From Sphingobacterium spiritivorum (GTDB taxonomy: Bacteria > Bacteroidota > Bacteroidia > Sphingobacteriales > Sphingobacteriaceae), in contig NZ_CP068082.1 of assembly GCF_016724845.1 (NCBI RefSeq), forward strand, positions 434,001 through 498,000: a DNA stretch of 64,000 nt, given 5' to 3'. The position numbers and the translations under genes are program-made. Positions 1 to 64,000 of the stretch are shown here, piece after piece; positions within the stretch are counted from its first letter, which is position 1, and each line of letters opens with the position of its first letter. Below the pieces are notes generated by a model. It saw only the letters and a list, made by a program, of their open reading frames with translations, was not told where the DNA came from and did no database searches.

Positions 1-2351
1 AAGATGGTCGCGGAGGCGGTGTGAATGATAATGATTACAATATCTGGGGTCCGCGTTTTGAAGGGCAGCCGATCACGCAGTATAACAGTCCGGTAGATCC
101 GGTGACGGGTGAACTGATCCCACTTCCATGGACAGCCAGAGGAAAAAACAATCTCAAAAATTTTCTTCAGAATGGTATCTTAAGTACAAATAATCTTGCT
201 CTTTCGACCAAAGGCGAGAATGGAGATATCCGGATTTCTATTTCACAGATGTATCAGAAGGGAACCACGCCAAACACCAAACTTGGGGGAACTAATGTCA
301 GCATTACGGGAGGGATAAATGCCGGTGAAAAATTACGTTTTGATGCCAGTATCAACTACAACAAACAGTATTCTCCAAATTATCCCAATCTAAGCTACGG
401 CCCGCATAATCCCATTTATATCCTTACCCTATGGGGAGGTGCCGATTACGACATCAATGATCTCAAAAACTACTGGCAACCCGGCAAAGAGCAGGTGCAA
501 CAGTACAACAGAGAGTATACGATCTATGATAATCCATGGATGACAGCTTATGAAAATCTGCGTACCTACGACAAAGACGACATCTATGGGCATCTGACCA
601 TGAACTACAAACTAAGCAACAAGCTGTCTGCCGGTGCCCGCACTAGCGTGAGTACCTGGAACAGGAACCGAACCATCAAAATTCCTATTTCAGCAAACTT
701 ATACGGTTATGATATCGGAGGTAGCCGTGTTGGCGGATATCATGAGACATATGACACCTTCTGGGAGAATAATACTGAAGTGTCCCTCAAATATCAGGAT
801 CGCCTTCATGAGGATATAGGATTCAATGCTTCTGTATTGGGAAATCTGCGTACTGTCGGTGTAAAATCCTTATTTTCAAGGACAGACAGAGGTCTGACAG
901 TACCGGGTGTATACGATCTAAGCAATTCGGTTATGCCTACCATCGCAAAGAATGACAGAGCCTCCAGACAGGTAGCCAGTGTATATGGATTTGCGGATAT
1001 TGATTACAGAAATATGCTTTACCTGAGTCTTACGGGGCGAGTAGATAAGTCTTCGACTATGCCGCTTAAAAACAATACTTATTTTTATCCGTCCGCATCC
1101 CTGAGTGCTATAGTATCAGAAATGGTTGATTTGCCAGCAGTGTTTTCTTCATTAAAAGCAAGAGGTGCATATGCTGACGTGGCAAGTGATTTTGTCAATG
1201 AAACTGATCAATATAACATCTATAAGCTTCTCCCTTTTTACAGTAACTACGGACGTTGGGCCAATTCGTATACGGGTGTAACCTATACGGATGTTCTCCC
1301 CAATCCGGATTTGGTTGCTGAGCGTGTACGCACATTTGAGTTAGGTCTGGAAGCCCGCTTTTTCAATGGTCGCCTGGGCCTGGATGCTGCTGTATTCCGC
1401 AATCTGGAAGGCCCGCGCATCATTGAACTTTCTACTTCCATCAGCAGTGGTGTCCGTGCCCGTCAGACCAATGGTCTTACCCTGCTTCGCAAAGGTCTGG
1501 AAGTAAGCATCACCGGAACTCCTGTCAAAAAGGAACATTTCTCCTGGGATCTTGTCCTGAATGCATCGACCAATCATGCCTGGTTAAACAATATAGATGG
1601 CGTACAAACCCGCTATGGCAACATACGTGTAGGCGAACGCTGGGACAGCTATTATGTTCGCGATTTTCAGAAAGATAATCAGGGAAATCTGATTGTCGGC
1701 ACCAATGGCCTCCCGGCTTACAACCCATACCTCAGTAAAATCGGCTACAGCGACAATAACTTTGCACTCAGTCTCAACAACAGCTTCCGATACAAAACCA
1801 TTGGACTTAGTTTTCTGGTAGACGGGCGCTTTGGAGGATTGATAAACAATGTCCAGGATGCCAAACAATGGGGATCCGGAACCCATCCGGAGTCTGCAAA
1901 CGAATACCGCTATAAAGACTGGCAAAACAGAGATGTAGACAACTACAAAGGCAGCGTCATGACCAACGGACAAAAGATAGTCAGTGGACAGTTAAGTACC
2001 GATCAGGATGGTAATGTGATTTCGGACAGCCGTACATTTGCACCCAATGATATCCCGGTATTGTGGCAAAGCTGGGCAACGAACTACTACCAGTCCGGAC
2101 CTGTTGCAGCCAAGGACAGAACCTTTGTCAAATTACGTGAAGTCGTGCTGAGTTACAATCTGCCGGCATCGTTCCTCCAAAGAAGTAAATTTTTCCGATC
2201 GGCTTCTGTATCTCTTGTGGGGCGTAACCTGCTTTATTTTACAGGAAAAGGCACGAAGAATATGGATCTGGATCAATTCACCAGTGCAAGTTCGGATTAT
2301 CAGACACCTTCTGTCAAAAGTTTTGGTCTAAACATCAATGCTACATTTTAA
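1..2351 (+). CDS. SusC/RagA-family TonB-dependent outer-membrane transporter (5' truncated)
   Basis: C-terminal part of a SusC-type transporter, which imports a nutrient through the outer membrane with TonB energy and a SusD lid. The reading frame is open from the first bases of the window, so the true start, plug and N-terminal domains lie outside it. The visible part has alternating beta-strand segments of the barrel and ends in NINATF, a terminal aromatic typical of outer-membrane barrels. A SusD gene follows 29 bp downstream (9 bp if the earlier ATG is used), which is the usual SusCD order. The nearby phosphoesterase hints at a phosphate-containing substrate, but that is inference. Whether an N-terminal STN signalling domain exists cannot be seen. 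Confidence 0.95.
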   Translation, partial: DGRGGGVNDNDYNIWGPRFEGQPITQYNSPVDPVTGELIPLPWTARGKNNLKNFLQNGILSTNNLALSTKGENGDIRISISQMYQKGTTPNTKLGGTNVSITGGINAGEKLRFDASINYNKQYSPNYPNLSYGPHNPIYILTLWGGADYDINDLKNYWQPGKEQVQQYNREYTIYDNPWMTAYENLRTYDKDDIYGHLTMNYKLSNKLSAGARTSVSTWNRNRTIKIPISANLYGYDIGGSRVGGYHETYDTFWENNTEVSLKYQDRLHEDIGFNASVLGNLRTVGVKSLFSRTDRGLTVPGVYDLSNSVMPTIAKNDRASRQVASVYGFADIDYRNMLYLSLTGRVDKSSTMPLKNNTYFYPSASLSAIVSEMVDLPAVFSSLKARGAYADVASDFVNETDQYNIYKLLPFYSNYGRWANSYTGVTYTDVLPNPDLVAERVRTFELGLEARFFNGRLGLDAAVFRNLEGPRIIELSTSISSGVRARQTNGLTLLRKGLEVSITGTPVKKEHFSWDLVLNASTNHAWLNNIDGVQTRYGNIRVGERWDSYYVRDFQKDNQGNLIVGTNGLPAYNPYLSKIGYSDNNFALSLNNSFRYKTIGLSFLVDGRFGGLINNVQDAKQWGSGTHPESANEYRYKDWQNRDVDNYKGSVMTNGQKIVSGQLSTDQDGNVISDSRTFAPNDIPVLWQSWATNYYQSGPVAAKDRTFVKLREVVLSYNLPASFLQRSKFFRSASVSLVGRNLLYFTGKGTKNMDLDQFTSASSDYQTPSVKSFGLNINATF

Positions 2352-2380
2352 CTGAATAAATGATTAAGATATTTTTTGTT

Positions 2381-3871
2381 ATGAAAACATACGCCATATA
2401 TACATTTTTTCTTGTTCTGGGATGCCTGTCACTTAATTCCTGCCAGAAATTTGAGGATTTGCAGAAAGATCCTGCAGCAGTATACACTCCTGCATCAAAA
2501 CTCATTATGACCTCCATCCTGATGCGTGCACATGATGCACCCTGGAGTGAAGATCATCGTCACAACCAGTATATGACCCAAAACGAAGCCTACTACAGCG
2601 GACAAACCTACGGATGGACAACGGGCTCTTATGACAATCACTATAATATTCTTCGTGACGTCTATCGTATGGAAAAGGAAGCTATACAGACCGGAGACCG
2701 GGGAGGAATATATCTGACTATGGCCAAATTCTTCAAGGCATACTTTTATTACCGTGCGACATCTATGTTTGGAGAAATCCCCATGAGTGAGGCGATGCAG
2801 GGAGAGAGCAACAATAATTTCTCTCCGAAATATAATACTCAGGAAGAAATCTTTGCTCAGATACTGACATGGCTGGATGAAGCCAATACGGAGCTGGCAG
2901 GCAACCCATCAGGCGGAAACAGTTTAGAAGGCGATTTCTTCTTTAACGGCAATCTGAATAAATGGCAAAAAACGGTAAACTCCTTCAAATTGCGTGTCCT
3001 GGTAAGTCTGAGCAAACGCGTCAATGATGCTCCGGCATTGCGGGTAAAGGAGCGCTTTGCAGAACTGTTGAACAACCCTGCAAAATACCCGCTTATTCTG
3101 ACCAACGATGATAATTTTCAGTTGCTGTATAACAGTATCAATCCGTATCCGCTATGGCCCGCAGATGGTATTATTATAAAACGTGATATCCGGAATACGT
3201 TAGGTGCAACCTACGTCAATATTCTCCGGAATTCGAAAGATCCGAGATTAATGATTCAGGCATTACCAGCATCCGGTATCACGGCAGATCCGGCAAATCC
3301 ATTCAGTGTATATCAGGGCGGATCGACCGGTGATCTGCAGAGTACGCTTCTCAGACAGGCAGGTGACGGTAAACTTTCCATGATAAATTTTGATTACTGG
3401 TTGAGTTCGCCATCCGGCATCCCGTCTGTACAGCTGGGTGCAGCAGAGGTTCACTTTGCTTTAGCAGAAGGTATCAACAGAGGTTGGGCAACGGGCGATG
3501 CCGCAGCACATTTTCAGTCCGGCATCCGCACATCTATGTCCTTTTATGGGGTTACTTCAGATAAGACAGAATCATTCTTAAAAGCAAATCCCTATGCCGG
3601 AAATACAGCTGCAGGGCTTGATCAGATCCTGACACAGAAATACGTTGCATTTTTTGAGAATTCCGGCAAACAAGCCTATTTCGAACAGCGTCGTACAGGA
3701 ATTCCGGTATTCAGTGTAGGACCTGCGAATGCCAACAATAATGAAATCCCAAAACGCTGGGCCTATCCGACCACAGAATACAGCACAAACGAAGCGAATC
3801 TCAAAGAATCGTTACAACGTCAGTTCAAAGGATCGGATACACAGAATGACATCATGTGGATCATCAAATAA
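2381..3871 (+). CDS. SusD-like outer-membrane lipoprotein
   Basis: Surface lipoprotein that captures substrate for the SusC partner just upstream. I chose the ATG at 2381 because it gives a clean lipoprotein signal peptide ending in SLNSC (Cys at about residue 21); an in-frame ATG at 2360 would add seven residues. The helical N-terminal part (KDPAAVYTPASK, then TPR-like helices) and the C-terminal YPTTEYSTNEANL segment followed by the WWI-like end fit the SusD-like family. Length (about 496 residues) is usual. It shares the transcription unit with the SusC fragment and the phosphoesterase. The substrate is unknown. Confidence 0.93.
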   Translation: MKTYAIYTFFLVLGCLSLNSCQKFEDLQKDPAAVYTPASKLIMTSILMRAHDAPWSEDHRHNQYMTQNEAYYSGQTYGWTTGSYDNHYNILRDVYRMEKEAIQTGDRGGIYLTMAKFFKAYFYYRATSMFGEIPMSEAMQGESNNNFSPKYNTQEEIFAQILTWLDEANTELAGNPSGGNSLEGDFFFNGNLNKWQKTVNSFKLRVLVSLSKRVNDAPALRVKERFAELLNNPAKYPLILTNDDNFQLLYNSINPYPLWPADGIIIKRDIRNTLGATYVNILRNSKDPRLMIQALPASGITADPANPFSVYQGGSTGDLQSTLLRQAGDGKLSMINFDYWLSSPSGIPSVQLGAAEVHFALAEGINRGWATGDAAAHFQSGIRTSMSFYGVTSDKTESFLKANPYAGNTAAGLDQILTQKYVAFFENSGKQAYFEQRRTGIPVFSVGPANANNNEIPKRWAYPTTEYSTNEANLKESLQRQFKGSDTQNDIMWIIK

Positions 3872-3895
3872 TAACTAGCTTTTCAAAGAAAAAAA

Positions 3896-4849
3896 ATGGA
3901 TATTCCAAGAAGAAATTTTTTAAAAGGAGCAGGCATTCTGTCTGCATCCTCCGTTCTCGCATTTTCACAGCTGACCGCTTACGCTCATGAGAAGCAGAAG
4001 CTGAATATCAAACGGTCGTTACGTATAGCCCACCTCACAGATATTCATATACTGGATAAACCGGAAGTCAGTAAAGCTGTTGCCGGCATCTACACACAGC
4101 TGCAATCCATGAAGGATAAACCTGATTTTATTATCAACACAGGAGATAGCCTTATGGACATGAATAACCAGACCAAAGAACGGATAGACACATTATGGAA
4201 AGCCTGGGATCATGCAGCAGCTACACATTCTTTTGCTGTAAAAAGCTGCCTGGGTAATCACGATGTCTGGTATTTACCAAAGGAGCATGCGGCATATGAG
4301 CAATCTTCAAAAGACCCTCTGTATGGTAAAAAATGGGCGATGACTAAATTAGGATTGCCGCAAGCGTATTATTCTTTTGAACAGAAGGGCTGGAAATTTA
4401 TTGCACTGGACAGCATAAATTACAATTCGGAAAAGGGCGGATATACATTTGGTCAGGAACAATTGGATTGGCTTACAGAAGAGTTAGCGCAGACCTCCGG
4501 CAAGACTCCGGTAGTACTATTCTCTCATGTTCCGATTATTTCGGTCACACCTTTGCTGTATGCAGCACAGCGTACCCCTATTCTCAAAATGGGTTTTCCT
4601 GGAGGAGATCAGCATGTAGATGTAATGGCCGTAAAGTCTATCCTGAAACAACATCCTAATGTACGTGTCGCCTTGAGTGGTCACGTACACTATGTAGATC
4701 ATGTCGCCTATCTTGGCGTAAATTACTATTGCGGAGGTGCTGTTTCGGGTAACTGGTGGAACGGTGTACTGGACGATTTTGCTCCGGCATATTCCATACT
4801 TGATCTGTATGAAGACGGAAGCAGCCACTACGAAACCATTTATTATTAA
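3896..4849 (+). CDS. Tat-type exported calcineurin-like metallophosphoesterase
   Basis: Predicted phosphoesterase of the calcineurin-like fold, 317 residues. The N-terminus carries a twin-arginine motif (PRRNFLKG) before a hydrophobic stretch, so export in folded form is likely. All metal-binding motifs are visible: D49-x-H51, G83-D84, G120-N-H-D123, H211 (FSHVP) and G262-H-x-H265. It starts 24 bp after the SusD stop and is probably co-transcribed with it, so it may cleave phosphate from the imported compound or from a precursor outside the cytoplasm. The real substrate (phosphodiester, nucleotide, phosphoprotein) cannot be told. A strong terminator follows. Confidence 0.9.
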   Translation: MDIPRRNFLKGAGILSASSVLAFSQLTAYAHEKQKLNIKRSLRIAHLTDIHILDKPEVSKAVAGIYTQLQSMKDKPDFIINTGDSLMDMNNQTKERIDTLWKAWDHAAATHSFAVKSCLGNHDVWYLPKEHAAYEQSSKDPLYGKKWAMTKLGLPQAYYSFEQKGWKFIALDSINYNSEKGGYTFGQEQLDWLTEELAQTSGKTPVVLFSHVPIISVTPLLYAAQRTPILKMGFPGGDQHVDVMAVKSILKQHPNVRVALSGHVHYVDHVAYLGVNYYCGGAVSGNWWNGVLDDFAPAYSILDLYEDGSSHYETIYY

Positions 4850-4857
4850 TCAAAAAC

Positions 4858-4904
4858 AGAACAGCTGGATTTCCTGAGGATTTATTCAGCTGTTCTATTT
4901 ATTT
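4858..4904 (+). terminator. Intrinsic terminator after the phosphoesterase gene
   Basis: Perfect 10-bp stem, AGAACAGCTG (4858-4867) with CAGCTGTTCT (4887-4896), a 19-nt loop, then a T-rich run. It lies between the + phosphoesterase and the convergent - oxidoreductase and may serve both. Confidence 0.75.
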
Positions 4905-4930
4905 TCAAATGATCCTTTATCTTCCTGAAC

Positions 4931-6373
4931 TTACAAACGGGGAATCCGGATACCAAAAATATCCTGCAGCGCAAGTCGGGCAGCATGGTAGCCGCACATT
5001 CCGTGAACTCCTCCGCCCGGAGGTGTGGAAGAAGAACAGATATACACCTGTTTTAGAGAAGTTCTGTAAGGAGAAAGGCTTAAGACAGGACGGGTATACA
5101 GCTGACGGATATCAATGATACCTCCGTTGATGTCCCCTCCTATATAATTTGGATTGTACGTTTCCATAGCCTGAGTATCCATCGTATTTCTGGCTAATAT
5201 CCGGTCTTTAAATCCGGGAGCAAAGCGCTCGATCTGATTCTCGATTTGTCTGCTCATATCCTGTGTCGACCCATTAGGTACATGACAGTATGCCCATACC
5301 GCCTGCTTTCCTTCCGGCACACGCCCTGTATCGAACAGGCTCTGTTGAGCAAGCAGTACAAAAGGAGTTTCGACATGTTGTCCTTTGGATGTTTTCCATT
5401 CTCCTTCAGCGATTTCCTCAAATGTATTTCCCAGATGTACAGTACCGGCAGATCGGGCATCTGCAGACCGAAAAGGAACAGGACCATCCAGAGCCCAGTC
5501 AATTTTGAATACTCCCATACCGTACCGGTATTTTTTCAATTGATTGCTATACGATTTTTTAAACCTGTTCCCGGCTATCTTGTCCAGTTGACGTGGAGTA
5601 ACATCAAATAAAGCCACTTTATGAGGAGGTAAATCATCCAGATCTTCTATCCATACGCCTGTCCGGATTTCACCCCCAAGAGAAACAAAATACGTAGCCA
5701 GTGCATCAGCTATAGCCTGCGATCCTCCCTTTGGTATAGGCCAGCCTTTACGGTGTCCGACAGCTAACAACATTAATCCTACAGCAGAAGATGCCAAATT
5801 ATGTAAAGGCTGGATCGCATGAGCTGCCATTCCGGCCCACAGAGCACGGGTCCTGGGATTCTGAAATCTGCTAACGAGAACATCTGCCGGTTGTAATGCA
5901 TAGCGTCCGAACTTAGCCATCAGCAAGGGATTCTTCGGAAAACGCAAGGGTCCCATACTATCACTGGCCAGTGCTTCCCAATGATCGGCAAAAGGTCCGA
6001 TCAGAGAACGGTAACGTTCAGCGTCATTACCTAGCGCTTCTGCTGTATCAGTAAGTGACCGGGATAAAAAGGCTGCACTGCCATCATCAAAAGGATGCGC
6101 AGCAGCAAAAGGTGCATGAATAAATTCAAGACCGAAATCTGCCAAAGGTAAAGTTGCAAAAAACGGAGAACCCAAAGCCATCGGATGAATAGCCGAACAT
6201 ACATCATGCGCATATCCCGGCAACGTTAACTCCAATGTGCGCATTCCACCCCCTACCGTTTGTTTACCTTCTATCAATAATACAGAGAGGCCTTGTTGCT
6301 GAAGCGTAATGGCTGCAGCGAGACCATTAGGTCCTGCTCCTACTATTACAGCATCATACTGGGTTTTCTTCAT
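4931..6373 (-). CDS. FAD-dependent oxidoreductase of the phytoene-desaturase-like family
   Basis: 480-residue flavoprotein. A Rossmann dinucleotide-binding motif starts at residue 9 (VIVGAGPNGLAAA) and is followed by the GGGMR motif of the CrtI / PYROXD2-like group; the C-terminal STPPGGGVHGMCGYHAA segment is the second FAD-binding motif. There is no signal peptide, so it is probably cytoplasmic. It starts 8 bp after the stop of the persulfide-dioxygenase-like gene and is the last gene of the run that begins with SusC at 15543. Carotenoid desaturation is unlikely from this context; oxidation of an imported organosulfur or its carbon skeleton is a guess. Family assignment is good, substrate unknown. 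Confidence 0.85.
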   Translation of the reverse strand: MKKTQYDAVIVGAGPNGLAAAITLQQQGLSVLLIEGKQTVGGGMRTLELTLPGYAHDVCSAIHPMALGSPFFATLPLADFGLEFIHAPFAAAHPFDDGSAAFLSRSLTDTAEALGNDAERYRSLIGPFADHWEALASDSMGPLRFPKNPLLMAKFGRYALQPADVLVSRFQNPRTRALWAGMAAHAIQPLHNLASSAVGLMLLAVGHRKGWPIPKGGSQAIADALATYFVSLGGEIRTGVWIEDLDDLPPHKVALFDVTPRQLDKIAGNRFKKSYSNQLKKYRYGMGVFKIDWALDGPVPFRSADARSAGTVHLGNTFEEIAEGEWKTSKGQHVETPFVLLAQQSLFDTGRVPEGKQAVWAYCHVPNGSTQDMSRQIENQIERFAPGFKDRILARNTMDTQAMETYNPNYIGGDINGGIIDIRQLYTRPVLSLSPYRTSLKQVYICSSSTPPGGGVHGMCGYHAARLALQDIFGIRIPRL

Positions 6374-6381
6374 TTCAACAG

Positions 6382-7821
6382 TTATTGAGGTTTTGTATTT
6401 TTAATAGCCGGCCCGAAATCATAAATAACAGCATCTTGCTGTGCCTTCCGCAGCAAACTTGTACCTATAGCCGACCGGTATCCGGAAGCACAATGAACCA
6501 CGATAGGTTTATCTGTTTTTATTTCAGCGATACGTCTCCGCAAATCAGGCAAAGGGATATTGATCGCATTCTTAAAAATACGGTTTTTACGGACTTCATT
6601 TTCATTTCGCACATCAATAATGTAATAATTCTCAGGATGTGTGGTCACATCGTTTACCACGATTTGCGGAGGTCCTTCCTTATGACGATTATATAGCAAT
6701 GCCCCCGACACCTGTCCCTCATACCCGATCTTGGCGATCTGCCGGAGTCTTTGCTGCAGGTGAACATCACTTTCAGCCAGCAGATAGAACTTTTCACCAG
6801 GCAGGATAACCGTACCCAACCAGGTTTCAAACTTACCTTCTCCTGGCATCAGCACAGCATTTTTAACATAAGATGAGGCCGTATATTTCTGAGGCCTTGT
6901 ATCCAGAATCAGCGTATCCTCCGGAAGAGCAGCATTAGCAGGCAGTACTTTTATAGCAGACAAACGTTCCTCCAGATTCGCAGCTCCCTGCAGATTGAGC
7001 TGTACATCAAATGTAAAGTATGCCGGAACAAAACCAAGATCTGCCAATATCCAGGAGACAAATTCTTCTTCGTTACGAATTTTAAAAGCAGGATTGTGAA
7101 GACGTTCATGACCGATTGTACCGGACGTCGCATCACTGATGCCCGATGCGCACAACGATCCGGCACCGTGTGCCGGATACAGATCAAGCTGATCATCTAA
7201 AGGGATCAGTTTGTTTTGAACGGTATGATACATGTCCCGCGCAAGTTGCTCCCGGGCACTATGCGGATCTCCGTCTGTATCGCGTAAATCCGGCCGCCCC
7301 ACATTTCCGAAAAGCAACGTATCACCGGAGAACAGCGCAGTATCTCTTGTTTGGTCAACCAGAATCAAAGAGATACTCTCAGGAGAATGTCCGGGAGTAT
7401 CCAGCACACGAAGATATACCTGGCTGTTTAAAACGATACGATCACCTTCATGCAAAGGCTTATGCGCAAACTTTGCCTGATACCTGTTTCCTACATAGAC
7501 CGGAATCCGCAGGCGGCGCTGCAATTCTGCATGTCCACTCACGAAATCTGCATGCGGATGTGTTTCTATAACAGCAATGATATGCAGCTTATTTGCTTCT
7601 GCAAAATCCAGATATGGTTGTATATCTCTTGCCGGATCGATCAGCAAAATAGATGTATCATCATAGACTGCATAGGAAAATTGCGCCAGTCCTTCATCCG
7701 TAAACTGATGAACATGGTAGTTCTTATTTTCATTACGTATTCCCCAAGCTATGCTTTTTGCCGATAAGCAGAACAGTCCTATTCCAAGAATACCTTCTTT
7801 CACAAAACGTCTTCTATGCAT
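6382..7821 (-). CDS. CstB-like persulfide dioxygenase fused to two rhodanese domains, exported
   Basis: Domain order: metallo-beta-lactamase-fold persulfide dioxygenase (about residues 35-270), a pseudo-rhodanese without active Cys (about 300-380), then an active rhodanese (about 390-475, C444 in HCASGYRS). Metal-site motifs are visible: THPHADF (H88, H90, D92), H145 in DTPGHS, D167 in FSGDTL, and PAHGAGSLC. The Phe after HAD is what I recall from the Blh/CstB type. The start at 7821 is preferred over 7890: it has a GGAG ribosome site, overlaps the rhodanese stop by one base (TGATG), and begins with an RRRF twin-arginine-like signal, so a periplasmic site is likely. Family role: oxidation of persulfide to sulfite or thiosulfate. 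A periplasmic version inside a SusCD run is unusual. Confidence 0.88.
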   Translation of the reverse strand: MHRRRFVKEGILGIGLFCLSAKSIAWGIRNENKNYHVHQFTDEGLAQFSYAVYDDTSILLIDPARDIQPYLDFAEANKLHIIAVIETHPHADFVSGHAELQRRLRIPVYVGNRYQAKFAHKPLHEGDRIVLNSQVYLRVLDTPGHSPESISLILVDQTRDTALFSGDTLLFGNVGRPDLRDTDGDPHSAREQLARDMYHTVQNKLIPLDDQLDLYPAHGAGSLCASGISDATSGTIGHERLHNPAFKIRNEEEFVSWILADLGFVPAYFTFDVQLNLQGAANLEERLSAIKVLPANAALPEDTLILDTRPQKYTASSYVKNAVLMPGEGKFETWLGTVILPGEKFYLLAESDVHLQQRLRQIAKIGYEGQVSGALLYNRHKEGPPQIVVNDVTTHPENYYIIDVRNENEVRKNRIFKNAINIPLPDLRRRIAEIKTDKPIVVHCASGYRSAIGTSLLRKAQQDAVIYDFGPAIKNTKPQ

Positions 7822-8264
7822 CAGTGATCTCCTTTCTCCTTCGTACTGTCCTGTGTATCCTTCTTCAGGAGATATCCCTTCTCTTCCCATGCCTTTATTC
7901 CTCCGCTGAGATTGATGACTTCCTTAAATCCCAGACTGATCAAACGATCAGCAGCCTGACGGCTTCTGTTGCCACTTCTGCAGTACAGGTATACAGGCCG
8001 GTTTTTCGCCAGCTTTTGTATACCCTGCTCAAAAGCGGTGCTATCCTTCCAGTTCAGCAAAATTGATCCCACAATAGCACCTTCTGCATATTCTCCAGGA
8101 GTACGTACATCAATGAGTTGTATCGTACTATCCGTAAGCAGAGCAGTCCTAAAATGCTCCGCATCCCGGTTTCCATTTTGTTGGGCATGTACTGCATACG
8201 GGAGGAGCAGCCAGAGAAAGACCAGCCCGTTAGTATATATTTGTCTAATTATTATTTTGTCCAT
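7821..8264 (-). CDS. Periplasmic single-domain rhodanese
   Basis: 147-residue sulfurtransferase with a Sec signal peptide (hydrophobic core, then YAVHAQQ) and one rhodanese domain. The active-site loop is YCRSGNRS with catalytic C95; IDVRTPGEYAEG is the conserved start of the domain and SGGIKAWEEKGY its end. It would carry sulfane sulfur as a Cys persulfide, and the next gene in the run encodes the enzyme that could oxidise that sulfur. Its start overlaps the end of the DoxX-like gene by 20 bp and its stop overlaps the next start by one base, which points to coupled translation. Confidence 0.9.
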   Translation of the reverse strand: MDKIIIRQIYTNGLVFLWLLLPYAVHAQQNGNRDAEHFRTALLTDSTIQLIDVRTPGEYAEGAIVGSILLNWKDSTAFEQGIQKLAKNRPVYLYCRSGNRSRQAADRLISLGFKEVINLSGGIKAWEEKGYLLKKDTQDSTKEKGDH

Positions 8265-9723
8265 AGCTGTAAATATTATTACGGGTATACCATCCTTTTC
8301 CGATAGGATGCTGTTCTTCTTGTTTGTTCAGAACCACCTGTATAGAATCTTTATCATTAATCTTACCTGCTAATCTGATACTTCCGTTTGGTAGTCTGTC
8401 GTACTGCCAGCGCAGAATATGCAGACTGTCCCGCCAGGCTGTCTGATATTTTTGTTTCAGATCCATACATATATCACTGCGCTCACGCACCAGTTCTTTT
8501 GCAAACTTTTGGTTTTTGTCTACCAGATACAAGTAATTAGCAGTGCTGTCTATTTCATAATAGAGATACCGCTTACCACCTGCCCTGCCGGTAAATTCAT
8601 AATCTTTAAAGAGATCTGTAGCTTTAGGTGTGCCGTTATCCAGATTAATAGGATATGCCTTATTGACAGTATAGACCAAAGTAGAATACCGTTCGAAAAC
8701 AGCATCATGCCAGCGGACAGAATCCAACGGATTATAAGGAAGTGTTTTACCATTAAGATCGAAAGCGGAAATATGATAATATCCTGCAGCACCTGCCAGT
8801 CCCGGCACTATAGGTTCCTTTAGTTTGCCTTCATTATAATGCATTTCATAACGCTTATATCCGTAGTAAAAAAGAAACAGCAGAATAAACAGATACTTAC
8901 TACCCTTATAAAATAACCTGCGTCCGGCAGTGTCCCATTGAGGTGTATAGTAACTGGGTTGAAAATCCTGCTTTTTGATAAACACCTGCCATATACCCGG
9001 GATATATTGCAACAATACAAACAGGGAAAGAACAACAAAATATCCGCTGTACAGATGCACAGCTCCATCATACGCCAGATTTGCATGTGCTATATTATAC
9101 AGCACACCGGCATTGATAACAGCCCCCAATGCCGTCGTTCTTCTGAAAAACATTAATACTCCGGCTCCGATCTCCAGAAAGCCCAGAAAAATCTGATACC
9201 ACAGCGAAAGTCCTACTGCCTGCCAGTATAGTTTGAATGGAGCATAATCTCCAAATGCAGTATGCAGATTTGCTTCCGAAGGAAAGGGCATCTGCATCGG
9301 ATATAATTTCAGATATCCAAAAGCTATAATTCCGATCGCAATCCGGTAACGGGCCAGCACACGCAACCAGTAGTATCCTTTCGAAACAGGAAAAGGGGCA
9401 GACTTGCGGGTTAACCAGGCCCAAAGATAGGCACCCGCAATTGCGATCAAAGCCGTAAGTCCCCACGAGGTAAAAGAGAGTAGCCCCCATTTGCCGCTCT
9501 CTCCTGATATCTCGATCAGACCCGGACGAAATCCGGCTACAGATGACAATACTTCATAGAAAGATTTGCTTTTGAACAAGTGGGCATACCATTCATATTT
9601 TACAGGAATAATAAAGAGCAGAATAAATATAAAGAAGAATCGGAAGATAATATTTCTACCCGAATCCCATCGGTCTATGGACGTTTTCACATATCCCGGT
9701 TCGATAATAGTGCTTTGTGTCAT
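8245..9723 (-). CDS. DoxX-like integral membrane protein with C-terminal soluble domain (paralogue 2)
   Basis: 492-residue membrane protein. The N-terminal two thirds holds about seven hydrophobic segments, including a DoxX-type bundle (GIIAFGYLKLYPMQMPFPSE, then a region rich in LEIGAGVLMFF and YNIAHANLAYDG). The last 180 residues form a soluble domain starting near GLAGAAGYYHISAFDLNG. It is a paralogue of the next gene upstream (9729-11060), sharing segment order and the AAGYY..S.F.LNG..PY..D..RW motif. DoxX-type subunits elsewhere belong to thiosulfate:quinone oxidoreductases or sulfur-linked redox systems; here a role in passing electrons from sulfur oxidation to quinone is inferred from neighbours only. 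Confidence 0.75.
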   Translation of the reverse strand: MTQSTIIEPGYVKTSIDRWDSGRNIIFRFFFIFILLFIIPVKYEWYAHLFKSKSFYEVLSSVAGFRPGLIEISGESGKWGLLSFTSWGLTALIAIAGAYLWAWLTRKSAPFPVSKGYYWLRVLARYRIAIGIIAFGYLKLYPMQMPFPSEANLHTAFGDYAPFKLYWQAVGLSLWYQIFLGFLEIGAGVLMFFRRTTALGAVINAGVLYNIAHANLAYDGAVHLYSGYFVVLSLFVLLQYIPGIWQVFIKKQDFQPSYYTPQWDTAGRRLFYKGSKYLFILLFLFYYGYKRYEMHYNEGKLKEPIVPGLAGAAGYYHISAFDLNGKTLPYNPLDSVRWHDAVFERYSTLVYTVNKAYPINLDNGTPKATDLFKDYEFTGRAGGKRYLYYEIDSTANYLYLVDKNQKFAKELVRERSDICMDLKQKYQTAWRDSLHILRWQYDRLPNGSIRLAGKINDKDSIQVVLNKQEEQHPIGKGWYTRNNIYSYGQNNN

Positions 9724-9728
9724 AGCTG

Positions 9729-11060
9729 TTAATAGATTTTTATAGGATGACGACGACCCTTATAGAGTAAATATTCTTTTGGAGTACGCTGCAGTGTGAT
9801 TTTCAGGGAATCCTGAGAGGCAGACACACCGGTGAGGATAAGCTGATCCTTACCGTGTCGCTCCACCTGAAAGACATAGCGATCATCTTCCACAATCTTA
9901 TTCTGTAATTCAATACGGCGTCCTCCATCTCTGATTTCGTATCGGTAGAAATGACGACCTCCGTTACCCAATTGCTCGAAATTGCGCAAACTATCAGGCT
10001 GATACACAATCTTGGGACGCAGACTATCTATAACTCCCGGATTATTATTCCGCACGCTCAATGTATTCCAGTTTTCAAATACCACATTTCTCCATCGCTT
10101 ATCATCCTCTAAAGAATAGGCTGTTGTATCTCCGTTCAGAACAAAATGGCTAACATTATAATAGCCTGCAGCATCTTCCAGCCCGGCCTGCTCGGGGTAA
10201 GGATAGCGCTCATAAGACCATATCCGGTAAATACCTCCTGTTAATACCAGCGTAAACACAAGTACAGCTATTTTCAGCCCCTTTCTGTATTGCTGACCGC
10301 GGGTACTGTATAGAGGTTCAAAAGTATCTGCAACAGTATATTTTTCCAGAAAAAGCAGGCTGTAAAGTCTGGGAAGATCATACCATAAAATAGCAAAGGA
10401 CAGCAACAGTAAAAAAGAGCTATAGACCTGCTCCCCTATTCCATATGCATAATTGGCCAATACGATATTGAGCAACAGACATAGTGCTATGGCCGCACCT
10501 ATAGCAGTTGTTTTACGAAACAACAGCAAAACTGCCGCAGCAATTTCCACCAGACCGAGCGCAGGTACATATCCTGCAGAACTGACAGACGTACTCAGAA
10601 AATAGACTTTCCAGGGTAAAAAGTCACCATAATCTGTATGCAGGTCGCTAAGCGTTGGCAATGGCAACAAGACCGGAAACAACTTGACAATACCCGTAGC
10701 CAATAAAGCTATCGCTAACCGGTATCGTAAAAGGACCCTTAATATATAATACAAGCGGTCGGCAGCCACTTCCCGCTTATACAGAATCTGCAATAATACC
10801 GCACCTGCCAGCGCAACAACAAGTGCAATTATCCAGTTAAGATAGCCTTCCAGTTGAAGTCCGACATGCTGATCTTCCGAGAAGAACGAAGTATGATATG
10901 TTGCGAGTTGATAAAAACTTTCAATGCTCAGTAACTTACGGCTTATATCTTCAAACAATACCGGATTGACAGGAATACTCAACAGACCAAAAAATATGAA
11001 GGCCGCCAACAGAGCAAAGACCTGGCCTTTGCTCCACGAATCGTGTAGTGATTTATTCAT
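9729..11060 (-). CDS. DoxX-like integral membrane protein with C-terminal soluble domain (paralogue 1)
   Basis: 443-residue paralogue of the adjacent gene. Hydrophobic segments cover roughly residues 13-260, with the DoxX-like stretch LVEIAAAVLLLFRKTTAIGA and LLLNIVLANYAYG; a soluble C-terminal domain follows from LEDAAGYYNVSHFVLNG. It begins 11 bp after the SusD stop and ends 5 bp before the second paralogue, so the two are surely co-expressed and could form a heterodimer. The two copies have diverged well beyond recent duplication. Function in sulfur redox chemistry is inferred from the rhodanese and persulfide dioxygenase downstream. Confidence 0.75.
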   Translation of the reverse strand: MNKSLHDSWSKGQVFALLAAFIFFGLLSIPVNPVLFEDISRKLLSIESFYQLATYHTSFFSEDQHVGLQLEGYLNWIIALVVALAGAVLLQILYKREVAADRLYYILRVLLRYRLAIALLATGIVKLFPVLLPLPTLSDLHTDYGDFLPWKVYFLSTSVSSAGYVPALGLVEIAAAVLLLFRKTTAIGAAIALCLLLNIVLANYAYGIGEQVYSSFLLLLSFAILWYDLPRLYSLLFLEKYTVADTFEPLYSTRGQQYRKGLKIAVLVFTLVLTGGIYRIWSYERYPYPEQAGLEDAAGYYNVSHFVLNGDTTAYSLEDDKRWRNVVFENWNTLSVRNNNPGVIDSLRPKIVYQPDSLRNFEQLGNGGRHFYRYEIRDGGRRIELQNKIVEDDRYVFQVERHGKDQLILTGVSASQDSLKITLQRTPKEYLLYKGRRHPIKIY

Positions 11061-11071
11061 CCTGATAACGA

Positions 11072-12436
11072 CTATTCATATCCGGGATTCTGTACAAGAT
11101 CTGCATCGACTTCCACATCGTTGTATGGAATAGGAAATATCCACTTCCGCTGGTCCGTGACACCCAGTACCGTTGATGCACGACCTGTACGCACCAGATC
11201 AAACCAGCGGTGAGGTTCGAGTACAAACTCTGCTCTCCGCTCCTGCTCGATATCACTCAGCAGTGTTTCCTTGTTAGAAAGAACCCTGACACTGACATTT
11301 GCACGCCGGCGTACCGCATTCAAGTCCGAAAGGGCTCCTTGCAGATCAGGGGCAGTGCTTTTTGCACGTGCTTCTGCGCGGATCAGATATTGTTCCGCCA
11401 GTCGAAGAATATACGTCGGATTGTCTCCGGAAGAGCGCCAATACAACTTCTGAATGAAGTAATTGCGTATGGTGGCTGTAGAATTGTCCGTAATCAGTGC
11501 TTTGCGGTCCCCTCCTACATTTGCCTGTTGCAAAAACTGATACACCTCAGGTCCCGGACCGTACTGGTTGCGGTAACTGAGACTCGACCAGGAGCCAAAA
11601 TGTGCACTTTGATCAGCAGCTGAAAAGGCCAGTTCAAAGACGGATTCCTTTGTATTAAGTCCGCCCAGAATAGTTGACCAGGGCACCAGTTCGTAATTTG
11701 TATTTCCAATTACCTTTGTTGCATACTCAATTGCCTTATCCCAGTTTTCCTGATAGAGATATACCTTTGCTTTCAGCGCATATACAGTATTCTTAGTGAC
11801 GCGATTCCGGTCTACAGTGGCAGGCAAAAGAGTTTCTGCCTGATCCAGATCTTTCAATACCTGTGCATAGACCGTTTTTTGATCGCTTTGCTTCACACCG
11901 CTGAAATCAGACGGAGATTTGGTCGCCTGCAATACGACCGGGATATTACCCCATGCTTTTGCCAGATCAAAGAAGGCTAACGCGCGCAGGAAATGTGCCT
12001 CTCCTGTGAATTTATTTCTTGCATCTGCGGTAATAGATTCACTACTCAGCGCAGCTACTTTCTCAATCACATTATTGGCGCCATTCACGACCTTATAGAT
12101 ATCGTACCATACATTATTGATCAAGGTATTATCCGGACGGTATTCGTGTACGGGAAAGGCATTGTAATAATTGAGTGTACCGACCCAGATGTGGTCACCA
12201 CCGGACAGATAAGCCATCGCAGCGTAACCGTCACCTCCATAATACAGACGTGACTGCAGCGCACTGTAAACTCCTAAAACAGCCGTTTCTGCCGTATTTT
12301 GATCTACCACAATGGCATTGCCTGAAATAGATTGTGTGGGATCAACATTCAGAAAATAATCCGAGCAACTACTAAGTCCGGATAATAAAGTCGTTCCCAG
12401 AAGCAGGTATATTATATATTGATATTGTGTTTTCAT
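11072..12436 (-). CDS. SusD/RagB-family outer-membrane lipoprotein
   Basis: Substrate-binding lid of the SusCD pair in the sulfur run. The ATG at 12436 gives a lipoprotein signal ending in SGLSSC (Cys at about residue 24); an in-frame ATG at 12457 lies seven codons earlier. The family pattern is clear: QSISGNAIVV near the N-terminus, ALAFFDLAKAWGNIPVV in the TPR-like core, LIRAEARAK, and the RRAEFVLEPHRWFDLVRTGRA block followed by a C-terminal NPGYE. Length about 454 residues is usual. Gaps are 41 bp to SusC and 11 bp to the DoxX-like gene. Confidence 0.95.
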   Translation of the reverse strand: MKTQYQYIIYLLLGTTLLSGLSSCSDYFLNVDPTQSISGNAIVVDQNTAETAVLGVYSALQSRLYYGGDGYAAMAYLSGGDHIWVGTLNYYNAFPVHEYRPDNTLINNVWYDIYKVVNGANNVIEKVAALSSESITADARNKFTGEAHFLRALAFFDLAKAWGNIPVVLQATKSPSDFSGVKQSDQKTVYAQVLKDLDQAETLLPATVDRNRVTKNTVYALKAKVYLYQENWDKAIEYATKVIGNTNYELVPWSTILGGLNTKESVFELAFSAADQSAHFGSWSSLSYRNQYGPGPEVYQFLQQANVGGDRKALITDNSTATIRNYFIQKLYWRSSGDNPTYILRLAEQYLIRAEARAKSTAPDLQGALSDLNAVRRRANVSVRVLSNKETLLSDIEQERRAEFVLEPHRWFDLVRTGRASTVLGVTDQRKWIFPIPYNDVEVDADLVQNPGYE

Positions 12437-12477
12437 TTTAAATATATTGATGATCAAATCGTAAGAAAAACCGTTGA

Positions 12478-15400
12478 TTATAAAGTAAGGTTGACACCAA
12501 ACTGATAGACACGGGCATGTGGAGGCATAGAGAAATCCAGCCCCTGTACAGTCGCTCCGGCCTGACTTTGCGCTACATTGACTTCCGGATCGGGCCCGCT
12601 GTAACCTGTAAAAGTCAGCAGATTCGTCGCATTGAAATATACTCCCAGTTTTTTGATAACAGTTTGCTTTCCAAGCAATGCTGTCGGAAAGGTATAGCCT
12701 ATATTGATATATTTCAGACGGATAAAGGAAGCATCTTCCAGAAATCGGCTGCTTTCATAATTGTGATTGTAACTTCCGTCCGGATTTTGCAAAGTTGTGA
12801 TACGCGGAATATCCGTCACATCCCCCGGTTCCTGCCAGCTGCGAAGCATGCTGGATAACATGGACCAGGAAGTCCCTCTGCTCCCTGCGTGTTCCTGAAA
12901 ATAACGGTTCATGTTAAACACCTTATTTCCCTGAGAAAAGTAGAAGTTAAATGCAAATGAAAAATTCTTGTAGCTCAACTGATTGGTCAGGCTTCCGTAA
13001 ATGGCTGGCCATGCATCGCCTACGATCTGACGGTCATCTACCGTGATCTTTCCGTCTCCGGTACGGGAATCATCGTATACCGCATTTCCGGTCTGTGTAT
13101 CTACATACAATTGTTTATACAGCCAGAAAGAATACAAGGGATATCCCTCTTCTATCCGTACCCAGTCTCTGTTATATTGGGTAAAGGATTTGGATAATTT
13201 TTCAACCTTATTCTTGTTATGAGAGATATTGAATGTCGTATTCCACTGAAAATGATCATTGGTAATATTCAATGTCTTCAGTTCGATTTCAAATCCCTTA
13301 TTACTGATTTCTCCAAAATTCTGATAAGAAGAACTGAATCCGGTCTTCGCCGGAGTCGGCACTTCCAACAGCAGATCTTTGGTATACTTATTATAAAGAT
13401 CCACATTCAGACTTACACGTCTGTCGAACAACGAGGTTTCCAGTCCTACATTCCACTGCCGGGTGGTTTCCCATTTCAGATTTTCATTACCAAGCTGTGT
13501 AGGCGCTACCCCCGGTTTATCCAGATAGTTGTTACCGCCGGTCCAGAGCAGTTGAGAGGAGAAGTCCGGAATCCCCTGATTCCCGGTCCATCCGATACTA
13601 CCTTTCAGCTGTAAAGTATTGATAAATGAAAGATTCTGACGCAAAAAATCCTCTTTCGCTATATTCCATGCTGCACCTACAGAAGGAAATGTCGCCCAGC
13701 GATTGTTCGCTCCGAACCGTGAAGATGCATCTGTACGTACATTCGCATCTAAGCTATACCGATCTTTAAACGTATAGTTGACACCACCGAAATAGGAGAT
13801 CAGTCCATTATATAACCTGCCGGTAGCTGAGGCTGTAGTGACCGCTGCTGAAGAGATCGTTGTAAACTGCGTACTTGGATAATTGGTACCTGTCAGCGAG
13901 GCACGGCTTATAAAACCGCGTTGCAATGTATTGCCAAGGAAAACAGAAAGAAAGTGTTCCTTATCGGATAACGGAATATAATTCAGCAACTGTTCAGCGA
14001 CCCATGTTGTTTCAGTAGAAAGTACATCACGTCCGCTTCCGTTTGTAGCCAGACCCTGATTAAGATTGGCATTGTAATAGATCACTTCATTGTAAGAATT
14101 ATCATCCAGACTGAAAGACGATTTAAAACTCAGGTTTTTCAATATATTCCATTTTGCAAATACATTACCGATCAGGTGTTTGCCATACGCATGGCTATTG
14201 CTATTTTCCAGCAATACATACGGATTATTGAAGCGCTCGCCTCTGTTGTAGGTTCCGTCCGCATTAAACAAAGGAGTCAATGTCGGCGTGTGTAATCCGG
14301 TATTGGTAATACCTCCGGTATCCCCTGTCGGTACGGTCTCCCGTTCGGTACTGCTGTAAGCTATGCTTGTCCCGATGGAAAGAGCCGAACTAATCTGATG
14401 GTCCAGATTGGTACGGAAGGAGAGTCGGTTAAAATCCTGTAATTTGAGGATAGATGGTTGTTTGGTATATTCTCCACTCAGGAAGAAAGAAGTCTTCTCT
14501 CCTCCTCCGGCAACAGAAAGGTTGTGTGTGGTCTGTACCGGATCCCGGAAAATAAGACTCAATCTGTCGTAGGTTCCCTGATCTTCCGGATTGCCGGCTC
14601 CACCTTCACTTAGCGGACGGTAAGGTCGTGTTTCATAACTCTTACCATCATTGATCCACTGCTGATTCAGAATGGAAGCATGCTCCGGCCCTGTTACAAG
14701 ACTCCATACCTTGGGCGTAGTAGCCTTACCGATTACAGAGTTAAGATTGATGCGGGTAGCTGCATTGCGTTTTCCTCTTTTAGTAGTGACTATAATAACT
14801 CCGTTTGCACCACGGGAGCCATACATAGCCGTAGCATTTGCATCTTTGAAAACTTCGATAGATTCAATATCCGCAGGATTGATATCGGCCAGCGGATTGA
14901 TATTCTGTCCTCCGGCATTTACATTCTGCAGGGATCTGCTATTGATAAATACACCGTCAATAATGTACAGCGGATCATTATTTGCATTGATGGAAGTTGC
15001 TCCGCGCAGCCTTACTAATGCGGAACCGCCCTCGACACCGGAAGCCGAAGCAATCTGCAAACCCGGAGCCAGGCCCTGAATCTTCTCACTTAGACTGACG
15101 CCTCCCTGAAATTCCAGCGCCTTGCCTTTAACCTCGGTAATAGCGCCTGTTTCGGAAGAACGACGCTTTTGCGCATATCCCACAACAACGACCTCATCCA
15201 GTTGATCCTGATTTTGAGATAAGACAATAACTGCAGGAGAAGAGCGTATCACCACTTTACGTTTGGTATACCCGACCACGCTTACAATCACTGTTGCAGG
15301 AAGTTTCTGGCCCGTGACCAGTTTAAAATTTCCAAGTTCGTCCGTCTGTACCTGATGCGTTACAGCCTCAAGTTGTACAGTCGCTCCTGCTATAGGATTA

Positions 15401-15543
15401 CGCGTCAGCGAGTCAATCACCTTTCCGGCGATAGAGGCATTGATCAGCGGAGTGGATTGACCGTATGCCGTTACATGTATTCCACAAAGGAAAACCATGC
15501 AAAGAAGTGTACTAAAAACACGGTTTCTAGTATTATTTTTCAT
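12478..15543 (-). CDS. SusC/RagA-family TonB-dependent transporter
   Basis: 1021-residue outer-membrane transporter. Signal peptide (about 1-28), carboxypeptidase-regulatory-like domain (about 35-110), the LDEVVVVGY TonB-box-like segment, plug domain (about 120-240, with MYGSRGANGVIIVTTKRGK), then the beta barrel ending in FGVNLTL. There is no STN domain and no sigma/FecR pair nearby, so it is probably not an ECF-cascade receptor. It is the first gene of the seven-gene run with sulfur enzymes. The leader of about 270 bases holds a short Cys/Met-rich ORF (15729-15812) and an antisense-oriented terminator (15623-15654). The substrate is unknown; an organosulfur or thiol compound is my inference. 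Confidence 0.95.
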   Translation of the reverse strand: MKNNTRNRVFSTLLCMVFLCGIHVTAYGQSTPLINASIAGKVIDSLTRNPIAGATVQLEAVTHQVQTDELGNFKLVTGQKLPATVIVSVVGYTKRKVVIRSSPAVIVLSQNQDQLDEVVVVGYAQKRRSSETGAITEVKGKALEFQGGVSLSEKIQGLAPGLQIASASGVEGGSALVRLRGATSINANNDPLYIIDGVFINSRSLQNVNAGGQNINPLADINPADIESIEVFKDANATAMYGSRGANGVIIVTTKRGKRNAATRINLNSVIGKATTPKVWSLVTGPEHASILNQQWINDGKSYETRPYRPLSEGGAGNPEDQGTYDRLSLIFRDPVQTTHNLSVAGGGEKTSFFLSGEYTKQPSILKLQDFNRLSFRTNLDHQISSALSIGTSIAYSSTERETVPTGDTGGITNTGLHTPTLTPLFNADGTYNRGERFNNPYVLLENSNSHAYGKHLIGNVFAKWNILKNLSFKSSFSLDDNSYNEVIYYNANLNQGLATNGSGRDVLSTETTWVAEQLLNYIPLSDKEHFLSVFLGNTLQRGFISRASLTGTNYPSTQFTTISSAAVTTASATGRLYNGLISYFGGVNYTFKDRYSLDANVRTDASSRFGANNRWATFPSVGAAWNIAKEDFLRQNLSFINTLQLKGSIGWTGNQGIPDFSSQLLWTGGNNYLDKPGVAPTQLGNENLKWETTRQWNVGLETSLFDRRVSLNVDLYNKYTKDLLLEVPTPAKTGFSSSYQNFGEISNKGFEIELKTLNITNDHFQWNTTFNISHNKNKVEKLSKSFTQYNRDWVRIEEGYPLYSFWLYKQLYVDTQTGNAVYDDSRTGDGKITVDDRQIVGDAWPAIYGSLTNQLSYKNFSFAFNFYFSQGNKVFNMNRYFQEHAGSRGTSWSMLSSMLRSWQEPGDVTDIPRITTLQNPDGSYNHNYESSRFLEDASFIRLKYINIGYTFPTALLGKQTVIKKLGVYFNATNLLTFTGYSGPDPEVNVAQSQAGATVQGLDFSMPPHARVYQFGVNLTL

Positions 15544-15654
15544 ATTTTTGATTGGTTTTAATATAAAATTTCAATAACAAGCCACAACGCCAATTGAACA
15601 CTTGTTGTTGATATGAGCCCATCAGGGAGGTAGTTTATACTTCCCTGTTTTTTT
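15543..15654 (+). ncRNA. Candidate antisense RNA ending at a + strand terminator in the SusC leader
   Basis: An 8-pair hairpin with one G-U (arms 15623-15630 and 15640-15647) is followed by seven T (15648-15654), the layout of a + strand intrinsic terminator, yet no + strand gene ends here. On the - strand the same stem has a C-A mismatch and no T run. A TATTTTTG box on the + strand at 15543-15550 fits the -7 consensus, but no good -33 box precedes it, so the 5' end is a guess. Antisense RNAs next to susC genes are known from Bacteroides (DonS type). Confidence 0.35.
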
Positions 15655-15728
15655 GAATATAGCTATCCAATGATGCCCCTGAAGACACCTTAGATCATTG
15701 CCACTAAACGATTGAAAGAGTTATTGTA

Positions 15729-15812
15729 TCAACACATGCACATCGGGCTGCACATTCGCAATACAGTGTTAAGGGATAACATAGAGAGTGAGGTAAAGGT
15801 TTGTGTTTTCAT
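15729..15812 (-). CDS. Cys/Met-rich leader peptide upstream of the sulfur operon
   Basis: 27-codon ORF from ATG (15810-15812) to TGA (15729-15731). The peptide begins MKTQTFTSLSML and ends LRMCSPMCMC, so six of its last eight residues except Ser and Pro are Cys or Met (C, M, C, M, C plus the Met before). It lies about 185 bp ahead of the SusC start, same strand, downstream of a TACCTTTA -7-like box at 15822-15829, in an operon whose enzymes handle sulfane sulfur. A ribosome stalling on Cys or Met codons when these are scarce could switch expression of the operon; this is inference by analogy with amino-acid attenuation leaders. It could also be a chance ORF, but the composition is striking. 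Confidence 0.6.
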   Translation of the reverse strand: MKTQTFTSLSMLSLNTVLRMCSPMCMC

Positions 15813-15821
15813 GTTCTTGGA

Positions 15822-15829
15822 TAAAGGTA
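15822..15829 (-). promoter_or_regulatory. -7-like promoter box for the leader ORF and sulfur operon
   Basis: TACCTTTA on the - strand, one base off the Bacteroidota TAnnTTTG consensus, 9 bp before the leader ATG. I see no clear TTTG at the -33 distance, so this is weak alone. The same TACCTTTA occurs before the small-RNA candidate at 20142. Confidence 0.4.
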
Positions 15830-16143
15830 AATTTTAATTCATTTTACTGTGTTTTGAAATGTTACTGAACGCTGAAGAGTTGATCTTCAGGAGCTCAGAA
15901 ACACTGATCAATATTAAATAGTCATAATACAAGTACAAACATACAATAAAATCTACTAAATCAATAGACTTTATTAATTATTTTTAATTTTCCTTTCTGA
16001 ACAGGTTTTTAAAAGCCTTCAGGCAGCCTTAAATCTCACAAGAATACGCTGCATCTGACAGCTATCTCTCAAGAATAAAAATCGCCGATTAAACATTTTT
16101 TAGATTAAATCCTCACCTCCACCCTGATTATTTCAAAATTAAT

Positions 16144-16175
16144 GTTGCAACATACTCCTTTATATCATACTTTTA
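16144..16175 (+). promoter_or_regulatory. Candidate promoter of the TonB receptor / PepSY pair
   Basis: GTTG at 16144-16147, 20 bp, then TACTTTTA at 16168-16175, about 40 bp before the ATG. Both boxes are one base off the Bacteroidota consensus. Confidence 0.45.
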
Positions 16176-16216
16176 CAGCTTTATTTAAATTAAGTCCAAA
16201 TAAGAACACATATTAA

Positions 16217-18565
16217 ATGTCTCTTCCCTTACCCAAACTACAAGTCAGATTTTTCAGATACAGTCTGCTTTGCATGCTGATTCTTTTAGTAAATCATACT
16301 ATTGCACAAGCACAATCCATACAACTTCTTGTCCGGGATGAAAGTAATCGTCCACTTCCGCACGCGACAGTTTACCTCAACAAAAAAGCTACAGGGTCTA
16401 CCAGCCGGGGCGGCTCATTCAACATCCCTCAGCAATCTTCCAATACATTTCAGCTGACCGTCTCTTCTCTCGGATATCAAACTTATACAGGCATATTACG
16501 CACAGACACACTTTCAAATCCCTTTATTATCACGCTAAAAGACAGCAGATCTCTGGATGAGGTAGTTGTCACTGCGGGTAGAAAAGCAGAAAGCATAGAT
16601 GAAATACCATCTTCTGTATCTATTCTGACACGTAAGGAAATAGAGGCACAGATCAATATCACCTCCAATTTAGCCTCTATACTTGGCAATACGATACCGG
16701 GATTGGGAACATCCAACAACAAATCCACTAATTCGGGACAGACTCTGCGGGGACGCGCGGTATTGGTGCTGATTGATGGAATCCCTCAGTCTACTCCATT
16801 GATGAATGGCAGTCGCGATCTTCGCACTATAGATCCAGGTGTAATCGAGCGCATTGAAGTAATCAAGGGAGCAACCTCTATATATGGCAACGGATCCGGT
16901 GGAGGTATTATCAATTACATCACCAAAAAGAACACAGACAATGTACCTCTCTCCGGACAGACATTTGCAGGAACGTCCTTCAATCCGGTACATCCGGGTC
17001 AGACGATGGGCTATCGCTTTGCACAAATGTTTTCAGGCAGGAGCAACAAATTCAGTTATACGGTAAGCGGATCTGCAGATTATACAGGCCTGCAAAGGGA
17101 TGGAAAAGGCCTTCCTATCGGACAGCAGGATGGTATGTCCAATTCTTATCAGTACAATGCTTTTATCAAACTGGGATACGACCTGGACAGTAACACTTCC
17201 ATAAGTGCATTCTACAATCTTTACAACAGTACACAACATACACGCTATATCAATCAAGCTGGTGTATACGGAGAATCTCCTGCCATCGGTGTACGTGGAG
17301 AAGAACCCGGTGAAAATGCCGGCACTCCATACAACCATAATATTATGATGAACCTGACAAAGCGTAATCTTTTCGGACAGACGCAACTGGATCTCAGCGG
17401 ATATTACAATTCATTCAGTTCCATGAACAGATATGTACCTTCGGGAACAGCATGGTACGGACCGGGACAAACAAAGATCAACTCCGAGAAAAAAGGAGTC
17501 CGAATTAACCTCAACACGCCTTTCCGTATCGGAAATATCCCGACAGAAGTAACATATGGATTGGATTTACTGAATGATGTCACAAATCAAAACCTGACAG
17601 ATGGCAGAATTTATATTCCGGATATGAATATGGTTAACTTTGCACCATACGCGCAATTGAAAATGGATGTACTGGAAAACCTTATTTTTAAAGGAGGAGT
17701 ACGCTATGAAAATGCGACCGTCAAGGTAAAAGATTTTAACACCATTGCAACCGGACCTGATGGTCAGGGAAGCATAGCTGTATCAGGAGGAAAGATTCCC
17801 TACAAAGCGACTATGTTTAATGCCGGCCTCCGCTATACGAAATATGACATCTTTAATCCTTTTGTTAGTTTCTCTCAGGGTTTTGCTATCAATGAACTCG
17901 GGCGTATACTCCGTCGTGCAAAAGCAAATACATTAGATCAGCTGGAGACAGACCCTATTATCACGAATAACTATGAGGTAGGATTTTCGAGTCAGTATAA
18001 CTGGCTTCATCTATCAGCGGCCTACTACATCAGCACATCCAAGCTTGGAGTCAATCTGGTAGATGTGGGTGGTTTCCTGATGGCACAACGTGAACCTGAA
18101 AATGTAAAAGGATATGAACTGGCTGCTGAAGCAAGACTTTCGCCACAATGGACGCTGGGCGCAAACTATGCTTTTGTAGAAGGAAAAGCCAAATTTGACG
18201 ACGGACGCAAAGTATATCTCAACGGATCACGTATAACTCCGCCCAAAGCCACAGCCTATGTGTATTACAGACCGGCTTCCCATTGGAATCTTCAACTCTT
18301 CTGGGTACATACCGGCTCAAGGGATCGTTTTCCACTCAATGACAAAGGAAAATACAACAACAGTGAGGGTCCGATCAAACCTGTGGACTTATTTAATCTG
18401 TCCGCAGCATACACGATCAATACCAAATGGAGCCTGGGTCTGGGTGTAGAAAATCTTTTCAACAAGACGTACTATCCTACAGTCAGCCAGTATCGCGCCA
18501 TAGATGCCGAATATGCCAGAGGTAATGGCATGCAGGCAAATATTAATATCCATTATAAGTTTTAA
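16217..18565 (+). CDS. TonB-dependent siderophore-type receptor with carboxypeptidase-like N-terminal domain
   Basis: 782-residue outer-membrane receptor of the FepA/FhuA-like type rather than the SusC type. Signal peptide (about 1-33, TIAQAQS), carboxypeptidase-regulatory-like domain (about 35-110), LDEVVVTAGRK TonB-box-like segment, plug (about 125-240, with GATSIYGNGSGGGIINYITKK), then a barrel ending in INIHYKF. No STN domain. It is followed after 2 bp by a PepSY-domain membrane protein, a pairing common in iron-siderophore uptake, where the membrane protein may reduce the ferric siderophore. Iron control is expected but I see no Fur box I would trust. Confidence 0.9.
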   Translation: MSLPLPKLQVRFFRYSLLCMLILLVNHTIAQAQSIQLLVRDESNRPLPHATVYLNKKATGSTSRGGSFNIPQQSSNTFQLTVSSLGYQTYTGILRTDTLSNPFIITLKDSRSLDEVVVTAGRKAESIDEIPSSVSILTRKEIEAQINITSNLASILGNTIPGLGTSNNKSTNSGQTLRGRAVLVLIDGIPQSTPLMNGSRDLRTIDPGVIERIEVIKGATSIYGNGSGGGIINYITKKNTDNVPLSGQTFAGTSFNPVHPGQTMGYRFAQMFSGRSNKFSYTVSGSADYTGLQRDGKGLPIGQQDGMSNSYQYNAFIKLGYDLDSNTSISAFYNLYNSTQHTRYINQAGVYGESPAIGVRGEEPGENAGTPYNHNIMMNLTKRNLFGQTQLDLSGYYNSFSSMNRYVPSGTAWYGPGQTKINSEKKGVRINLNTPFRIGNIPTEVTYGLDLLNDVTNQNLTDGRIYIPDMNMVNFAPYAQLKMDVLENLIFKGGVRYENATVKVKDFNTIATGPDGQGSIAVSGGKIPYKATMFNAGLRYTKYDIFNPFVSFSQGFAINELGRILRRAKANTLDQLETDPIITNNYEVGFSSQYNWLHLSAAYYISTSKLGVNLVDVGGFLMAQREPENVKGYELAAEARLSPQWTLGANYAFVEGKAKFDDGRKVYLNGSRITPPKATAYVYYRPASHWNLQLFWVHTGSRDRFPLNDKGKYNNSEGPIKPVDLFNLSAAYTINTKWSLGLGVENLFNKTYYPTVSQYRAIDAEYARGNGMQANINIHYKF

Positions 18566-18567
18566 AT

Positions 18568-19749
18568 ATGTTGCGTTCAGCAGTTTTATGGATACATAAG
18601 TGGATGGGAATCCTCAGTGGTATAGTTGTACTCTCGCTGGGTATTACGGGATGCCTTTATGTTTTTCAGGAAGAATTGAAACTGCTCTTCTATCCGCAAA
18701 AATATTTCTTAGAAAAGAAACACAATGATGCACCTATGCCGCTGAGTACGCTTATTGCCCATGCTCAGGCGGCTATACCGCCATCACACCGTATCACGCG
18801 TGCAGACCTCTATCCCGATCCGTCCCGCACATGGATATTCAGAGCATCCAAAACAAATGAAAATGCATTCGGGCACTGGAATTATTACAGTTACTATGAC
18901 CGTGTCTTTGTAAATCCCTATACCGGAGCAGTCACAGCAGTAGAAGATTCAAAGAATGAATTCTTTCAGTTGGTTCTCCAAATGCACATGAATCTCTTAC
19001 TCGGAAAAAAGTATGGACACCCGATAGTTGGCTATGCTACTGCAGTATTTGTGCTGTTGCTGATCAGCGGACTCATCCTGTGGTGGCCGAAAAGATGGAA
19101 AGGAAAAACATTAAAACGCAGCATATGGATAGACCGGAAGGCCAAATGGAAAAGACTCAACTATGATCTGCACAATGTACTTGGATTTTACAGTCTTTTT
19201 ATCGGACTCTTAATAGGTATAACAGGATTGGTATTTGCATTTCCAGCGTTTGAAAAATCCTATGTAAACTTTTTCAACCACCTGGGGGCAAGTGAAATTA
19301 AACAGGACAAACCCAATTATCCATTTGTATCCGGAACGGAAGCCTCAGCAATGGATAAAGCCCTTTACTTTGCAATCAAAAACTATCCAACGGCGGACAT
19401 GATGTCTTTGCGCCTTCGTAATGAGGCTGACAAACCTGTGGACATACAGATTCGCTTACAAAAAGATAAAACAAGCCGGTTCAAATGGTATTATTTTGAT
19501 GCTGTGACAGCACAGATCGTCAATATAAAGAGTGATGACAATCTCTCGGGAGGAGAGAAACTGCGCTCTATGAATTATGATCTTCATGTAGGAAGTATAG
19601 GTGGTTTGCCAACTAAAATTCTGGCTTTCTTTATTTCTCTGTTCTGCGCCTCTTTACCTGTTACAGGATATATTCTGTGGTGGCAAAAATCTTCCAAATC
19701 CAATAAAAAATCCAACCGCAGAAAAACAAGGCACAGACAACCTGCCTGA
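18568..19749 (+). CDS. PepSY-associated TM-helix (PiuB-like) membrane protein
   Basis: 393-residue inner-membrane protein with four clear helices at about residues 10-33, 152-172, 205-230 and 351-372, two of them ending in ILWW. The loop between helices 1 and 2 and the one between helices 3 and 4 hold PepSY-type sequence. The N-terminal WIHKWMG histidine and those near helices 2 and 3 are typical of this family, suspected of ferric-siderophore reduction. It begins 2 bp after the TonB receptor stop, so the two are one operon. The C-terminus is a basic tail (KSNKKSNRRKTRHRQ) on the cytoplasmic side. Confidence 0.88.
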   Translation: MLRSAVLWIHKWMGILSGIVVLSLGITGCLYVFQEELKLLFYPQKYFLEKKHNDAPMPLSTLIAHAQAAIPPSHRITRADLYPDPSRTWIFRASKTNENAFGHWNYYSYYDRVFVNPYTGAVTAVEDSKNEFFQLVLQMHMNLLLGKKYGHPIVGYATAVFVLLLISGLILWWPKRWKGKTLKRSIWIDRKAKWKRLNYDLHNVLGFYSLFIGLLIGITGLVFAFPAFEKSYVNFFNHLGASEIKQDKPNYPFVSGTEASAMDKALYFAIKNYPTADMMSLRLRNEADKPVDIQIRLQKDKTSRFKWYYFDAVTAQIVNIKSDDNLSGGEKLRSMNYDLHVGSIGGLPTKILAFFISLFCASLPVTGYILWWQKSSKSNKKSNRRKTRHRQPA

Positions 19750-20118
19750 CGTTAGACCAGATACTCCTGGCTCAGTAGCTCTCGTGATATGCCCAGATAT
19801 TGACCAATTAAGGTCTTGGAAGCCCCTTGGAATAATTTAGGATATTCAGACAGTAAGAGATCATACTTTCAGCAACAGAATTTTTGAGTAAGGAGGATTA
19901 TAACCAAAATTATTGGTCATAAATCTAAAAAATTCAAAAATTAAAGGAATAGAATCAAAATAAAAGATCAAAAATTAAAAAACACCCATAAAAATAGACT
20001 AAAATCACAAAAATCAAACATAAAAAACCAAAACAACTCCAATTAATCCTAAAAAAATCTGAAAAATTCATTAATAAAAATAAAAAAATACAAATATTAT
20101 TATTTTTTTGATGCAAAA

Positions 20119-20149
20119 TTTGCATTTAAAAATATAATTACTACCTTTA
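20119..20149 (+). promoter_or_regulatory. Candidate promoter for small RNA
   Basis: TTTG (20119-20122), 19 bp, TACCTTTA (20142-20149): seven of eight in the -7 box and a perfect -33 box with the expected spacing. No CDS starts within reach except the Crp-like gene 245 bp on, behind a terminator. Confidence 0.5.
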
Positions 20150-20155
20150 CAGCTC

Positions 20156-20222
20156 CTCATATTACAATTTATAATTGGTTATTAAAAGGTTTTCATTCTC
20201 CCCCGTTTGAAAACCTTTTTAT
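20156..20222 (+). ncRNA. Candidate small RNA of about 67 nt with C-rich loop
   Basis: The interval from the expected start after the 20142 box to the end of the T tail of the next hairpin is about 67 nt and holds no ORF. The terminator loop carries a run of five C (20200-20204), a feature that in other phyla lets small RNAs pair with G-rich ribosome-binding sites. The alternative is a leader attenuator, or simply the terminator of the PepSY operon 435 bp upstream. Confidence 0.4.
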
Positions 20223-20225
20223 TTT
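20184..20225 (+). terminator. Strong intrinsic terminator
   Basis: Perfect 12-bp stem, AAAAGGTTTTCA (20184-20195) with TGAAAACCTTTT (20208-20219), 12-nt loop, followed by a T-rich tail. Confidence 0.75.
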
Positions 20226-20394
20226 TACACAAAAGCAACTGATTCAGATTTAAAAACATAAAAAAAATTAAAAAATAAACAGAAAATACGCAACATAAAC
20301 CCACTTACCACAAAAAATAAATCAAAATCTCATCTTTTAATCTAATTCAATACTTTTACACTATAAATACTTACTATTTCCATCACTTTGGCAC

Positions 20395-20928
20395 ATGAAA
20401 GTCGATAACATAGCAAATAAATTTAAGATTGCTAATCTGTTTGATAAGACTGTTATTCTCCGGCGTCACGAATTTCTCTGCACGAAGAACACAATTGATC
20501 AGCACATATACTGGATCGACAGTGGCAGCCTGCGGATTTTTATGATGGATGGCGAAGAGCAACGAAATATCAGATTTGGATATTCCGATAATTTAATTGT
20601 TTCTTTAGATTCATTTTTATCGGGCAAACCGACTGATTTCTATATTCAGGCAATCCGAAAAACCACAGTCAGAATAGCGAACAAATCTTCTTTACAACAG
20701 TTTATACAATCCGCTCCGGATAACCTCACTCTGTGGAATCAGATACTGGAAGATCTGATATTACAACAGGTGGAACGGGAAAAGGATATTCTGATCAGTT
20801 CGCCGCGAGAGCGATACGAACGCATACTGAAAAGGAGTCCGCGTGTATTTCAGGAGATTCCGAATAAGTACATCGCCAACTACCTGCGCATGAGTCCGGA
20901 AACATTATCCAGACTTCAAAAATCTTGA
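20395..20928 (+). CDS. Short Crp/Fnr-type regulator
   Basis: 177 residues with a cyclic-nucleotide-binding-like beta-roll (about residues 15-110; HEFLCTKNTIDQHIYWIDSGSLRIF is split here across the first strands) and a short C-terminal helix-turn-helix with IPNKYIANYLRMSPETLSRLQ. Proteins of this type in Bacteroidota are usually about 190 residues, so the DNA-binding part ends early, right after the recognition helix. Arg contacts of a true cAMP site are not evident. The gene stands alone before a DinB-like gene 48 bp downstream. The target is unknown. Confidence 0.85.
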   Translation: MKVDNIANKFKIANLFDKTVILRRHEFLCTKNTIDQHIYWIDSGSLRIFMMDGEEQRNIRFGYSDNLIVSLDSFLSGKPTDFYIQAIRKTTVRIANKSSLQQFIQSAPDNLTLWNQILEDLILQQVEREKDILISSPRERYERILKRSPRVFQEIPNKYIANYLRMSPETLSRLQKS

Positions 20929-20976
20929 TTTCAGTCAAGATTTATTTAATCCGAAAAGAGGAGCTTTGAACAAGAT

Positions 20977-21522
20977 ATGAAAATAGAATCCTCTACATTG
21001 ATTAATGAACTGATTGAGCTGACCACTCACCATATAGCATTGGCGCAACAGCTACAACATTACTCTCCGGACGAACTCAACAAACGACCCTATGAGGGAT
21101 CCTGGAGTACACTGGAATGCATAGAACACCTCAACAGGTATGCAGACTTTTACCTTCCGGAAATTGAACAACGCATAAAATCAAACTCTGCCCCTTCCCG
21201 AAAAATTTTTCAAAGTGGTCTGCTTGGAAATTACTTTGCCAATATGATGCTGCCCAAAAGTAAACTCAATAAGATGAAGACTTTTAAACAAATGGATCCT
21301 ATCGGTAGTCAGCTCACTGCAGATGTGATCCGTACCTTTATCCTGCAACAGCAGCATCTCATCCACATTCTGAACACCGCCAGAGAAGCGGATCTTCAAA
21401 AAATAAAAACAAGCATCAGCATTTCCCGATGGATTAAGATCAGACTGGGAGACACTTTCTGCGTACTGATCTACCATAATGAAAGACATATGCAACAGAT
21501 AAAAAGAATAGGGATATTGTGA
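20977..21522 (+). CDS. DinB/YfiT-fold putative metal-dependent protein
   Basis: 181-residue four-helix-bundle protein of the DinB superfamily. The three metal-ligand histidines are visible: H51 in the LECIEHLNRY segment and H167 and H171 in the C-terminal IYHNERHMQQI. Family members include thiol-dependent transferases, but function is mostly unknown. It lies 48 bp after the Crp-like regulator and may be co-transcribed with it. A bidirectional terminator follows. Confidence 0.85.
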   Translation: MKIESSTLINELIELTTHHIALAQQLQHYSPDELNKRPYEGSWSTLECIEHLNRYADFYLPEIEQRIKSNSAPSRKIFQSGLLGNYFANMMLPKSKLNKMKTFKQMDPIGSQLTADVIRTFILQQQHLIHILNTAREADLQKIKTSISISRWIKIRLGDTFCVLIYHNERHMQQIKRIGIL

Positions 21523-21548
21523 AGAGAACTCTATGATCAGGCAAAATA

Positions 21549-21585
21549 AAACAGAGTCTGTTCTTCAACAGACTCTGCCGTTTTT
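21549..21585 (+). terminator. Bidirectional terminator between DinB-like and EEP genes
   Basis: Perfect 11-bp stem, CAGAGTCTGTT (21552-21562) with AACAGACTCTG (21567-21577), CTTC loop; T-rich after it on the + strand and T-rich (TTTTATTTT) on the - strand as well. Confidence 0.8.
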
Positions 21586-21616
21586 AGTATAATAAGGAAT
21601 AATCTTTACCCTTTTA

Positions 21617-22426
21617 CTAGTAATTGTATATCGCCACTACAGGAAGGTGATCTGAAGCATAACTCCCTGTAAGTGCGACTGCTGATAACAAACTATACTG
21701 CTGAACAGCCAGTTTGTTAGACGCAACAAAATCTATTGCCTTTGTCGGATTACGTACAGGAAAAGAATTGGGACAACCATTGACACAGGACAAGGTATAT
21801 TGTTTACGCAATTCGGTCAATTCTACCGAATTACTTTCAGCGTTATAATCTCCGCCAATCATAATCGGTTTATTGAGCTGCACACTCAGTTCATTGAGAA
21901 AAGTAGCCTGTGCCGTACGATTAGGAACATTCAGATCCAGATGAGTAGACGCAAACTCCAGCATCTTTCCATTTCCCAGATCTATTGTTGCCAATGCCAC
22001 AGTTCTTTTCTCTCCGGCAACAGGCATAGGAAGTTCCAGTCTCCTGGTGTTCGAGATCGGAAATTTACTCAATATGGCGACCCCATATTCTCCTCCGTTA
22101 TAATCTAATGATTTAGAAAAATAATAGTTCATATTCAATAGCTCGGCTAATTTCTTTGCCTGGTCTACTTTACCTGAACGAGGCACATTGACATCCACCT
22201 CCTGCAATGCAACGAGATCCGGATTTTTCTGTTTGATTGTGTTTGCAATATTTTCCAGATTGACCACCTCCGAGTTTTCCGGTGCTCCATGATGGATATT
22301 ATACGTGATAACCGTCAGTTTACTTTTTTCTGTTTTCGGCTCCGGGATTTCCTTCTTATCGCTGGAACAGGCCAGTGATGCAATACTGACAAAGCAGGTA
22401 AGCATCAAAATTTTAAGTTTATTCAT
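21617..22426 (-). CDS. Endonuclease/exonuclease/phosphatase-family lipoprotein (active-site intact)
   Basis: 269 residues; lipoprotein signal with Cys at about residue 20 (SLACSSD). The EEP fold motifs are complete: N43 in TYNIHHG, E76 in ALQEVD, H162 in STHLD, D193-x-N195 in GGDYN, and D259-H260 in SDHLPV. It would hydrolyse a phosphodiester or phosphomonoester (DNA, phospholipid head group, inositol phosphate) outside the cytoplasm. It is the last gene of the sigma-FecR-SusC-SusD run and 2 bp after a degenerate paralogue. Two Cys in CVNGCP are shared with that paralogue and may form a disulfide. The substrate cannot be read from the sequence. Confidence 0.88.
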   Translation of the reverse strand: MNKLKILMLTCFVSIASLACSSDKKEIPEPKTEKSKLTVITYNIHHGAPENSEVVNLENIANTIKQKNPDLVALQEVDVNVPRSGKVDQAKKLAELLNMNYYFSKSLDYNGGEYGVAILSKFPISNTRRLELPMPVAGEKRTVALATIDLGNGKMLEFASTHLDLNVPNRTAQATFLNELSVQLNKPIMIGGDYNAESNSVELTELRKQYTLSCVNGCPNSFPVRNPTKAIDFVASNKLAVQQYSLLSAVALTGSYASDHLPVVAIYNY

Positions 22427-22428
22427 AA

Positions 22429-23298
22429 TTATTGTTCGATTTTAAGTTTAAAAGAAGCTGTCATCGGCAGAAAAGTATTTGCAGATTTCGGAAAGGCCAG
22501 ATAATTGGACAGAGCCAGTTTCCCGCCCGCACCTTTGAAAGTGATATAATCATATATACCTGTAGGACTGGCTTTCGGTGAATTCATCGGACATCCTGCA
22601 CCCAGACAGGCAAAAGTGAATGAGCCTTTTAAGTAGCTGAGCACTTGCCCGTTCGCACTCTCCTGCTCATTAAAATTACCCACCAGGATCACAGGTTCAG
22701 TAATCTTTTCTGTCATATTCAGGAGATCTACCACCTGCAGATTTCTGTTGTTCACGACAGAAGGATCCAGCTCTGTTCCTGCAAAATACACATCATGATC
22801 TTTCTCTACTTCCACACGAATCATCACGGCACTCCGCAGTTCTGCCGTATTTCCATCTTCACGTCTCAGGATTTGTGCAACTTTTTCTTTGATCGGAAAT
22901 TTGGAAAGAACTGCATTTCCGAACCCTCCGGTCTGGTAATCAAAGTTCTTTTTGAAAAATACTTCCATACCCAATGAATCTGCCATCACCTGAGGTCTGT
23001 TGACTTTCTCTACCCGTGTCGTTGCACTATCTATCTGTCTCAGAAACAACAGATCGGGACTATACTCTTTGATATAGGTGATCATGGTTGCAAAGTCAGG
23101 AATCGTACTGAGACGCATATTGACAGACATCACTTTTAACGTTTTTGTCGGAGCATTACTTCCCGAATCTATAGGATTAGGGGTTTCTTTTTCCGGCAGA
23201 ATATCCCAGTCTCCTGCACTGTAAGACTTACGGCAGGAAGAAAGAGAAACTAATATAAAAAGGCTAAGTAAGCCATATAATATCGTGTTGCTTTTCAT
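22429..23298 (-). CDS. EEP-fold lipoprotein with all catalytic residues replaced
   Basis: 289-residue lipoprotein (SLSSCRKS, Cys at about residue 22) homologous along its length to the next gene. Aligning the motifs by eye, the metal-binding Glu is Q88 (FLRQID), the catalytic His is E177 (GTELD), the Asp of G-D-x-N is N208 (VGNFN), and the final Asp-His pair is Thr-Phe (NTFLPM). The paired CLGAGCP cysteines remain. The ORF is intact and 2 bp from both neighbours, so this looks like a maintained binding protein rather than a decayed gene. It may capture the same ligand for the SusCD pair. Confidence 0.85.
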   Translation of the reverse strand: MKSNTILYGLLSLFILVSLSSCRKSYSAGDWDILPEKETPNPIDSGSNAPTKTLKVMSVNMRLSTIPDFATMITYIKEYSPDLLFLRQIDSATTRVEKVNRPQVMADSLGMEVFFKKNFDYQTGGFGNAVLSKFPIKEKVAQILRREDGNTAELRSAVMIRVEVEKDHDVYFAGTELDPSVVNNRNLQVVDLLNMTEKITEPVILVGNFNEQESANGQVLSYLKGSFTFACLGAGCPMNSPKASPTGIYDYITFKGAGGKLALSNYLAFPKSANTFLPMTASFKLKIEQ

Positions 23299-23299
23299 A

Positions 23300-24892
23300 T
23301 TAATAATTTGGATTTTGAACTATATTAGGATTAGCAATAATTTCATTTTCCGGGATCGGCCACAGTCCTTCGCGGGATCGGCTATACTTGCGAGTCTGGA
23401 CTTTTACCAGTTCTCCGGTTGTAGGATTGGTCGCTCCGTACACCTCACCGTTCAACACTTCAGTATCAATGCCCCATCTGCGGATATCAAAATAACGACC
23501 TCCTTCAAATGCAAGCTCTGCCTGTCTTTCTCTTCGGATAAGTTCTCTCATCTTAGCCTGCGAATTATAAAGCCCGGTATTGATCGCAGGCATAGCTGCT
23601 CTGGACCGCACCTCATTGATGTATCTGGTAACATCAGCATGATTCCATTCACCGGATTCAATAAGCGCTTCGGAGTAATTCAATAAAATTTCAGCATAGC
23701 GAATGATCATAAAATCCAGACTGCCACTCTTAGACTGTCTATCGCGTGCATCTACATATTTCTTAATCCAGTACCCTGTAGCGGTAGACTTGGTCTCCCC
23801 TATCTTATCACTGGGATTATAAAACGGATCTAACGTATACTGTCCCTGAAAACTTTCATACGGTACAAATACCGAAGCACGCAACCTCGGATCTCTGTTA
23901 TTATTGAAATTCGGATTCTTCTGATAGACTAGCATAGAATCACGACCTAATTCCTGAATAGTCTTTCCTTGTCTGGTTTCGTAGTTATCTATCACTTTAT
24001 TGGTAGGTGACAGATAGGTCTCACCGCCTATACCAAAAGGCGCAAATGTAGTCCATGCATTGCTGCATCCGTTCTCCTTAAAGAATATACGCTCATCATT
24101 CAGTTCGCCCACATAGCTAAACAATTCGCTATAGCTCGCAGATCGGTTTGTATTATTGACCCACAGTTTGTAGACACCAGACTCTATTACTTTTTTGGAT
24201 GCTGTCTTAGCGAGTTCAAAATCTTTTTTGATCAGTCCCAATCGGGATAACAGCGACCAGCAGACACCACTCGTCATACGCCAGCGATCCGCATTGACAT
24301 AAGAGGAAGGTAAGTTTTCGGCACAGTATTTCAGTTCACTGACAACAAATTCATAGACCTTTTGTTCCGCTGTACGGGGTTGTGTATTTTCTTCGGGAGT
24401 GAGCGAACGCTCCAGTAACGGAATATCCCCGAATAGCAGCATCAGTTCCATATGATAATAAGCTCTCAGCGCTCTTGCTTCCAGTTTCATTCTATCCTTG
24501 AGTGTGGCATCCATATATACACGGTCTACATTTTCAAGAAATCGGTTTGCTCTTCTCACACAGATGTAATCATCCTGCCAAATGGAATTGGCAACTCCCC
24601 ATCTGCTGGTTGCCAGTCCACGGGTAAAACTATCGTAGTCTCCTTTAAAATCTCCACGGTGCACCGCTTCATCTGTCAGGCCGGCATAGTACATAATATT
24701 ACGCCCGGACGAACCTCCCGGGATACCGACATATACAGAAGCTATCGCATTGTAAGCATCCGTTTCCGTATTCCACCACTGCTCATCCGTCACACCTGTG
24801 GGGCTATCAATGGTCAGAAAACTTTCGCATGAAGTCTGCAGCAAAGACAGAGACAACATACTGTAAACTAAATATTTAATATTATTTTTCAT
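23300..24892 (-). CDS. RagB/SusD-family outer-membrane lipoprotein
   Basis: 530-residue SusD homologue with lipoprotein signal (LLQTSCESF, Cys at residue 22). Family marks: IDSPTGVTDEQWWNTETDAY near the N-terminus, LEARALRAYYHMELMLLFGDIPL in the core, ILLNYSEALIE, and RRERQAELAFEGGRYFDIRRW, ending NPNIVQNPNY. It lies 14 bp after SusC and 1 bp before the degenerate EEP gene. The substrate is unknown but should suit an EEP phosphoesterase. Confidence 0.95.
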   Translation of the reverse strand: MKNNIKYLVYSMLSLSLLQTSCESFLTIDSPTGVTDEQWWNTETDAYNAIASVYVGIPGGSSGRNIMYYAGLTDEAVHRGDFKGDYDSFTRGLATSRWGVANSIWQDDYICVRRANRFLENVDRVYMDATLKDRMKLEARALRAYYHMELMLLFGDIPLLERSLTPEENTQPRTAEQKVYEFVVSELKYCAENLPSSYVNADRWRMTSGVCWSLLSRLGLIKKDFELAKTASKKVIESGVYKLWVNNTNRSASYSELFSYVGELNDERIFFKENGCSNAWTTFAPFGIGGETYLSPTNKVIDNYETRQGKTIQELGRDSMLVYQKNPNFNNNRDPRLRASVFVPYESFQGQYTLDPFYNPSDKIGETKSTATGYWIKKYVDARDRQSKSGSLDFMIIRYAEILLNYSEALIESGEWNHADVTRYINEVRSRAAMPAINTGLYNSQAKMRELIRRERQAELAFEGGRYFDIRRWGIDTEVLNGEVYGATNPTTGELVKVQTRKYSRSREGLWPIPENEIIANPNIVQNPNY

Positions 24893-24906
24893 TTCAGGTT
24901 TTCAGA

Positions 24907-27900
24907 TTAAAAATTAACAGTTAGACCCAGAGAAAATGTTTTCATAATAGCATAGGTATAAGAACCGCCCTGAGATTCGGGATCCGCCATTTTCACACCC
25001 GTAAAAATAAACGGGTTCTGCACGTTCATATAGATACGGCTGGATTTGATACCATACTTATTCATAAAAGCAGGATTGAGCCTGTAGCCTAATTGAATAA
25101 ATTTGACACGCATATACCGTGCATTGAACAACCAGAAATCACTCCGCAACACATTTGTAGCCGGATTCGCCAGTAAGCGTGGAAAGATTGCATCCTGATT
25201 ATTTTCACGCCAGGTATTGGCTGCTCTGTAGGTTGTAGGCACTCCTCCGGAAGCACTCATGTTAAGTGGGTGCCATAAGTATCCTGCAGATTTACCTCCG
25301 AGATTGCCCGAATAATCATGATCACCGGTACCCTGAAGCAGAAATTCCAGATCCACATTTTTATACCGGAAATTAAAATTTGCAAAATAATTGATACGCG
25401 GTGTCGGATCACCTATGATCTGCTGATCATTCTCATCGATGATACCGTCTCCGTTAAGATCGATATACTTGATATCTCCGGGCCCCTGCCCGGCTACAAC
25501 AGGTACTTTGGCTGTCGTCTTGTCTGCTTCAAAATCCGAATACTGCAGAATTCCGTTGGAAGCATACCCGTAATAACTTTTGATACTGGAACCTTTTTCG
25601 TTGATCTCTATACCGCTGATATAAGGTCCGCCAAGCAGATCAGTGATCTTATTTTTATTATACGTAATACCGGGGCGGACTGAAAAGTCAAAATCCTGGC
25701 TCAGTTTACCATTATAATTCAATGAAAGTTCCACCCCTTTGTTGGTCACCTCACCGGCATTTAACGGAGCAGAACCTATGGCGCCTGAAGGAGCTACGGA
25801 AGGATACAGAATAACATCTGAAGTCTTCTTATCGTAGTAATCAAAAGTCAGGCTTAGTTTATTCTGAAACAAAGCCATATCCAAACCGATATCCAGAATA
25901 TTCACTTTTTCCCACGAAATATCCGGATTACCCCATACACTCTCTGTGCCATTACTGGTATTGATCAGATTCTGATAGCGGTACAATCCTATATTCTCAT
26001 TTCCAAGCTGACCATACGAAGCTCTGATCTTAAAATTGCTTATTGCCTCTACATTAAAGAAAGATTCATTGTGCACATTCCAGCCAAATGCAACAGAGGG
26101 AAAATATCCGTATTTATTATTAGGGCCGAATTTGGATGAGCCGTCTGCACGGAAAGAGGCTTCCAGCAGATAGCGATCTGCATAAGCATAGTTGACCTTT
26201 GCATAAGAAGATACCAGAGCTGAAGAATTCCAGTATCCGTTGTTGAATTTTTCCATTGAAAAACCACCCATCGCAAAAAGATTGTGTTTACCAAAATTCT
26301 TACTGTAATCTACAGCACCACTGAGGTAGTAATAGGTATCCCGTACTTCAGAATACGCATCACGCTGAACAGCCCAGGTCTGTACAAGTTGCTTGGTATA
26401 GTAATCAAAGAAATAATAATTATCCCTGTTTTGCTTATATACATCACTGTTGAGCCGGTAACTGAATTGTCCCCTGATATTCAAATCATTAGTAATAGAC
26501 CATTTGGGCTGAAGATTGATCGTAGCCTGATCATACTGGTATCCTATACTTCCCCCTACTTCAGAATACGCTATCGGATTGACAATATCTGCATAGCGTC
26601 CGTAAATAGTCGGCCAGCCTTCTTCCTGAGGATATTTAGGCAATACCGTAGGCGGAAGCCTGTACAGATCATCCAGCAAACGGCTGCCCCCGTTCGAAAT
26701 GGGTCGGTTAGGATACATCGTATTCCGGCGGATCCCCAATACATCCAGATTAATTAAAAATCTTTTGGACAAGGATACCGAGGTATTGGCACGTATATTA
26801 AAGCGGTCCATCTTGTTCTGCGGGATCATTCCCTGCTGATTCATATAATTACCCGTTACTGCAAATCGCGCCACATCATTCCCTCCGCTAACCGATAGCG
26901 AATGTGATGTCAAAGGAGAGTACTCATCGATCAGTTCCTTTGTCCAGTTGGTATTCGGATAATTGACCGGATCATCTCCGGCTTCTGTCTTCGCAATCTG
27001 ATCGTCCGAATAAAATACCTGTCCGCCTGAAGCCACCTGTGCATAGTTATACATACGCATATAAGTCGGGGCATCTACGAATTCAGGCAGTATCGTTGGT
27101 GTCTGCATGCCCAGATATCCGTCATATAAAATATTGATCTGACCGGCTTTACCCCGTTTGGTGGTCACCAGAATCACACCATTCGCTGCTCTCGCTCCAT
27201 ATATAGCCGCAGCTGCTGCATCTTTCAGAATAGTTACACTTTCAATAGTCACCGGATCGATATGGTTCATATCCATAGGTACCCCATCGACCAACACCAG
27301 CGGATCGGAGTTATTTAAAGTAGAGATCCCTCTGATCTTTATACTGGCCGCATCTCCTCCCGGAAGACCGGATCCCTGTTGTACCTGTAAACCTGTCACT
27401 CCACCCTGCAATGATTGAGAAAGATTGGTAATAGGCTTACCTTCAATACTGGACTTGATATCCAGACTGGCGACAGAACTTGCAATATGCTTACGCTGCA
27501 TTTCGGTCATCCCCACGACAACGACCTCTTCCAGATCCGAAACATTCTCCAACAGAGAAATGGTCAGGTTATTTTCAGTCTTGCTGACAGGAACCTGTTT
27601 GCTATGGTATCCCACCATACTGAAGACTAAGGTCGCACCTTTAGGCACTTCCAGTTCGTAGTATCCACCTTCATCGGTATGCACACCTTGACTTCCGCCC
27701 AGTACAGCGACAGAGACGGATGAAAGTGCCTGCGGAGGTTCTCCGCTGTTAAATACACGGCCTTTGATCCGGATCATTTCCTGCGGCCGGTTTTCTGTTG
27801 CTACAGTGCGGATTACAGCAGAGGGAACCAGCGTAATCTGATTACCACTGATAGTATAATCCAGACCGTACTTCGGCAGCTCCCGTTTCAGAAGCTCACG

Positions 27901-28176
27901 CAATTCCACCTGATTCGCCTGTACGGATATCCGCTTATTTTCGATAAGGTGATCGTTGTAGAGTAATGCTACATTAGTCTGATCCTGAATAGATTGCAGA
28001 AAGACTTTAAAGGTAACATTACTTAGTTTTAAAGACACCCGCTGTGAATAGGCTTTGGCGGCAAATGTCATAAAAAGTAAAGTAGTCAAGAGGGAGGTAA
28101 CTTTCATATAATAGTAGAATTTGACATCAAAATGCCTCCACCCGGCCAATTCTTGCCAGGATTGCTTTTTTTTCAT
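24907..28176 (-). CDS. SusC/RagA-family TonB-dependent transducer with STN domain
   Basis: 1089 residues. Signal segment (about 24-44), STN domain (about 47-120), carboxypeptidase-regulatory-like domain (about 133-212), DLEEVVVVGM segment, plug (about 225-345, IYGARAANGVILVTTKRGK), then a barrel ending in LGLTVNF. The STN domain touches the FecR-type anti-sigma in the periplasm, so substrate binding can switch on the ECF sigma encoded upstream. FecR lies 74 bp upstream with a hairpin between. The long polar start before the hydrophobic core is common in these proteins. Confidence 0.95.
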   Translation of the reverse strand: MKKKQSWQELAGWRHFDVKFYYYMKVTSLLTTLLFMTFAAKAYSQRVSLKLSNVTFKVFLQSIQDQTNVALLYNDHLIENKRISVQANQVELRELLKRELPKYGLDYTISGNQITLVPSAVIRTVATENRPQEMIRIKGRVFNSGEPPQALSSVSVAVLGGSQGVHTDEGGYYELEVPKGATLVFSMVGYHSKQVPVSKTENNLTISLLENVSDLEEVVVVGMTEMQRKHIASSVASLDIKSSIEGKPITNLSQSLQGGVTGLQVQQGSGLPGGDAASIKIRGISTLNNSDPLVLVDGVPMDMNHIDPVTIESVTILKDAAAAAIYGARAANGVILVTTKRGKAGQINILYDGYLGMQTPTILPEFVDAPTYMRMYNYAQVASGGQVFYSDDQIAKTEAGDDPVNYPNTNWTKELIDEYSPLTSHSLSVSGGNDVARFAVTGNYMNQQGMIPQNKMDRFNIRANTSVSLSKRFLINLDVLGIRRNTMYPNRPISNGGSRLLDDLYRLPPTVLPKYPQEEGWPTIYGRYADIVNPIAYSEVGGSIGYQYDQATINLQPKWSITNDLNIRGQFSYRLNSDVYKQNRDNYYFFDYYTKQLVQTWAVQRDAYSEVRDTYYYLSGAVDYSKNFGKHNLFAMGGFSMEKFNNGYWNSSALVSSYAKVNYAYADRYLLEASFRADGSSKFGPNNKYGYFPSVAFGWNVHNESFFNVEAISNFKIRASYGQLGNENIGLYRYQNLINTSNGTESVWGNPDISWEKVNILDIGLDMALFQNKLSLTFDYYDKKTSDVILYPSVAPSGAIGSAPLNAGEVTNKGVELSLNYNGKLSQDFDFSVRPGITYNKNKITDLLGGPYISGIEINEKGSSIKSYYGYASNGILQYSDFEADKTTAKVPVVAGQGPGDIKYIDLNGDGIIDENDQQIIGDPTPRINYFANFNFRYKNVDLEFLLQGTGDHDYSGNLGGKSAGYLWHPLNMSASGGVPTTYRAANTWRENNQDAIFPRLLANPATNVLRSDFWLFNARYMRVKFIQLGYRLNPAFMNKYGIKSSRIYMNVQNPFIFTGVKMADPESQGGSYTYAIMKTFSLGLTVNF

Positions 28177-28217
28177 AATTTTAGTACGATTTTAACTGTT
28201 TAAGATCAATAAATGTG

Positions 28218-28245
28218 ATAAGGGGGAGTAGCAGCTCCTCCTTAT
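28218..28245 (-). promoter_or_regulatory. Stem-loop between FecR and SusC
   Basis: 11-bp stem including one wobble (28218-28228 with 28235-28245), 6-nt loop, placed 5 bp after the FecR stop. There is no T run on the - strand, so it is more likely an attenuating or mRNA-end-protecting hairpin than a full terminator. Confidence 0.5.
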
Positions 28246-28250
28246 TCTTC

Positions 28251-29300
28251 TTATTTAGTAGATTTAGGTTTTCTTATAGTCACCTCCTTTTCTTTTAATA
28301 TTATCTGATAATCTCTGAGTTCGTATATATTCTTCAGTACAGCGACAACATCTTCCCGCAAATCCAGACGCCCCGAGTAGGAAAGATCTATATTATCCAG
28401 TGCAGGATCAGCATCTATAGATACATTATACAGACGTTCTATTTTCCGGAACAGATCCTGAAGTCTGATCTTATTCAATGATATTTGCTTTTTGGTCCAC
28501 AGAATATCCTGCGCCACGCCCGACTTATCAATCACCACCCTGCCTGGATTCTCATAAGCAGCAATACGCTGTCCGGGACTCATTGCTATTTTCTCAAAAC
28601 CTTTGCTATTACTATGAAACAACACTTTTCCCGTGATCAGCTCCACAGTAGTCTGCTGATCACGTTCATAGCTATTGATATTAAATGAAGTACCTACGAC
28701 CTCTACCGTATGCGCTTTCATCTGTACAAAAAATGGCTTCCCGGTATGTGTCACATCAAAATAGGCTTCTCCGTTAAGGTAAACCCTACGCTCTTTGCCC
28801 CTCATATTTTTGTCCATCGTGAGGTAAGATCCAGCATTTAGCCAGACTCTGGTACCATCTGTCAACGTGACTTCCTGCCGGTGTCCGTTCGGAACATATA
28901 TCGTAGTGTAAGAAGCTGCTGACTCATCAGACAAATCCAGCATACTATCTGCAGCATAGGAAACATCTCCGGACAGCAGACCGGAATCATTGGTAATAGG
29001 TGAAATGAAGATTTTAGATTTGACAATCTGAATCTGATCGGTAGATTCAAATCGCTTCTGATTAAATTCCGCAACCCTAGAAAGGTCGAATGAGGTGTCG
29101 TCCGCCCGGGGGTAGAAAATAAAAAGTGATCCGATTAATAAGACACAGGCTGCAGTGAGCATCATGTATACCGAACGATGTCTCTTTTGCCGTCCGCGAC
29201 GGATTACAGAGGCCATCAGTTCTGCTCTTTCCGGATCTGTCAGCTGTTCATTTTCCGGCAGATCAAATATTTTTTTTAATTGGTTTCTATGCTTTTCCAA
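28251..29300 (-). CDS. FecR-family anti-sigma factor
   Basis: 349 residues. Short cytoplasmic part (about 1-40) that should bind the sigma factor, one transmembrane helix (about 44-62, YMMLTAACVLLIGSLFIFY), then the FecR domain with VPNGHRQEVTLTDGTRVWLNAGS, GEAYFDVTH and VVGTSFNINSY, and a C-terminal domain that should contact the STN domain of SusC. The gene order sigma, FecR, SusC, SusD is normal, but here a small membrane protein and a gene fragment lie between sigma and FecR. Confidence 0.93.
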   Translation of the reverse strand: MEKHRNQLKKIFDLPENEQLTDPERAELMASVIRRGRQKRHRSVYMMLTAACVLLIGSLFIFYPRADDTSFDLSRVAEFNQKRFESTDQIQIVKSKIFISPITNDSGLLSGDVSYAADSMLDLSDESAASYTTIYVPNGHRQEVTLTDGTRVWLNAGSYLTMDKNMRGKERRVYLNGEAYFDVTHTGKPFFVQMKAHTVEVVGTSFNINSYERDQQTTVELITGKVLFHSNSKGFEKIAMSPGQRIAAYENPGRVVIDKSGVAQDILWTKKQISLNKIRLQDLFRKIERLYNVSIDADPALDNIDLSYSGRLDLREDVVAVLKNIYELRDYQIILKEKEVTIRKPKSTK

Positions 29301-29430
29301 ATGCTATATTTCCCCCTTTATATACAAAGAGCAAAAAAGTACAGCGGCATAGACATTTTATTTTAAAATTTTTAAACAAATCTGATAACGATTTGGTAAG
29401 AGTAATTAATAATACACTTGTTAATGAATT

Positions 29431-29622
29431 TCAGTTATTACCATCAATTTTATTTTTCCTTAGCATAAAAAACACACAAGCTATAAATGTAATAAGATAA
29501 AGAATACCTAATGCCGTTTTTTTAAATGTAAAAGTCTGGAAATCAAATTCACGAAGTAATGCTAATCCAATCGGAAAAGCAATTAATGCGAAAACCAGGT
29601 TAAACCCTATCTTATTTTTCAT
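29431..29622 (-). CDS. Small two-helix membrane protein
   Basis: 63 residues from the ATG at 29622; an earlier TTG in frame (29637) is less likely. Two hydrophobic segments (about 6-22 and 39-55) joined by a short polar loop, then a basic tail KNKIDGNN. I do not recognise the family. It sits between the ECF sigma and FecR genes, where normally nothing is found, and its start overlaps the end of a 49-codon ORF fragment. It could be a short inner-membrane partner or part of a small inserted element. Confidence 0.55.
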   Translation of the reverse strand: MKNKIGFNLVFALIAFPIGLALLREFDFQTFTFKKTALGILYLITFIACVFFMLRKNKIDGNN

Positions 29623-29761
29623 TATTTTTATAATCAATCAATTTCATCTTTTCAGGTAATTTCTTTACAAAATGGTCACTACCTTGTTTATAACCCTCAT
29701 AAAATTTTGCCAATAATACCAAATATGCTTGATGTTGTGCAACTGATTTCAGGTTTAACTT
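29612..29761 (-). pseudogene. 49-codon ORF fragment without a start codon
   Basis: An open frame of 49 codons ends at TAA (29612-29614), overlapping the ATG of the next small gene by 11 bases. It translates to a protein-like sequence (AYLVLLAKFYEGYKQGSDHF, then VKKLPEKMKLIDY) but has a stop directly upstream and no ATG before its late Met. It may be the 3' end of a decayed gene, or use a TTG start. No family recognised. Confidence 0.35.
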
Positions 29762-29964
29762 TTATAAATAGCTAAAGTACAAAAAATAGCATATGCCTAT
29801 AGTATGAGTTTCTCTTACAGTATTGAACTTATAATTGTGCAGCAAGGGCTTTCTCCATACTTTTAAATTTATGCGATACCTTATTTAATTTACAATATTA
29901 CCAACTTTACCATTGATTATTTTGATATAAATTTGTGTTGTAGTAATATTCAGTTTCCGAAAAT

Positions 29965-30522
29965 CTATTTTAAAAAAATATAAATCAGGGCTGACATATA
30001 TTCCAAAGGCCCCATATGAGATTTGAGCACCCGGAATGCCCGGTAAGATAATGTACGACAGGATTCCACACTGACATTCATAATGCTGGCAATCTCCTCA
30101 TAGGAAAATTCCATATAGTACTTAAGATACAACACCTCTTTCTGCCGTTTGGGCAGCTTATCTATCTCCTGCTTGACTTTCTGTACGTTGATATCCTGGT
30201 TTTCCTTCAGAATAAGATCCAGTTCATGTGAACCTATTGCCCATACATTTTCCGGAAGACTCTCCAGCGGTTCGTACACATCTGCTTTCTTACGTTTGAG
30301 AATTCTTCTTCTCAAAGCTGAGAACAGGTAATACTTAACTTCTACATCCTTCGCAATACGCGGATTGTTATATAGATCCAGAAATAAGTCGTGTATACAG
30401 TCCAGCACAGTTTCCCGATCTGCATGAAACTTGAGACCAAACGCAAACAGATCATCTATATATTGCTGATAGATAGATTCAAATGCCTTTGCATCACCAT
30501 GTATAAAATTAGACCAGGACAT
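29965..30522 (-). CDS. ECF RNA polymerase sigma factor
   Basis: 185 residues with sigma region 2 (about residues 10-75, FESIYQQYIDDLFAFGLKF) and region 4 (about 120-170, LPKRQKEVLYLKYYMEFSYE then EIASIMNVSVESCRTLSYRA). It ends with a hydrophobic tail ALIYIFLK as many Bacteroidota ECF sigmas do. It should direct transcription of the SusC-SusD-EEP genes when released by the FecR-like anti-sigma. A gap of about 330 bp to the small membrane gene holds only a gene fragment and AT-rich sequence. Confidence 0.93.
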   Translation of the reverse strand: MSWSNFIHGDAKAFESIYQQYIDDLFAFGLKFHADRETVLDCIHDLFLDLYNNPRIAKDVEVKYYLFSALRRRILKRKKADVYEPLESLPENVWAIGSHELDLILKENQDINVQKVKQEIDKLPKRQKEVLYLKYYMEFSYEEIASIMNVSVESCRTLSYRAFRVLKSHMGPLEYMSALIYIFLK

Positions 30523-30743
30523 TACTTCGCTGTTGGGATTTCATGGGTTGAATTAAGTCGCTAATTTGAACAAATGATGTTAAGCCTGTATATCTTTTAT
30601 TTTAAATATGTGTAAAATAAGGATAAAGCCCAAAGTATTTGATCAAAATCAGCCAGGTTTATAAAATGCTGTACTAAAGATAGTACTATCTCTTATAATA
30701 TCCCAAATGAATCCGTAAATAAAGTAAGTGACTAATCAAATGT

Positions 30744-30765
30744 CAGCGGATACGCATATCCGCTG
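30744..30765 (-). terminator. Hairpin after the WG-repeat-like gene
   Basis: Perfect 9-bp stem, CAGCGGATA (30744-30752) with TATCCGCTG (30757-30765), CGCA loop, 14 bp after the stop. The T tail on the - strand is poor (ACATTTGATT). Confidence 0.5.
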
Positions 30766-30779
30766 TACTACTAGCAAGG

Positions 30780-32273
30780 TTAAGGTCTGACATATTCTAC
30801 TTTGCCGGAATTATCTATCAGAATCGCACCACCGAGTACCGATTGACCGGAGGGCAATACATTGCTGATATCTCCCGGAAGCTGTATCTTTATCTTATTT
30901 TCTACAACTTTAGCATTGATAATATTCAACTTTAAGTTTTCAAGGATCGGTTGATCAGCGCCAAACATTACATTGACAATATATACATTTGATTTGTTGT
31001 AGGCTGCTAATATAATAGGTTTACCCCCTTCGAGATCAAAGCGGCGAAAATCCTGTGCCGGACGGTAACCAGACAACACTCTGCCACTTACATCTAACAA
31101 CATCACCCAGTCTCGGTTATCTCCACCGGTTACATTAGGATCGACCTCCGAAACAACACGAACAAATCCCGGTTTTTGATCCAGATATTCAATGCGTGTC
31201 ATCCGCTTAATAGATGGCAATCCGTTCATCAGCATTTTAGGCTGGCTCAGGTCAAAGATATAATGCTCACCCTTCGTATTTTTTCCATCTACAAATGGAA
31301 ATTCGGGATTACTACTCATATTTTCTAACTGATGTTTTTCATCTACCAGAAGTTTTCCGTTATGTATAATATTAATCAGATTCTTACCATCACGGTCCAC
31401 AGACACCACAAAATACAAAGAAGAGCTTTTCGGATCCTTTATGACAGACTGCACATAATTCACCCCTGCTTCAAAAGGCAAAACCAAAGCCCTCGCATCG
31501 GAATCATATACACCCGCCAGTTCATTTTTCTTTACCAGATACAGATTACCCTTCAAATGATCCACTACAGTATATTCATAAGGCACGATCTGCTGCTTAG
31601 TGACATAATCATAAAGCCCGAACCCATGCCCGTCTGCAGAGGCTAATATTTTATCCCCTCTAATCCAGTCCGTATTGATATGCTGCGTACTGTACACAAA
31701 TTTTTTATCCAAAATATTCTTGCCATAATTGTCCACCAGATAGTACTCATTATCCGCTACCATCAGGTAAGAAGCTCCGGAAGAAGATACTGGAATAATA
31801 TTTTTAAGAACAGGTTCTACAACGACGGCCTCAGATTTGTTCATCGCTCCATATCGTCCCCCCTTTTTGAACAAAATCAGTTCTTTATCGTCGTAAGGAA
31901 ATACAGGGATTGTAAAGTCCGCCTTCTTACTTGTATTCGTACTCAAATCCAGTATATCAATATCCTGATATTCATCGGATACAAATCCTCCTCCGTCATT
32001 TGCACCTTTCACATTGTTAGCAACATAAGCCACTCCTTTATCTGACATAAAAATTAAAGGTTTCTTCTCATTAAAAGAAGCAATTTTTTCTCCGGCAGCA
32101 TTTAAAATGATCTTATCACTATTATCCTTTTTAGAAGAAAGCAAAAGAAACTGCTGTACCTTCTTACCGTCATATTTTTTATGATATTCTTTTGGAATCT
32201 CCTGCCCGAAAACGAAAGCTGAACAGAGCATAAAGCCCAAACCAAATAAAACTGAAATTCTTTTACTATTCAT
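30780..32273 (-). CDS. Secreted WG-repeat-like protein
   Basis: 497 residues with a signal peptide (about 1-23, SAFVFGQ). The body is made of short strand-rich units of the kind seen in WG-repeat proteins: FKKGGRYGAMNKSEAVVVEP, VDNYGKNILDKK, HGFGLYDYVTKQQIVPYEY, ELAGVYDSDARALVLPFE. Such repeats form beta structures of unknown binding function. It stands alone, between the sigma gene of one SusCD locus and a divergent alcohol dehydrogenase, and ends with a hairpin. No enzyme motif is visible. Confidence 0.75.
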   Translation of the reverse strand: MNSKRISVLFGLGFMLCSAFVFGQEIPKEYHKKYDGKKVQQFLLLSSKKDNSDKIILNAAGEKIASFNEKKPLIFMSDKGVAYVANNVKGANDGGGFVSDEYQDIDILDLSTNTSKKADFTIPVFPYDDKELILFKKGGRYGAMNKSEAVVVEPVLKNIIPVSSSGASYLMVADNEYYLVDNYGKNILDKKFVYSTQHINTDWIRGDKILASADGHGFGLYDYVTKQQIVPYEYTVVDHLKGNLYLVKKNELAGVYDSDARALVLPFEAGVNYVQSVIKDPKSSSLYFVVSVDRDGKNLINIIHNGKLLVDEKHQLENMSSNPEFPFVDGKNTKGEHYIFDLSQPKMLMNGLPSIKRMTRIEYLDQKPGFVRVVSEVDPNVTGGDNRDWVMLLDVSGRVLSGYRPAQDFRRFDLEGGKPIILAAYNKSNVYIVNVMFGADQPILENLKLNIINAKVVENKIKIQLPGDISNVLPSGQSVLGGAILIDNSGKVEYVRP

Positions 32274-32505
32274 TGCAGATTAATATATTTCAAACGAAAA
32301 TATAAATCAGAAAACACAACAACAAACTGTTTATTTAGCAAAAATTTAAACTGTAGCCTAACTCCTACAATTACTTTAAAGACATCAGAAAACATTCCGG
32401 ATCTGACACACAATTTTATTACAAAAAATAAACACAAACATATCTTCCTGCATAAAACAAAAGCTGTACATTCATGTTAGCTTTAAAAAAACAAACAATA
32501 TACTT

Positions 32506-33552
32506 ATGATTACAACAAAAGGATACGCAGCACAAACTCCGACTTCGGATTTGGCCGAATGGGAATTTGAGCGTCGTGAAGTAGGTCCGCATGATGTACA
32601 ATTTGACATTCAGTACTGTGGCGTCTGTCATTCAGATCTTCATCAGATACGCAACGATTGGTTTCCGGGAATATTCCCCATGGTTCCGGGACACGAAATT
32701 GTAGGTAAAGTCATCAAAGTAGGTGAGCATGTGACCCGTTTCAAAGTAGGTGATCTGGCCGGAACAGGATGTATGGTTGATTCCTGCAGAACCTGCCCCA
32801 ACTGTCAGGAAGGACTGGAGCAGTATTGTGACAACGGAAATATCCAGACTTATAACGGTATCAACAAGTATACGGACGGAGCCCCTACTTATGGTGGGTA
32901 TTCCAATACAATAGTTGTCAATGAGGACTTCGTATTACATGTCCCTGCATCACTTTCTCTTGCTGCTACAGCACCTTTATTGTGCGCTGGCATTACCACC
33001 TATTCTCCGTTAAGACATTGGAAAGTAGGCAAAGGACACAAGCTGGCTGTATTAGGACTGGGTGGACTGGGACATATGGCAGTTAAATTTGGAGTCGCAT
33101 TCGGCGCTGAAGTAACGGTACTCAGTACTTCTCCGAATAAAGAAGCCGATGCCCGCAAATTGGGAGCACATCATTTCGTAGTCACTACGGATCCGGAACA
33201 AGTGGCAAAGGCAAAAAATTCATTTGATTTTATCCTGGATACTGTTAGTGCCGAACATGATATGGCCATGTATATGTCTCTTTTGAGAACAAATGGTGTG
33301 CATATCATCGTTGGTGTACCACCTGAGGCGCACAAAATACCGGCTTTCGCATTTATAGACGGCCGCAAAAGCGTTGCCGGATCAGGAATCGGAGGCATTG
33401 CTGAAACTCAGGAAATGTTAGATTTTTGCGCAGAACATCAGATTGTATCGGATATCGAACTTATTGATATCAAAGATATTCAGACAGCTTATGACCGCAT
33501 GATCAAAGGAGATGTAAGGTATCGTTTTGTTATTGACATGGCGACTTTATAA
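32506..33552 (+). CDS. Zinc-dependent NAD(P) alcohol dehydrogenase (cinnamyl-alcohol-dehydrogenase-like)
   Basis: 348-residue medium-chain dehydrogenase/reductase. Catalytic zinc ligands are C41 (GVCHSD) and H63-E64 (VPGHE); the structural zinc site has C94, C97, C100 and C108. The cofactor motif GLGGLGHMAVK lies at about 184-194, and no acidic residue ends the second strand (STSPNKE), which favours NADP. The YahK/CAD-like group reduces a broad set of aldehydes. It is a single-gene unit with its own terminator and no link to the SusCD loci. Confidence 0.93.
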   Translation: MITTKGYAAQTPTSDLAEWEFERREVGPHDVQFDIQYCGVCHSDLHQIRNDWFPGIFPMVPGHEIVGKVIKVGEHVTRFKVGDLAGTGCMVDSCRTCPNCQEGLEQYCDNGNIQTYNGINKYTDGAPTYGGYSNTIVVNEDFVLHVPASLSLAATAPLLCAGITTYSPLRHWKVGKGHKLAVLGLGGLGHMAVKFGVAFGAEVTVLSTSPNKEADARKLGAHHFVVTTDPEQVAKAKNSFDFILDTVSAEHDMAMYMSLLRTNGVHIIVGVPPEAHKIPAFAFIDGRKSVAGSGIGGIAETQEMLDFCAEHQIVSDIELIDIKDIQTAYDRMIKGDVRYRFVIDMATL

Positions 33553-33566
33553 TCCCTTGCAAAAAT

Positions 33567-33599
33567 GTAAACAGCTATCCTGCCGGGTAGCTGTTTTAC
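33567..33599 (+). terminator. Intrinsic terminator of the alcohol dehydrogenase gene
   Basis: 9-bp stem, AAACAGCTA (33569-33577) with TAGCTGTTT (33588-33596), then a short T-rich stretch. The remaining gap to 33900 is AT-rich and should hold the promoter of the next sigma gene; I see no convincing box. Confidence 0.7.
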
Positions 33600-33900
33600 T
33601 TGTTACCTGAAAGATAAATTTCAACTTTTGAGTAACACAGGTTCTCCCCACTCTTCTCTTTAATTACAGCATTCCGGCTCTCTTCCTTATTTTTTTATGC
33701 TTCATTGAACCAGATACTATACAGATATGCTCAAAAAGGTTTATATTTACGGTATAAGCAAAAATTTACAGGCCTGTTATGACCTTTACTAATGTTTGTA
33801 TATCCGATGTCTTATAACTGACTGTATGATTTCAGTTTTATAAAAGCTTACATCCGATAATTAACCTGACACTAAAAAATACTATACCCGTTTTTGTCAA

Positions 33901-34494
33901 ATGACTGCAACAGATTTAAATAAAGAAATCATTCTCCAGTTTTCAGGAGGAAGTGCGCAAGCATTTGAACATATCTACAAACGATATTCGAAAATCATCT
34001 ACAAGCGACTTCTTTTCCTACTCAAAGATCCGGAAACGGCAGATGAAATTCTTCAGAGTCTCTTTATCAAAATCTGGGATATGCGCGAAACCATAGATGC
34101 AGACAAACCTTTCTCGGCCTATATTCTCCGTATGGCAGATCATATGGCCATAGATGTATTCAGAAAATTAACACGGGACAAAAAGTTACAGAAGGAACTG
34201 TGGGACAATTTTATGGAGTACAGCACTTCTCCGGATGAAGACTATATCTACAAGGAAAATCTGAATATTCTGGAGCAGGCGATTGAACAAATGCCTCCGC
34301 AGCGAAAGCTGATTTTTCGATTATGCAAGATAGAGGGCAGATCATATAAGGAAGTCAGTGAAGAATTGAATATTTCGTATTCAACGATCAGCAATCAGCT
34401 CGTAATCGCTATGAAATTTCTTAAAAAATATGCTATAGAACACGAGAACACGTTAAAATCAGCCCTGATTTTAATGATTTTCAAAGATTTTTAA
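33901..34494 (+). CDS. ECF RNA polymerase sigma factor
   Basis: 197 residues: region 2 (about 15-85, FEHIYKRYSKIIYKRLLFLL, then ADEILQSLFIKIWD) and region 4 (about 130-185, MPPQRKLIFRLCKIEGRSYK then EVSEELNISYSTISNQL). The hydrophobic C-terminus ALILMIFKDF fits Bacteroidota PUL sigmas. It heads the run FecR, SusC, SusD, zinc metallohydrolase and DUF4302 on the same strand, whose expression it should control together with FecR. Confidence 0.93.
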   Translation: MTATDLNKEIILQFSGGSAQAFEHIYKRYSKIIYKRLLFLLKDPETADEILQSLFIKIWDMRETIDADKPFSAYILRMADHMAIDVFRKLTRDKKLQKELWDNFMEYSTSPDEDYIYKENLNILEQAIEQMPPQRKLIFRLCKIEGRSYKEVSEELNISYSTISNQLVIAMKFLKKYAIEHENTLKSALILMIFKDF

Positions 34495-34510
34495 TTTTTT
34501 TCACTTTTTT

Positions 34511-34536
34511 TCACTTTTCGAATAGTGAGTTTTTTG
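34511..34536 (+). promoter_or_regulatory. Weak hairpin with T run between sigma and FecR
   Basis: 5-bp stem TCACT (34511-34515) with AGTGA (34524-34528), then G and six T. Too weak for a firm terminator call; it may cause partial termination before FecR. Confidence 0.35.
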
Positions 34537-34583
34537 TTTTTGAACGTATTCATATCAGAACCGCGTCCAAAAGCCGACAATTC

Positions 34584-35789
34584 ATGAAAAATACAACTGA
34601 GCTAAGCCTATTACTAAAAAAATATCTTACAAAAAGGATAGATAAAGAGGAATATGAAATCTTATTTCTCCAACTCTCTGAGCTTAGCAATGATGAACTA
34701 AAAAAAATTGTACAGCAGGAGCTTGGTTCTGTCGATGCGGATCCAGACCTGGCAGATGAACTGATTGACCAGAGACTACTCCGGATTTACAGCAAGATCA
34801 ATTCTACTATAGCGGATAAATCTGTCGCCAGCATTTCCTCCGGCTCCGACAAACCATCAACAGGTGTATTTCGTACATGGAGCTGGATCGCTGCAGCTGC
34901 CAGCATACTCCTTGTTTGCGGACTCTTCTTTTTAAACCGGTCTGAAAAGGCCGACATCCATCCCGGACTTGTACAGAGATCCAATGATGTGCATCCCGCT
35001 GTATCTGCTGCTACATTGACTTTTGAAAATGGCAAAAAAATAAATCTCGATACCGCTGTAACAGGTGTTATCTATGAAGAGAAAGGATTCCGCATTGTAA
35101 AAAGCAAAGATGGTCAGATATCGTATGAATACGACAACCAACACGAGATAGAAACCAAAACCAATATTATCGAAACACCTAAAGCGGCTTATACAATGGT
35201 TGTTCTGCCTGACGGATCCAAAGTGCACCTCAACGCCATGTCTTCCATCCGGTATCCGGTCACATTCCGCGGCGACAAAAGGGAAGTAACGTTAGTCGGG
35301 GAAGGATTTTTTGAAGTCGTCAAAAATTCGGCTCAACCTTTTATTGTGCACACAGAAGGACAGGACGTGGAAGTACTCGGAACAACATTCAATATCAACA
35401 CCTACGATGCAAAAAAAGGAGTCAAAACCACATTGGTAGAGGGAAAAGTCAGCGTCACACTACCCAACAAGACGAGTATGATCCTGCATCCGGGTGAGCA
35501 GGCACTTGCCAAAGATATGATTACCGTCCGTCATGTCAATGTAGAAGAGATCAGCGCCTGGAAAGACGGCAAATTTGTCTTTAACAATACCTCTCTCCTC
35601 TCTGTAATCGCAGAAATAGAACGATGGTACAATGTAGAGTTTGTGTTTGCTGACAAGAATTTCAAAGACGAGCCCTTGTCCGGTTCTATTTCCAGAGATG
35701 TGATGTTATCAGATCTGCTGGATGTCATACAAATGAATACGAGTTACAAATTTAAAATCGAGGAAAGGAGGATAATGGTTAAACACTAG
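34584..35789 (+). CDS. FecR-family anti-sigma factor
   Basis: 401 residues. Cytoplasmic N-terminal domain (about 1-92) with helices able to hold the sigma factor, one transmembrane helix (about 95-113, TWSWIAAAASILLVCGLFFL), then the periplasmic FecR domain with VVLPDGSKVHLNAMSSIRYP, GEGFFEVVKNSAQPF and EVLGTTFNINTYDA, and the C-terminal STN-like part (ISAWKDGKFVFNNTSLLSVI). It lies 89 bp after the sigma gene and is followed by a hairpin before SusC. Confidence 0.94.
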   Translation: MKNTTELSLLLKKYLTKRIDKEEYEILFLQLSELSNDELKKIVQQELGSVDADPDLADELIDQRLLRIYSKINSTIADKSVASISSGSDKPSTGVFRTWSWIAAAASILLVCGLFFLNRSEKADIHPGLVQRSNDVHPAVSAATLTFENGKKINLDTAVTGVIYEEKGFRIVKSKDGQISYEYDNQHEIETKTNIIETPKAAYTMVVLPDGSKVHLNAMSSIRYPVTFRGDKREVTLVGEGFFEVVKNSAQPFIVHTEGQDVEVLGTTFNINTYDAKKGVKTTLVEGKVSVTLPNKTSMILHPGEQALAKDMITVRHVNVEEISAWKDGKFVFNNTSLLSVIAEIERWYNVEFVFADKNFKDEPLSGSISRDVMLSDLLDVIQMNTSYKFKIEERRIMVKH

Positions 35790-35808
35790 ACCTAAAGAGA
35801 TAAAAAAA

Positions 35809-35835
35809 ACTGGAGATGTTCGCACCATCCCCAGT
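35809..35835 (+). promoter_or_regulatory. Stem-loop between FecR and SusC
   Basis: 10-position stem with one A-C mismatch (35809-35818 with 35826-35835) and a 7-nt loop, 20 bp after the FecR stop. No T run follows. The place is the same as the hairpin at 28218-28245. Confidence 0.5.
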
Positions 35836-35970
35836 CATATGCGGTCATATATACCTAATTGGCCTAAGAAAGTAACAAACTATTTTTTAAACCAACCTGT
35901 ACAAATATACGTAAATCAGTGAGTTGACCAAACTGCTGTAGTACGCCGTATCTGTACGCAACCAAATCTT

Positions 35971-38900
35971 ATGAAAGAAAAAGTATATGCATTTATATCC
36001 AGGTTTTGCATAGTTGTGAAAAACCGGATACATGAATGCAGAATTTCCAAAAGCGTTATTCTAGCCATGAAACTAATTCCATTGCTATTGTTCGCCTTCA
36101 TGTTTCATGTAAATGCCCATACCTTCGGGCAGAACATCAATCTAAAAGTAAGGAATGAGCAACTTATTAATGTACTGAAAGAGATCCAGCGGCAAAGTGG
36201 GTATAACTTCCTGTTTAACTCCCATTTCGTAAAGATCTCCAAACCAGTATCCGTAGCTGTCGCCAATGAGAATATAAACGATGCACTGACTCTGATTTTT
36301 CAGAATCAACCTTTTGATTTTGTGATTACGGACAAAATCATAACGGTAAAAGCTAAAGAATCGGTAGCGATCACCAGTCCCAACACGATGGTGCAGCAAA
36401 AGGTGATCACAGGAAGAGTCGTAGATCAGAGAGGGCAACCTCTTTCCGGCGTGACGGTAACCGAATTGGAAACCAACAATTCTACAGCGACCAACAATGA
36501 TGGAGCATACAGGTTAACCTTGAGAAATAACAATGCTACGCTACAATTCAATCTGTTGGGATTCGGAACCATACGCCGTAAGGCCACAGACAATGTACTC
36601 AATGTTTCTCTTACTCCCTCGGACATAGGTATGGATGAAGTCGTTGTTACAGGATTCCAGAAACTGGATAAACGCAAGTTTACGGGTTCGGTGAGTCAGG
36701 TTGACAAAAATGTGATTGACCGCTCCGGTGCCATTGACGTTTCCAGAATGTTGCAGGGAGCAGCAGCAGGTGTAAGTGTACAGAATACTTCAGGAACATT
36801 CGGGTCTACACCTAAAATCAGGATTCGTGGTAATTCATCTATCAGTGCCAATCAGGAACCGCTTTATGTCATAAACGGGGTACCGATCACCTCCCCTTCC
36901 AATGTAGCTGTCAGCCAGTTGTACTCAGGAGATCCGGCTTCAGTATTAGGATCCGCAATTGCAGGACTGAATGCGCAGGATATAGAAGATATCGTGATCC
37001 TGAAAGATGGGGCAGCAACGGCTTTGTACGGTACAAGAGCTGCAAACGGGGTTATCTCCATTACCACCAAATCAGGGGCATACAATCAGCGAAACATCAA
37101 CTTTTCTACAGCACTATCGCTGGGTATCAAACCCAATATCAAAAATTTCAACCTGATGAATTCACAGGAAGAAATGGGATTGTACAAGCAGATGTATGAT
37201 ATGGGATATCTGTCCAATGCCAACTGGCCTACCTATACAGGAGCTTATACAGAGACATACAAACAACTGGCGCTTAGAAATATCAACCTGGATCAGGCCT
37301 ATGCGGAATTGAATAAATCAACTATGGCCAATACAGATTGGTTTGATGTGTTATTCCGGAATAATGTGGTACAGGAACACTCGCTTTCTTTCAACGGAGG
37401 ATCTGATAAGAATACCTATTACCTGTCTGGTAGTTATGCACATGATGACGGACAGGCCATCGGCTATAATATGGATCGTTTTACTGTAGATGCACGTAAT
37501 GTATTTAACATCACAAGCAAACTGAAACTCGATGTCAACCTCAACTGGTCTTACCGTGATCAGTTCACGCCCGGAACATACAACAGTACAACTACATATT
37601 CGGATATCTCCAGACAATTTGAGATCAACCCGTTCCTGTACGCGATGAATACCAGCCGTACCATGTATCCGTACAACGAGGACGGATCATACAAGTATTA
37701 CACTGAAAATCTGGCTCCTTTCAATATTATTGAAGAGTTAAAAGAAAACTTCACACAAGTCAAGTCTCAGGATATCAAACTGAATATCAGACCATCTTAT
37801 CAGATCACCAAAGCATTACGCTATGACCTTACACTATCATTGCGAAAAACAAACAACAGCTATGACCATACGGTAACAGAAAGATCTAATGTGGCAAATG
37901 CTTACCGTGTCGATTATAATGATGTATTACGTGGACAGAACACCCTGCTGTATCAGGATCCTGCAGATCCTAACGGATACAAAGAGACTATCCTGCCACG
38001 CGGAGGCTTTCTGTATGCACGCTCCAACTGGGGTAAAAATCTTTACATCAGAAATCAGTTGAACTTCAATAAGAAATGGTCCAAACATGCTGTGGATGCA
38101 TTGGCAGGTATGGAGATCAGCAGTGACCGTATAGACCGTCAGTATACCAAAGGAATAGGCTATCTGTACTATGGAGGCAAGATTATCTCACCAAGCAAAC
38201 TGGCCATGATCCATTCTGTAAATACAGACGACCGTGTCTACATCGAGTCTTTCGAAAACGAAAACAGAACAGGCTATTACGCCAACGTACAATATTCATT
38301 TCTGGAAAGATATAATATAGAAGCCGGAGGACGTATGGATGCCAGCAATATGTTTGGCCGTATGACACGATCCAAATTTTTACCAAACTACAGTGTGGGT
38401 GTTTCATGGAATATTGATCGTGAAGATTTCTTCAAAAAAGGAGCAATCAGCGAGACTGTAGATTATTTAAAGTTACGTGGTAGTTATGCATTACGCGGTA
38501 ATGCTTACCAATCCTCTCCATTGAGAAGTGCAGCATTCATCAACAAAACCAGACTGGATGCTCAAAACAGTGATATCGGTGTGAATGTATCTTCACCAGA
38601 ATTATACAACCTTAACTGGGAGAAAGATTATATCAAAAACGTGGGTTTAGAATTTGGTTTATTTGATAAACTGACTTTTGTCGGGGAATATTATGACCGT
38701 AAAAACAAAGATCTGATTGCAACGATCAACGTGGCGCAGGAAGAAGGATTCGAAACAAAAACAGTCAATTTCGCCAGCATGACCAATCGCGGAGTGGATT
38801 TGACTATCGGAATCAAAAATATCCTGAATAAAGAAGATCTGAAATGGGATGCCAACTTTATATATGGCTATGTAAAGAATAATGTCATCGGAGGAGAACT

Positions 38901-39621
38901 GGAGTCTTCATTATTGACACAGATCACCCGCTCTAACGGCTACCCGCTTAACGGCAAGCCGTATGAAGGTCTGTATGCTTTCCGCTTTGCAGGACTGAAT
39001 GAAGATGGACGTCCTACTTTCTGGAAAGGCGATCAGCGTGTAACCGGTATTATTGCCAGTGAAAAAGATCGTTCGCTGATTGAATATATGGGTACAAGAC
39101 AACCACTGGGCACGGGATCACTTTCTAACTCAGTACAGTATAAGGGATTTGAATTCCGCATATTTATTACCTATGCTTACGGCCACAAGGTCTTTATGTC
39201 TCCTATTGCCGCACGCTCTTATGATGACAGCGGTTCCAAATCTGCCGATCTTAATTATCGCTGGCAGACTATCGGAGATGAAAACTACACCAATGTACCC
39301 GGACTGTTGAGTACCATACAGCGGACCTACCTCGGTACAGTGTCCAATATTGATGAAGTAGCATACAACAGAAGTAATTTCAGGGTTGCAGATGCAAGTG
39401 TAATCCGTCTTAATGAAGTAATGGTTTCGTACGAATTGGGCCGTCTGATCAACAAGAAATATCCTTTTGTGAAAAATGCACGTATCATTCTTTCAGGAAA
39501 TAATCTGTATTACAAAGCCAGTGACAAACTGAGAGGTGTGGATCCTGAACTTTTATTAACAGGAGGTACATCTCTGCCTAATCCAAGATCATACTCACTA
39601 AGATTAACCGTAGGTTTTTAA
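35971..39621 (+). CDS. SusC/RagA-family TonB-dependent transducer with STN domain
   Basis: 1216 residues. If the first ATG is used there is a 32-residue basic extension before the signal core; the ATG at 36067 (MKLIPLLLFAF) is the alternative. STN domain (about 55-128), carboxypeptidase-regulatory-like domain (about 145-220), MDEVVVTGF segment, plug (about 230-370, LYGTRAANGVISITTKSG), and a large barrel ending in SLRLTVGF. With the upstream sigma and FecR it forms a substrate-sensing cascade. SusD follows after 11 bp. Confidence 0.95.
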   Translation: MKEKVYAFISRFCIVVKNRIHECRISKSVILAMKLIPLLLFAFMFHVNAHTFGQNINLKVRNEQLINVLKEIQRQSGYNFLFNSHFVKISKPVSVAVANENINDALTLIFQNQPFDFVITDKIITVKAKESVAITSPNTMVQQKVITGRVVDQRGQPLSGVTVTELETNNSTATNNDGAYRLTLRNNNATLQFNLLGFGTIRRKATDNVLNVSLTPSDIGMDEVVVTGFQKLDKRKFTGSVSQVDKNVIDRSGAIDVSRMLQGAAAGVSVQNTSGTFGSTPKIRIRGNSSISANQEPLYVINGVPITSPSNVAVSQLYSGDPASVLGSAIAGLNAQDIEDIVILKDGAATALYGTRAANGVISITTKSGAYNQRNINFSTALSLGIKPNIKNFNLMNSQEEMGLYKQMYDMGYLSNANWPTYTGAYTETYKQLALRNINLDQAYAELNKSTMANTDWFDVLFRNNVVQEHSLSFNGGSDKNTYYLSGSYAHDDGQAIGYNMDRFTVDARNVFNITSKLKLDVNLNWSYRDQFTPGTYNSTTTYSDISRQFEINPFLYAMNTSRTMYPYNEDGSYKYYTENLAPFNIIEELKENFTQVKSQDIKLNIRPSYQITKALRYDLTLSLRKTNNSYDHTVTERSNVANAYRVDYNDVLRGQNTLLYQDPADPNGYKETILPRGGFLYARSNWGKNLYIRNQLNFNKKWSKHAVDALAGMEISSDRIDRQYTKGIGYLYYGGKIISPSKLAMIHSVNTDDRVYIESFENENRTGYYANVQYSFLERYNIEAGGRMDASNMFGRMTRSKFLPNYSVGVSWNIDREDFFKKGAISETVDYLKLRGSYALRGNAYQSSPLRSAAFINKTRLDAQNSDIGVNVSSPELYNLNWEKDYIKNVGLEFGLFDKLTFVGEYYDRKNKDLIATINVAQEEGFETKTVNFASMTNRGVDLTIGIKNILNKEDLKWDANFIYGYVKNNVIGGELESSLLTQITRSNGYPLNGKPYEGLYAFRFAGLNEDGRPTFWKGDQRVTGIIASEKDRSLIEYMGTRQPLGTGSLSNSVQYKGFEFRIFITYAYGHKVFMSPIAARSYDDSGSKSADLNYRWQTIGDENYTNVPGLLSTIQRTYLGTVSNIDEVAYNRSNFRVADASVIRLNEVMVSYELGRLINKKYPFVKNARIILSGNNLYYKASDKLRGVDPELLLTGGTSLPNPRSYSLRLTVGF

Positions 39622-39632
39622 TTGAACAAACT

Positions 39633-41081
39633 ATGAGAGCTTATATCATACTTTTACTAACAGTAATCTCCGCAGGATTTTCTACTTCATGTTCAAAATT
39701 CCTGGATGAGCCTTACGACAACAGGCTCGACCTGACACAAGGGCTCGATATCCTCGAAGATGTACTGGTGAATGCATATCCCGAACGTCAGGATATGTTC
39801 ACAGAAATATTAACTGACAATTACCACCACTATGCCAATACAATGCAGGCAAATATGGGAGCACGCTATATCCCGCTGTATCTCTGGAAAGATGAATATG
39901 AGGAGACAAATATTGCATCGCCGGGAGCTGCTTATGCACATTATTACAAAAAGATATACGATGCGAACTCGGTCATAGAAGAATTAGCTAAAGCATCCGG
40001 AGACGAGACACAAAAGAAAGCTATCAAGGGAGAAGCTTTGATGATCCGGTCCTATGCCTATTTTTCATTAGTAAATCTCTTTGGCATGCATTACAATACG
40101 GCGACCTCAGCCACAGATCTGGGTGTACCGCTGGTATTGGAAGTACCTAAAGCTAATCGGCCTCTGTTTGACCGCGCGACAGTCAAACAAGTGTACGATC
40201 AGATTGAAAAAGACATGAATGAAGGCCTTGCTTTACTGAAAGAAGGACGCGAATTTATGCCGAACACACCCTATCGTTTCTCGATGGCCAGCATATACGC
40301 ATTCTTTTCCAGAGTCAGTCTATACAAAGGTAATTGGGATGATGTCATCAAATACAGCGACCTCGCTGTAGCTGAAAAAGGTGTAATTGTACGCAAGATG
40401 AGTGATGACGTAAACCGCAAAAGAACCACAAGTGAGCAGTACTGGGCACAGGAGATTATGAATCCCAGCATTCACCCTAACCTGTTGCTGACTGCACAGA
40501 GCAGCCAGTTTCTGTGTCGTCCTATCGGGTATCGTCTGTGTGGATTTTACCTCGCACATGAAATCTTCTACAGCACGCCAAATTCGGATCTTCGGTTCCA
40601 GTCCTTCAGTTCAGGAGGTACCGTTATAGACAGTGTGGCATTGGTCGTCAAGTATGCCAATCAACCCAATAACCCGAATGCAGCAGCTTCAAGATACGAT
40701 TGCTTTACGATGGAAGAAGTTTTGCTAAACAGAGCTGAGGCTTATCTCAAAATAGCGAGCCCTAATATCACAAAAGCGATGCAGGATATCGAAGCCATCC
40801 GTAAGGAGAGAATCACACCTTATACGGCTTTGCCAACTCCATCGACTACCGATAATGCTCTGGCAACTGTATTGAAAGAAAGACGCATGGAGCTAATCGG
40901 ACAGGGTTTCAGATGGTATGATATCAAACGTTTGGGTCTGCGTATAGAACATCGTCTGGTCAGGACATCAGCCACACCGGATGTCGTACTTGAACCTAAT
41001 GACAAAAGAACGGCTATACAGATCCCTATAAATGCGCGTGTGGGTAATCCTTCATTAGAAAATCAATTAAATCCGAGATAA
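39633..41081 (+). CDS. RagB/SusD-family outer-membrane lipoprotein
   Basis: 482 residues, lipoprotein signal ending FSTSC (Cys at residue 20), then FLDEPYDNRLDLTQ typical of the family. Core motif GEALMIRSYAYFSLVNLFGM, then EEVLLNRAEAYLKIASP and the block LKERRMELIGQGFRWYDIKR. The pair with SusC is 11 bp apart and the zinc metallohydrolase begins 2 bp after the stop. It should bind the substrate at the cell surface; a peptide or glycopeptide is suggested only by the putative peptidase next to it. Confidence 0.95.
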   Translation: MRAYIILLLTVISAGFSTSCSKFLDEPYDNRLDLTQGLDILEDVLVNAYPERQDMFTEILTDNYHHYANTMQANMGARYIPLYLWKDEYEETNIASPGAAYAHYYKKIYDANSVIEELAKASGDETQKKAIKGEALMIRSYAYFSLVNLFGMHYNTATSATDLGVPLVLEVPKANRPLFDRATVKQVYDQIEKDMNEGLALLKEGREFMPNTPYRFSMASIYAFFSRVSLYKGNWDDVIKYSDLAVAEKGVIVRKMSDDVNRKRTTSEQYWAQEIMNPSIHPNLLLTAQSSQFLCRPIGYRLCGFYLAHEIFYSTPNSDLRFQSFSSGGTVIDSVALVVKYANQPNNPNAAASRYDCFTMEEVLLNRAEAYLKIASPNITKAMQDIEAIRKERITPYTALPTPSTTDNALATVLKERRMELIGQGFRWYDIKRLGLRIEHRLVRTSATPDVVLEPNDKRTAIQIPINARVGNPSLENQLNPR

Positions 41082-41083
41082 TT

Positions 41084-41953
41084 ATGAAAAATACGATAAC
41101 ACTGCTGGTACTGTTTGCCTTGCTAACCTTTGCAGGTTGCGCTAAAGACAGTACCAAAATAGATCAGATCGACGAAACGACTGATTATTTTACAAAAAAA
41201 GAGAAAAAACCGAAATCTGCATGGAATGAGCTGGATTATCTGGCAGATTCAATCCAGAAAGCATATGGTGTAGAGATTATTTACGAATTTTCGCCACGTA
41301 CCATCACGGGAAGTACATTCTTCGTGCCGGCACGATATGACCTCGCGCTGGAATACACAAAAGTGATGCTCAACAAAATATGGCTGAAAACACTTAAAGA
41401 GCGTTTTCCAAAATTCTTTAACGGAGAGACACCTATAGAATTTATCATTGTAGGAGGGTTTGTACACTTCAATGATATTACTTCGACGGGTACAGCTGCA
41501 GGAGCAGGTCTTAACGGACAGTTTTACAGATTAGGTATGGGTGGGGTTAACAATTTCAGCAAGACCAACAAAAGCTGGTTAAGATCACATATCTCCACTT
41601 TATTTCATGAACATGCACACCAGATCGATCACAAGGTAGGCCGCGGCTACATCTATGATCGTATCTCTCAAGGCGAATACTATGGACTTACCTACGGAAG
41701 CCGTAGTACAGCACAAGCCAATCTGGATGGTTTCTTCACCCCATATGGTGGATATGCACCGGAAGAAGATTTTGCAACTACGGTGGAGAATCTTACACTA
41801 AAACCTAAAAGTGAGATTCAGACTATCGTAAGTAAAAACCCTAAGCTGGAAACCAAATATAAAATGGTTTACCAGAAGTACCTGGATATGGGAATAGATC
41901 TGCATGAACTGCAACCTATATTAGACTCACTCGTATATCAAGTTAACTATTAA
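41084..41953 (+). CDS. SusCD-associated zinc metallohydrolase lipoprotein (HExxH)
   Basis: 289 residues, lipoprotein signal with Cys19 (TFAGCAKDS). The zinc motif is H175-E-H-A-H179 in LFHEHAHQIDH, with a likely third ligand E217 or E218 in APEEDFATTVE. This matches the family I know as substrate import-associated zinc metallohydrolase lipoproteins (TIGR04549-like), which always sit beside SusCD pairs. It is probably surface-exposed and trims a protein or peptide for uptake. It lies 2 bp after SusD and 1 bp before the DUF4302 gene. Confidence 0.88.
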   Translation: MKNTITLLVLFALLTFAGCAKDSTKIDQIDETTDYFTKKEKKPKSAWNELDYLADSIQKAYGVEIIYEFSPRTITGSTFFVPARYDLALEYTKVMLNKIWLKTLKERFPKFFNGETPIEFIIVGGFVHFNDITSTGTAAGAGLNGQFYRLGMGGVNNFSKTNKSWLRSHISTLFHEHAHQIDHKVGRGYIYDRISQGEYYGLTYGSRSTAQANLDGFFTPYGGYAPEEDFATTVENLTLKPKSEIQTIVSKNPKLETKYKMVYQKYLDMGIDLHELQPILDSLVYQVNY

Positions 41954-41954
41954 T

Positions 41955-42977
41955 ATGAACGTTATGATTAAGAAATTATATATAATGGGTCTGGCAGTTA
42001 TCGGATTGCTCTCCTCTTGTGAGAAGGATACGATTACAAACTCCTACTTTGATGATAATCCGGAAAGAACAGCCAGACTGACACAGGAATTTAAACAGAC
42101 GATCCAGAATTCCAAAAACGGATGGGTCATGATGGTCAAGTCGAGCCTGAGTAACAATGTCTATTCACCGGTCGTCCTCAAGTTTGATACGGTAACCAAT
42201 AAAGTGAATATCACTACGGTATACGGATATACGGATCCTGCTGATTCATACTTTAATATTTCGGCAGGTATCGGCAGTCCGCAGATTACGTTTACGACCG
42301 GATCGGTAATGACTTCATTCTTCCGTATCGGAGCAATGGCCTCCGACATTACAGATCATGTGTACAATGTCGTGAAAGTATCGGCCGATACACTTGAGAT
42401 CCGGGGATACCGCAGCGGACGTGTCTATACCAAAGAAGGAGGCGTGATTTACAAAATGTTTAAAAGACCTGACAACTGGACCTGGGCGGATGCTGATCGT
42501 TATTTTGATCTCACCACAGCAACCGGCCGTACCGGATTGGTCAACAGAGACGGTGATCTGGTAGTCAAATATGCAGACGGCTCGCCAGGCAAAACGTTTT
42601 TATTCCGTATAGGCGTGTGGCCTGATGCACAGGTTGTTGCTTATCAGGCAAGAGATCCTTTTGTAACCAATATTTCAGCGAAAGGATTTTTACCGATGTA
42701 TACTCCTTTGGTGGATTATTATGAGAAGATACCCGGGTCAGCAAATACAACTTTACTGAGATTCACCTGTATGTTTGGACAGAATGCATTTTCGTTTTAT
42801 CCGTTTACATACAATGCAAATACAAATCAGAATGTCATAGCCTTCAAAGATAAAATCAAAACGCATTATCTGATTGCAAAAGAAGTCAGAAAAAACGGAA
42901 CAAATGTAGACATAGATTTTGTTGCGTATGATCAGAAAGGGAATGAAGCGGTCACAGCTACTTATACCCTTCGGTAA
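41955..42977 (+). CDS. DUF4302-type lipoprotein
   Basis: 340 residues; lipoprotein signal with Cys at about residue 22 (IGLLSSCEKD). An internal ATG nine bases downstream (MIKKLYIMG) is an alternative start. The first mature segment, NPERTARLTQEFKQTIQNSK followed by NGWVMMV, is what DUF4302 proteins show. These occur right after the zinc metallohydrolase in the same locus type, so a role as an accessory surface binding protein is likely. No catalytic motif seen. Confidence 0.8.
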   Translation: MNVMIKKLYIMGLAVIGLLSSCEKDTITNSYFDDNPERTARLTQEFKQTIQNSKNGWVMMVKSSLSNNVYSPVVLKFDTVTNKVNITTVYGYTDPADSYFNISAGIGSPQITFTTGSVMTSFFRIGAMASDITDHVYNVVKVSADTLEIRGYRSGRVYTKEGGVIYKMFKRPDNWTWADADRYFDLTTATGRTGLVNRDGDLVVKYADGSPGKTFLFRIGVWPDAQVVAYQARDPFVTNISAKGFLPMYTPLVDYYEKIPGSANTTLLRFTCMFGQNAFSFYPFTYNANTNQNVIAFKDKIKTHYLIAKEVRKNGTNVDIDFVAYDQKGNEAVTATYTLR

Positions 42978-43198
42978 TAAAAATATTGTAACCTCAGATT
43001 ATTAACCTCAGGGAGGGTGTCTTGAAGAAGTATGCCGCGGTCTTTGCAAATCTGAAAAAACAGAATTGAACCATTCTTAAAGTACTATAACTAAGATTGT
43101 AAATTCATTTTTTCTGGCAAATCAGATCTAGTATCATGCCTTTTCAAACACCCTCTTTACTTATAAAGATCCTGTAGAAAAAAGCTGATTTCACCAAT

Positions 43199-44011
43199 AT
43201 GAAAAAATTAACATCCGCCGGCATACTCCTGTTGTTCTGTACATTTCTGAGCTGCAAACAGGATAGCCAGAAAGTGACTTTAGTATTTGATAGCCCGCTA
43301 ATAGATTCCTGCACAGTAGACATCTATCACTACATCAGCGGAGAAAAGCTGCGCAGTACTTCTTTTACCAATCTGACAGGTGAATGGGTGCTCGACTCCT
43401 TACCGACAGATATGTATGTATTAAGCATTTCCTGGAAAAGAATATATATCCCTCATCATATGTACCGGTCCAGCCGGAATAAACAAGATCTGAATGAACA
43501 ATTTATACTAACCAAAAATCTATATCTGAATCCGGATCAGGAGAGTACTTATAAAGTGAATCTTCAACCTACACTCGACAGAGAAAAGATAGAATTGACT
43601 GAACAGCCTACCCTGTCCCTCCTGCCCAACGATTGTAAAGATTGTGCGCTGTCTGAGAAGTATTGGCAGATCTATGAAAACGATAAGCAGGCTAAAAAAA
43701 ACCACGTAGATTCCTTGCAGAATAAAATGGCTGAAGCGGTAAATAATGCAGACTATATACAGGCCGGAGAGCTGAATAAACAGATACAGGCACAGAGCCA
43801 GGCCGGTGATAACAGTGCGGAAATGGAACGTAATCTGAAACAAATGATACAGCAAAACAACGAAAATCCTGTAACTACCTTTTTTGTCTTCCATGAGCTA
43901 TACCTTTACAGAGATTTTGCAGCGTATAAATCGAGCTTTGATCAGCTGGCAGAAAATGCACGGAACAGCAAATATTATCACATGATACGTAAACAATACG
44001 AAAAGCTGTAA
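43199..44011 (+). CDS. Lipoprotein of unknown function with coiled-coil segment
   Basis: 270 residues; lipoprotein signal with Cys19 (CTFLSCKQD). The N-terminal part (about 25-120) is strand-rich, recalling the N-terminal domain of TlpA-like proteins (DUF4369-like), but no thioredoxin CxxC domain follows; a CKDC pair is present at about residues 148-151. Residues about 160-225 are rich in Gln, Asn, Lys and Glu and probably form a coiled coil. It stands 221 bp after DUF4302. Function not recognised. Confidence 0.7.
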   Translation: MKKLTSAGILLLFCTFLSCKQDSQKVTLVFDSPLIDSCTVDIYHYISGEKLRSTSFTNLTGEWVLDSLPTDMYVLSISWKRIYIPHHMYRSSRNKQDLNEQFILTKNLYLNPDQESTYKVNLQPTLDREKIELTEQPTLSLLPNDCKDCALSEKYWQIYENDKQAKKNHVDSLQNKMAEAVNNADYIQAGELNKQIQAQSQAGDNSAEMERNLKQMIQQNNENPVTTFFVFHELYLYRDFAAYKSSFDQLAENARNSKYYHMIRKQYEKL

Positions 44012-44015
44012 AAGC

Positions 44016-44042
44016 AAAAAAACTCAACCCTTTCGGGTTGAG
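44016..44042 (-). terminator. Intrinsic terminator of the N-glycan operon
   Basis: On the - strand an 8-bp stem (44042-44035 with 44030-44023, GAAA loop) is followed by seven T. The T tail is on the - strand side, so it ends the operon starting at 54579; the + lipoprotein gene may use it too. Confidence 0.75.
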
Positions 44043-44115
44043 CCTAACTAACTAAACAATAAAACAATATATCCAAGAAAGCATTAAAATCGGATCGGAT
44101 TAAAGAATTTAACCC

Positions 44116-45525
44116 TTACCAATCCTTTTTATATATCTTACCATCAAAGACAAGTTCATCGTCAAACAATGTTTTTGCAATATCACTCATTTGCCTTTGC
44201 TGTCTTAAAAAATTACTTCGATTCGGATCCATCGCGAAGATCATATGTGCGCCATAACCTCCGTCGCGCAACCTTTTCAGATTAGCTGCAGTTGTGTAAT
44301 AACCTCTCGCAAATTCTTGCGAATACAGCGCCATTCCTTTCTTAGACATTCCGGGATAATTTCCGGAAAGATCGTATGATCCTCCGTAATCATGAAGGCC
44401 ATAATCTACAAACTGGCCCGGCTGTACCCCGTCCACAGCATTAAAAGAGCGCGTTGAACTGTATACATAAGCTAGCGTAAATTTATTCGGCATTACCTTT
44501 TTTGTCTCATAAAAAAGTCTGGCTGCTGCATCAGAAGATGGATACACAAAACCGGGAGGCGGAGGGTATATTTCTTTAGAATATTCATCATCAAAAAATA
44601 CTCCATCCAGATCATAAGCATCACATACAGCTTTAAGCTCTTTGGCAAATTCACGAGCTGTATTATCGGATAAATTAGCGACTCCCGCACGGTCATGATT
44701 CCCCAGTATACTGAGTACGACTTTAATACCCCGATCTTTCAATGGTTTAAGATATTTCATACGATTATCCAACAGATGCTGTACATTGGGATTATGATAT
44801 ACATACACTTTACCCGTTTCCTCATTATAATTAATATTAGATGAAAAAAGAATAACCATATCTATCAATGGCTTACCACTACCTTTTAATGTAAAACTCA
44901 GATTATTTAAAGGATTGGTGTCATTGACTTCCATACAACTGATAATTTCTATTCCGGTAGATTTGGCAGCAGTAGGAATCTTTGAAAGATCCTTTACAAA
45001 AATAAGATAGTCTGACTCTCGTGCTGAAAGTAGCGCATTACCTGAACTGATAGTTGTACGTACCGGAATGACATAAGAAACATCAGTGCTCAGAGACGTT
45101 GCAGTCTTAACCTGTACTTCTATTTGTGTAGATTTATTTTCACCCTTTGCGACTTGTAACAGTCCGTTATTACTGAGTGTCAACAACTCTTTCGGAAATA
45201 AGGTATAAGTTGTTCCATTCTGTTTGTTATAATTATCCAATACGGCTTCATTATACGCAAGAGAGGCATTGACAACGTCAGGAGCGGCTTTGGAAAGATT
45301 CAGTTGAAGTGTTGTCGTTCCGCTGTTCCGGAATTCGAGATTACCAGTATTTATTTTTCCTTCCCCGTTAGTAATAAATGCTAAAGCATCTTTACTACTC
45401 TGGAATCCTGCTTCATCAATTGTCGCCACTTTGACAAGGTCCTCTTTACAGGAAGTCATCCCTCCTATAGTGATCAGAGCTAAGATCACAAAAAGACAGA
45501 TTTTATTATAGCTGTGATTGTTCAT
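44116..45525 (-). CDS. GH18 endo-beta-N-acetylglucosaminidase lipoprotein (BT3987-like)
   Basis: 469 residues; lipoprotein signal with Cys26 (GGMTSCKED). An N-terminal DUF1735-type beta-sandwich (about 30-180) precedes a GH18 TIM barrel (about 190-465). The catalytic strand reads LDGVFFDDEYS, with D307, D312 and the acid E314 at the places of the DxxDxDxE-type motif. These residue numbers agree with D312/E314 that I recall for EndoBT-3987. Such enzymes cut the chitobiose core of N-glycans on glycoproteins at the cell surface. It is the last gene of a run that matches the BT3983-BT3987 locus in content. Confidence 0.88.
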   Translation of the reverse strand: MNNHSYNKICLFVILALITIGGMTSCKEDLVKVATIDEAGFQSSKDALAFITNGEGKINTGNLEFRNSGTTTLQLNLSKAAPDVVNASLAYNEAVLDNYNKQNGTTYTLFPKELLTLSNNGLLQVAKGENKSTQIEVQVKTATSLSTDVSYVIPVRTTISSGNALLSARESDYLIFVKDLSKIPTAAKSTGIEIISCMEVNDTNPLNNLSFTLKGSGKPLIDMVILFSSNINYNEETGKVYVYHNPNVQHLLDNRMKYLKPLKDRGIKVVLSILGNHDRAGVANLSDNTAREFAKELKAVCDAYDLDGVFFDDEYSKEIYPPPPGFVYPSSDAAARLFYETKKVMPNKFTLAYVYSSTRSFNAVDGVQPGQFVDYGLHDYGGSYDLSGNYPGMSKKGMALYSQEFARGYYTTAANLKRLRDGGYGAHMIFAMDPNRSNFLRQQRQMSDIAKTLFDDELVFDGKIYKKDW

Positions 45526-45552
45526 TACATTACAATTTTTAGATTAACTATT

Positions 45553-46704
45553 CTATTTTTTTGCCGGCAGGGATACGGGAGTCCATTTGATATCTTTACC
45601 TGCTTTTGCGGTCAGATTATTACCATTTCCTGTATAATCCTGCACTGTATTTCCTGCACCTTCATTACATTTCCAATAGGCTACCAGGCCCGTGCTTTTG
45701 GGATCCACCTCATATGGATTACCGGCAATTTCCTCTTCTGTACGGACGACATTCCATATTCTGCATTCCGCAAATTCACCCGCAAAAAACCGGTCATCAG
45801 CATATGACCGTCCTATATAGAATCCATCCTGTCCGTTCACTCCCAAAGAGATAGGCGCCAGTGATAATGTCCCTTCTGATTGAACTTTTCCATTGACATA
45901 TATTTTGATAGCCCTGCTTGTCCTGCTGTACGTGACAGCGATATGTACCCATTCGTTAGAAGGCAATCCTTTATTGGAATCTCCTCCGGGAAAATTTCCC
46001 GAATTGGTAGCTACCTGAACCTGATTGGACGGAAAACCTGCATCTCCCAGACGAATCAGAAAACGACCTTCGATACCCATCACCGAACTGATCATTCTGT
46101 CATAATTACGGGCGCGGATCAATGTTTCCATTGTAATCTCTGACAGATTATTAACCACTCCGGCATTAGCCCATTGGTTTATGTGAAGATAGTTTTCTTC
46201 AAGATCCGCTACGACATTGATAAGGGCAGCTCCTTTCAACACATAATAGGTGGTGCGGGCACTCTGTAAAATATCGATATCTGCACTGGCTATAGTCACA
46301 GGTAATACATAGATCTGATCACGATCCAACTCATTTATTTTATCAAAGTAAATGGTCACATCATTCGATTTTACACTTCCGGCCGGAATCTGTGCAGATG
46401 CCTGAGGCAAGCGGTAATTTTCTTTTGGCAACATAATGGCTTTATCGTAGTAAGCTGCATTATATTTTTCAACCAATGATGCATCTACATGATAAGTAAT
46501 GTTCACATCTCGGGTCTCCGGTCTGGCTATTGATGCCTGCAATTTACGCTCATCCGATATCAATGTTGATTTGATCAGAAGATTTTCAACCTTGGGAACA
46601 GCATTAAATACATTATTTGAGAAGATCTCTTCATTTTTACAACCGATACTGAAAGCCAGTACTGAAAGAAGTGTTATCTGGATGTATATATATAAACTTT
46701 TCAT
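45553..46704 (-). CDS. DUF1735 plus LamG-like lipoprotein, probable surface glycan-binding protein
   Basis: 383 residues, lipoprotein signal with Cys22 (FSIGCKNEE). N-terminal DUF1735-type domain (about 30-160) as in the neighbouring GH18 enzyme, then a concanavalin-A-like LamG jelly roll (about 170-375; WVHIAVTYSRTSRAIKIYVN, GQDGFYIGRS, GEFAECRIWNVVRTEEEI, GLVAYWKCNEGAG). No catalytic site is evident, so glycan binding is the likely role. Gaps are 27 bp to the GH18 enzyme and 7 bp to the GH18-like gene. Confidence 0.83.
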   Translation of the reverse strand: MKSLYIYIQITLLSVLAFSIGCKNEEIFSNNVFNAVPKVENLLIKSTLISDERKLQASIARPETRDVNITYHVDASLVEKYNAAYYDKAIMLPKENYRLPQASAQIPAGSVKSNDVTIYFDKINELDRDQIYVLPVTIASADIDILQSARTTYYVLKGAALINVVADLEENYLHINQWANAGVVNNLSEITMETLIRARNYDRMISSVMGIEGRFLIRLGDAGFPSNQVQVATNSGNFPGGDSNKGLPSNEWVHIAVTYSRTSRAIKIYVNGKVQSEGTLSLAPISLGVNGQDGFYIGRSYADDRFFAGEFAECRIWNVVRTEEEIAGNPYEVDPKSTGLVAYWKCNEGAGNTVQDYTGNGNNLTAKAGKDIKWTPVSLPAKK

Positions 46705-46711
46705 ATCTTAA

Positions 46712-47767
46712 TCATTTAATTATAGACGGATTTAGGGTATTAATAGCCTCGCGTGTATACTGATATACTTTGTAGGTATTAAAATAATCATTGTTCATAT
46801 TGTATATACCCAGTCCCGAAACTGTATATCCGCTATGTGTCGTTGCTGCCCAACCGGCAGTTACAGCAAGGGCACGCGAACCATCCGAAAATATTCCGGT
46901 CTTGGTGTCCGTTTTATCCAGAGAAACAGTAGAAGCTGTAACAATATAACGATCTGTAGGTACGCCTTCCACATTTGTCATAAGGATATTATATGACAGC
47001 TTATCTTTACCTTTTACATCCAGATCAGGCAGTATTATATGTAAGCAGGAAGCAAGAATAGTTTTATCTGTCAGATTTTGAGGATATCCCTCAAACACAA
47101 GAACTTTTCCTTTATTAGCGCTGTACCACTTACTAACAAGATCGAGATAGATTTTTTCCCGTTTACTGTAAGTTTCCTTTTCACTGTCAGTCATATGCGT
47201 GGAACTCTTCCCTCTGTAACCTGCTATGATTCCATCATATTTATATTTATCTATCAATTGCAGGGTATACTGTAAAGTATCAGAAAGATAAGTCTCAAAA
47301 TCCTTTTCAGATCCCGTTAATTTCCCTTCCTTTTTGAGCTCATCCATTCTGAGATCATAGGCTAATTTAGTCCCGTCATAATCAAATCCGAAGATCACCT
47401 TTGTACCCTTTTCATTTCTAAGAGCATCCATCTGCTGCAATTCGCGGTCTGTCAGGTTATCGGCTGATTTCAACACTACGAAATCCACACTATCAGGTAC
47501 ATTTTCTATATGTTGACCTCTGTTGACAGGTGTTTTGACGCGATTATCAAACCAACCATAAACAATTTTATGCTTAGAACTTTTGTACGCTTTCAAATTA
47601 GCAAGATAGGCCGCATAGAGTTCAGGATTTTGCGTCCTGATATCCGGATCTTCTATTTTGACAGCCTCTGTTTCCGTCCACTTTTCACATGAAATCAATA
47701 TAAGGGTCAATGCCCACATACAACATGTGGAGAAGACCAACATTTTTAAATTAATTTTTCTTTTCAT
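46712..47767 (-). CDS. Catalytically dead GH18-like lipoprotein, probable glycan-binding protein
   Basis: 351 residues; lipoprotein signal with Cys27 (LILISCEKW). GH18-like barrel, but at the catalytic strand the sequence is YDGIIAGYRGKSS: only D178 remains, and the positions of the other two Asp and the acid Glu are Gly, Tyr and Arg. The fold without the acid is known from surface glycan-binding proteins of N-glycan loci in Bacteroides (BT3986-like). It begins 12 bp after SusD and ends 7 bp before the LamG gene. Confidence 0.82.
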   Translation of the reverse strand: MKRKINLKMLVFSTCCMWALTLILISCEKWTETEAVKIEDPDIRTQNPELYAAYLANLKAYKSSKHKIVYGWFDNRVKTPVNRGQHIENVPDSVDFVVLKSADNLTDRELQQMDALRNEKGTKVIFGFDYDGTKLAYDLRMDELKKEGKLTGSEKDFETYLSDTLQYTLQLIDKYKYDGIIAGYRGKSSTHMTDSEKETYSKREKIYLDLVSKWYSANKGKVLVFEGYPQNLTDKTILASCLHIILPDLDVKGKDKLSYNILMTNVEGVPTDRYIVTASTVSLDKTDTKTGIFSDGSRALAVTAGWAATTHSGYTVSGLGIYNMNNDYFNTYKVYQYTREAINTLNPSIIK

Positions 47768-47779
47768 AATCCTCTTATA

Positions 47780-49363
47780 TTACTTTTTTGCCCACCATAA
47801 ATCAGTTCCCATTTCATCCGGTCCTTTCAGATAAGTACTTACTGCATTCTGCACATTAACAGCATTTTCCGTGTATTCATCCTGCGGATAAGGGAGTCTG
47901 CGTGCCATACGCTGAGAGTTCACACGTCCGCCACTGTTATTCTGTAATACACTCATCAGTTTAGGATATCCGGTACGACGGTATTCTGTCCAGGCTTCAA
48001 TACCTAATGGAAAATTGGCAATCCACTTTTGGGTAATGATCCGTTCCAGATTTTGTTCCATATCAGCTGCCGAATTCCACTTAATGGTAATCATACTTGT
48101 AGAACCGGTATTCGAAAATGCCCCTAAAGGATCTATATACGATGTAGCAACACTTCTGCTATCCTCTGTATATGCAGTTGCTCCTGCCGCTCCCCATTGA
48201 TTAAATGATAAATTAATCCCTGTTTTATAGAATCCTTCTGCCGGAGTCGACCCTGCCATAGCTGCTGTACCCATGTTCCAGCCTCTTAATGCTCCTTCAG
48301 CTCTTAGAAATGCGACCTCTGCAGCGTTCATCCAGAGGACTTTATCCGTATTCCCGACATTCATATTGGTGTACCTCTTTACGTTTTCGCCACTGGGAAT
48401 GGAAATTCCTGAACGTAAACCCAAATATCCGTTTGTAATATTTCCGGTAAAAGTGGATACTGTAAAATACTTCTCACGTCTCGGATCTTTGTAACCGTTC
48501 ATATAGGAAGTAATGTCTGCTGAAATACGGGAATCTCCGTTATTATACTCATACATGACTACCCGAAACGGATTTTTAGAAACAGGCTGTGCAAATGCGT
48601 TATCCTCATTGGAGAGCATAGGACCTATTTCATGTTGTACCGCTTCTTCAGCCTTAGTTTTTGCCAGAGAGGGATTAGCAGATAAGATGCGCATAGCCAG
48701 TCTTAGCTTTAAGGAGTTTGCTAATTTGATCCACTTGATTACATTTCCGCCAAATACAATATCCGCTTTAGGGGTAAAATTTTCTGTTCGGCGTAATGTT
48801 AATACAGCAATCGCTGCATCCAGTTCGGCAAACATCTTGGTATAAACCTCTTCTTCTGAATCGTAAGGTGCATTCAAAGCTCCCTCAGCACCTATTTTTG
48901 AGTAAGGAATAGGACCATATATACTGGAGACTCTTGAAATAGACAACACCTTAATAATATCTGCTACGGCTGCCGGAATAGGATCCTGCGTAACACTTTT
49001 CACCTTCACATTGCGAATAAAAATATTTGGAATTACATCGTTAAAAGGTACTCTAAGCCAATTTTCTTCCGGATTATAGGTCGCAAAATTCTTTCCGTTA
49101 AACCCGTTATTAGAGTCTGAAAGATACCCCCCATAGGATCCGCCAAGCAGACATTCAGTAAACTGACAGGTATTGACATCTAATGGAATTACCCAGGCCT
49201 GCATACCTGTCAACGCAGAAGCAAGGATATAGCCATCACGTTCCACTTCTTCCTGAGTAGAGCCTTTCGGATCTGTATTGTATTTTTCAAAACTCTTGGT
49301 GCAGGATTGCAGGATCAGCATAGCACCAATGAGATATATTCCGAGTGAATTATTCATTTTCAT
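47780..49363 (-). CDS. SusD-like outer-membrane lipoprotein
   Basis: 527 residues; lipoprotein signal with Cys21 (LILQSCTKS), then KYNTDPKGSTQEEVERDG typical of the SusD-like subgroup. Core: VADIIKVLSISRVSSIYGPI and the TPR-like FAELDAAIAVLTL, later WMNAAEVAFLRAEGALRGWN, C-terminal RRLPYPQDEYTENAVNVQNA. It lies 11 bp after SusC and 12 bp before the GH18-like gene. In the comparable Bacteroides locus this protein binds high-mannose N-glycans; that specificity here is inferred. Confidence 0.95.
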   Translation of the reverse strand: MKMNNSLGIYLIGAMLILQSCTKSFEKYNTDPKGSTQEEVERDGYILASALTGMQAWVIPLDVNTCQFTECLLGGSYGGYLSDSNNGFNGKNFATYNPEENWLRVPFNDVIPNIFIRNVKVKSVTQDPIPAAVADIIKVLSISRVSSIYGPIPYSKIGAEGALNAPYDSEEEVYTKMFAELDAAIAVLTLRRTENFTPKADIVFGGNVIKWIKLANSLKLRLAMRILSANPSLAKTKAEEAVQHEIGPMLSNEDNAFAQPVSKNPFRVVMYEYNNGDSRISADITSYMNGYKDPRREKYFTVSTFTGNITNGYLGLRSGISIPSGENVKRYTNMNVGNTDKVLWMNAAEVAFLRAEGALRGWNMGTAAMAGSTPAEGFYKTGINLSFNQWGAAGATAYTEDSRSVATSYIDPLGAFSNTGSTSMITIKWNSAADMEQNLERIITQKWIANFPLGIEAWTEYRRTGYPKLMSVLQNNSGGRVNSQRMARRLPYPQDEYTENAVNVQNAVSTYLKGPDEMGTDLWWAKK

Positions 49364-49374
49364 ATCAATCTCTT

Positions 49375-52300
49375 TTAAAATTTAAGTCTGACATTGACAC
49401 CTACATTTCTTGTACTTGGCGTCATAAAATTGTCAATACCCTGATAATAGTTTCCTGTACTTGCTGTAGATTCAGGATCGTACGGTGCCTTGTTATAAAT
49501 CATCCAAAGATTACGCCCTACCAGCGTAAGCGACATTTCTCCCAGATTCCAAAAACGAGCTTTTGGGATGGTATAACCGATACTGGCTTCCTGCAGTCTT
49601 ACATTTGTTGCGCTATAAGTATAATATTGCGGCAATCCGCTTTTTCCTCCTATAGTTGTGTACCAGGTTTCGGCATCCACAAGATCTCCGCCATTAAGTA
49701 AGACTCCGCCGTTTTCTCTTGCCAGAGCAGATACTTCAGATACTCCGTACTGATCTAAGGCAGCTTGTGTTGCAGAATAAACAATTCCTCCCAGACGTGC
49801 GGAGAACATAAATCCGGCTCTGAAATTTTTCCATGAGAAATCATTTCTCCAGGCCATATTTGCTTTCGGAAAAATACTACCCAATTTGATATCACCGACC
49901 TTGTTGTTCACTGCTATTCTTCCATCCTGATCGATATAGATATCGCCATTGCTATCGCGTTGAAGATCCGACAAGGAATACATATCGCCCAGCGTACCTC
50001 CTTCTTTCAAAATAAAGCGTGCCTGAGAAAGTCCTCCTACATCCAGCCGGTCCTTATTAATAATCGCTCCGGTCTCCGGGTGCTGATAGTTGCGTACCAG
50101 TTCCAGAATCTTATTTCTATTGGCGCTGAATGTATAATTGGAAGCCCAGTTCACATCGGCCCACTGTTTTTGATATCCCAGTCCTAGCTCTATTCCTCTG
50201 TTTCTGACACTTCCGGTCTGCACATACAAAGTAGTGTACATAGAAGATACGGAGATTTTGGGATCGAAAGTCTGGTTGTAGGTCTTCGTATCATATACAC
50301 TCAGGTCGAGATTAAAACCTTTTAGAAAACGGGTTGAAATACCCAGCTCCCATGAATCTGTACGTTCAGGCTTCAGATCCGTCATGGGATAGTTTGTCTT
50401 ATCCTTGTATTGCTGGATTGTTTCATCCCAATCATATACAGGGTTGGCAATAAAGCGTGGAAAAGGCAACCCAATAGAAGCAAATGAACCTCTTAATTTC
50501 AGGTATTCGATTTCCTCCGGCATATTAAATATCTCGGAAAGAATAATTGAAGTTCCAACGGAAGGATAGAAAAATGAAGTTGCCCTGGATTTAGGTCCGG
50601 CAAGTTGTGAAGCCCAGTCATTTCTTCCGGTCAATGTCAGATAATATGCTCCTTTGTACCCCACTTCAGCACTCGCAAAGACAGACTGTGTCTGATCCCG
50701 CCATCCCTCATCCCGATGTTTGGTATTTTCATAATCCAACTGCGCAATATTAAATTTATTCGGAATACCGTTTGGTCGTATAGGTCCACGGTTCTGAATA
50801 AAATTCTGACGGGCATCCGTCAAAATAGCCCCCACATTGGCCTGCAAAGAAAAGTCATTGAATGTCTTATTAATGTTGGCCATAAAATCTGTGTACAACT
50901 GTTTGTCTTTTATTTCCTTTATACCATACAGACCATTTTCAGATCCTTCAGCAAGTGTTGTATTTGTAGAAGCGTATAATTTTTCTGAATATTCCGTATT
51001 TGCATTATCGATACGCACACGTCCTGCAAGACTCAGCCAGTCTAACACTTTATACTCCAGATTCGCATTAAGCATATACCTGTCTTTATTATTATTACGC
51101 AGATTACGGTAATTGATCCAGTATGGATTTTGTCCTGTAAATTCATTCAGTCCCTGTGGCCAGTATTGGGTATATATCTTACGCTGCGTATCATAGCGTT
51201 CGTACATTTTGATGTCATTCCAATCATCACCACGAGGAAAAAGATAAGCGGTCACAAGAGGGTTTGAATAGGTCCCCTGATTAGTCATATTCTGATCCTG
51301 CTGTTTGATGTAACTGCCTCCTACATCCAATATCATTCTATCATTTAAAAACTTGGAGGTGTTACGGAATGTAAAATTGTAACGGTCATATTTATTATTC
51401 GGAATTATTCCCTCCGAATTGACTGCAGCAGCAGAAACATAGGTTTGATTTTTTTCATTCCCTGTAGAAAATGAAATATTCTCGGTCGCGATAACACCTG
51501 TTTTGAAATAATCCTTATCCGGAGAATATCCCATAAAATTGGAAGAATTCAATGCCTTTCCCCAGCTTTTATCATTTGTATTCTGAAACAAGCTGCTTCC
51601 GGTACCGAATCTGTTCTGGAATTTAGGCAGGACAAAAGCATCCAATATTTCCGTATTCTGCGACAGAGAAAGTGTAGTCTTTCCTATCTTTCCTTTTTTA
51701 GTGTTGATTACTATTGCACCGTTGGCAGCACGGCTTCCGTATAATGCAGCGGCAGCAGCTCCTGTCAGTACAGACATCGATTCGATATCTTCGGGATTGA
51801 TATCCGCGATAGATTCTGATGTACCTGACGAACTGAATTCCTTGCCTTCTTCCCCGCTGTAATTATGAATAGGAATACCATCAATTACATATAATGTATT
51901 ATTGGTCTGATCGATAGCCTTTGAACCACGCATAACCACTTTGCTGGCGCCTCCGATACCGGAGGAACTGCTGTTTATGGTTACACCTGCTACTTTTCCG
52001 GAAAGCGCATTGATAAAATTTACATCTTTGACACGCGTCAGATCGTCTTCCTTGACCTGTTGAACATTATAACTCAAGGCCTTCTCCGACCGCTTTATAC
52101 CTAAGGCGGTCACGACCACCGCATCCAGCATATTATCTTCTGCCGTCAGTGATAGTTCTACAGGTTGAGTTGTAGAAGTAATCGTATAACTCTTCGCCTG
52201 ATAACCCACAAAACGTATCTCAAGCACATCATTTACTTTGGCCGGAGCCAATGTAAAACGACCTTCCGCATCTGTAGATATCCCGATGTTAGTTCCTTTT

Positions 52301-52725
52301 ATAGACACTGAAGCTCCCTGAAGGGGTTCCCCTTTATCATCCGAAATTTTTCCGGAAACCCCTTGCTGAAACGAATTAGCATTTTTAAAAGAAGAAGATT
52401 CCTCTGCCTGGCTGATTTGGTTGATTAAGATCGTATTATCCTTGATCTTATAGTGAAGACCGGATTGATCAAGCAGAATATTCATGACTTTATGGATGTC
52501 TGCCCCATCAAATTCTACATTAAGTATTTTTTTATCATTAAAGATCTGATTAGAGTATAAGATATTATATCCTGTCTGCTTATTAATAATTTTAATAAGT
52601 TCTGATGCTCGTATTTTTTGCTTTTTAAGGGTCACTACACCTTGTCCGGCAGCCGAAATAGAGCAATAGGTGACCATTAAAGCCACGCACATAGCCCGGG
52701 CTAGTTTAAAAACATTTAACCTCAT
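49375..52725 (-). CDS. SusC/RagA-family TonB-dependent transducer with STN domain
   Basis: 1116 residues. Signal peptide (about 1-27), STN domain (about 30-105), carboxypeptidase-regulatory-like domain (about 127-200), LDAVVVTALG segment, plug (about 215-345, LYGSRAANGAIVINTKKGK), barrel ending in VGVNVRLKF. It is the importer of the N-glycan locus and, through STN, the receptor for the FecR/sigma pair upstream (83-bp gap, only a weak AT-rich dyad inside). Confidence 0.95.
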   Translation of the reverse strand: MRLNVFKLARAMCVALMVTYCSISAAGQGVVTLKKQKIRASELIKIINKQTGYNILYSNQIFNDKKILNVEFDGADIHKVMNILLDQSGLHYKIKDNTILINQISQAEESSSFKNANSFQQGVSGKISDDKGEPLQGASVSIKGTNIGISTDAEGRFTLAPAKVNDVLEIRFVGYQAKSYTITSTTQPVELSLTAEDNMLDAVVVTALGIKRSEKALSYNVQQVKEDDLTRVKDVNFINALSGKVAGVTINSSSSGIGGASKVVMRGSKAIDQTNNTLYVIDGIPIHNYSGEEGKEFSSSGTSESIADINPEDIESMSVLTGAAAAALYGSRAANGAIVINTKKGKIGKTTLSLSQNTEILDAFVLPKFQNRFGTGSSLFQNTNDKSWGKALNSSNFMGYSPDKDYFKTGVIATENISFSTGNEKNQTYVSAAAVNSEGIIPNNKYDRYNFTFRNTSKFLNDRMILDVGGSYIKQQDQNMTNQGTYSNPLVTAYLFPRGDDWNDIKMYERYDTQRKIYTQYWPQGLNEFTGQNPYWINYRNLRNNNKDRYMLNANLEYKVLDWLSLAGRVRIDNANTEYSEKLYASTNTTLAEGSENGLYGIKEIKDKQLYTDFMANINKTFNDFSLQANVGAILTDARQNFIQNRGPIRPNGIPNKFNIAQLDYENTKHRDEGWRDQTQSVFASAEVGYKGAYYLTLTGRNDWASQLAGPKSRATSFFYPSVGTSIILSEIFNMPEEIEYLKLRGSFASIGLPFPRFIANPVYDWDETIQQYKDKTNYPMTDLKPERTDSWELGISTRFLKGFNLDLSVYDTKTYNQTFDPKISVSSMYTTLYVQTGSVRNRGIELGLGYQKQWADVNWASNYTFSANRNKILELVRNYQHPETGAIINKDRLDVGGLSQARFILKEGGTLGDMYSLSDLQRDSNGDIYIDQDGRIAVNNKVGDIKLGSIFPKANMAWRNDFSWKNFRAGFMFSARLGGIVYSATQAALDQYGVSEVSALARENGGVLLNGGDLVDAETWYTTIGGKSGLPQYYTYSATNVRLQEASIGYTIPKARFWNLGEMSLTLVGRNLWMIYNKAPYDPESTASTGNYYQGIDNFMTPSTRNVGVNVRLKF

Positions 52726-52808
52726 GATTTTTAAGAAGTAATTTAAATTGGTTATTTAAAGAGTATAATTGTGTAAAATCTGGTAATTGGTATATCAGTC
52801 CATAAGCG

Positions 52809-53915
52809 TTAATTTTGGTTTACAATAATTGTTCGGTTTATAATTTTGAATTTTAATGTACTTGTACTCTGCAGTAGTTCAAGTACTTTTTCCACTTCTG
52901 CGTATCTGGATATTTTACCGCTGAATGTGATGTATCTGCTACCCTCCTTAGCATATTGCACATCGACATTGTACCATCTGGATACTCTGTTCAGAATGGA
53001 CTGTAAAGATTCATCCCTGAATACGAATTCATTATTTTTCCAGTCAACAAAGTCTTCCACATCAACCTGACTGATTATAATATCCTGTCCTTTGACCTGT
53101 GCCTGCTGACCTGGTGTCAGTATTTTTTGATTATTGATCTGGATTTTCCCTTCCAGTAATGTGGTGATACTATTTGACTGATCATACGTATTGACATTAA
53201 ATACTGTACCCAGAACTTTGATTTCCTGACGGTTACTCTGAACAATAAAAGGACGCTTTTTATCTTTTGCAACAGCAAAATACCCCTCTCCTTTGAGCTC
53301 CACTTTCCGGAGTTCCCCTTCCGTCATATCAATCGGAAACCGAAGTGATGAAGCAGCATTAAGCGTCACTTCTGAACCATCCGACAGTTCGATCAGGAAT
53401 TGTCCTCCTCTCGGAGTCTCGATCGTGTTATATTCCCCTTTGCCTGTGGCACCTTTCTGTACGACATATTTGAGTTGACCATCGGCAGTTTTGCGGATAG
53501 TTATACCAGAAGCCAGTGTGGAATGATCAGTGGTCAGTTCGATTTTGCGCCCGTCAGCGAGTGTCAATGTCGCCTGATCAGATCCGGGCACTACTTTATC
53601 GGCTATTTTCACCTGTGTTACCTCTTGCCCTGTTCGTATCTGCCATACAAAAAGCGCAGCCATACTCATGATAAGCACTGCAGCAGCATACGGTAAGTAG
53701 CGCTTCAGACGTCTGTATATAGGGGCAGTATTATTAGAAGATGAAATTTTAGCATCCAGTTGTTCCCATAGAAATTGCTTCTGTTCTGCAGACAGTATAA
53801 CTTTATCTGTTTCGGGAAGTGTCTCTATCCATAACTCTAACAGCATTCTCTCCTGTTCAGAGCACGTGTTATTGGCATACTTCTCTAATAGTATATCTAT
53901 AGTATTATCATTCAT
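52809..53915 (-). CDS. FecR-family anti-sigma factor
   Basis: 368 residues from the ATG at 53915 (MNDNTIDILLEKY); an in-frame ATG ten codons earlier is less typical. Cytoplasmic part (about 1-75), transmembrane helix (about 78-96, YAAAVLIMSMAALFVWQI), FecR domain (TPRGGQFLIELSDGSEVTLN, GEGYFAVAKDKKRPF, KVLGTVFNVNTYD) and the C-terminal STN-like region. It lies 61 bp after the sigma gene and should hold it until SusC reports substrate. Confidence 0.94.
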   Translation of the reverse strand: MNDNTIDILLEKYANNTCSEQERMLLELWIETLPETDKVILSAEQKQFLWEQLDAKISSSNNTAPIYRRLKRYLPYAAAVLIMSMAALFVWQIRTGQEVTQVKIADKVVPGSDQATLTLADGRKIELTTDHSTLASGITIRKTADGQLKYVVQKGATGKGEYNTIETPRGGQFLIELSDGSEVTLNAASSLRFPIDMTEGELRKVELKGEGYFAVAKDKKRPFIVQSNRQEIKVLGTVFNVNTYDQSNSITTLLEGKIQINNQKILTPGQQAQVKGQDIIISQVDVEDFVDWKNNEFVFRDESLQSILNRVSRWYNVDVQYAKEGSRYITFSGKISRYAEVEKVLELLQSTSTLKFKIINRTIIVNQN

Positions 53916-53976
53916 AATTGGCGAACTAACACAATGATGTTGCACAAGTATGCCTCAGGGAGTAGAAAAAATAAAA

Positions 53977-54579
53977 TTATTTTTCGGATAGCAGATAACT
54001 GATGATAACGATCACTTCAGCCTGGCGCGGACTGATTTTCGAACGAAAGATTTTCAGGACATTATTGATCTGCTTCTTAACTGTTTTTTCGGATAATTGA
54101 AGTTCTTCCGCAATTTCTCTGTGTGACAGAAAATCCTGTCTGCTCATCCGAAAGATCTGTTGCATCTTAGACGGCAACTTGGCGGTTTCTCTTTCGATAA
54201 AATCCCGAACTTGTTTTTCCTGAATAACATCCAAAACCGGATCATAGAAAGGATTCAGGTAAGAAGCTAAATTTTCAATGTATTTGTCTCTGTTTTTTTG
54301 TTTCCGAAGGCTGTGTAACATCTGCTTGCGTACAGACATATACAACCAGGCAAGGGGTGTATCCAGATTCAGCTCATGTCTGCGCATCCACAAAGACGCA
54401 AACACCTCCTGCACAAAATCATTAGACTCTTCTTCATCGGTATGAAGGCGTCTGGCATACTGTATCAGTTCCTGAATATGTCTCAGATACAATGCCGTAA
54501 AACCGGCATAATCATCCTGACCAATTAATATCATTAATTGTTGATCTGAAAGAGTATTATAATCAGTTTCCTTTGGCAT
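53977..54579 (-). CDS. ECF RNA polymerase sigma factor
   Basis: 200 residues: region 2 (about 22-90, GFTALYLRHIQELIQYARRL, DFVQEVFASLWMRR) and region 4 (about 135-190, LPSKMQQIFRMSRQDFLSHR, EIAEELQLSEKTVKKQINN). The C-terminal tail is hydrophobic (EVIVIISYLLSEK). First gene of the N-glycan utilisation run on the - strand; it should drive SusC and the genes after it once freed from FecR. Confidence 0.93.
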   Translation of the reverse strand: MPKETDYNTLSDQQLMILIGQDDYAGFTALYLRHIQELIQYARRLHTDEEESNDFVQEVFASLWMRRHELNLDTPLAWLYMSVRKQMLHSLRKQKNRDKYIENLASYLNPFYDPVLDVIQEKQVRDFIERETAKLPSKMQQIFRMSRQDFLSHREIAEELQLSEKTVKKQINNVLKIFRSKISPRQAEVIVIISYLLSEK

Positions 54580-54679
54580 GGCAATAAAGACAACACAGTC
54601 TGTACATGGAGTCCAAAGATATAAATATTTTATAATTTGAAAAAAGAAGCATCGGGGAGGAAAAAATCATTTACAATTT

Positions 54680-54849
54680 GAATAAAGAAGGGAAAAGGAG
54701 GGGGACACCTCCTCTTCATTTACCTTCTCTATGTTCCGTTCCACCTATTCACCTTAACATACGTGGCCAGAACACTCAACTATAAACCACCATAAAACTC
54801 GTTATAAAATAATAATGCCACCACAACCTGTAGTTATAATTTAAAAAAA
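54680..54849 (-). ncRNA. Small promoter-hairpin cassette, copy 1 (peptide decayed)
   Basis: A 32-bp element (54818-54849) identical to that at 55636-55667 carries the -33 TTG (54824-54826) and, 23 bp on, the -7 box GAGTTTTA (54793-54800). The transcript would run about 105 nt to a 6-bp hairpin (54696-54701 with 54708-54713) and a T-rich tail. The peptide ORF of copies 2 and 3 is cut down here to GTG plus six codons. It lies 7 bp after the stop of the 178-residue membrane protein. Confidence 0.5.
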
Positions 54850-54856
54850 CTATCCG

Positions 54857-55393
54857 TCAGGTCTTTTCCAGCTTTACCTTGCCGGCTACCAAAGGTTTTC
54901 GGTGTATAAATTCCTGATGAAACAAGATGATCCCTTTGAGGTGATGAAAGAGTACCAGTGTTTTTTTATCCCGGGTATACAGCTTGATATATCCCAGTGC
55001 AGGATTATAAGTTGCATCAATAATATCGTCCCAATGTGCTGTCTGTACTTTACTGCGATAACTGTGACAGATAATATGTTCATGGCTATACTGTACCTTA
55101 TGAAAGTAATAAAGGGACAGACTATATATACCACAGGCTCCGAAAATAAGAAGTAAGAGTGCCGCCAGAGTCATCTCGGTCATATCCATGCGACCGTAAT
55201 CATATATGGCCCCTCCTACTATTCCGGCACACATCATCAGACAAAAATAGCCCAGATACACATATACGGGATGTACACGCATCATAAGACTTCCATCTTC
55301 CATACTTTCCATAACAGAAGACGATTTATTAATAAATCGATACAGGAAATAACAAATAATTCCTGTTATAGTCATAGTTATAATGCTCTGCAT
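54857..55393 (-). CDS. Membrane protein of unknown function with PH-like C-terminal part
   Basis: 178 residues; hydrophobic segments at about 3-20, 46-66 and 76-95, then a soluble part (about 98-178) rich in strands (HIICHSYRSKVQTAHWDDII, GYIKLYTRDKKTLVLFHHLK) as in small membrane proteins with a PH-like domain. I do not recognise a named family. It sits between copies 2 and 1 of the tandem small cassettes and may belong to the same unit. No partner enzyme is nearby. Confidence 0.7.
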   Translation of the reverse strand: MQSIITMTITGIICYFLYRFINKSSSVMESMEDGSLMMRVHPVYVYLGYFCLMMCAGIVGGAIYDYGRMDMTEMTLAALLLLIFGACGIYSLSLYYFHKVQYSHEHIICHSYRSKVQTAHWDDIIDATYNPALGYIKLYTRDKKTLVLFHHLKGIILFHQEFIHRKPLVAGKVKLEKT

Positions 55394-55450
55394 ATCGATT
55401 ACATAACGGTATGAGATAATCGGTATTAACTAATTGCCTTTAAGATTACA

Positions 55451-55667
55451 AAAAGAGGGAAAAGAGGAGTCTACTCTCCCCTTTTTTATCCCTCAATTTT
55501 TAAAGTCCTGAACTGCGTATCCACCCAAAGAATGCACATGATTGAAATCAACAGCATAAAAAAATGACTATTGACGTACTATAACATATCAGAACATTTT
55601 ATAAACAATACAAAAATCAGCATTAAAACCGACCTCCACCACAACCTGTAGTTATAATTTAAAAAAA
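55451..55667 (-). ncRNA. Small promoter-peptide-hairpin cassette, copy 2
   Basis: Upstream AT-rich element with T run (55636-55667), -33 TTG (55642-55644), 23-bp spacer, -7 box GATTTTTG (55611-55618), a leader block identical over 19 bp to copy 3 (55589-55607), a 23-codon ORF (55486-55557), then a 9-bp hairpin (55461-55469 with 55476-55484) with a T-rich - strand tail. Expected transcript about 157 nt. Confidence 0.6.
55486..55557 (-). CDS. Short hydrophobic peptide, cassette copy 2 (start codon partly lost)
   Basis: 23 residues, MLLISIMCILWV followed by DTQFRTLKIEG. By comparison with copy 3 the original ATG has become GTC at 55573-55575, and the frame before it (NSHFF) is still alike; a later ATG keeps the hydrophobic core and the QFRT-K tail. 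It may be a shortened functional peptide or a decaying copy. Confidence 0.35.
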   Translation of the reverse strand: MLLISIMCILWVDTQFRTLKIEG

Positions 55668-55750
55668 TATGTAAGATAAAATTTCGGATAAATCTTCTAT
55701 TTAAGCCAATTGCGAATTCACAAAAGTCTATGCATAGATACTTATATTTT

Positions 55751-55963
55751 TAGAAGCAGAAGGAGGAGTTATCTCTACTCCTTCTGCTTTGTCCTAAATT
55801 GATTCTGTGCGGTATGCACCGTGGAAGCACAGATTAAGGATAAAACCAACGCACCGAGATTATGACTATTCATGTTTGGCGATGGTCAGAACATTTTATA
55901 AACATAGCAAACATCGCTATTAAAATTCATCTCCGCCACAACCACAGGTTGTATTTTAAAAAA
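55751..55963 (-). ncRNA. Small promoter-peptide-hairpin cassette, copy 3
   Basis: Same parts as copy 2: upstream element (55933-55963, diverged), -33 TTG (55939-55941), 23-bp spacer, -7 box GATGTTTG (55908-55915), the conserved 19-bp leader (55886-55904), a 32-codon ORF, and a perfect 12-bp hairpin (55754-55765 with 55778-55789) that overlaps the ORF end. The hairpin lacks a T tail on the - strand. The leader can also pair ATGTTTG with CAAACAT across the peptide start. Confidence 0.6.
55775..55873 (-). CDS. 32-residue peptide with hydrophobic core and basic tail, cassette copy 3
   Basis: ORF from ATG 55873 to TAG 55775: MNSHNLGALVLSLICAST, then VHTAQNQFRTKQKE. A hydrophobic stretch is followed by a charged tail, the layout of type I toxin peptides or of a tiny secreted peptide with a signal sequence (possible cut near HTA-Q). 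The QFRT-K motif is shared with copy 2. Coding is supported by conservation of the frame between the copies while flanking bases differ. No named family known to me. Confidence 0.5.
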   Translation of the reverse strand: MNSHNLGALVLSLICASTVHTAQNQFRTKQKE

Positions 55964-56038
55964 GATGAATAGTAAATTCCGAGATGAAATCCCTTACACT
56001 TAAACATAAAAAATTACAGACAGATGGTATTACAGATA

Positions 56039-56983
56039 CTAATACCGTATTACAGTGACATATCCTTTATTGATATGGATTTTTCCGTTTGGCAACTCCA
56101 CCTCCAGGATATAGAAGTACGTACCTTGGTTAAGACCGATAGCACTCCAGTCATTTTGGTATTGATGCGATCGGTACACCTCATTACCCATTCTGTTGAA
56201 AACAGTCAGTTTATTTCTGGCACTGGTATCCAGTCCTTTAATAACAAAGGAATCATTCTTGCCATCTCCGTTAGGAGTGATAATATTAGGAATATTCAGG
56301 AATACAATATTTACCGTTGAGCTCGCTTCATTATCCCCCGTAAGTGCATCTTTCTCCCTTGAAGTAACTTTACTCATAGTAATGGCATTTCCTTCCGAAA
56401 TAGCCTCTACATTTATCCATAGCGAAGCAGAACCCCCGGCTTCCATTTCACTGATCTTCCAGATCAGTTGTCTGCTGCTTGCCTGATAAAATAATTCTCC
56501 CGGATAAGTTCCCGTTGGACCTACATACTCGATTTCACGAGGGATATTGAATGTGATAACCAACTCATGTGCCGGATCGTTACCATTGTTGAGCACCATA
56601 AGCTGATAATTGTACTTACGACCAACCTGTACTGTATTTGCGTCCGGAAGATTTCGTATCTCCAGATTGACCTCTACGTCTTCTCCAAACGGATCAACTA
56701 TAATTTCCACCGGGTCAGAAAGATCCGAATTACAGCCTTCACCCAACGCAATAACGGTATAAATGCCAGCTTCTGTCACCGTAATCCGCTGATCATGAAA
56801 TCCGTTTAGCGGTTCATTATTCTTAAACCAGATATACGACAAAGCGTGCTCGGCATCAGCCCGTAAAGTGACTTTTTTTCCTTTGACAATATGCAAAGTC
56901 TGTCCCTGTTGCGCCGTTGCTTCTGATAAGAGAAGCAACAGTGCAACCAGAAAAGATAAAATATATCGGGACAGACGTAGCAT
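56039..56983 (-). CDS. Secreted protein with gliding-motility-associated C-terminal domain (T9SS type B-like)
   Basis: 314 residues. Signal peptide (about 1-24, SEATAQQ), Ig-like domain (about 28-95), DUF11-like domain (about 105-215, NTVQVGRKYNYQLMVLNNGN), then the CHU_C/gliding-motility-associated C-terminal domain (about 225-314; NIPNIITPNGDGKNDSFVIK, FNRMGNEVYRSHQYQNDWSA, LNQGTYFYILEVELPNGK, GYVTVIRY). That last domain is a type IX secretion sorting signal, so the protein should reach the cell surface. It lies 20 bp after the Ig-like protein gene and is the last of a three-gene run. Confidence 0.88.
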   Translation of the reverse strand: MLRLSRYILSFLVALLLLLSEATAQQGQTLHIVKGKKVTLRADAEHALSYIWFKNNEPLNGFHDQRITVTEAGIYTVIALGEGCNSDLSDPVEIIVDPFGEDVEVNLEIRNLPDANTVQVGRKYNYQLMVLNNGNDPAHELVITFNIPREIEYVGPTGTYPGELFYQASSRQLIWKISEMEAGGSASLWINVEAISEGNAITMSKVTSREKDALTGDNEASSTVNIVFLNIPNIITPNGDGKNDSFVIKGLDTSARNKLTVFNRMGNEVYRSHQYQNDWSAIGLNQGTYFYILEVELPNGKIHINKGYVTVIRY

Positions 56984-57003
56984 CTTGTATTATTCTATAT
57001 CGG

Positions 57004-58080
57004 TTAGTCTGTGACTGCCTCGATAGTAATATGTGGTTTACCTGGCGTAGGCGTAACCGTAATAATCAGATCACTGGCTCCGTTTACTGCAAAATCTCTG
57101 TAGATCACATACGGTCTGTTACGGTTAGCCGGGTCATCAGCCGACAGCCCGTTACTTCTGTCTTTAATGGCATACTCAGCCTCCACGAGGATTTTGTACT
57201 TACCAAAAGCAGCTATCTGCGGAAAAATAGAATTAGCCGTCCCTGTCAGTGCAGTTACACCAGTCAAAGTACTTGGATCAAATTTAGCATCATCAATGCT
57301 TGCACCTGCCAAAGGTGCATTTGCGGCATCTACCTTGACAGCGTACCAGCGGTAGTTAATTGTAAAATCACCGACTGCCGGAGTAAGTCCGCTGGTTACA
57401 AAGGAAGGTGTAGCTGTAACCTGTACTTTAGCCTGTGTATTGGAACCTGAACTTTCAGACTCACAAAAAGCAAAATCTGTAGCACCACCCGCTAATACCC
57501 CAGCAGAAGCAATATTTAAGCGAGGCAATACATACACCACGAATACTTCTTCCTGAGGAGTACAAAGTGCACCTACCGGAGCGTTATCCGGATTGACAAC
57601 ACCCTGTACTTTAAAGTAATGGTATCCTTCAGTCAGGTTGGTCAATGGCAATTTGTTATTCGCAGTAGTAGCATCCTGCACTACAGAATATCCACCGGCA
57701 ACTAAATTTGTATTAAACGCTGCTCCAGAAGCAGCCGCTGTACCTGAAGTACCCATATAGTACCAGGTATAATTAGTGAATCTTAACGCTGTACGTGGTG
57801 TTGGCAGCACACTCACATCTTCATTAAGTGCTGCTACCAGTGTCAGAGAAGGACCATTAGTTGCGGGATTATAAAACAGTATAGAGTTGACTGTTTCGTA
57901 TGCCGAAGTACCATTCGTCAGTACGGGAGTAATAGCAGTGACACGCCCGGCATCTGTAACAGAAGTTGAAGGTCCTACATTCAAAGGCGGATTACTGATA
58001 CTTTGCCCCCATACCGCTGTTCCTGAACATAAAAGCAAAGCGATCACGCCGGCTCTTATTTTTTGAATTTTTCTTTTCAT
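57004..58080 (-). CDS. Secreted Ig/PKD-like protein with GKPHITI tail
   Basis: 358 residues; signal peptide (about 1-25, GTAVWGQS). Two or three strand-rich Ig-like units follow (NYTWYYMGTSGTAAASGAAF, NYRWYAVKVDAANAPLAG), with a Cys pair CTPQEE...CESESS. The last residues read PGKPHITIEAVTD, closely like the end of the next gene upstream (PAQGKPHLTIQNIIN). No T9SS domain. Probably exported with, or bound to, the CHU_C protein encoded 20 bp downstream. No family name beyond Ig-like. Confidence 0.72.
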   Translation of the reverse strand: MKRKIQKIRAGVIALLLCSGTAVWGQSISNPPLNVGPSTSVTDAGRVTAITPVLTNGTSAYETVNSILFYNPATNGPSLTLVAALNEDVSVLPTPRTALRFTNYTWYYMGTSGTAAASGAAFNTNLVAGGYSVVQDATTANNKLPLTNLTEGYHYFKVQGVVNPDNAPVGALCTPQEEVFVVYVLPRLNIASAGVLAGGATDFAFCESESSGSNTQAKVQVTATPSFVTSGLTPAVGDFTINYRWYAVKVDAANAPLAGASIDDAKFDPSTLTGVTALTGTANSIFPQIAAFGKYKILVEAEYAIKDRSNGLSADDPANRNRPYVIYRDFAVNGASDLIITVTPTPGKPHITIEAVTD

Positions 58081-58128
58081 ATTGATTACTTAATTGATGT
58101 TAATATTTTGTTGATTTTCCATAGTTAT

Positions 58129-61100
58129 TTAATTGATAATATTTTGAATTGTTAAATGCGGTTTTCCCTGAGCGGGGTATATATTGATGCTGAATGACTG
58201 CAATGATCCTTCGCAACCATTCACAGAATTGTAAATGGAGACCTTACCTGTATAGACACCATATGAAGCATTTCCCGGAACACTGACAGTAATAGAATTG
58301 CCGGTAAGATCTGTCCAGTTTATTACGTTTTGAAAAGATACAGGTGTGCCCGGATCCCAGGTAATTTTATATTGATTACCCCCATTGGCGACTACAAAAG
58401 GCAAAGATGCGTTGACATCCCCTTCACATATTCTCGGAGAAGGAGACAAGGTGATAGAAGGCAAAGGATTGATCGTCAATGTCACGGCTGTACGGGTCGA
58501 ACTCGTACAACCTGTTGTTGCGTTAAAGGCTTCGACGTAATAAGTAGTGGTAACAGTAGGATTGGAAATAATATAATTTGTTCCTGTATTCAATACCGTA
58601 CCCCCATTAGCTGAAGAATACCAGCGATAGGTAATTCCGGCCACAGGAGAACTCACCGATAACAGAACGGATGTCCCCGAACAGGTGGCCGTATTTGGAA
58701 CTGTAGGCGCTACAGGCAACGGATTGACGGTCAGCATCACTGCAGTACGTGAAGTACTCACACAACCCGCATTTGATGCCTCTACATAATATGTGACCGT
58801 AGACGTAGGATTAGTAATGGTGTAATCCGTTCCCGTGAAAAATGAAGACCCTCCTGTAGAGCTTGTATACCAGCGATACGTTGCTCCGGCTACCGGAGAC
58901 GACACAGACAAAGTAGTTGTAGTTCCCAGACAAGTAGCTTTGCCCGGCACTGTAGGAGCTGCAGGAAGCGGATTTACCGTCAGAGCAACAGCTGTACGGG
59001 TAGCACTGATACAGCCTGAAGCACTTACAGCTTCTACATAATAAGTCGTGGTCGTGGTTGGATTGGAAATTGCATAGGTCGCACCCGTATTCACAGAAGT
59101 ACCTCCTGTTGATACTGTATACCAGTTATATGTCATTCCACCCACTGGAGAACTGATTGTCAAAGTAGCTGATGTGCCTGCACAAGTCGTTAGATTAGGA
59201 ATAGTAGGAGCTGCAGGTAATGGATTAACCGTCAGAGTAACAGCTGTACGGGTAGCACTGATACAGCCTGAAGCACTTACAGCTTCTACATAATAAGTCG
59301 TGGTCGTGGTTGGATTGGCAATCGCATAGGTCGCACCCGTATTCACAGAAGTACCTCCTGTTGACACTGTATACCAGTTATATGTCATTCCACCCACTGG
59401 TGAACTGATTGTCAAAGTAGCTGATGTGCCTGCACAAGTCGTTAGATTAGGAATGGTTGGAGCTGCAGGAAGAGGATTTACCGTCAGAGTAACATCTGTA
59501 CGGGTAGCACTGATACAGCCTGAAGCACTTACAGCTTCTACATAATAAGTCGTGGTCGTGGTTGGATTGGCAATCGCATAGGTCGCACCCGTATTCACAG
59601 AAGTACCTCCTGTTGATACTGTATACCAGTTATATGTCATTCCACCCACTGGTGAACTGATTGTCAAAGTAGCTGATGTGCCTGCACAAGTCGTTAGATT
59701 AGGAATAGTAGGAGCTGCAGGTAATGGATTAACCGTCAGAGTCACGGCTGTACGGCTCGCACTGATACAACCCGTAGTCGCATTATACCCCTCTACATAA
59801 TACGTAATTGTTGTTGTCGGATTGGAAATTGTATAGCTATTCGCTGTGGTCAAAGCCGTTCCTCCGGAAGCAACTGTATACCAACGATAGCTAATACCCG
59901 ATTCAGGCGAACTAATGGAAAGTGTGGCTGAAGTACCCGCACATGTTGTCATATTAGGAATGGTCGGAACTGCAGGTAGTGGATTTACCGTCAGAGTCAC
60001 GGCTGTACGGCTCGCACTGATACAGCCCGTAGTCGCATTAAATCCCTCCACATAATAGGTGGTGGTAGTCGAGGGATTCGCAATTGTATAGCTATTTGAT
60101 GTGGTCAAAGCCGTTCCTCCGGAAGCAGCCGTATACCACCGATAGCTAATACCTGCAACTGGAGAACTAACGGAAAGTGTGGCTGAAGTACCCGCACATG
60201 TTATCGTATTAGGAATGGTCGGAGCTGCAGGAAGCGGATTCACCGTCAGAGTCACGGCTGTACGGCTCGCACTGATACAGCCCGTAGTCGCATTAAATCC
60301 CTCCACATAATAGGTGGTGGTAGTCGAGGGATTCGCAATTGTATAGCTATTTGATGTGGTCAAAGCCGTTCCTCCGGAAGCAGCCGTATACCACCGATAG
60401 CTAATACCTGCAACTGGAGAACTAACGGAAAGTGTGGCTGAAGTACCCGCACATGTTGTCATATTAGGAATGGTCGGAACTGCAGGTAGTGGATTTACCG
60501 TCAGAGTCACGGCTGTACGGCTCGCACTGATACAGCCCGTAGTCGCATTAAATCCCTCGACATAATAGGTAGTTGTTGTCGTTGGATTGGAAATGGTATA
60601 GTTATTCGCTGTGGTCAAAGCCGTTCCTCCGGAAGCAACGGTATACCAACGATAGCTAATACCTGCAACTGGAGAACTAACGGAAAGTGTGGCTGAAGTA
60701 CCCGCACATGTTATCGTATTAGGAATGGTCGGAGCTGCAGGAAGCGGATTCACCGTCAGAGTCACGGCTGTACGGCTCGCACTGATACAACCCGTAGCCG
60801 CATTATATCCCTCGACATAATAGGTAGTTGTTGTCGTTGGATTGGAAATGGTATAGTTATTCGCTGTGGTCAAAGCCGTTCCTCCGGAAGCAACGGTATA
60901 CCAACGATAGCTAATACCCGATTCAGGCGAACTAACGGAAAGTGTGGTTGAAATACCCGCACATGTTGTCACATTTTCAGCTGTCGGAGCTGCAGGCAGT
61001 GGATTTACCGTCAGAGTCACGGCTGTACGGCTCGCACTGATACAACCCGTAGTCGCATTAAATCCCTCCACATAATAGGTGGTGGTAGTCGAGGGATTCG

Positions 61101-62085
61101 CAATAGTATAGCTATTTGCTGTCGTCAAAGCCGTTCCTCCGGAAGCAGCTGTATACCAACGATAGCTAATACCCGCAACTGGAGAACTAACCGTAAGTGT
61201 GGCAGACGTACCGGCACAGGTCGTCACATTTGCAACTGTCGGAGCATCCGGTAATGTATTTCGAACAATTGTAATAGGAGTTCTTGCTGATGGATAAGTA
61301 TTTGTCTCTCTCGCTTCCAGATAATATGTTCCTGTAGCCAAAGTCCCCGGAATAGCTAAGGTATTCGTAGTTGTCGACACTCCGGAAACTTCAGTACCAT
61401 CTACAGCTGCAGTATAAAGTTTATAGGTATATCCGGATTGAAAATTACTAATCGTAAATGAACCAGCGACATTCCCACACAAATTTAATGTAGCAGAAGT
61501 AACCGCTGGAGGAATGATATAATATGCATAATAGAGACTGGCTGATAAGCCTAGAGATACGGCAGACCCAACCTTCACCCGTATTCCATCATTAGCCTGA
61601 GCAGATCCGACTACAGGTAAGATAACTGTTAATTCTTGCTGTCCTACTCCCCCTATTCCTAAAAGATCCAGTAAATATCCCGCAGAATATTCTGTACCAA
61701 CCGCAGTACTTACGTTACCATTCGTTCTTTGCAGACTGATGGAATTAATCAGACTCAATAAAGAAGCATTCATTTTAAGTTTGACCATGACCGGGGTAAC
61801 ATAGCTTGGCAAAGCATTAGCACCTGTAAATCTTACATTCTGCATAGTAGCCGATAATACCAGCGGAGCTACAATTGTCGAGGGATTATTTGCTGCTATC
61901 TGAGTTGGACTAACTGCATTTCCACCATTATTCACACTTCCACATACAACAAGCACACATCCGAGATCTACATCGGAGCTGGAGTTGAAACTATTTGCAT
62001 ATACCCGCTGTGCATACGCTGTCTCTGCCATCCCATAGAATAGCAATGCAAGCATACAGATCAGATAACACCATTTCAACTTCAT
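58129..62085 (-). CDS. Giant secreted protein with 11 Ig-like repeats
   Basis: 1318 residues. Signal peptide (about 1-26), a unique N-terminal domain (about 27-190), a first Ig-like unit (about 193-277), then 11 tandem repeats of 83-85 residues (278-1207) with core TCAGTSATL, a YRWYT or YNWYT strand and YYVE, each ending TAVTLTVNP or close to it. A last domain (1208-1318) ends in GKPHLTIQNIIN. Each repeat has two Cys (TCAG and GCIS) that may form a disulfide. The build is that of a surface adhesin or stalk. It is first of a three-gene run; a TACGTTTG box lies 30 bp before its start. Confidence 0.85.
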   Translation of the reverse strand: MKLKWCYLICMLALLFYGMAETAYAQRVYANSFNSSSDVDLGCVLVVCGSVNNGGNAVSPTQIAANNPSTIVAPLVLSATMQNVRFTGANALPSYVTPVMVKLKMNASLLSLINSISLQRTNGNVSTAVGTEYSAGYLLDLLGIGGVGQQELTVILPVVGSAQANDGIRVKVGSAVSLGLSASLYYAYYIIPPAVTSATLNLCGNVAGSFTISNFQSGYTYKLYTAAVDGTEVSGVSTTTNTLAIPGTLATGTYYLEARETNTYPSARTPITIVRNTLPDAPTVANVTTCAGTSATLTVSSPVAGISYRWYTAASGGTALTTANSYTIANPSTTTTYYVEGFNATTGCISASRTAVTLTVNPLPAAPTAENVTTCAGISTTLSVSSPESGISYRWYTVASGGTALTTANNYTISNPTTTTTYYVEGYNAATGCISASRTAVTLTVNPLPAAPTIPNTITCAGTSATLSVSSPVAGISYRWYTVASGGTALTTANNYTISNPTTTTTYYVEGFNATTGCISASRTAVTLTVNPLPAVPTIPNMTTCAGTSATLSVSSPVAGISYRWYTAASGGTALTTSNSYTIANPSTTTTYYVEGFNATTGCISASRTAVTLTVNPLPAAPTIPNTITCAGTSATLSVSSPVAGISYRWYTAASGGTALTTSNSYTIANPSTTTTYYVEGFNATTGCISASRTAVTLTVNPLPAVPTIPNMTTCAGTSATLSISSPESGISYRWYTVASGGTALTTANSYTISNPTTTITYYVEGYNATTGCISASRTAVTLTVNPLPAAPTIPNLTTCAGTSATLTISSPVGGMTYNWYTVSTGGTSVNTGATYAIANPTTTTTYYVEAVSASGCISATRTDVTLTVNPLPAAPTIPNLTTCAGTSATLTISSPVGGMTYNWYTVSTGGTSVNTGATYAIANPTTTTTYYVEAVSASGCISATRTAVTLTVNPLPAAPTIPNLTTCAGTSATLTISSPVGGMTYNWYTVSTGGTSVNTGATYAISNPTTTTTYYVEAVSASGCISATRTAVALTVNPLPAAPTVPGKATCLGTTTTLSVSSPVAGATYRWYTSSTGGSSFFTGTDYTITNPTSTVTYYVEASNAGCVSTSRTAVMLTVNPLPVAPTVPNTATCSGTSVLLSVSSPVAGITYRWYSSANGGTVLNTGTNYIISNPTVTTTYYVEAFNATTGCTSSTRTAVTLTINPLPSITLSPSPRICEGDVNASLPFVVANGGNQYKITWDPGTPVSFQNVINWTDLTGNSITVSVPGNASYGVYTGKVSIYNSVNGCEGSLQSFSINIYPAQGKPHLTIQNIIN
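58465..61254 (-). repeat. 11 tandem Ig-like coding repeats
   Basis: Period 249-255 bp. Repeats 1-6 (59725-61254, 255 bp each) form one subtype with ASGGTALTT; repeats 7-9 (58969-59724, 252 bp each) form another with STGGTSVNTGATY and are nearly identical in DNA; repeats 10 and 11 are more diverged. Confidence 0.9.
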
Positions 62086-62114
62086 AGGTAATGACGATGT
62101 GTTTTACTAAAGCG

Positions 62115-62122
62115 CAAACGTA
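62115..62122 (-). promoter_or_regulatory. -7 promoter box of the Ig-repeat operon
   Basis: TACGTTTG on the - strand, a full match to TAnnTTTG, 30 bp before the start codon. I see no clear TTTG at the -33 distance. Confidence 0.5.
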
Positions 62123-62123
62123 T

Positions 62124-62192
62124 TTAGGTTAGGATGTATAATGTTTTTCATAGAAGTAGGCCGGAATACTAGAAAAAGACACCTAACCCTAA
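62124..62192. promoter_or_regulatory. Inverted repeat upstream of the Ig-repeat operon
   Basis: TTAGGTTAGGATGT (62124-62137) and ACACCTAACCCTAA (62179-62192) are inverted copies, allowing a one-base shift in each arm, 41 bp apart, spanning the expected -33 region. It could be an operator. The rest of 62193-62480 is AT-rich and shows nothing I can name. Confidence 0.35.
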
Positions 62193-62496
62193 AGCCTTTT
62201 GCATATATTCCACTACAAATGTAAAATATAAACTTTGATTTAAATAAACAAAGAATATATATTTTAACAACTAATTAAGCTATATGATTTTAATTATGTT
62301 AAAAATATTATTATATCCAATTAGGTTATTAATAAGTGTATTTTTGACACAACAGTAGTGTGATTAGAGAATATAAATAAGAAACTTCATTTCCTAATCG
62401 GACAATAAGATTAATTGAATATGTAACAAAAGGAAAGGAAGAATTCGCTCCGATAGAAACAAAAACTAAAAATGCAGGCAAACTTTGCTGGCGTAT

Positions 62497-62697
62497 ATGC
62501 AGCACGACCAACAGCAGTCTATAAAAGTAAATAAAAAAAACAGGTCTCTGCAGGAAGAGCTGAATTTTAAAAAACGGCTTCAGGGCATATCTCCGGAAAA
62601 GATTAAAGTCAGCACAGAAAACAGTTGGCAGATGCAGGCAGACCGGATAACCAGATTATCCTCGCCGCTTCTATCCCATTCAACAACAGCAAACTAA
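62497..62697 (+). CDS. Small hydrophilic protein of unknown function
   Basis: 66 residues from ATG 62497 (MQHDQQQSIKVNKKNRSLQE). Rich in Lys, Gln and Ser, with a probable helix SLQEELNFKKRLQGISPEKI; no signal peptide, no membrane helix, no known motif. It is alone on the + strand between the Ig-repeat operon and the convergent hemoglobin gene. Base use looks coding, but there is no ribosome site I would trust and the start is uncertain. Confidence 0.4.
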   Translation: MQHDQQQSIKVNKKNRSLQEELNFKKRLQGISPEKIKVSTENSWQMQADRITRLSSPLLSHSTTAN

Positions 62698-62749
62698 AGA
62701 CGGTCTGATTATGTTCAGCATATTATTTTTGAGGAACAGCTGTTTTGTC

Positions 62750-63142
62750 TCAGCTTAAAGGTCTGGCATTCGTATTTCGATAATACATAATTTTAGAAAG
62801 GAACATCGTTGCCATTTTTTCTCCTCTCAAGATAGCTTCTTCCGCTTTCTCTCCTTCAAAAAATTCGCGCACCGTATTTGTCCAAAGGTTTAGCCAGGCA
62901 TCAAAATGATCCGCTTCAACAGGCAAAGTTGCATGAGGAGGAAACGGACTGCCGAAATAGCTATGCTGATCCAGTAAAAGCGTCTGCCAGAAACCATACA
63001 TTTTTTCCAGATGAGCTTCCCAGCGACCATCCAGAATCGCATTAAAAATAGGTCCTATAAGTGTATCCTTTTGTACGCGACCGTAAAATGTATTGACCAA
63101 CAATTTAACATCTTCCAGTGTTCTGATATCCTGTTTTGCCAT
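62750..63142 (-). CDS. Group III truncated hemoglobin
   Basis: 130 residues, usual length for the family. Helix B carries the FYGRV motif with Tyr at about residue 20 (B10), the E-helix region holds KMYGFWQTLL with Trp at about 52, and H79 in ADHFDAWLNLW should be the proximal heme ligand. Group III hemoglobins of bacteria are linked to nitric-oxide or nitrite handling. It is divergent from a cupin and an Rrf2 regulator across a 128-bp region with a dyad over both promoters. Confidence 0.93.
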   Translation of the reverse strand: MAKQDIRTLEDVKLLVNTFYGRVQKDTLIGPIFNAILDGRWEAHLEKMYGFWQTLLLDQHSYFGSPFPPHATLPVEADHFDAWLNLWTNTVREFFEGEKAEEAILRGEKMATMFLSKIMYYRNTNARPLS

Positions 63143-63194
63143 ACTCTCATTCTTAATTTAACAACATAAAATACGAAATCTCTTTTGACAGAAC

Positions 63195-63247
63195 AAAGAT
63201 AAAAATAATAAAAGACTTTTTTATCCTTTATTATTTTATGTATCTTT
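63195..63247. promoter_or_regulatory. Divergent promoter dyad between hemoglobin and cupin/Rrf2
   Basis: An 18-bp inverted repeat (left arm 63195-63212, right arm 63227-63247 with a 3-base ATG insertion), 14-bp centre. The outer ends of the arms are the -7 boxes: TATCTTTG on the - strand (63194-63201) and TATCTTTA on the + strand (63241-63248). A regulator binding here would cover both promoters; Rrf2/NsrR-type proteins bind AT-rich dyads of this kind. Confidence 0.5.
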
Positions 63248-63270
63248 AAAAACGAAAAAAAGAACAGGTT

Positions 63271-63654
63271 ATGGCTATTCAAACCGATCAATCAACCGTA
63301 TATCATAATGCTATACGATCTATTTATGAACATCTGCAATATGGTGCTGAAAAACCGGATATCAAGGTTATTCTGGAAACTTCAGCCACTAAGGAAATAC
63401 GCATTTGCATGAAGAACAACCAACTGATGAAAACGCATAAAAGTCCGTTCCCTATAGTTATTCATGTCGTACAAGGTGCAGTAAGATTGGGTATAGCCAC
63501 TGAAATCTATGACATGAAAAGCGGCGATATGATCGGAATGGAGGGTAATATTCCACATGATCTCACAGCAACTGAAGATACAATCATCAGACTTTCCATT
63601 AGTCATTCGGATACAGCAAAACGTGTTCAGGAAGTAGTAAACACAGGTGAATAA
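63271..63654 (+). CDS. Small cupin-fold protein
   Basis: 127 residues. The cupin core lies at about residues 40-112, with KTHKSPFPIVIHVVQGAVRL in the first half and MKSGDMIGMEGNIPHDLTAT (His at about 94) in the second. Ligand residues are fewer than in metal-rich cupins. It starts 23 bp before the next gene's ATG from its stop, so it is in one unit with the Rrf2 regulator, and is divergent from the hemoglobin. It may sense or buffer a small redox molecule; the role is not known. Confidence 0.8.
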   Translation: MAIQTDQSTVYHNAIRSIYEHLQYGAEKPDIKVILETSATKEIRICMKNNQLMKTHKSPFPIVIHVVQGAVRLGIATEIYDMKSGDMIGMEGNIPHDLTATEDTIIRLSISHSDTAKRVQEVVNTGE

Positions 63655-63677
63655 CAGAATAGTAAGTGTTTTATAAA

Positions 63678-64000
63678 ATGGGGATTTTTTCAAAAACCTG
63701 TGAGTATGCGCTTCGCGCAGTGATGTATATAGCTCAGTGCAGTCAGCAAGGAGAAAAGGTCGGCATACGGGAAATTGCAGAAGCGATCAAATCACCCGAA
63801 GCTTTTCTGGGAAAGATTCTGCAGCAACTCAGTAAAGAAGGACTGATCCGGTCAGCCAAAGGTCCGAACGGCGGCTTCTATATGACCCCGGAAGACACAA
63901 AACGACCACTGGCAGATATTGTAAGCAGTATTGACGGTGTGCAGCTGTTTGAAGGATGTGCAATGGGACTCGATTACTGCTCCAAGGAAAACCCCTGCCC
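63678..64000 (+). CDS. Rrf2-family transcriptional regulator (3' truncated by window end)
   Basis: 107 codons from ATG 63678 to the window edge. The N-terminal winged helix is typical (FSKTCEYALRAVMYIAQ, IREIAEAIKSPEAFLGKILQ, GLIRSAKGPNGGFYM). Three cysteines follow, C94, C101 and C107, spaced as in Fe-S Rrf2 proteins such as NsrR and IscR, so it probably carries an iron-sulfur cluster that reacts to nitric oxide or redox change. With the divergent group III hemoglobin this suggests NO-dependent control through the dyad upstream. The C-terminus is not in the window. Confidence 0.92.
   Translation, partial: MGIFSKTCEYALRAVMYIAQCSQQGEKVGIREIAEAIKSPEAFLGKILQQLSKEGLIRSAKGPNGGFYMTPEDTKRPLADIVSSIDGVQLFEGCAMGLDYCSKENPC

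Follow-up and report, generated by a model that had tools for sequence, protein, structure and literature searches.

Organization of the SusCD locus

The window analyzed is a stretch of 64,000 nucleotides (positions 434001-498000) of the complete 5.28 Mb Sphingobacterium genome designated G000. The open reading frame listing and the translations confirmed seven minus-strand genes between window positions 4931 and 15543, which are presented with the upstream features in Table 1. From SusC to the FAD oxidoreductase, the listed reading frames are spaced by 20, 11, 5, -20, -70, and 8 bp. The listed SusD frame starts with TTG at 12457, and the spacing between SusC and SusD is 41 bp when SusD starts at the ATG at 12436. 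A better start for the CstB-like gene lies at 7821 (GGAG..ATG, the protein beginning MHRRRF), giving a one-base overlap with the stop of the rhodanese gene. These coordinates and gaps agree with an earlier reading made from the sequence only, in which the seven genes lay within 41 bp of each other or overlapped. Such an arrangement is compatible with a single transcript, and the genes would then be co-transcribed.

Table 1. Features of the locus in window coordinates, in the order of presumed transcription, with the basis of each assignment.
Feature	Position	Strand	Basis
Bacteroidota-type promoter-like site (TTG ... TATGTTTG) upstream of the leader ORF	15936..15964	-	Seen in sequence
Putative leader ORF, 27 codons, MKTQTFTSLSMLSLNTVLRMCSPMCMC	15729..15812	-	Cys at three of the last seven codons
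Hairpin 1 (CAGGGAAGTATAAACTACCTCCCTG)	15623..15647	-	Seen in sequence
Hairpin 2, conserved core AATTGGCGTTG between pairing arms	15572..15610	-	Word counts, pairing test
SusC, TonB-linked outer-membrane transporter, 1021 aa	12478..15543	-	TIGR04056, orthology, clade
SusD lipoprotein	11072..12436	-	PF07980 and PF14322 over cut-off; ATG start at 12436
Dox1, DoxX-like membrane bundle with C-terminal lipocalin-like barrel, 443 aa	9729..11060	-	Predicted structure, sub-threshold DoxX
Dox2, paralogue of Dox1, 492 aa	8245..9723	-	Sequence identity; sub-threshold MauE/DoxX among homologues
Single-domain rhodanese (P0003), Sec-type N-terminus	7821..8264	-	PF00581, 73 bits
CstB-like persulfide dioxygenase/pseudo-rhodanese/rhodanese (P0002), Tat-like signal	6382..7821	-	Domains, 3tp9, 3r2u, motifs
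FAD oxidoreductase, CrtI/CrtO/amine-oxidase superfamily	4931..6373	-	Pfam/NCBIfam; adjacent in many relatives

Encoded proteins

The assignment of SusC and SusD by the sequence-only reading was borne out by the family models. SusC scored 766 bits against TIGR04056 (cut-off 368) and, with SusD adjoining, falls within the SusC/RagA family, while SusD exceeded the cut-offs of PF07980 and PF14322. As in a PUL, SusC and SusD head the operon. Unlike in a PUL, they are followed by a sulfur oxidase and membrane DoxX-like proteins, and no carbohydrate-active enzyme was recognized among the seven operon proteins in the Pfam and NCBIfam scans, so that the locus does not qualify as a PUL.

The two genes behind SusD, read earlier as DoxX-like, are real, and the DoxX name has sub-threshold DoxX/MauE matches and weak structural matches behind it. 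Neither Dox1 nor Dox2 (the paralogues P0004 and P0005), which share 33% identity, reached the cut-off of any Pfam or NCBIfam family. The best DoxX score of Dox1 was 11.6 bits against a PF07681-type cut-off of 23.6, with weak matches among homologues, and judged by cut-off neither Dox protein belongs to the DoxX family. Dox1 has no sequence relative in the PDB. Its predicted structure (pLDDT 85) matched barrels at middling Z when the full model was searched. The C-terminal barrel matched lipocalin-type folds at Z 7-8.8 over about 100 residues with Foldseek E > 0.001, within the Z range of common folds. The model of the membrane domain weakly matched NACHO/TMEM35A (Z 8.4 over 110 residues) and GGCX (Z about 5), both in the range of common arrangements. 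The lipocalin-like domain of the model suggests ligand binding.

The next two genes encode the rhodanese-type enzymes, whose earlier identification holds, as does the presence of export signals on both: as read from the sequence, the rhodanese has a Sec-type N-terminus and the CstB-like enzyme a Tat-like RRRF. The rhodanese, matched by PF00581, contains the active-site loop CRSGNRS. The CstB-like enzyme combines Lactamase_B and rhodanese domains, and its best PDB matches, 3tp9 and 3r2u, aligned along the whole mature protein. The motifs THxHAD, TPGH, and SGD are kept, the last rhodanese domain contains HCASGYR, and the middle rhodanese domain lacks the Cys (LLAESD). By architecture this protein is a CstB, but an exported one, with the oxidation of persulfide to thiosulfate as its predicted activity. 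It shares with Staphylococcus aureus CstB (PDB 3r2u) the dioxygenase, pseudo-rhodanese, and rhodanese in one chain, and differs from it in its Tat-like signal, its presumably periplasmic location, and its place inside a SusCD operon. An RRx[FL] motif was found in 23 of 24 CstB-labelled reading frames of the data set, the exception (L086) lying outside SusCD-Dox operons.

The genome of the window encodes three further full-length CstB-like paralogues, two without a signal and one with a Sec-like signal. The extra CstB-like genes at G000:C1:2450000-2466000 (L202) and 1282000-1292000 (L201) adjoin genes for TSUP-like and YeeE-like membrane proteins and cNMP-type regulators. In many relatives a secreted protein with a conserved CGC motif, unassigned to a family, adjoins CstB and replaces the rhodanese of the window (L093, L095, L102, L104, L106-L109, L111, and L037); it is possibly a sulfur carrier.

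The last gene encodes an FAD oxidoreductase, and the call as such was sound: the protein is CrtI/CrtO/amine-oxidase-like. The best match in a profile search was phytoene dehydrogenase 4dgk. There was no equivalog assignment, no phmmer match below 1e-10, and no apparent signal peptide.

Conservation of gene order

A family sample of 201 genomes was searched with Dox1, and matches were obtained in 104 genomes, the strong ones being tandem pairs. Regions of 20 kb were fetched for 46 strong loci and for 14 distant relatives present in single copy. Nearly all Dox pairs lie directly behind SusC and SusD, and none of the 14 single-copy relatives is placed in this way. When the Dox1 alignment was run against named genomes, 80 loci in the same order were obtained, from Pedobacter, Mucilaginibacter, Sphingobacterium, Flavobacterium, Chitinophagaceae, Dyadobacter, Runella, Siphonobacter, and Emticicia, among other taxa. 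SusC-SusD with a tandem Dox pair is the conserved core of about 106 non-redundant loci in Sphingobacteriaceae, Chitinophagaceae, Flavobacteriaceae, and Cytophagales. Many Bacteroidota share the order SusC-SusD-Dox1-Dox2-(sulfur oxidase)-FAD, and one ground named in the sequence-only reading for its own refutation, an order unique to this strain, accordingly fails. In a broad sample of the phylum, tandem Dox pairs occurred in 5 of 395 genomes, G000 included; the SusCD-Dox system is therefore widespread yet a minority trait.

Pooling both sets gave 125 loci, with some genomes drawn twice because the sets overlap, and genes of relatives were called by a simple longest-ORF method. These loci contain SusC (117), SusD (119), FAD oxidoreductase (72), YeiH-like protein (57), cytochrome c (48), SoxC (46), S51 peptidase (25), CstB (22), and YfcH (16). 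What accompanies SusCD constantly is the Dox pair, not the persulfide enzymes. CstB and SoxC never occur together in one operon of the 125 loci, and some operons of relatives have neither oxidase, with FAD and/or YeiH only. The sequence-only reading of a persulfide-oxidation operon accordingly stands in its link to sulfur but not in its overall theme, as CstB with rhodanese is one of two interchangeable modules.

It could be supposed that a SusCD pair for glycans merely precedes unrelated sulfur genes, as a chance or selfish neighbourhood, given how common such genes are (138 TonB/SusC-like matches in G000). The order conserved across several families largely refutes chance adjacency, and the history of SusC tells against it as well. 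The Dox-linked SusC was the best match to the window SusC in seven of seven other genomes, and the next paralogue was usually at least 300 bits lower, with closer ones in G182 (839 bits) and G052 (681 bits). In a FastTree phylogeny of 95 SusCs, a quick tree with long branches, operon-linked SusCs cluster with strong support in a single group that also takes in a few unlinked members; L150 is a linked SusC that lies outside. The linked/unlinked label changes 7 times on the tree, compared with 28.6 in shuffles. Together with the Cys-codon leaders described below, these observations make a chance neighbourhood highly improbable.

Sulfur link beyond CstB

Among the alternatives to CstB, the oxidase met most often passes the NCBI cut-off for SoxC (TIGR04555) and in many relatives stands with a cytochrome c, in both respects like the sulfane/sulfite dehydrogenase SoxCD. 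It differs in that SoxYZ, SoxAX, and SoxB were not recognized beside SoxC in the operons of relatives, and no SoxC match over cut-off was obtained in G000. Of the 201 family genomes, 26 encode a SoxC that exceeds the cut-off, and in 23 it lies no more than 10 kb from a Dox pair (G041, G167, and G197 being the others). A Tat-like motif is present in 37 of 49 SoxC-labelled reading frames, and some others have an N-terminal hydrophobic segment. The interchange of CstB and SoxC is paralleled in Cupriavidus, where a persulfide dioxygenase relieves sulfane sulfur after SoxCD loss, standing in for it (PMC9959259).

The recurrent YeiH-like transporter scored 95 bits against the YeiH model, whose cut-off is 232.6, and matches PF03601; it is a putative sulfate transporter. 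In G000 the YeiH-like gene lies outside the operon, elsewhere in the genome. Marker genes of sulfur assimilation were found near 13 of 126 loci, in some cases only Rrf2 or TSUP, and these few neighbours weigh lightly as support. In a few relatives, genes for Cys/Met biosynthesis and family 2A encapsulin adjoin the operon. L124 and L159 have family 2A encapsulin genes with CysE and MetY beside the SusCD-Dox operon, the encapsulin of L124 being accompanied by a cysteine desulfurase and L159 also having CysK. A family 2A encapsulin compartment is raised by sulfur starvation in a cyanobacterium (PMC8049743).

Use of sulfated glycans or sulfate esters should also be considered: SusCD would import a sulfated sugar, and the sulfur genes would process the released sulfur. 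Sulfatases do occur near three loci of the 125-locus set, and at L181 a sulfatase adjoins another SusCD pair that is accompanied by FAD, rhodanese, and YeiH genes. Neither a glycoside hydrolase nor a sulfatase is present in the window operon or most relatives, however, and sulfate esters yield sulfate, for which CstB and SoxC would both be unneeded. We regard this explanation as quite improbable. The L181 locus (G052:C1:411500-424500) is itself a second kind of sulfur locus, with a Dox1-like protein, the FAD protein, SusCD, an arylsulfatase-like protein, a rhodanese-thioredoxin fusion, a fatty-acid-hydroxylase-like protein, YeiH, and its own leader ending CCC.

Leader ORF and hairpins upstream of SusC

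Upstream of SusC, the promoter-like site was called by its likeness to the Bacteroidota promoter consensus. A scan for sigma-70 promoters gave 27 matches against 25.9 in shuffles, with no excess. Start, length, and the MCMC ending of the window leader are kept in L033 and L034. Compared with L034, 27 of 84 bases differ without third-position bias, a pattern expected if only the Cys codons of this putatively translated leader matter.

Leaders were counted when at least three Cys fell in the last ten residues of a short ORF upstream of SusC, a criterion chosen after examples had been noticed, for which all-amino-acid and antisense controls were added as a guard. Leaders of this kind precede 52 of 106 non-redundant linked loci (2.6 in shuffles), about half lacking one by this criterion; among other genes that have a long upstream gap, 15 of 194 qualified (p = 7e-16). 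Six of 27 unlinked SusC paralogues, chosen as near relatives, also passed. When all amino acids were compared over the last eight residues, cysteine stood out (49 vs 2.0 in shuffles), and four or more Cys were reached in 33 cases vs 0.0. Methionine was slightly raised (8 vs 1.6), and the antisense-strand control gave 3 for Cys.

Hairpin 1 can be read as a terminator only on the plus strand, with no T-run on the strand of the operon. As for hairpin 2, word counts place the core ATTGGCGTT or its reverse complement upstream of SusC in about half of the loci. The arms around it vary in sequence while pairing is kept: at least six pairs form in 18 of 25 and 20 of 24 cases for the two orientations (4.3 and 2.7 in shuffles). 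The orientation of ATTGGCGTT inside the hairpin differs by locus, e.g., L043 and L053. A role of the core as a genome-wide operator was ruled out, since CAATTGGCGTTG is single copy in G000, and an Rfam search for known riboswitches upstream of SusC gave chance matches only.

Attenuation by an amino acid is classically marked by a run of its codons in a leader. The leader ORFs and hairpins point to cysteine-responsive attenuation. Polycysteine leader ORFs were reported in mycobacteria by Canestrari et al. (2020), as cited in PMC9031893, and the present leaders resemble them as short Cys-rich ORFs upstream of an operon. The mycobacterial leaders differ in belonging to another phylum; here the ORF lies well upstream, two hairpins intervene, and an outer-membrane SusCD system would be controlled. 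The finding of Cys leaders ahead of SusC is new here. Cys-ending leaders were also seen ahead of other SusC/TonB-receptor genes (L095, L068, L107, and L183), which suggests a cysteine-controlled outer-membrane regulon wider than the SusCD-Dox operon. Elsewhere in G000, leaders ending in CCC-stop occur at 46 sites, a pattern that would miss the window's own leader; no convincing sulfur gene was found at the 30 sites examined.

Proposed role in sulfur acquisition

The substrate of most SusCD pairs is not known, and glycans or peptides are assumed. For the present pair, the recurrent gene order, the near-single SusC clade, and the Cys-codon leaders ahead of SusC all tie it to sulfur chemistry, as the sequence-only reading had proposed. 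That idea is largely upheld overall, with persulfide oxidation as one module only. From a Cys-codon leader with sulfur enzymes downstream, we infer that the operon answers cysteine shortage, and since the control signal looks like shortage, acquisition of a sulfur nutrient fits better than persulfide oxidation alone. The operon is thus probably a sulfur-nutrient utilization system under cysteine control.

In the process envisaged, charged Cys-tRNA would become low and ribosomes would stall at the Cys codons of the leader, whereupon the downstream hairpins would change and the SusC operon would be expressed. SusCD would then import a sulfur-containing molecule for which diffusion would not suffice because of its size or rarity, most likely organosulfur or a thiol, our best guess being organosulfur. 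Within the periplasm, sulfur may be passed via the lipocalin-like domains of the membrane-bound Dox1 and Dox2 and the exported rhodanese to the Tat-exported oxidase, which here would be CstB and in many relatives SoxC with cytochrome c. Thiosulfate, sulfite, or sulfate would be the product available for assimilation, and the electrons would pass to O2 or a quinone/cytochrome chain. Which way sulfur flows, which substrate is taken up, and what Dox1, Dox2, and the FAD protein do are likewise conjectural parts of this scheme.

Against assimilation, it should be noted that an oxidizing module is not an obvious need there. Alternatively, SusCD would import polysulfide, elemental sulfur, or persulfide for energy or detoxification, with periplasmic oxidation to thiosulfate or sulfate yielding electrons or protection and YeiH, where present, expelling sulfate. 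CstB and SoxC are both oxidative, and cytochrome c stands beside SoxC. Moreover, the YeiH model is named putative sulfate exporter (the match being below its cut-off), and the lipocalin-like domain could hold a hydrophobic ligand. The Cys-codon leader, however, signals cysteine shortage rather than sulfur excess, and no place would be left for the FAD protein or for the S51 peptidase that many relatives have. This explanation is in our view unlikely, albeit less so than the use of sulfated glycans.

Returning to sulfur-nutrient utilization, the nearest functional analogue is, by comparison, the Flavobacterium PusCD system (PUSI/PUSII), a SusCD-like pair with periplasmic enzymes for phosphate that is induced by phosphate starvation (PMC8115612). 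What the two systems share is a SusCD-type pair next to periplasmic enzymes that act on an element other than carbon. The present operon differs in that sulfur enzymes replace the phosphatases, a Cys-codon leader and a DoxX-like pair are present, and the starvation response is deduced. No description of such an operon was met in the literature searched, a weak absence as subscription journals were mostly outside its scope. With a probability that we place only just above even, these loci represent a new class of SusCD locus for cysteine-attenuated sulfur utilization in several orders of Bacteroidota, in which Tat-exported oxidases and lipocalin-bearing DoxX-like proteins would lead to assimilable sulfur. 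If so, sulfur would be added as a nutrient class for a SusCD clade marked by its partners and a Cys-codon leader, and a context would be provided for SoxC lacking other Sox genes in Bacteroidota. The leader would also serve as a sequence-readable signal for finding further sulfur-controlled TonB systems, and the culturable genera Sphingobacterium, Pedobacter, and Flavobacterium are open to testing.

Other genes of the window

Divergently from the operon, a TonB-dependent receptor and a PepSY_TM protein, an iron-uptake-like pair, are encoded at 16217-19749 on the plus strand; the pair is conserved in L033, not in most relatives. At 56039-62085 on the minus strand lies the gene of a large protein with many Ig_7 (CHU_C-associated) repeats, near that of a protein carrying a type IX secretion signal domain.
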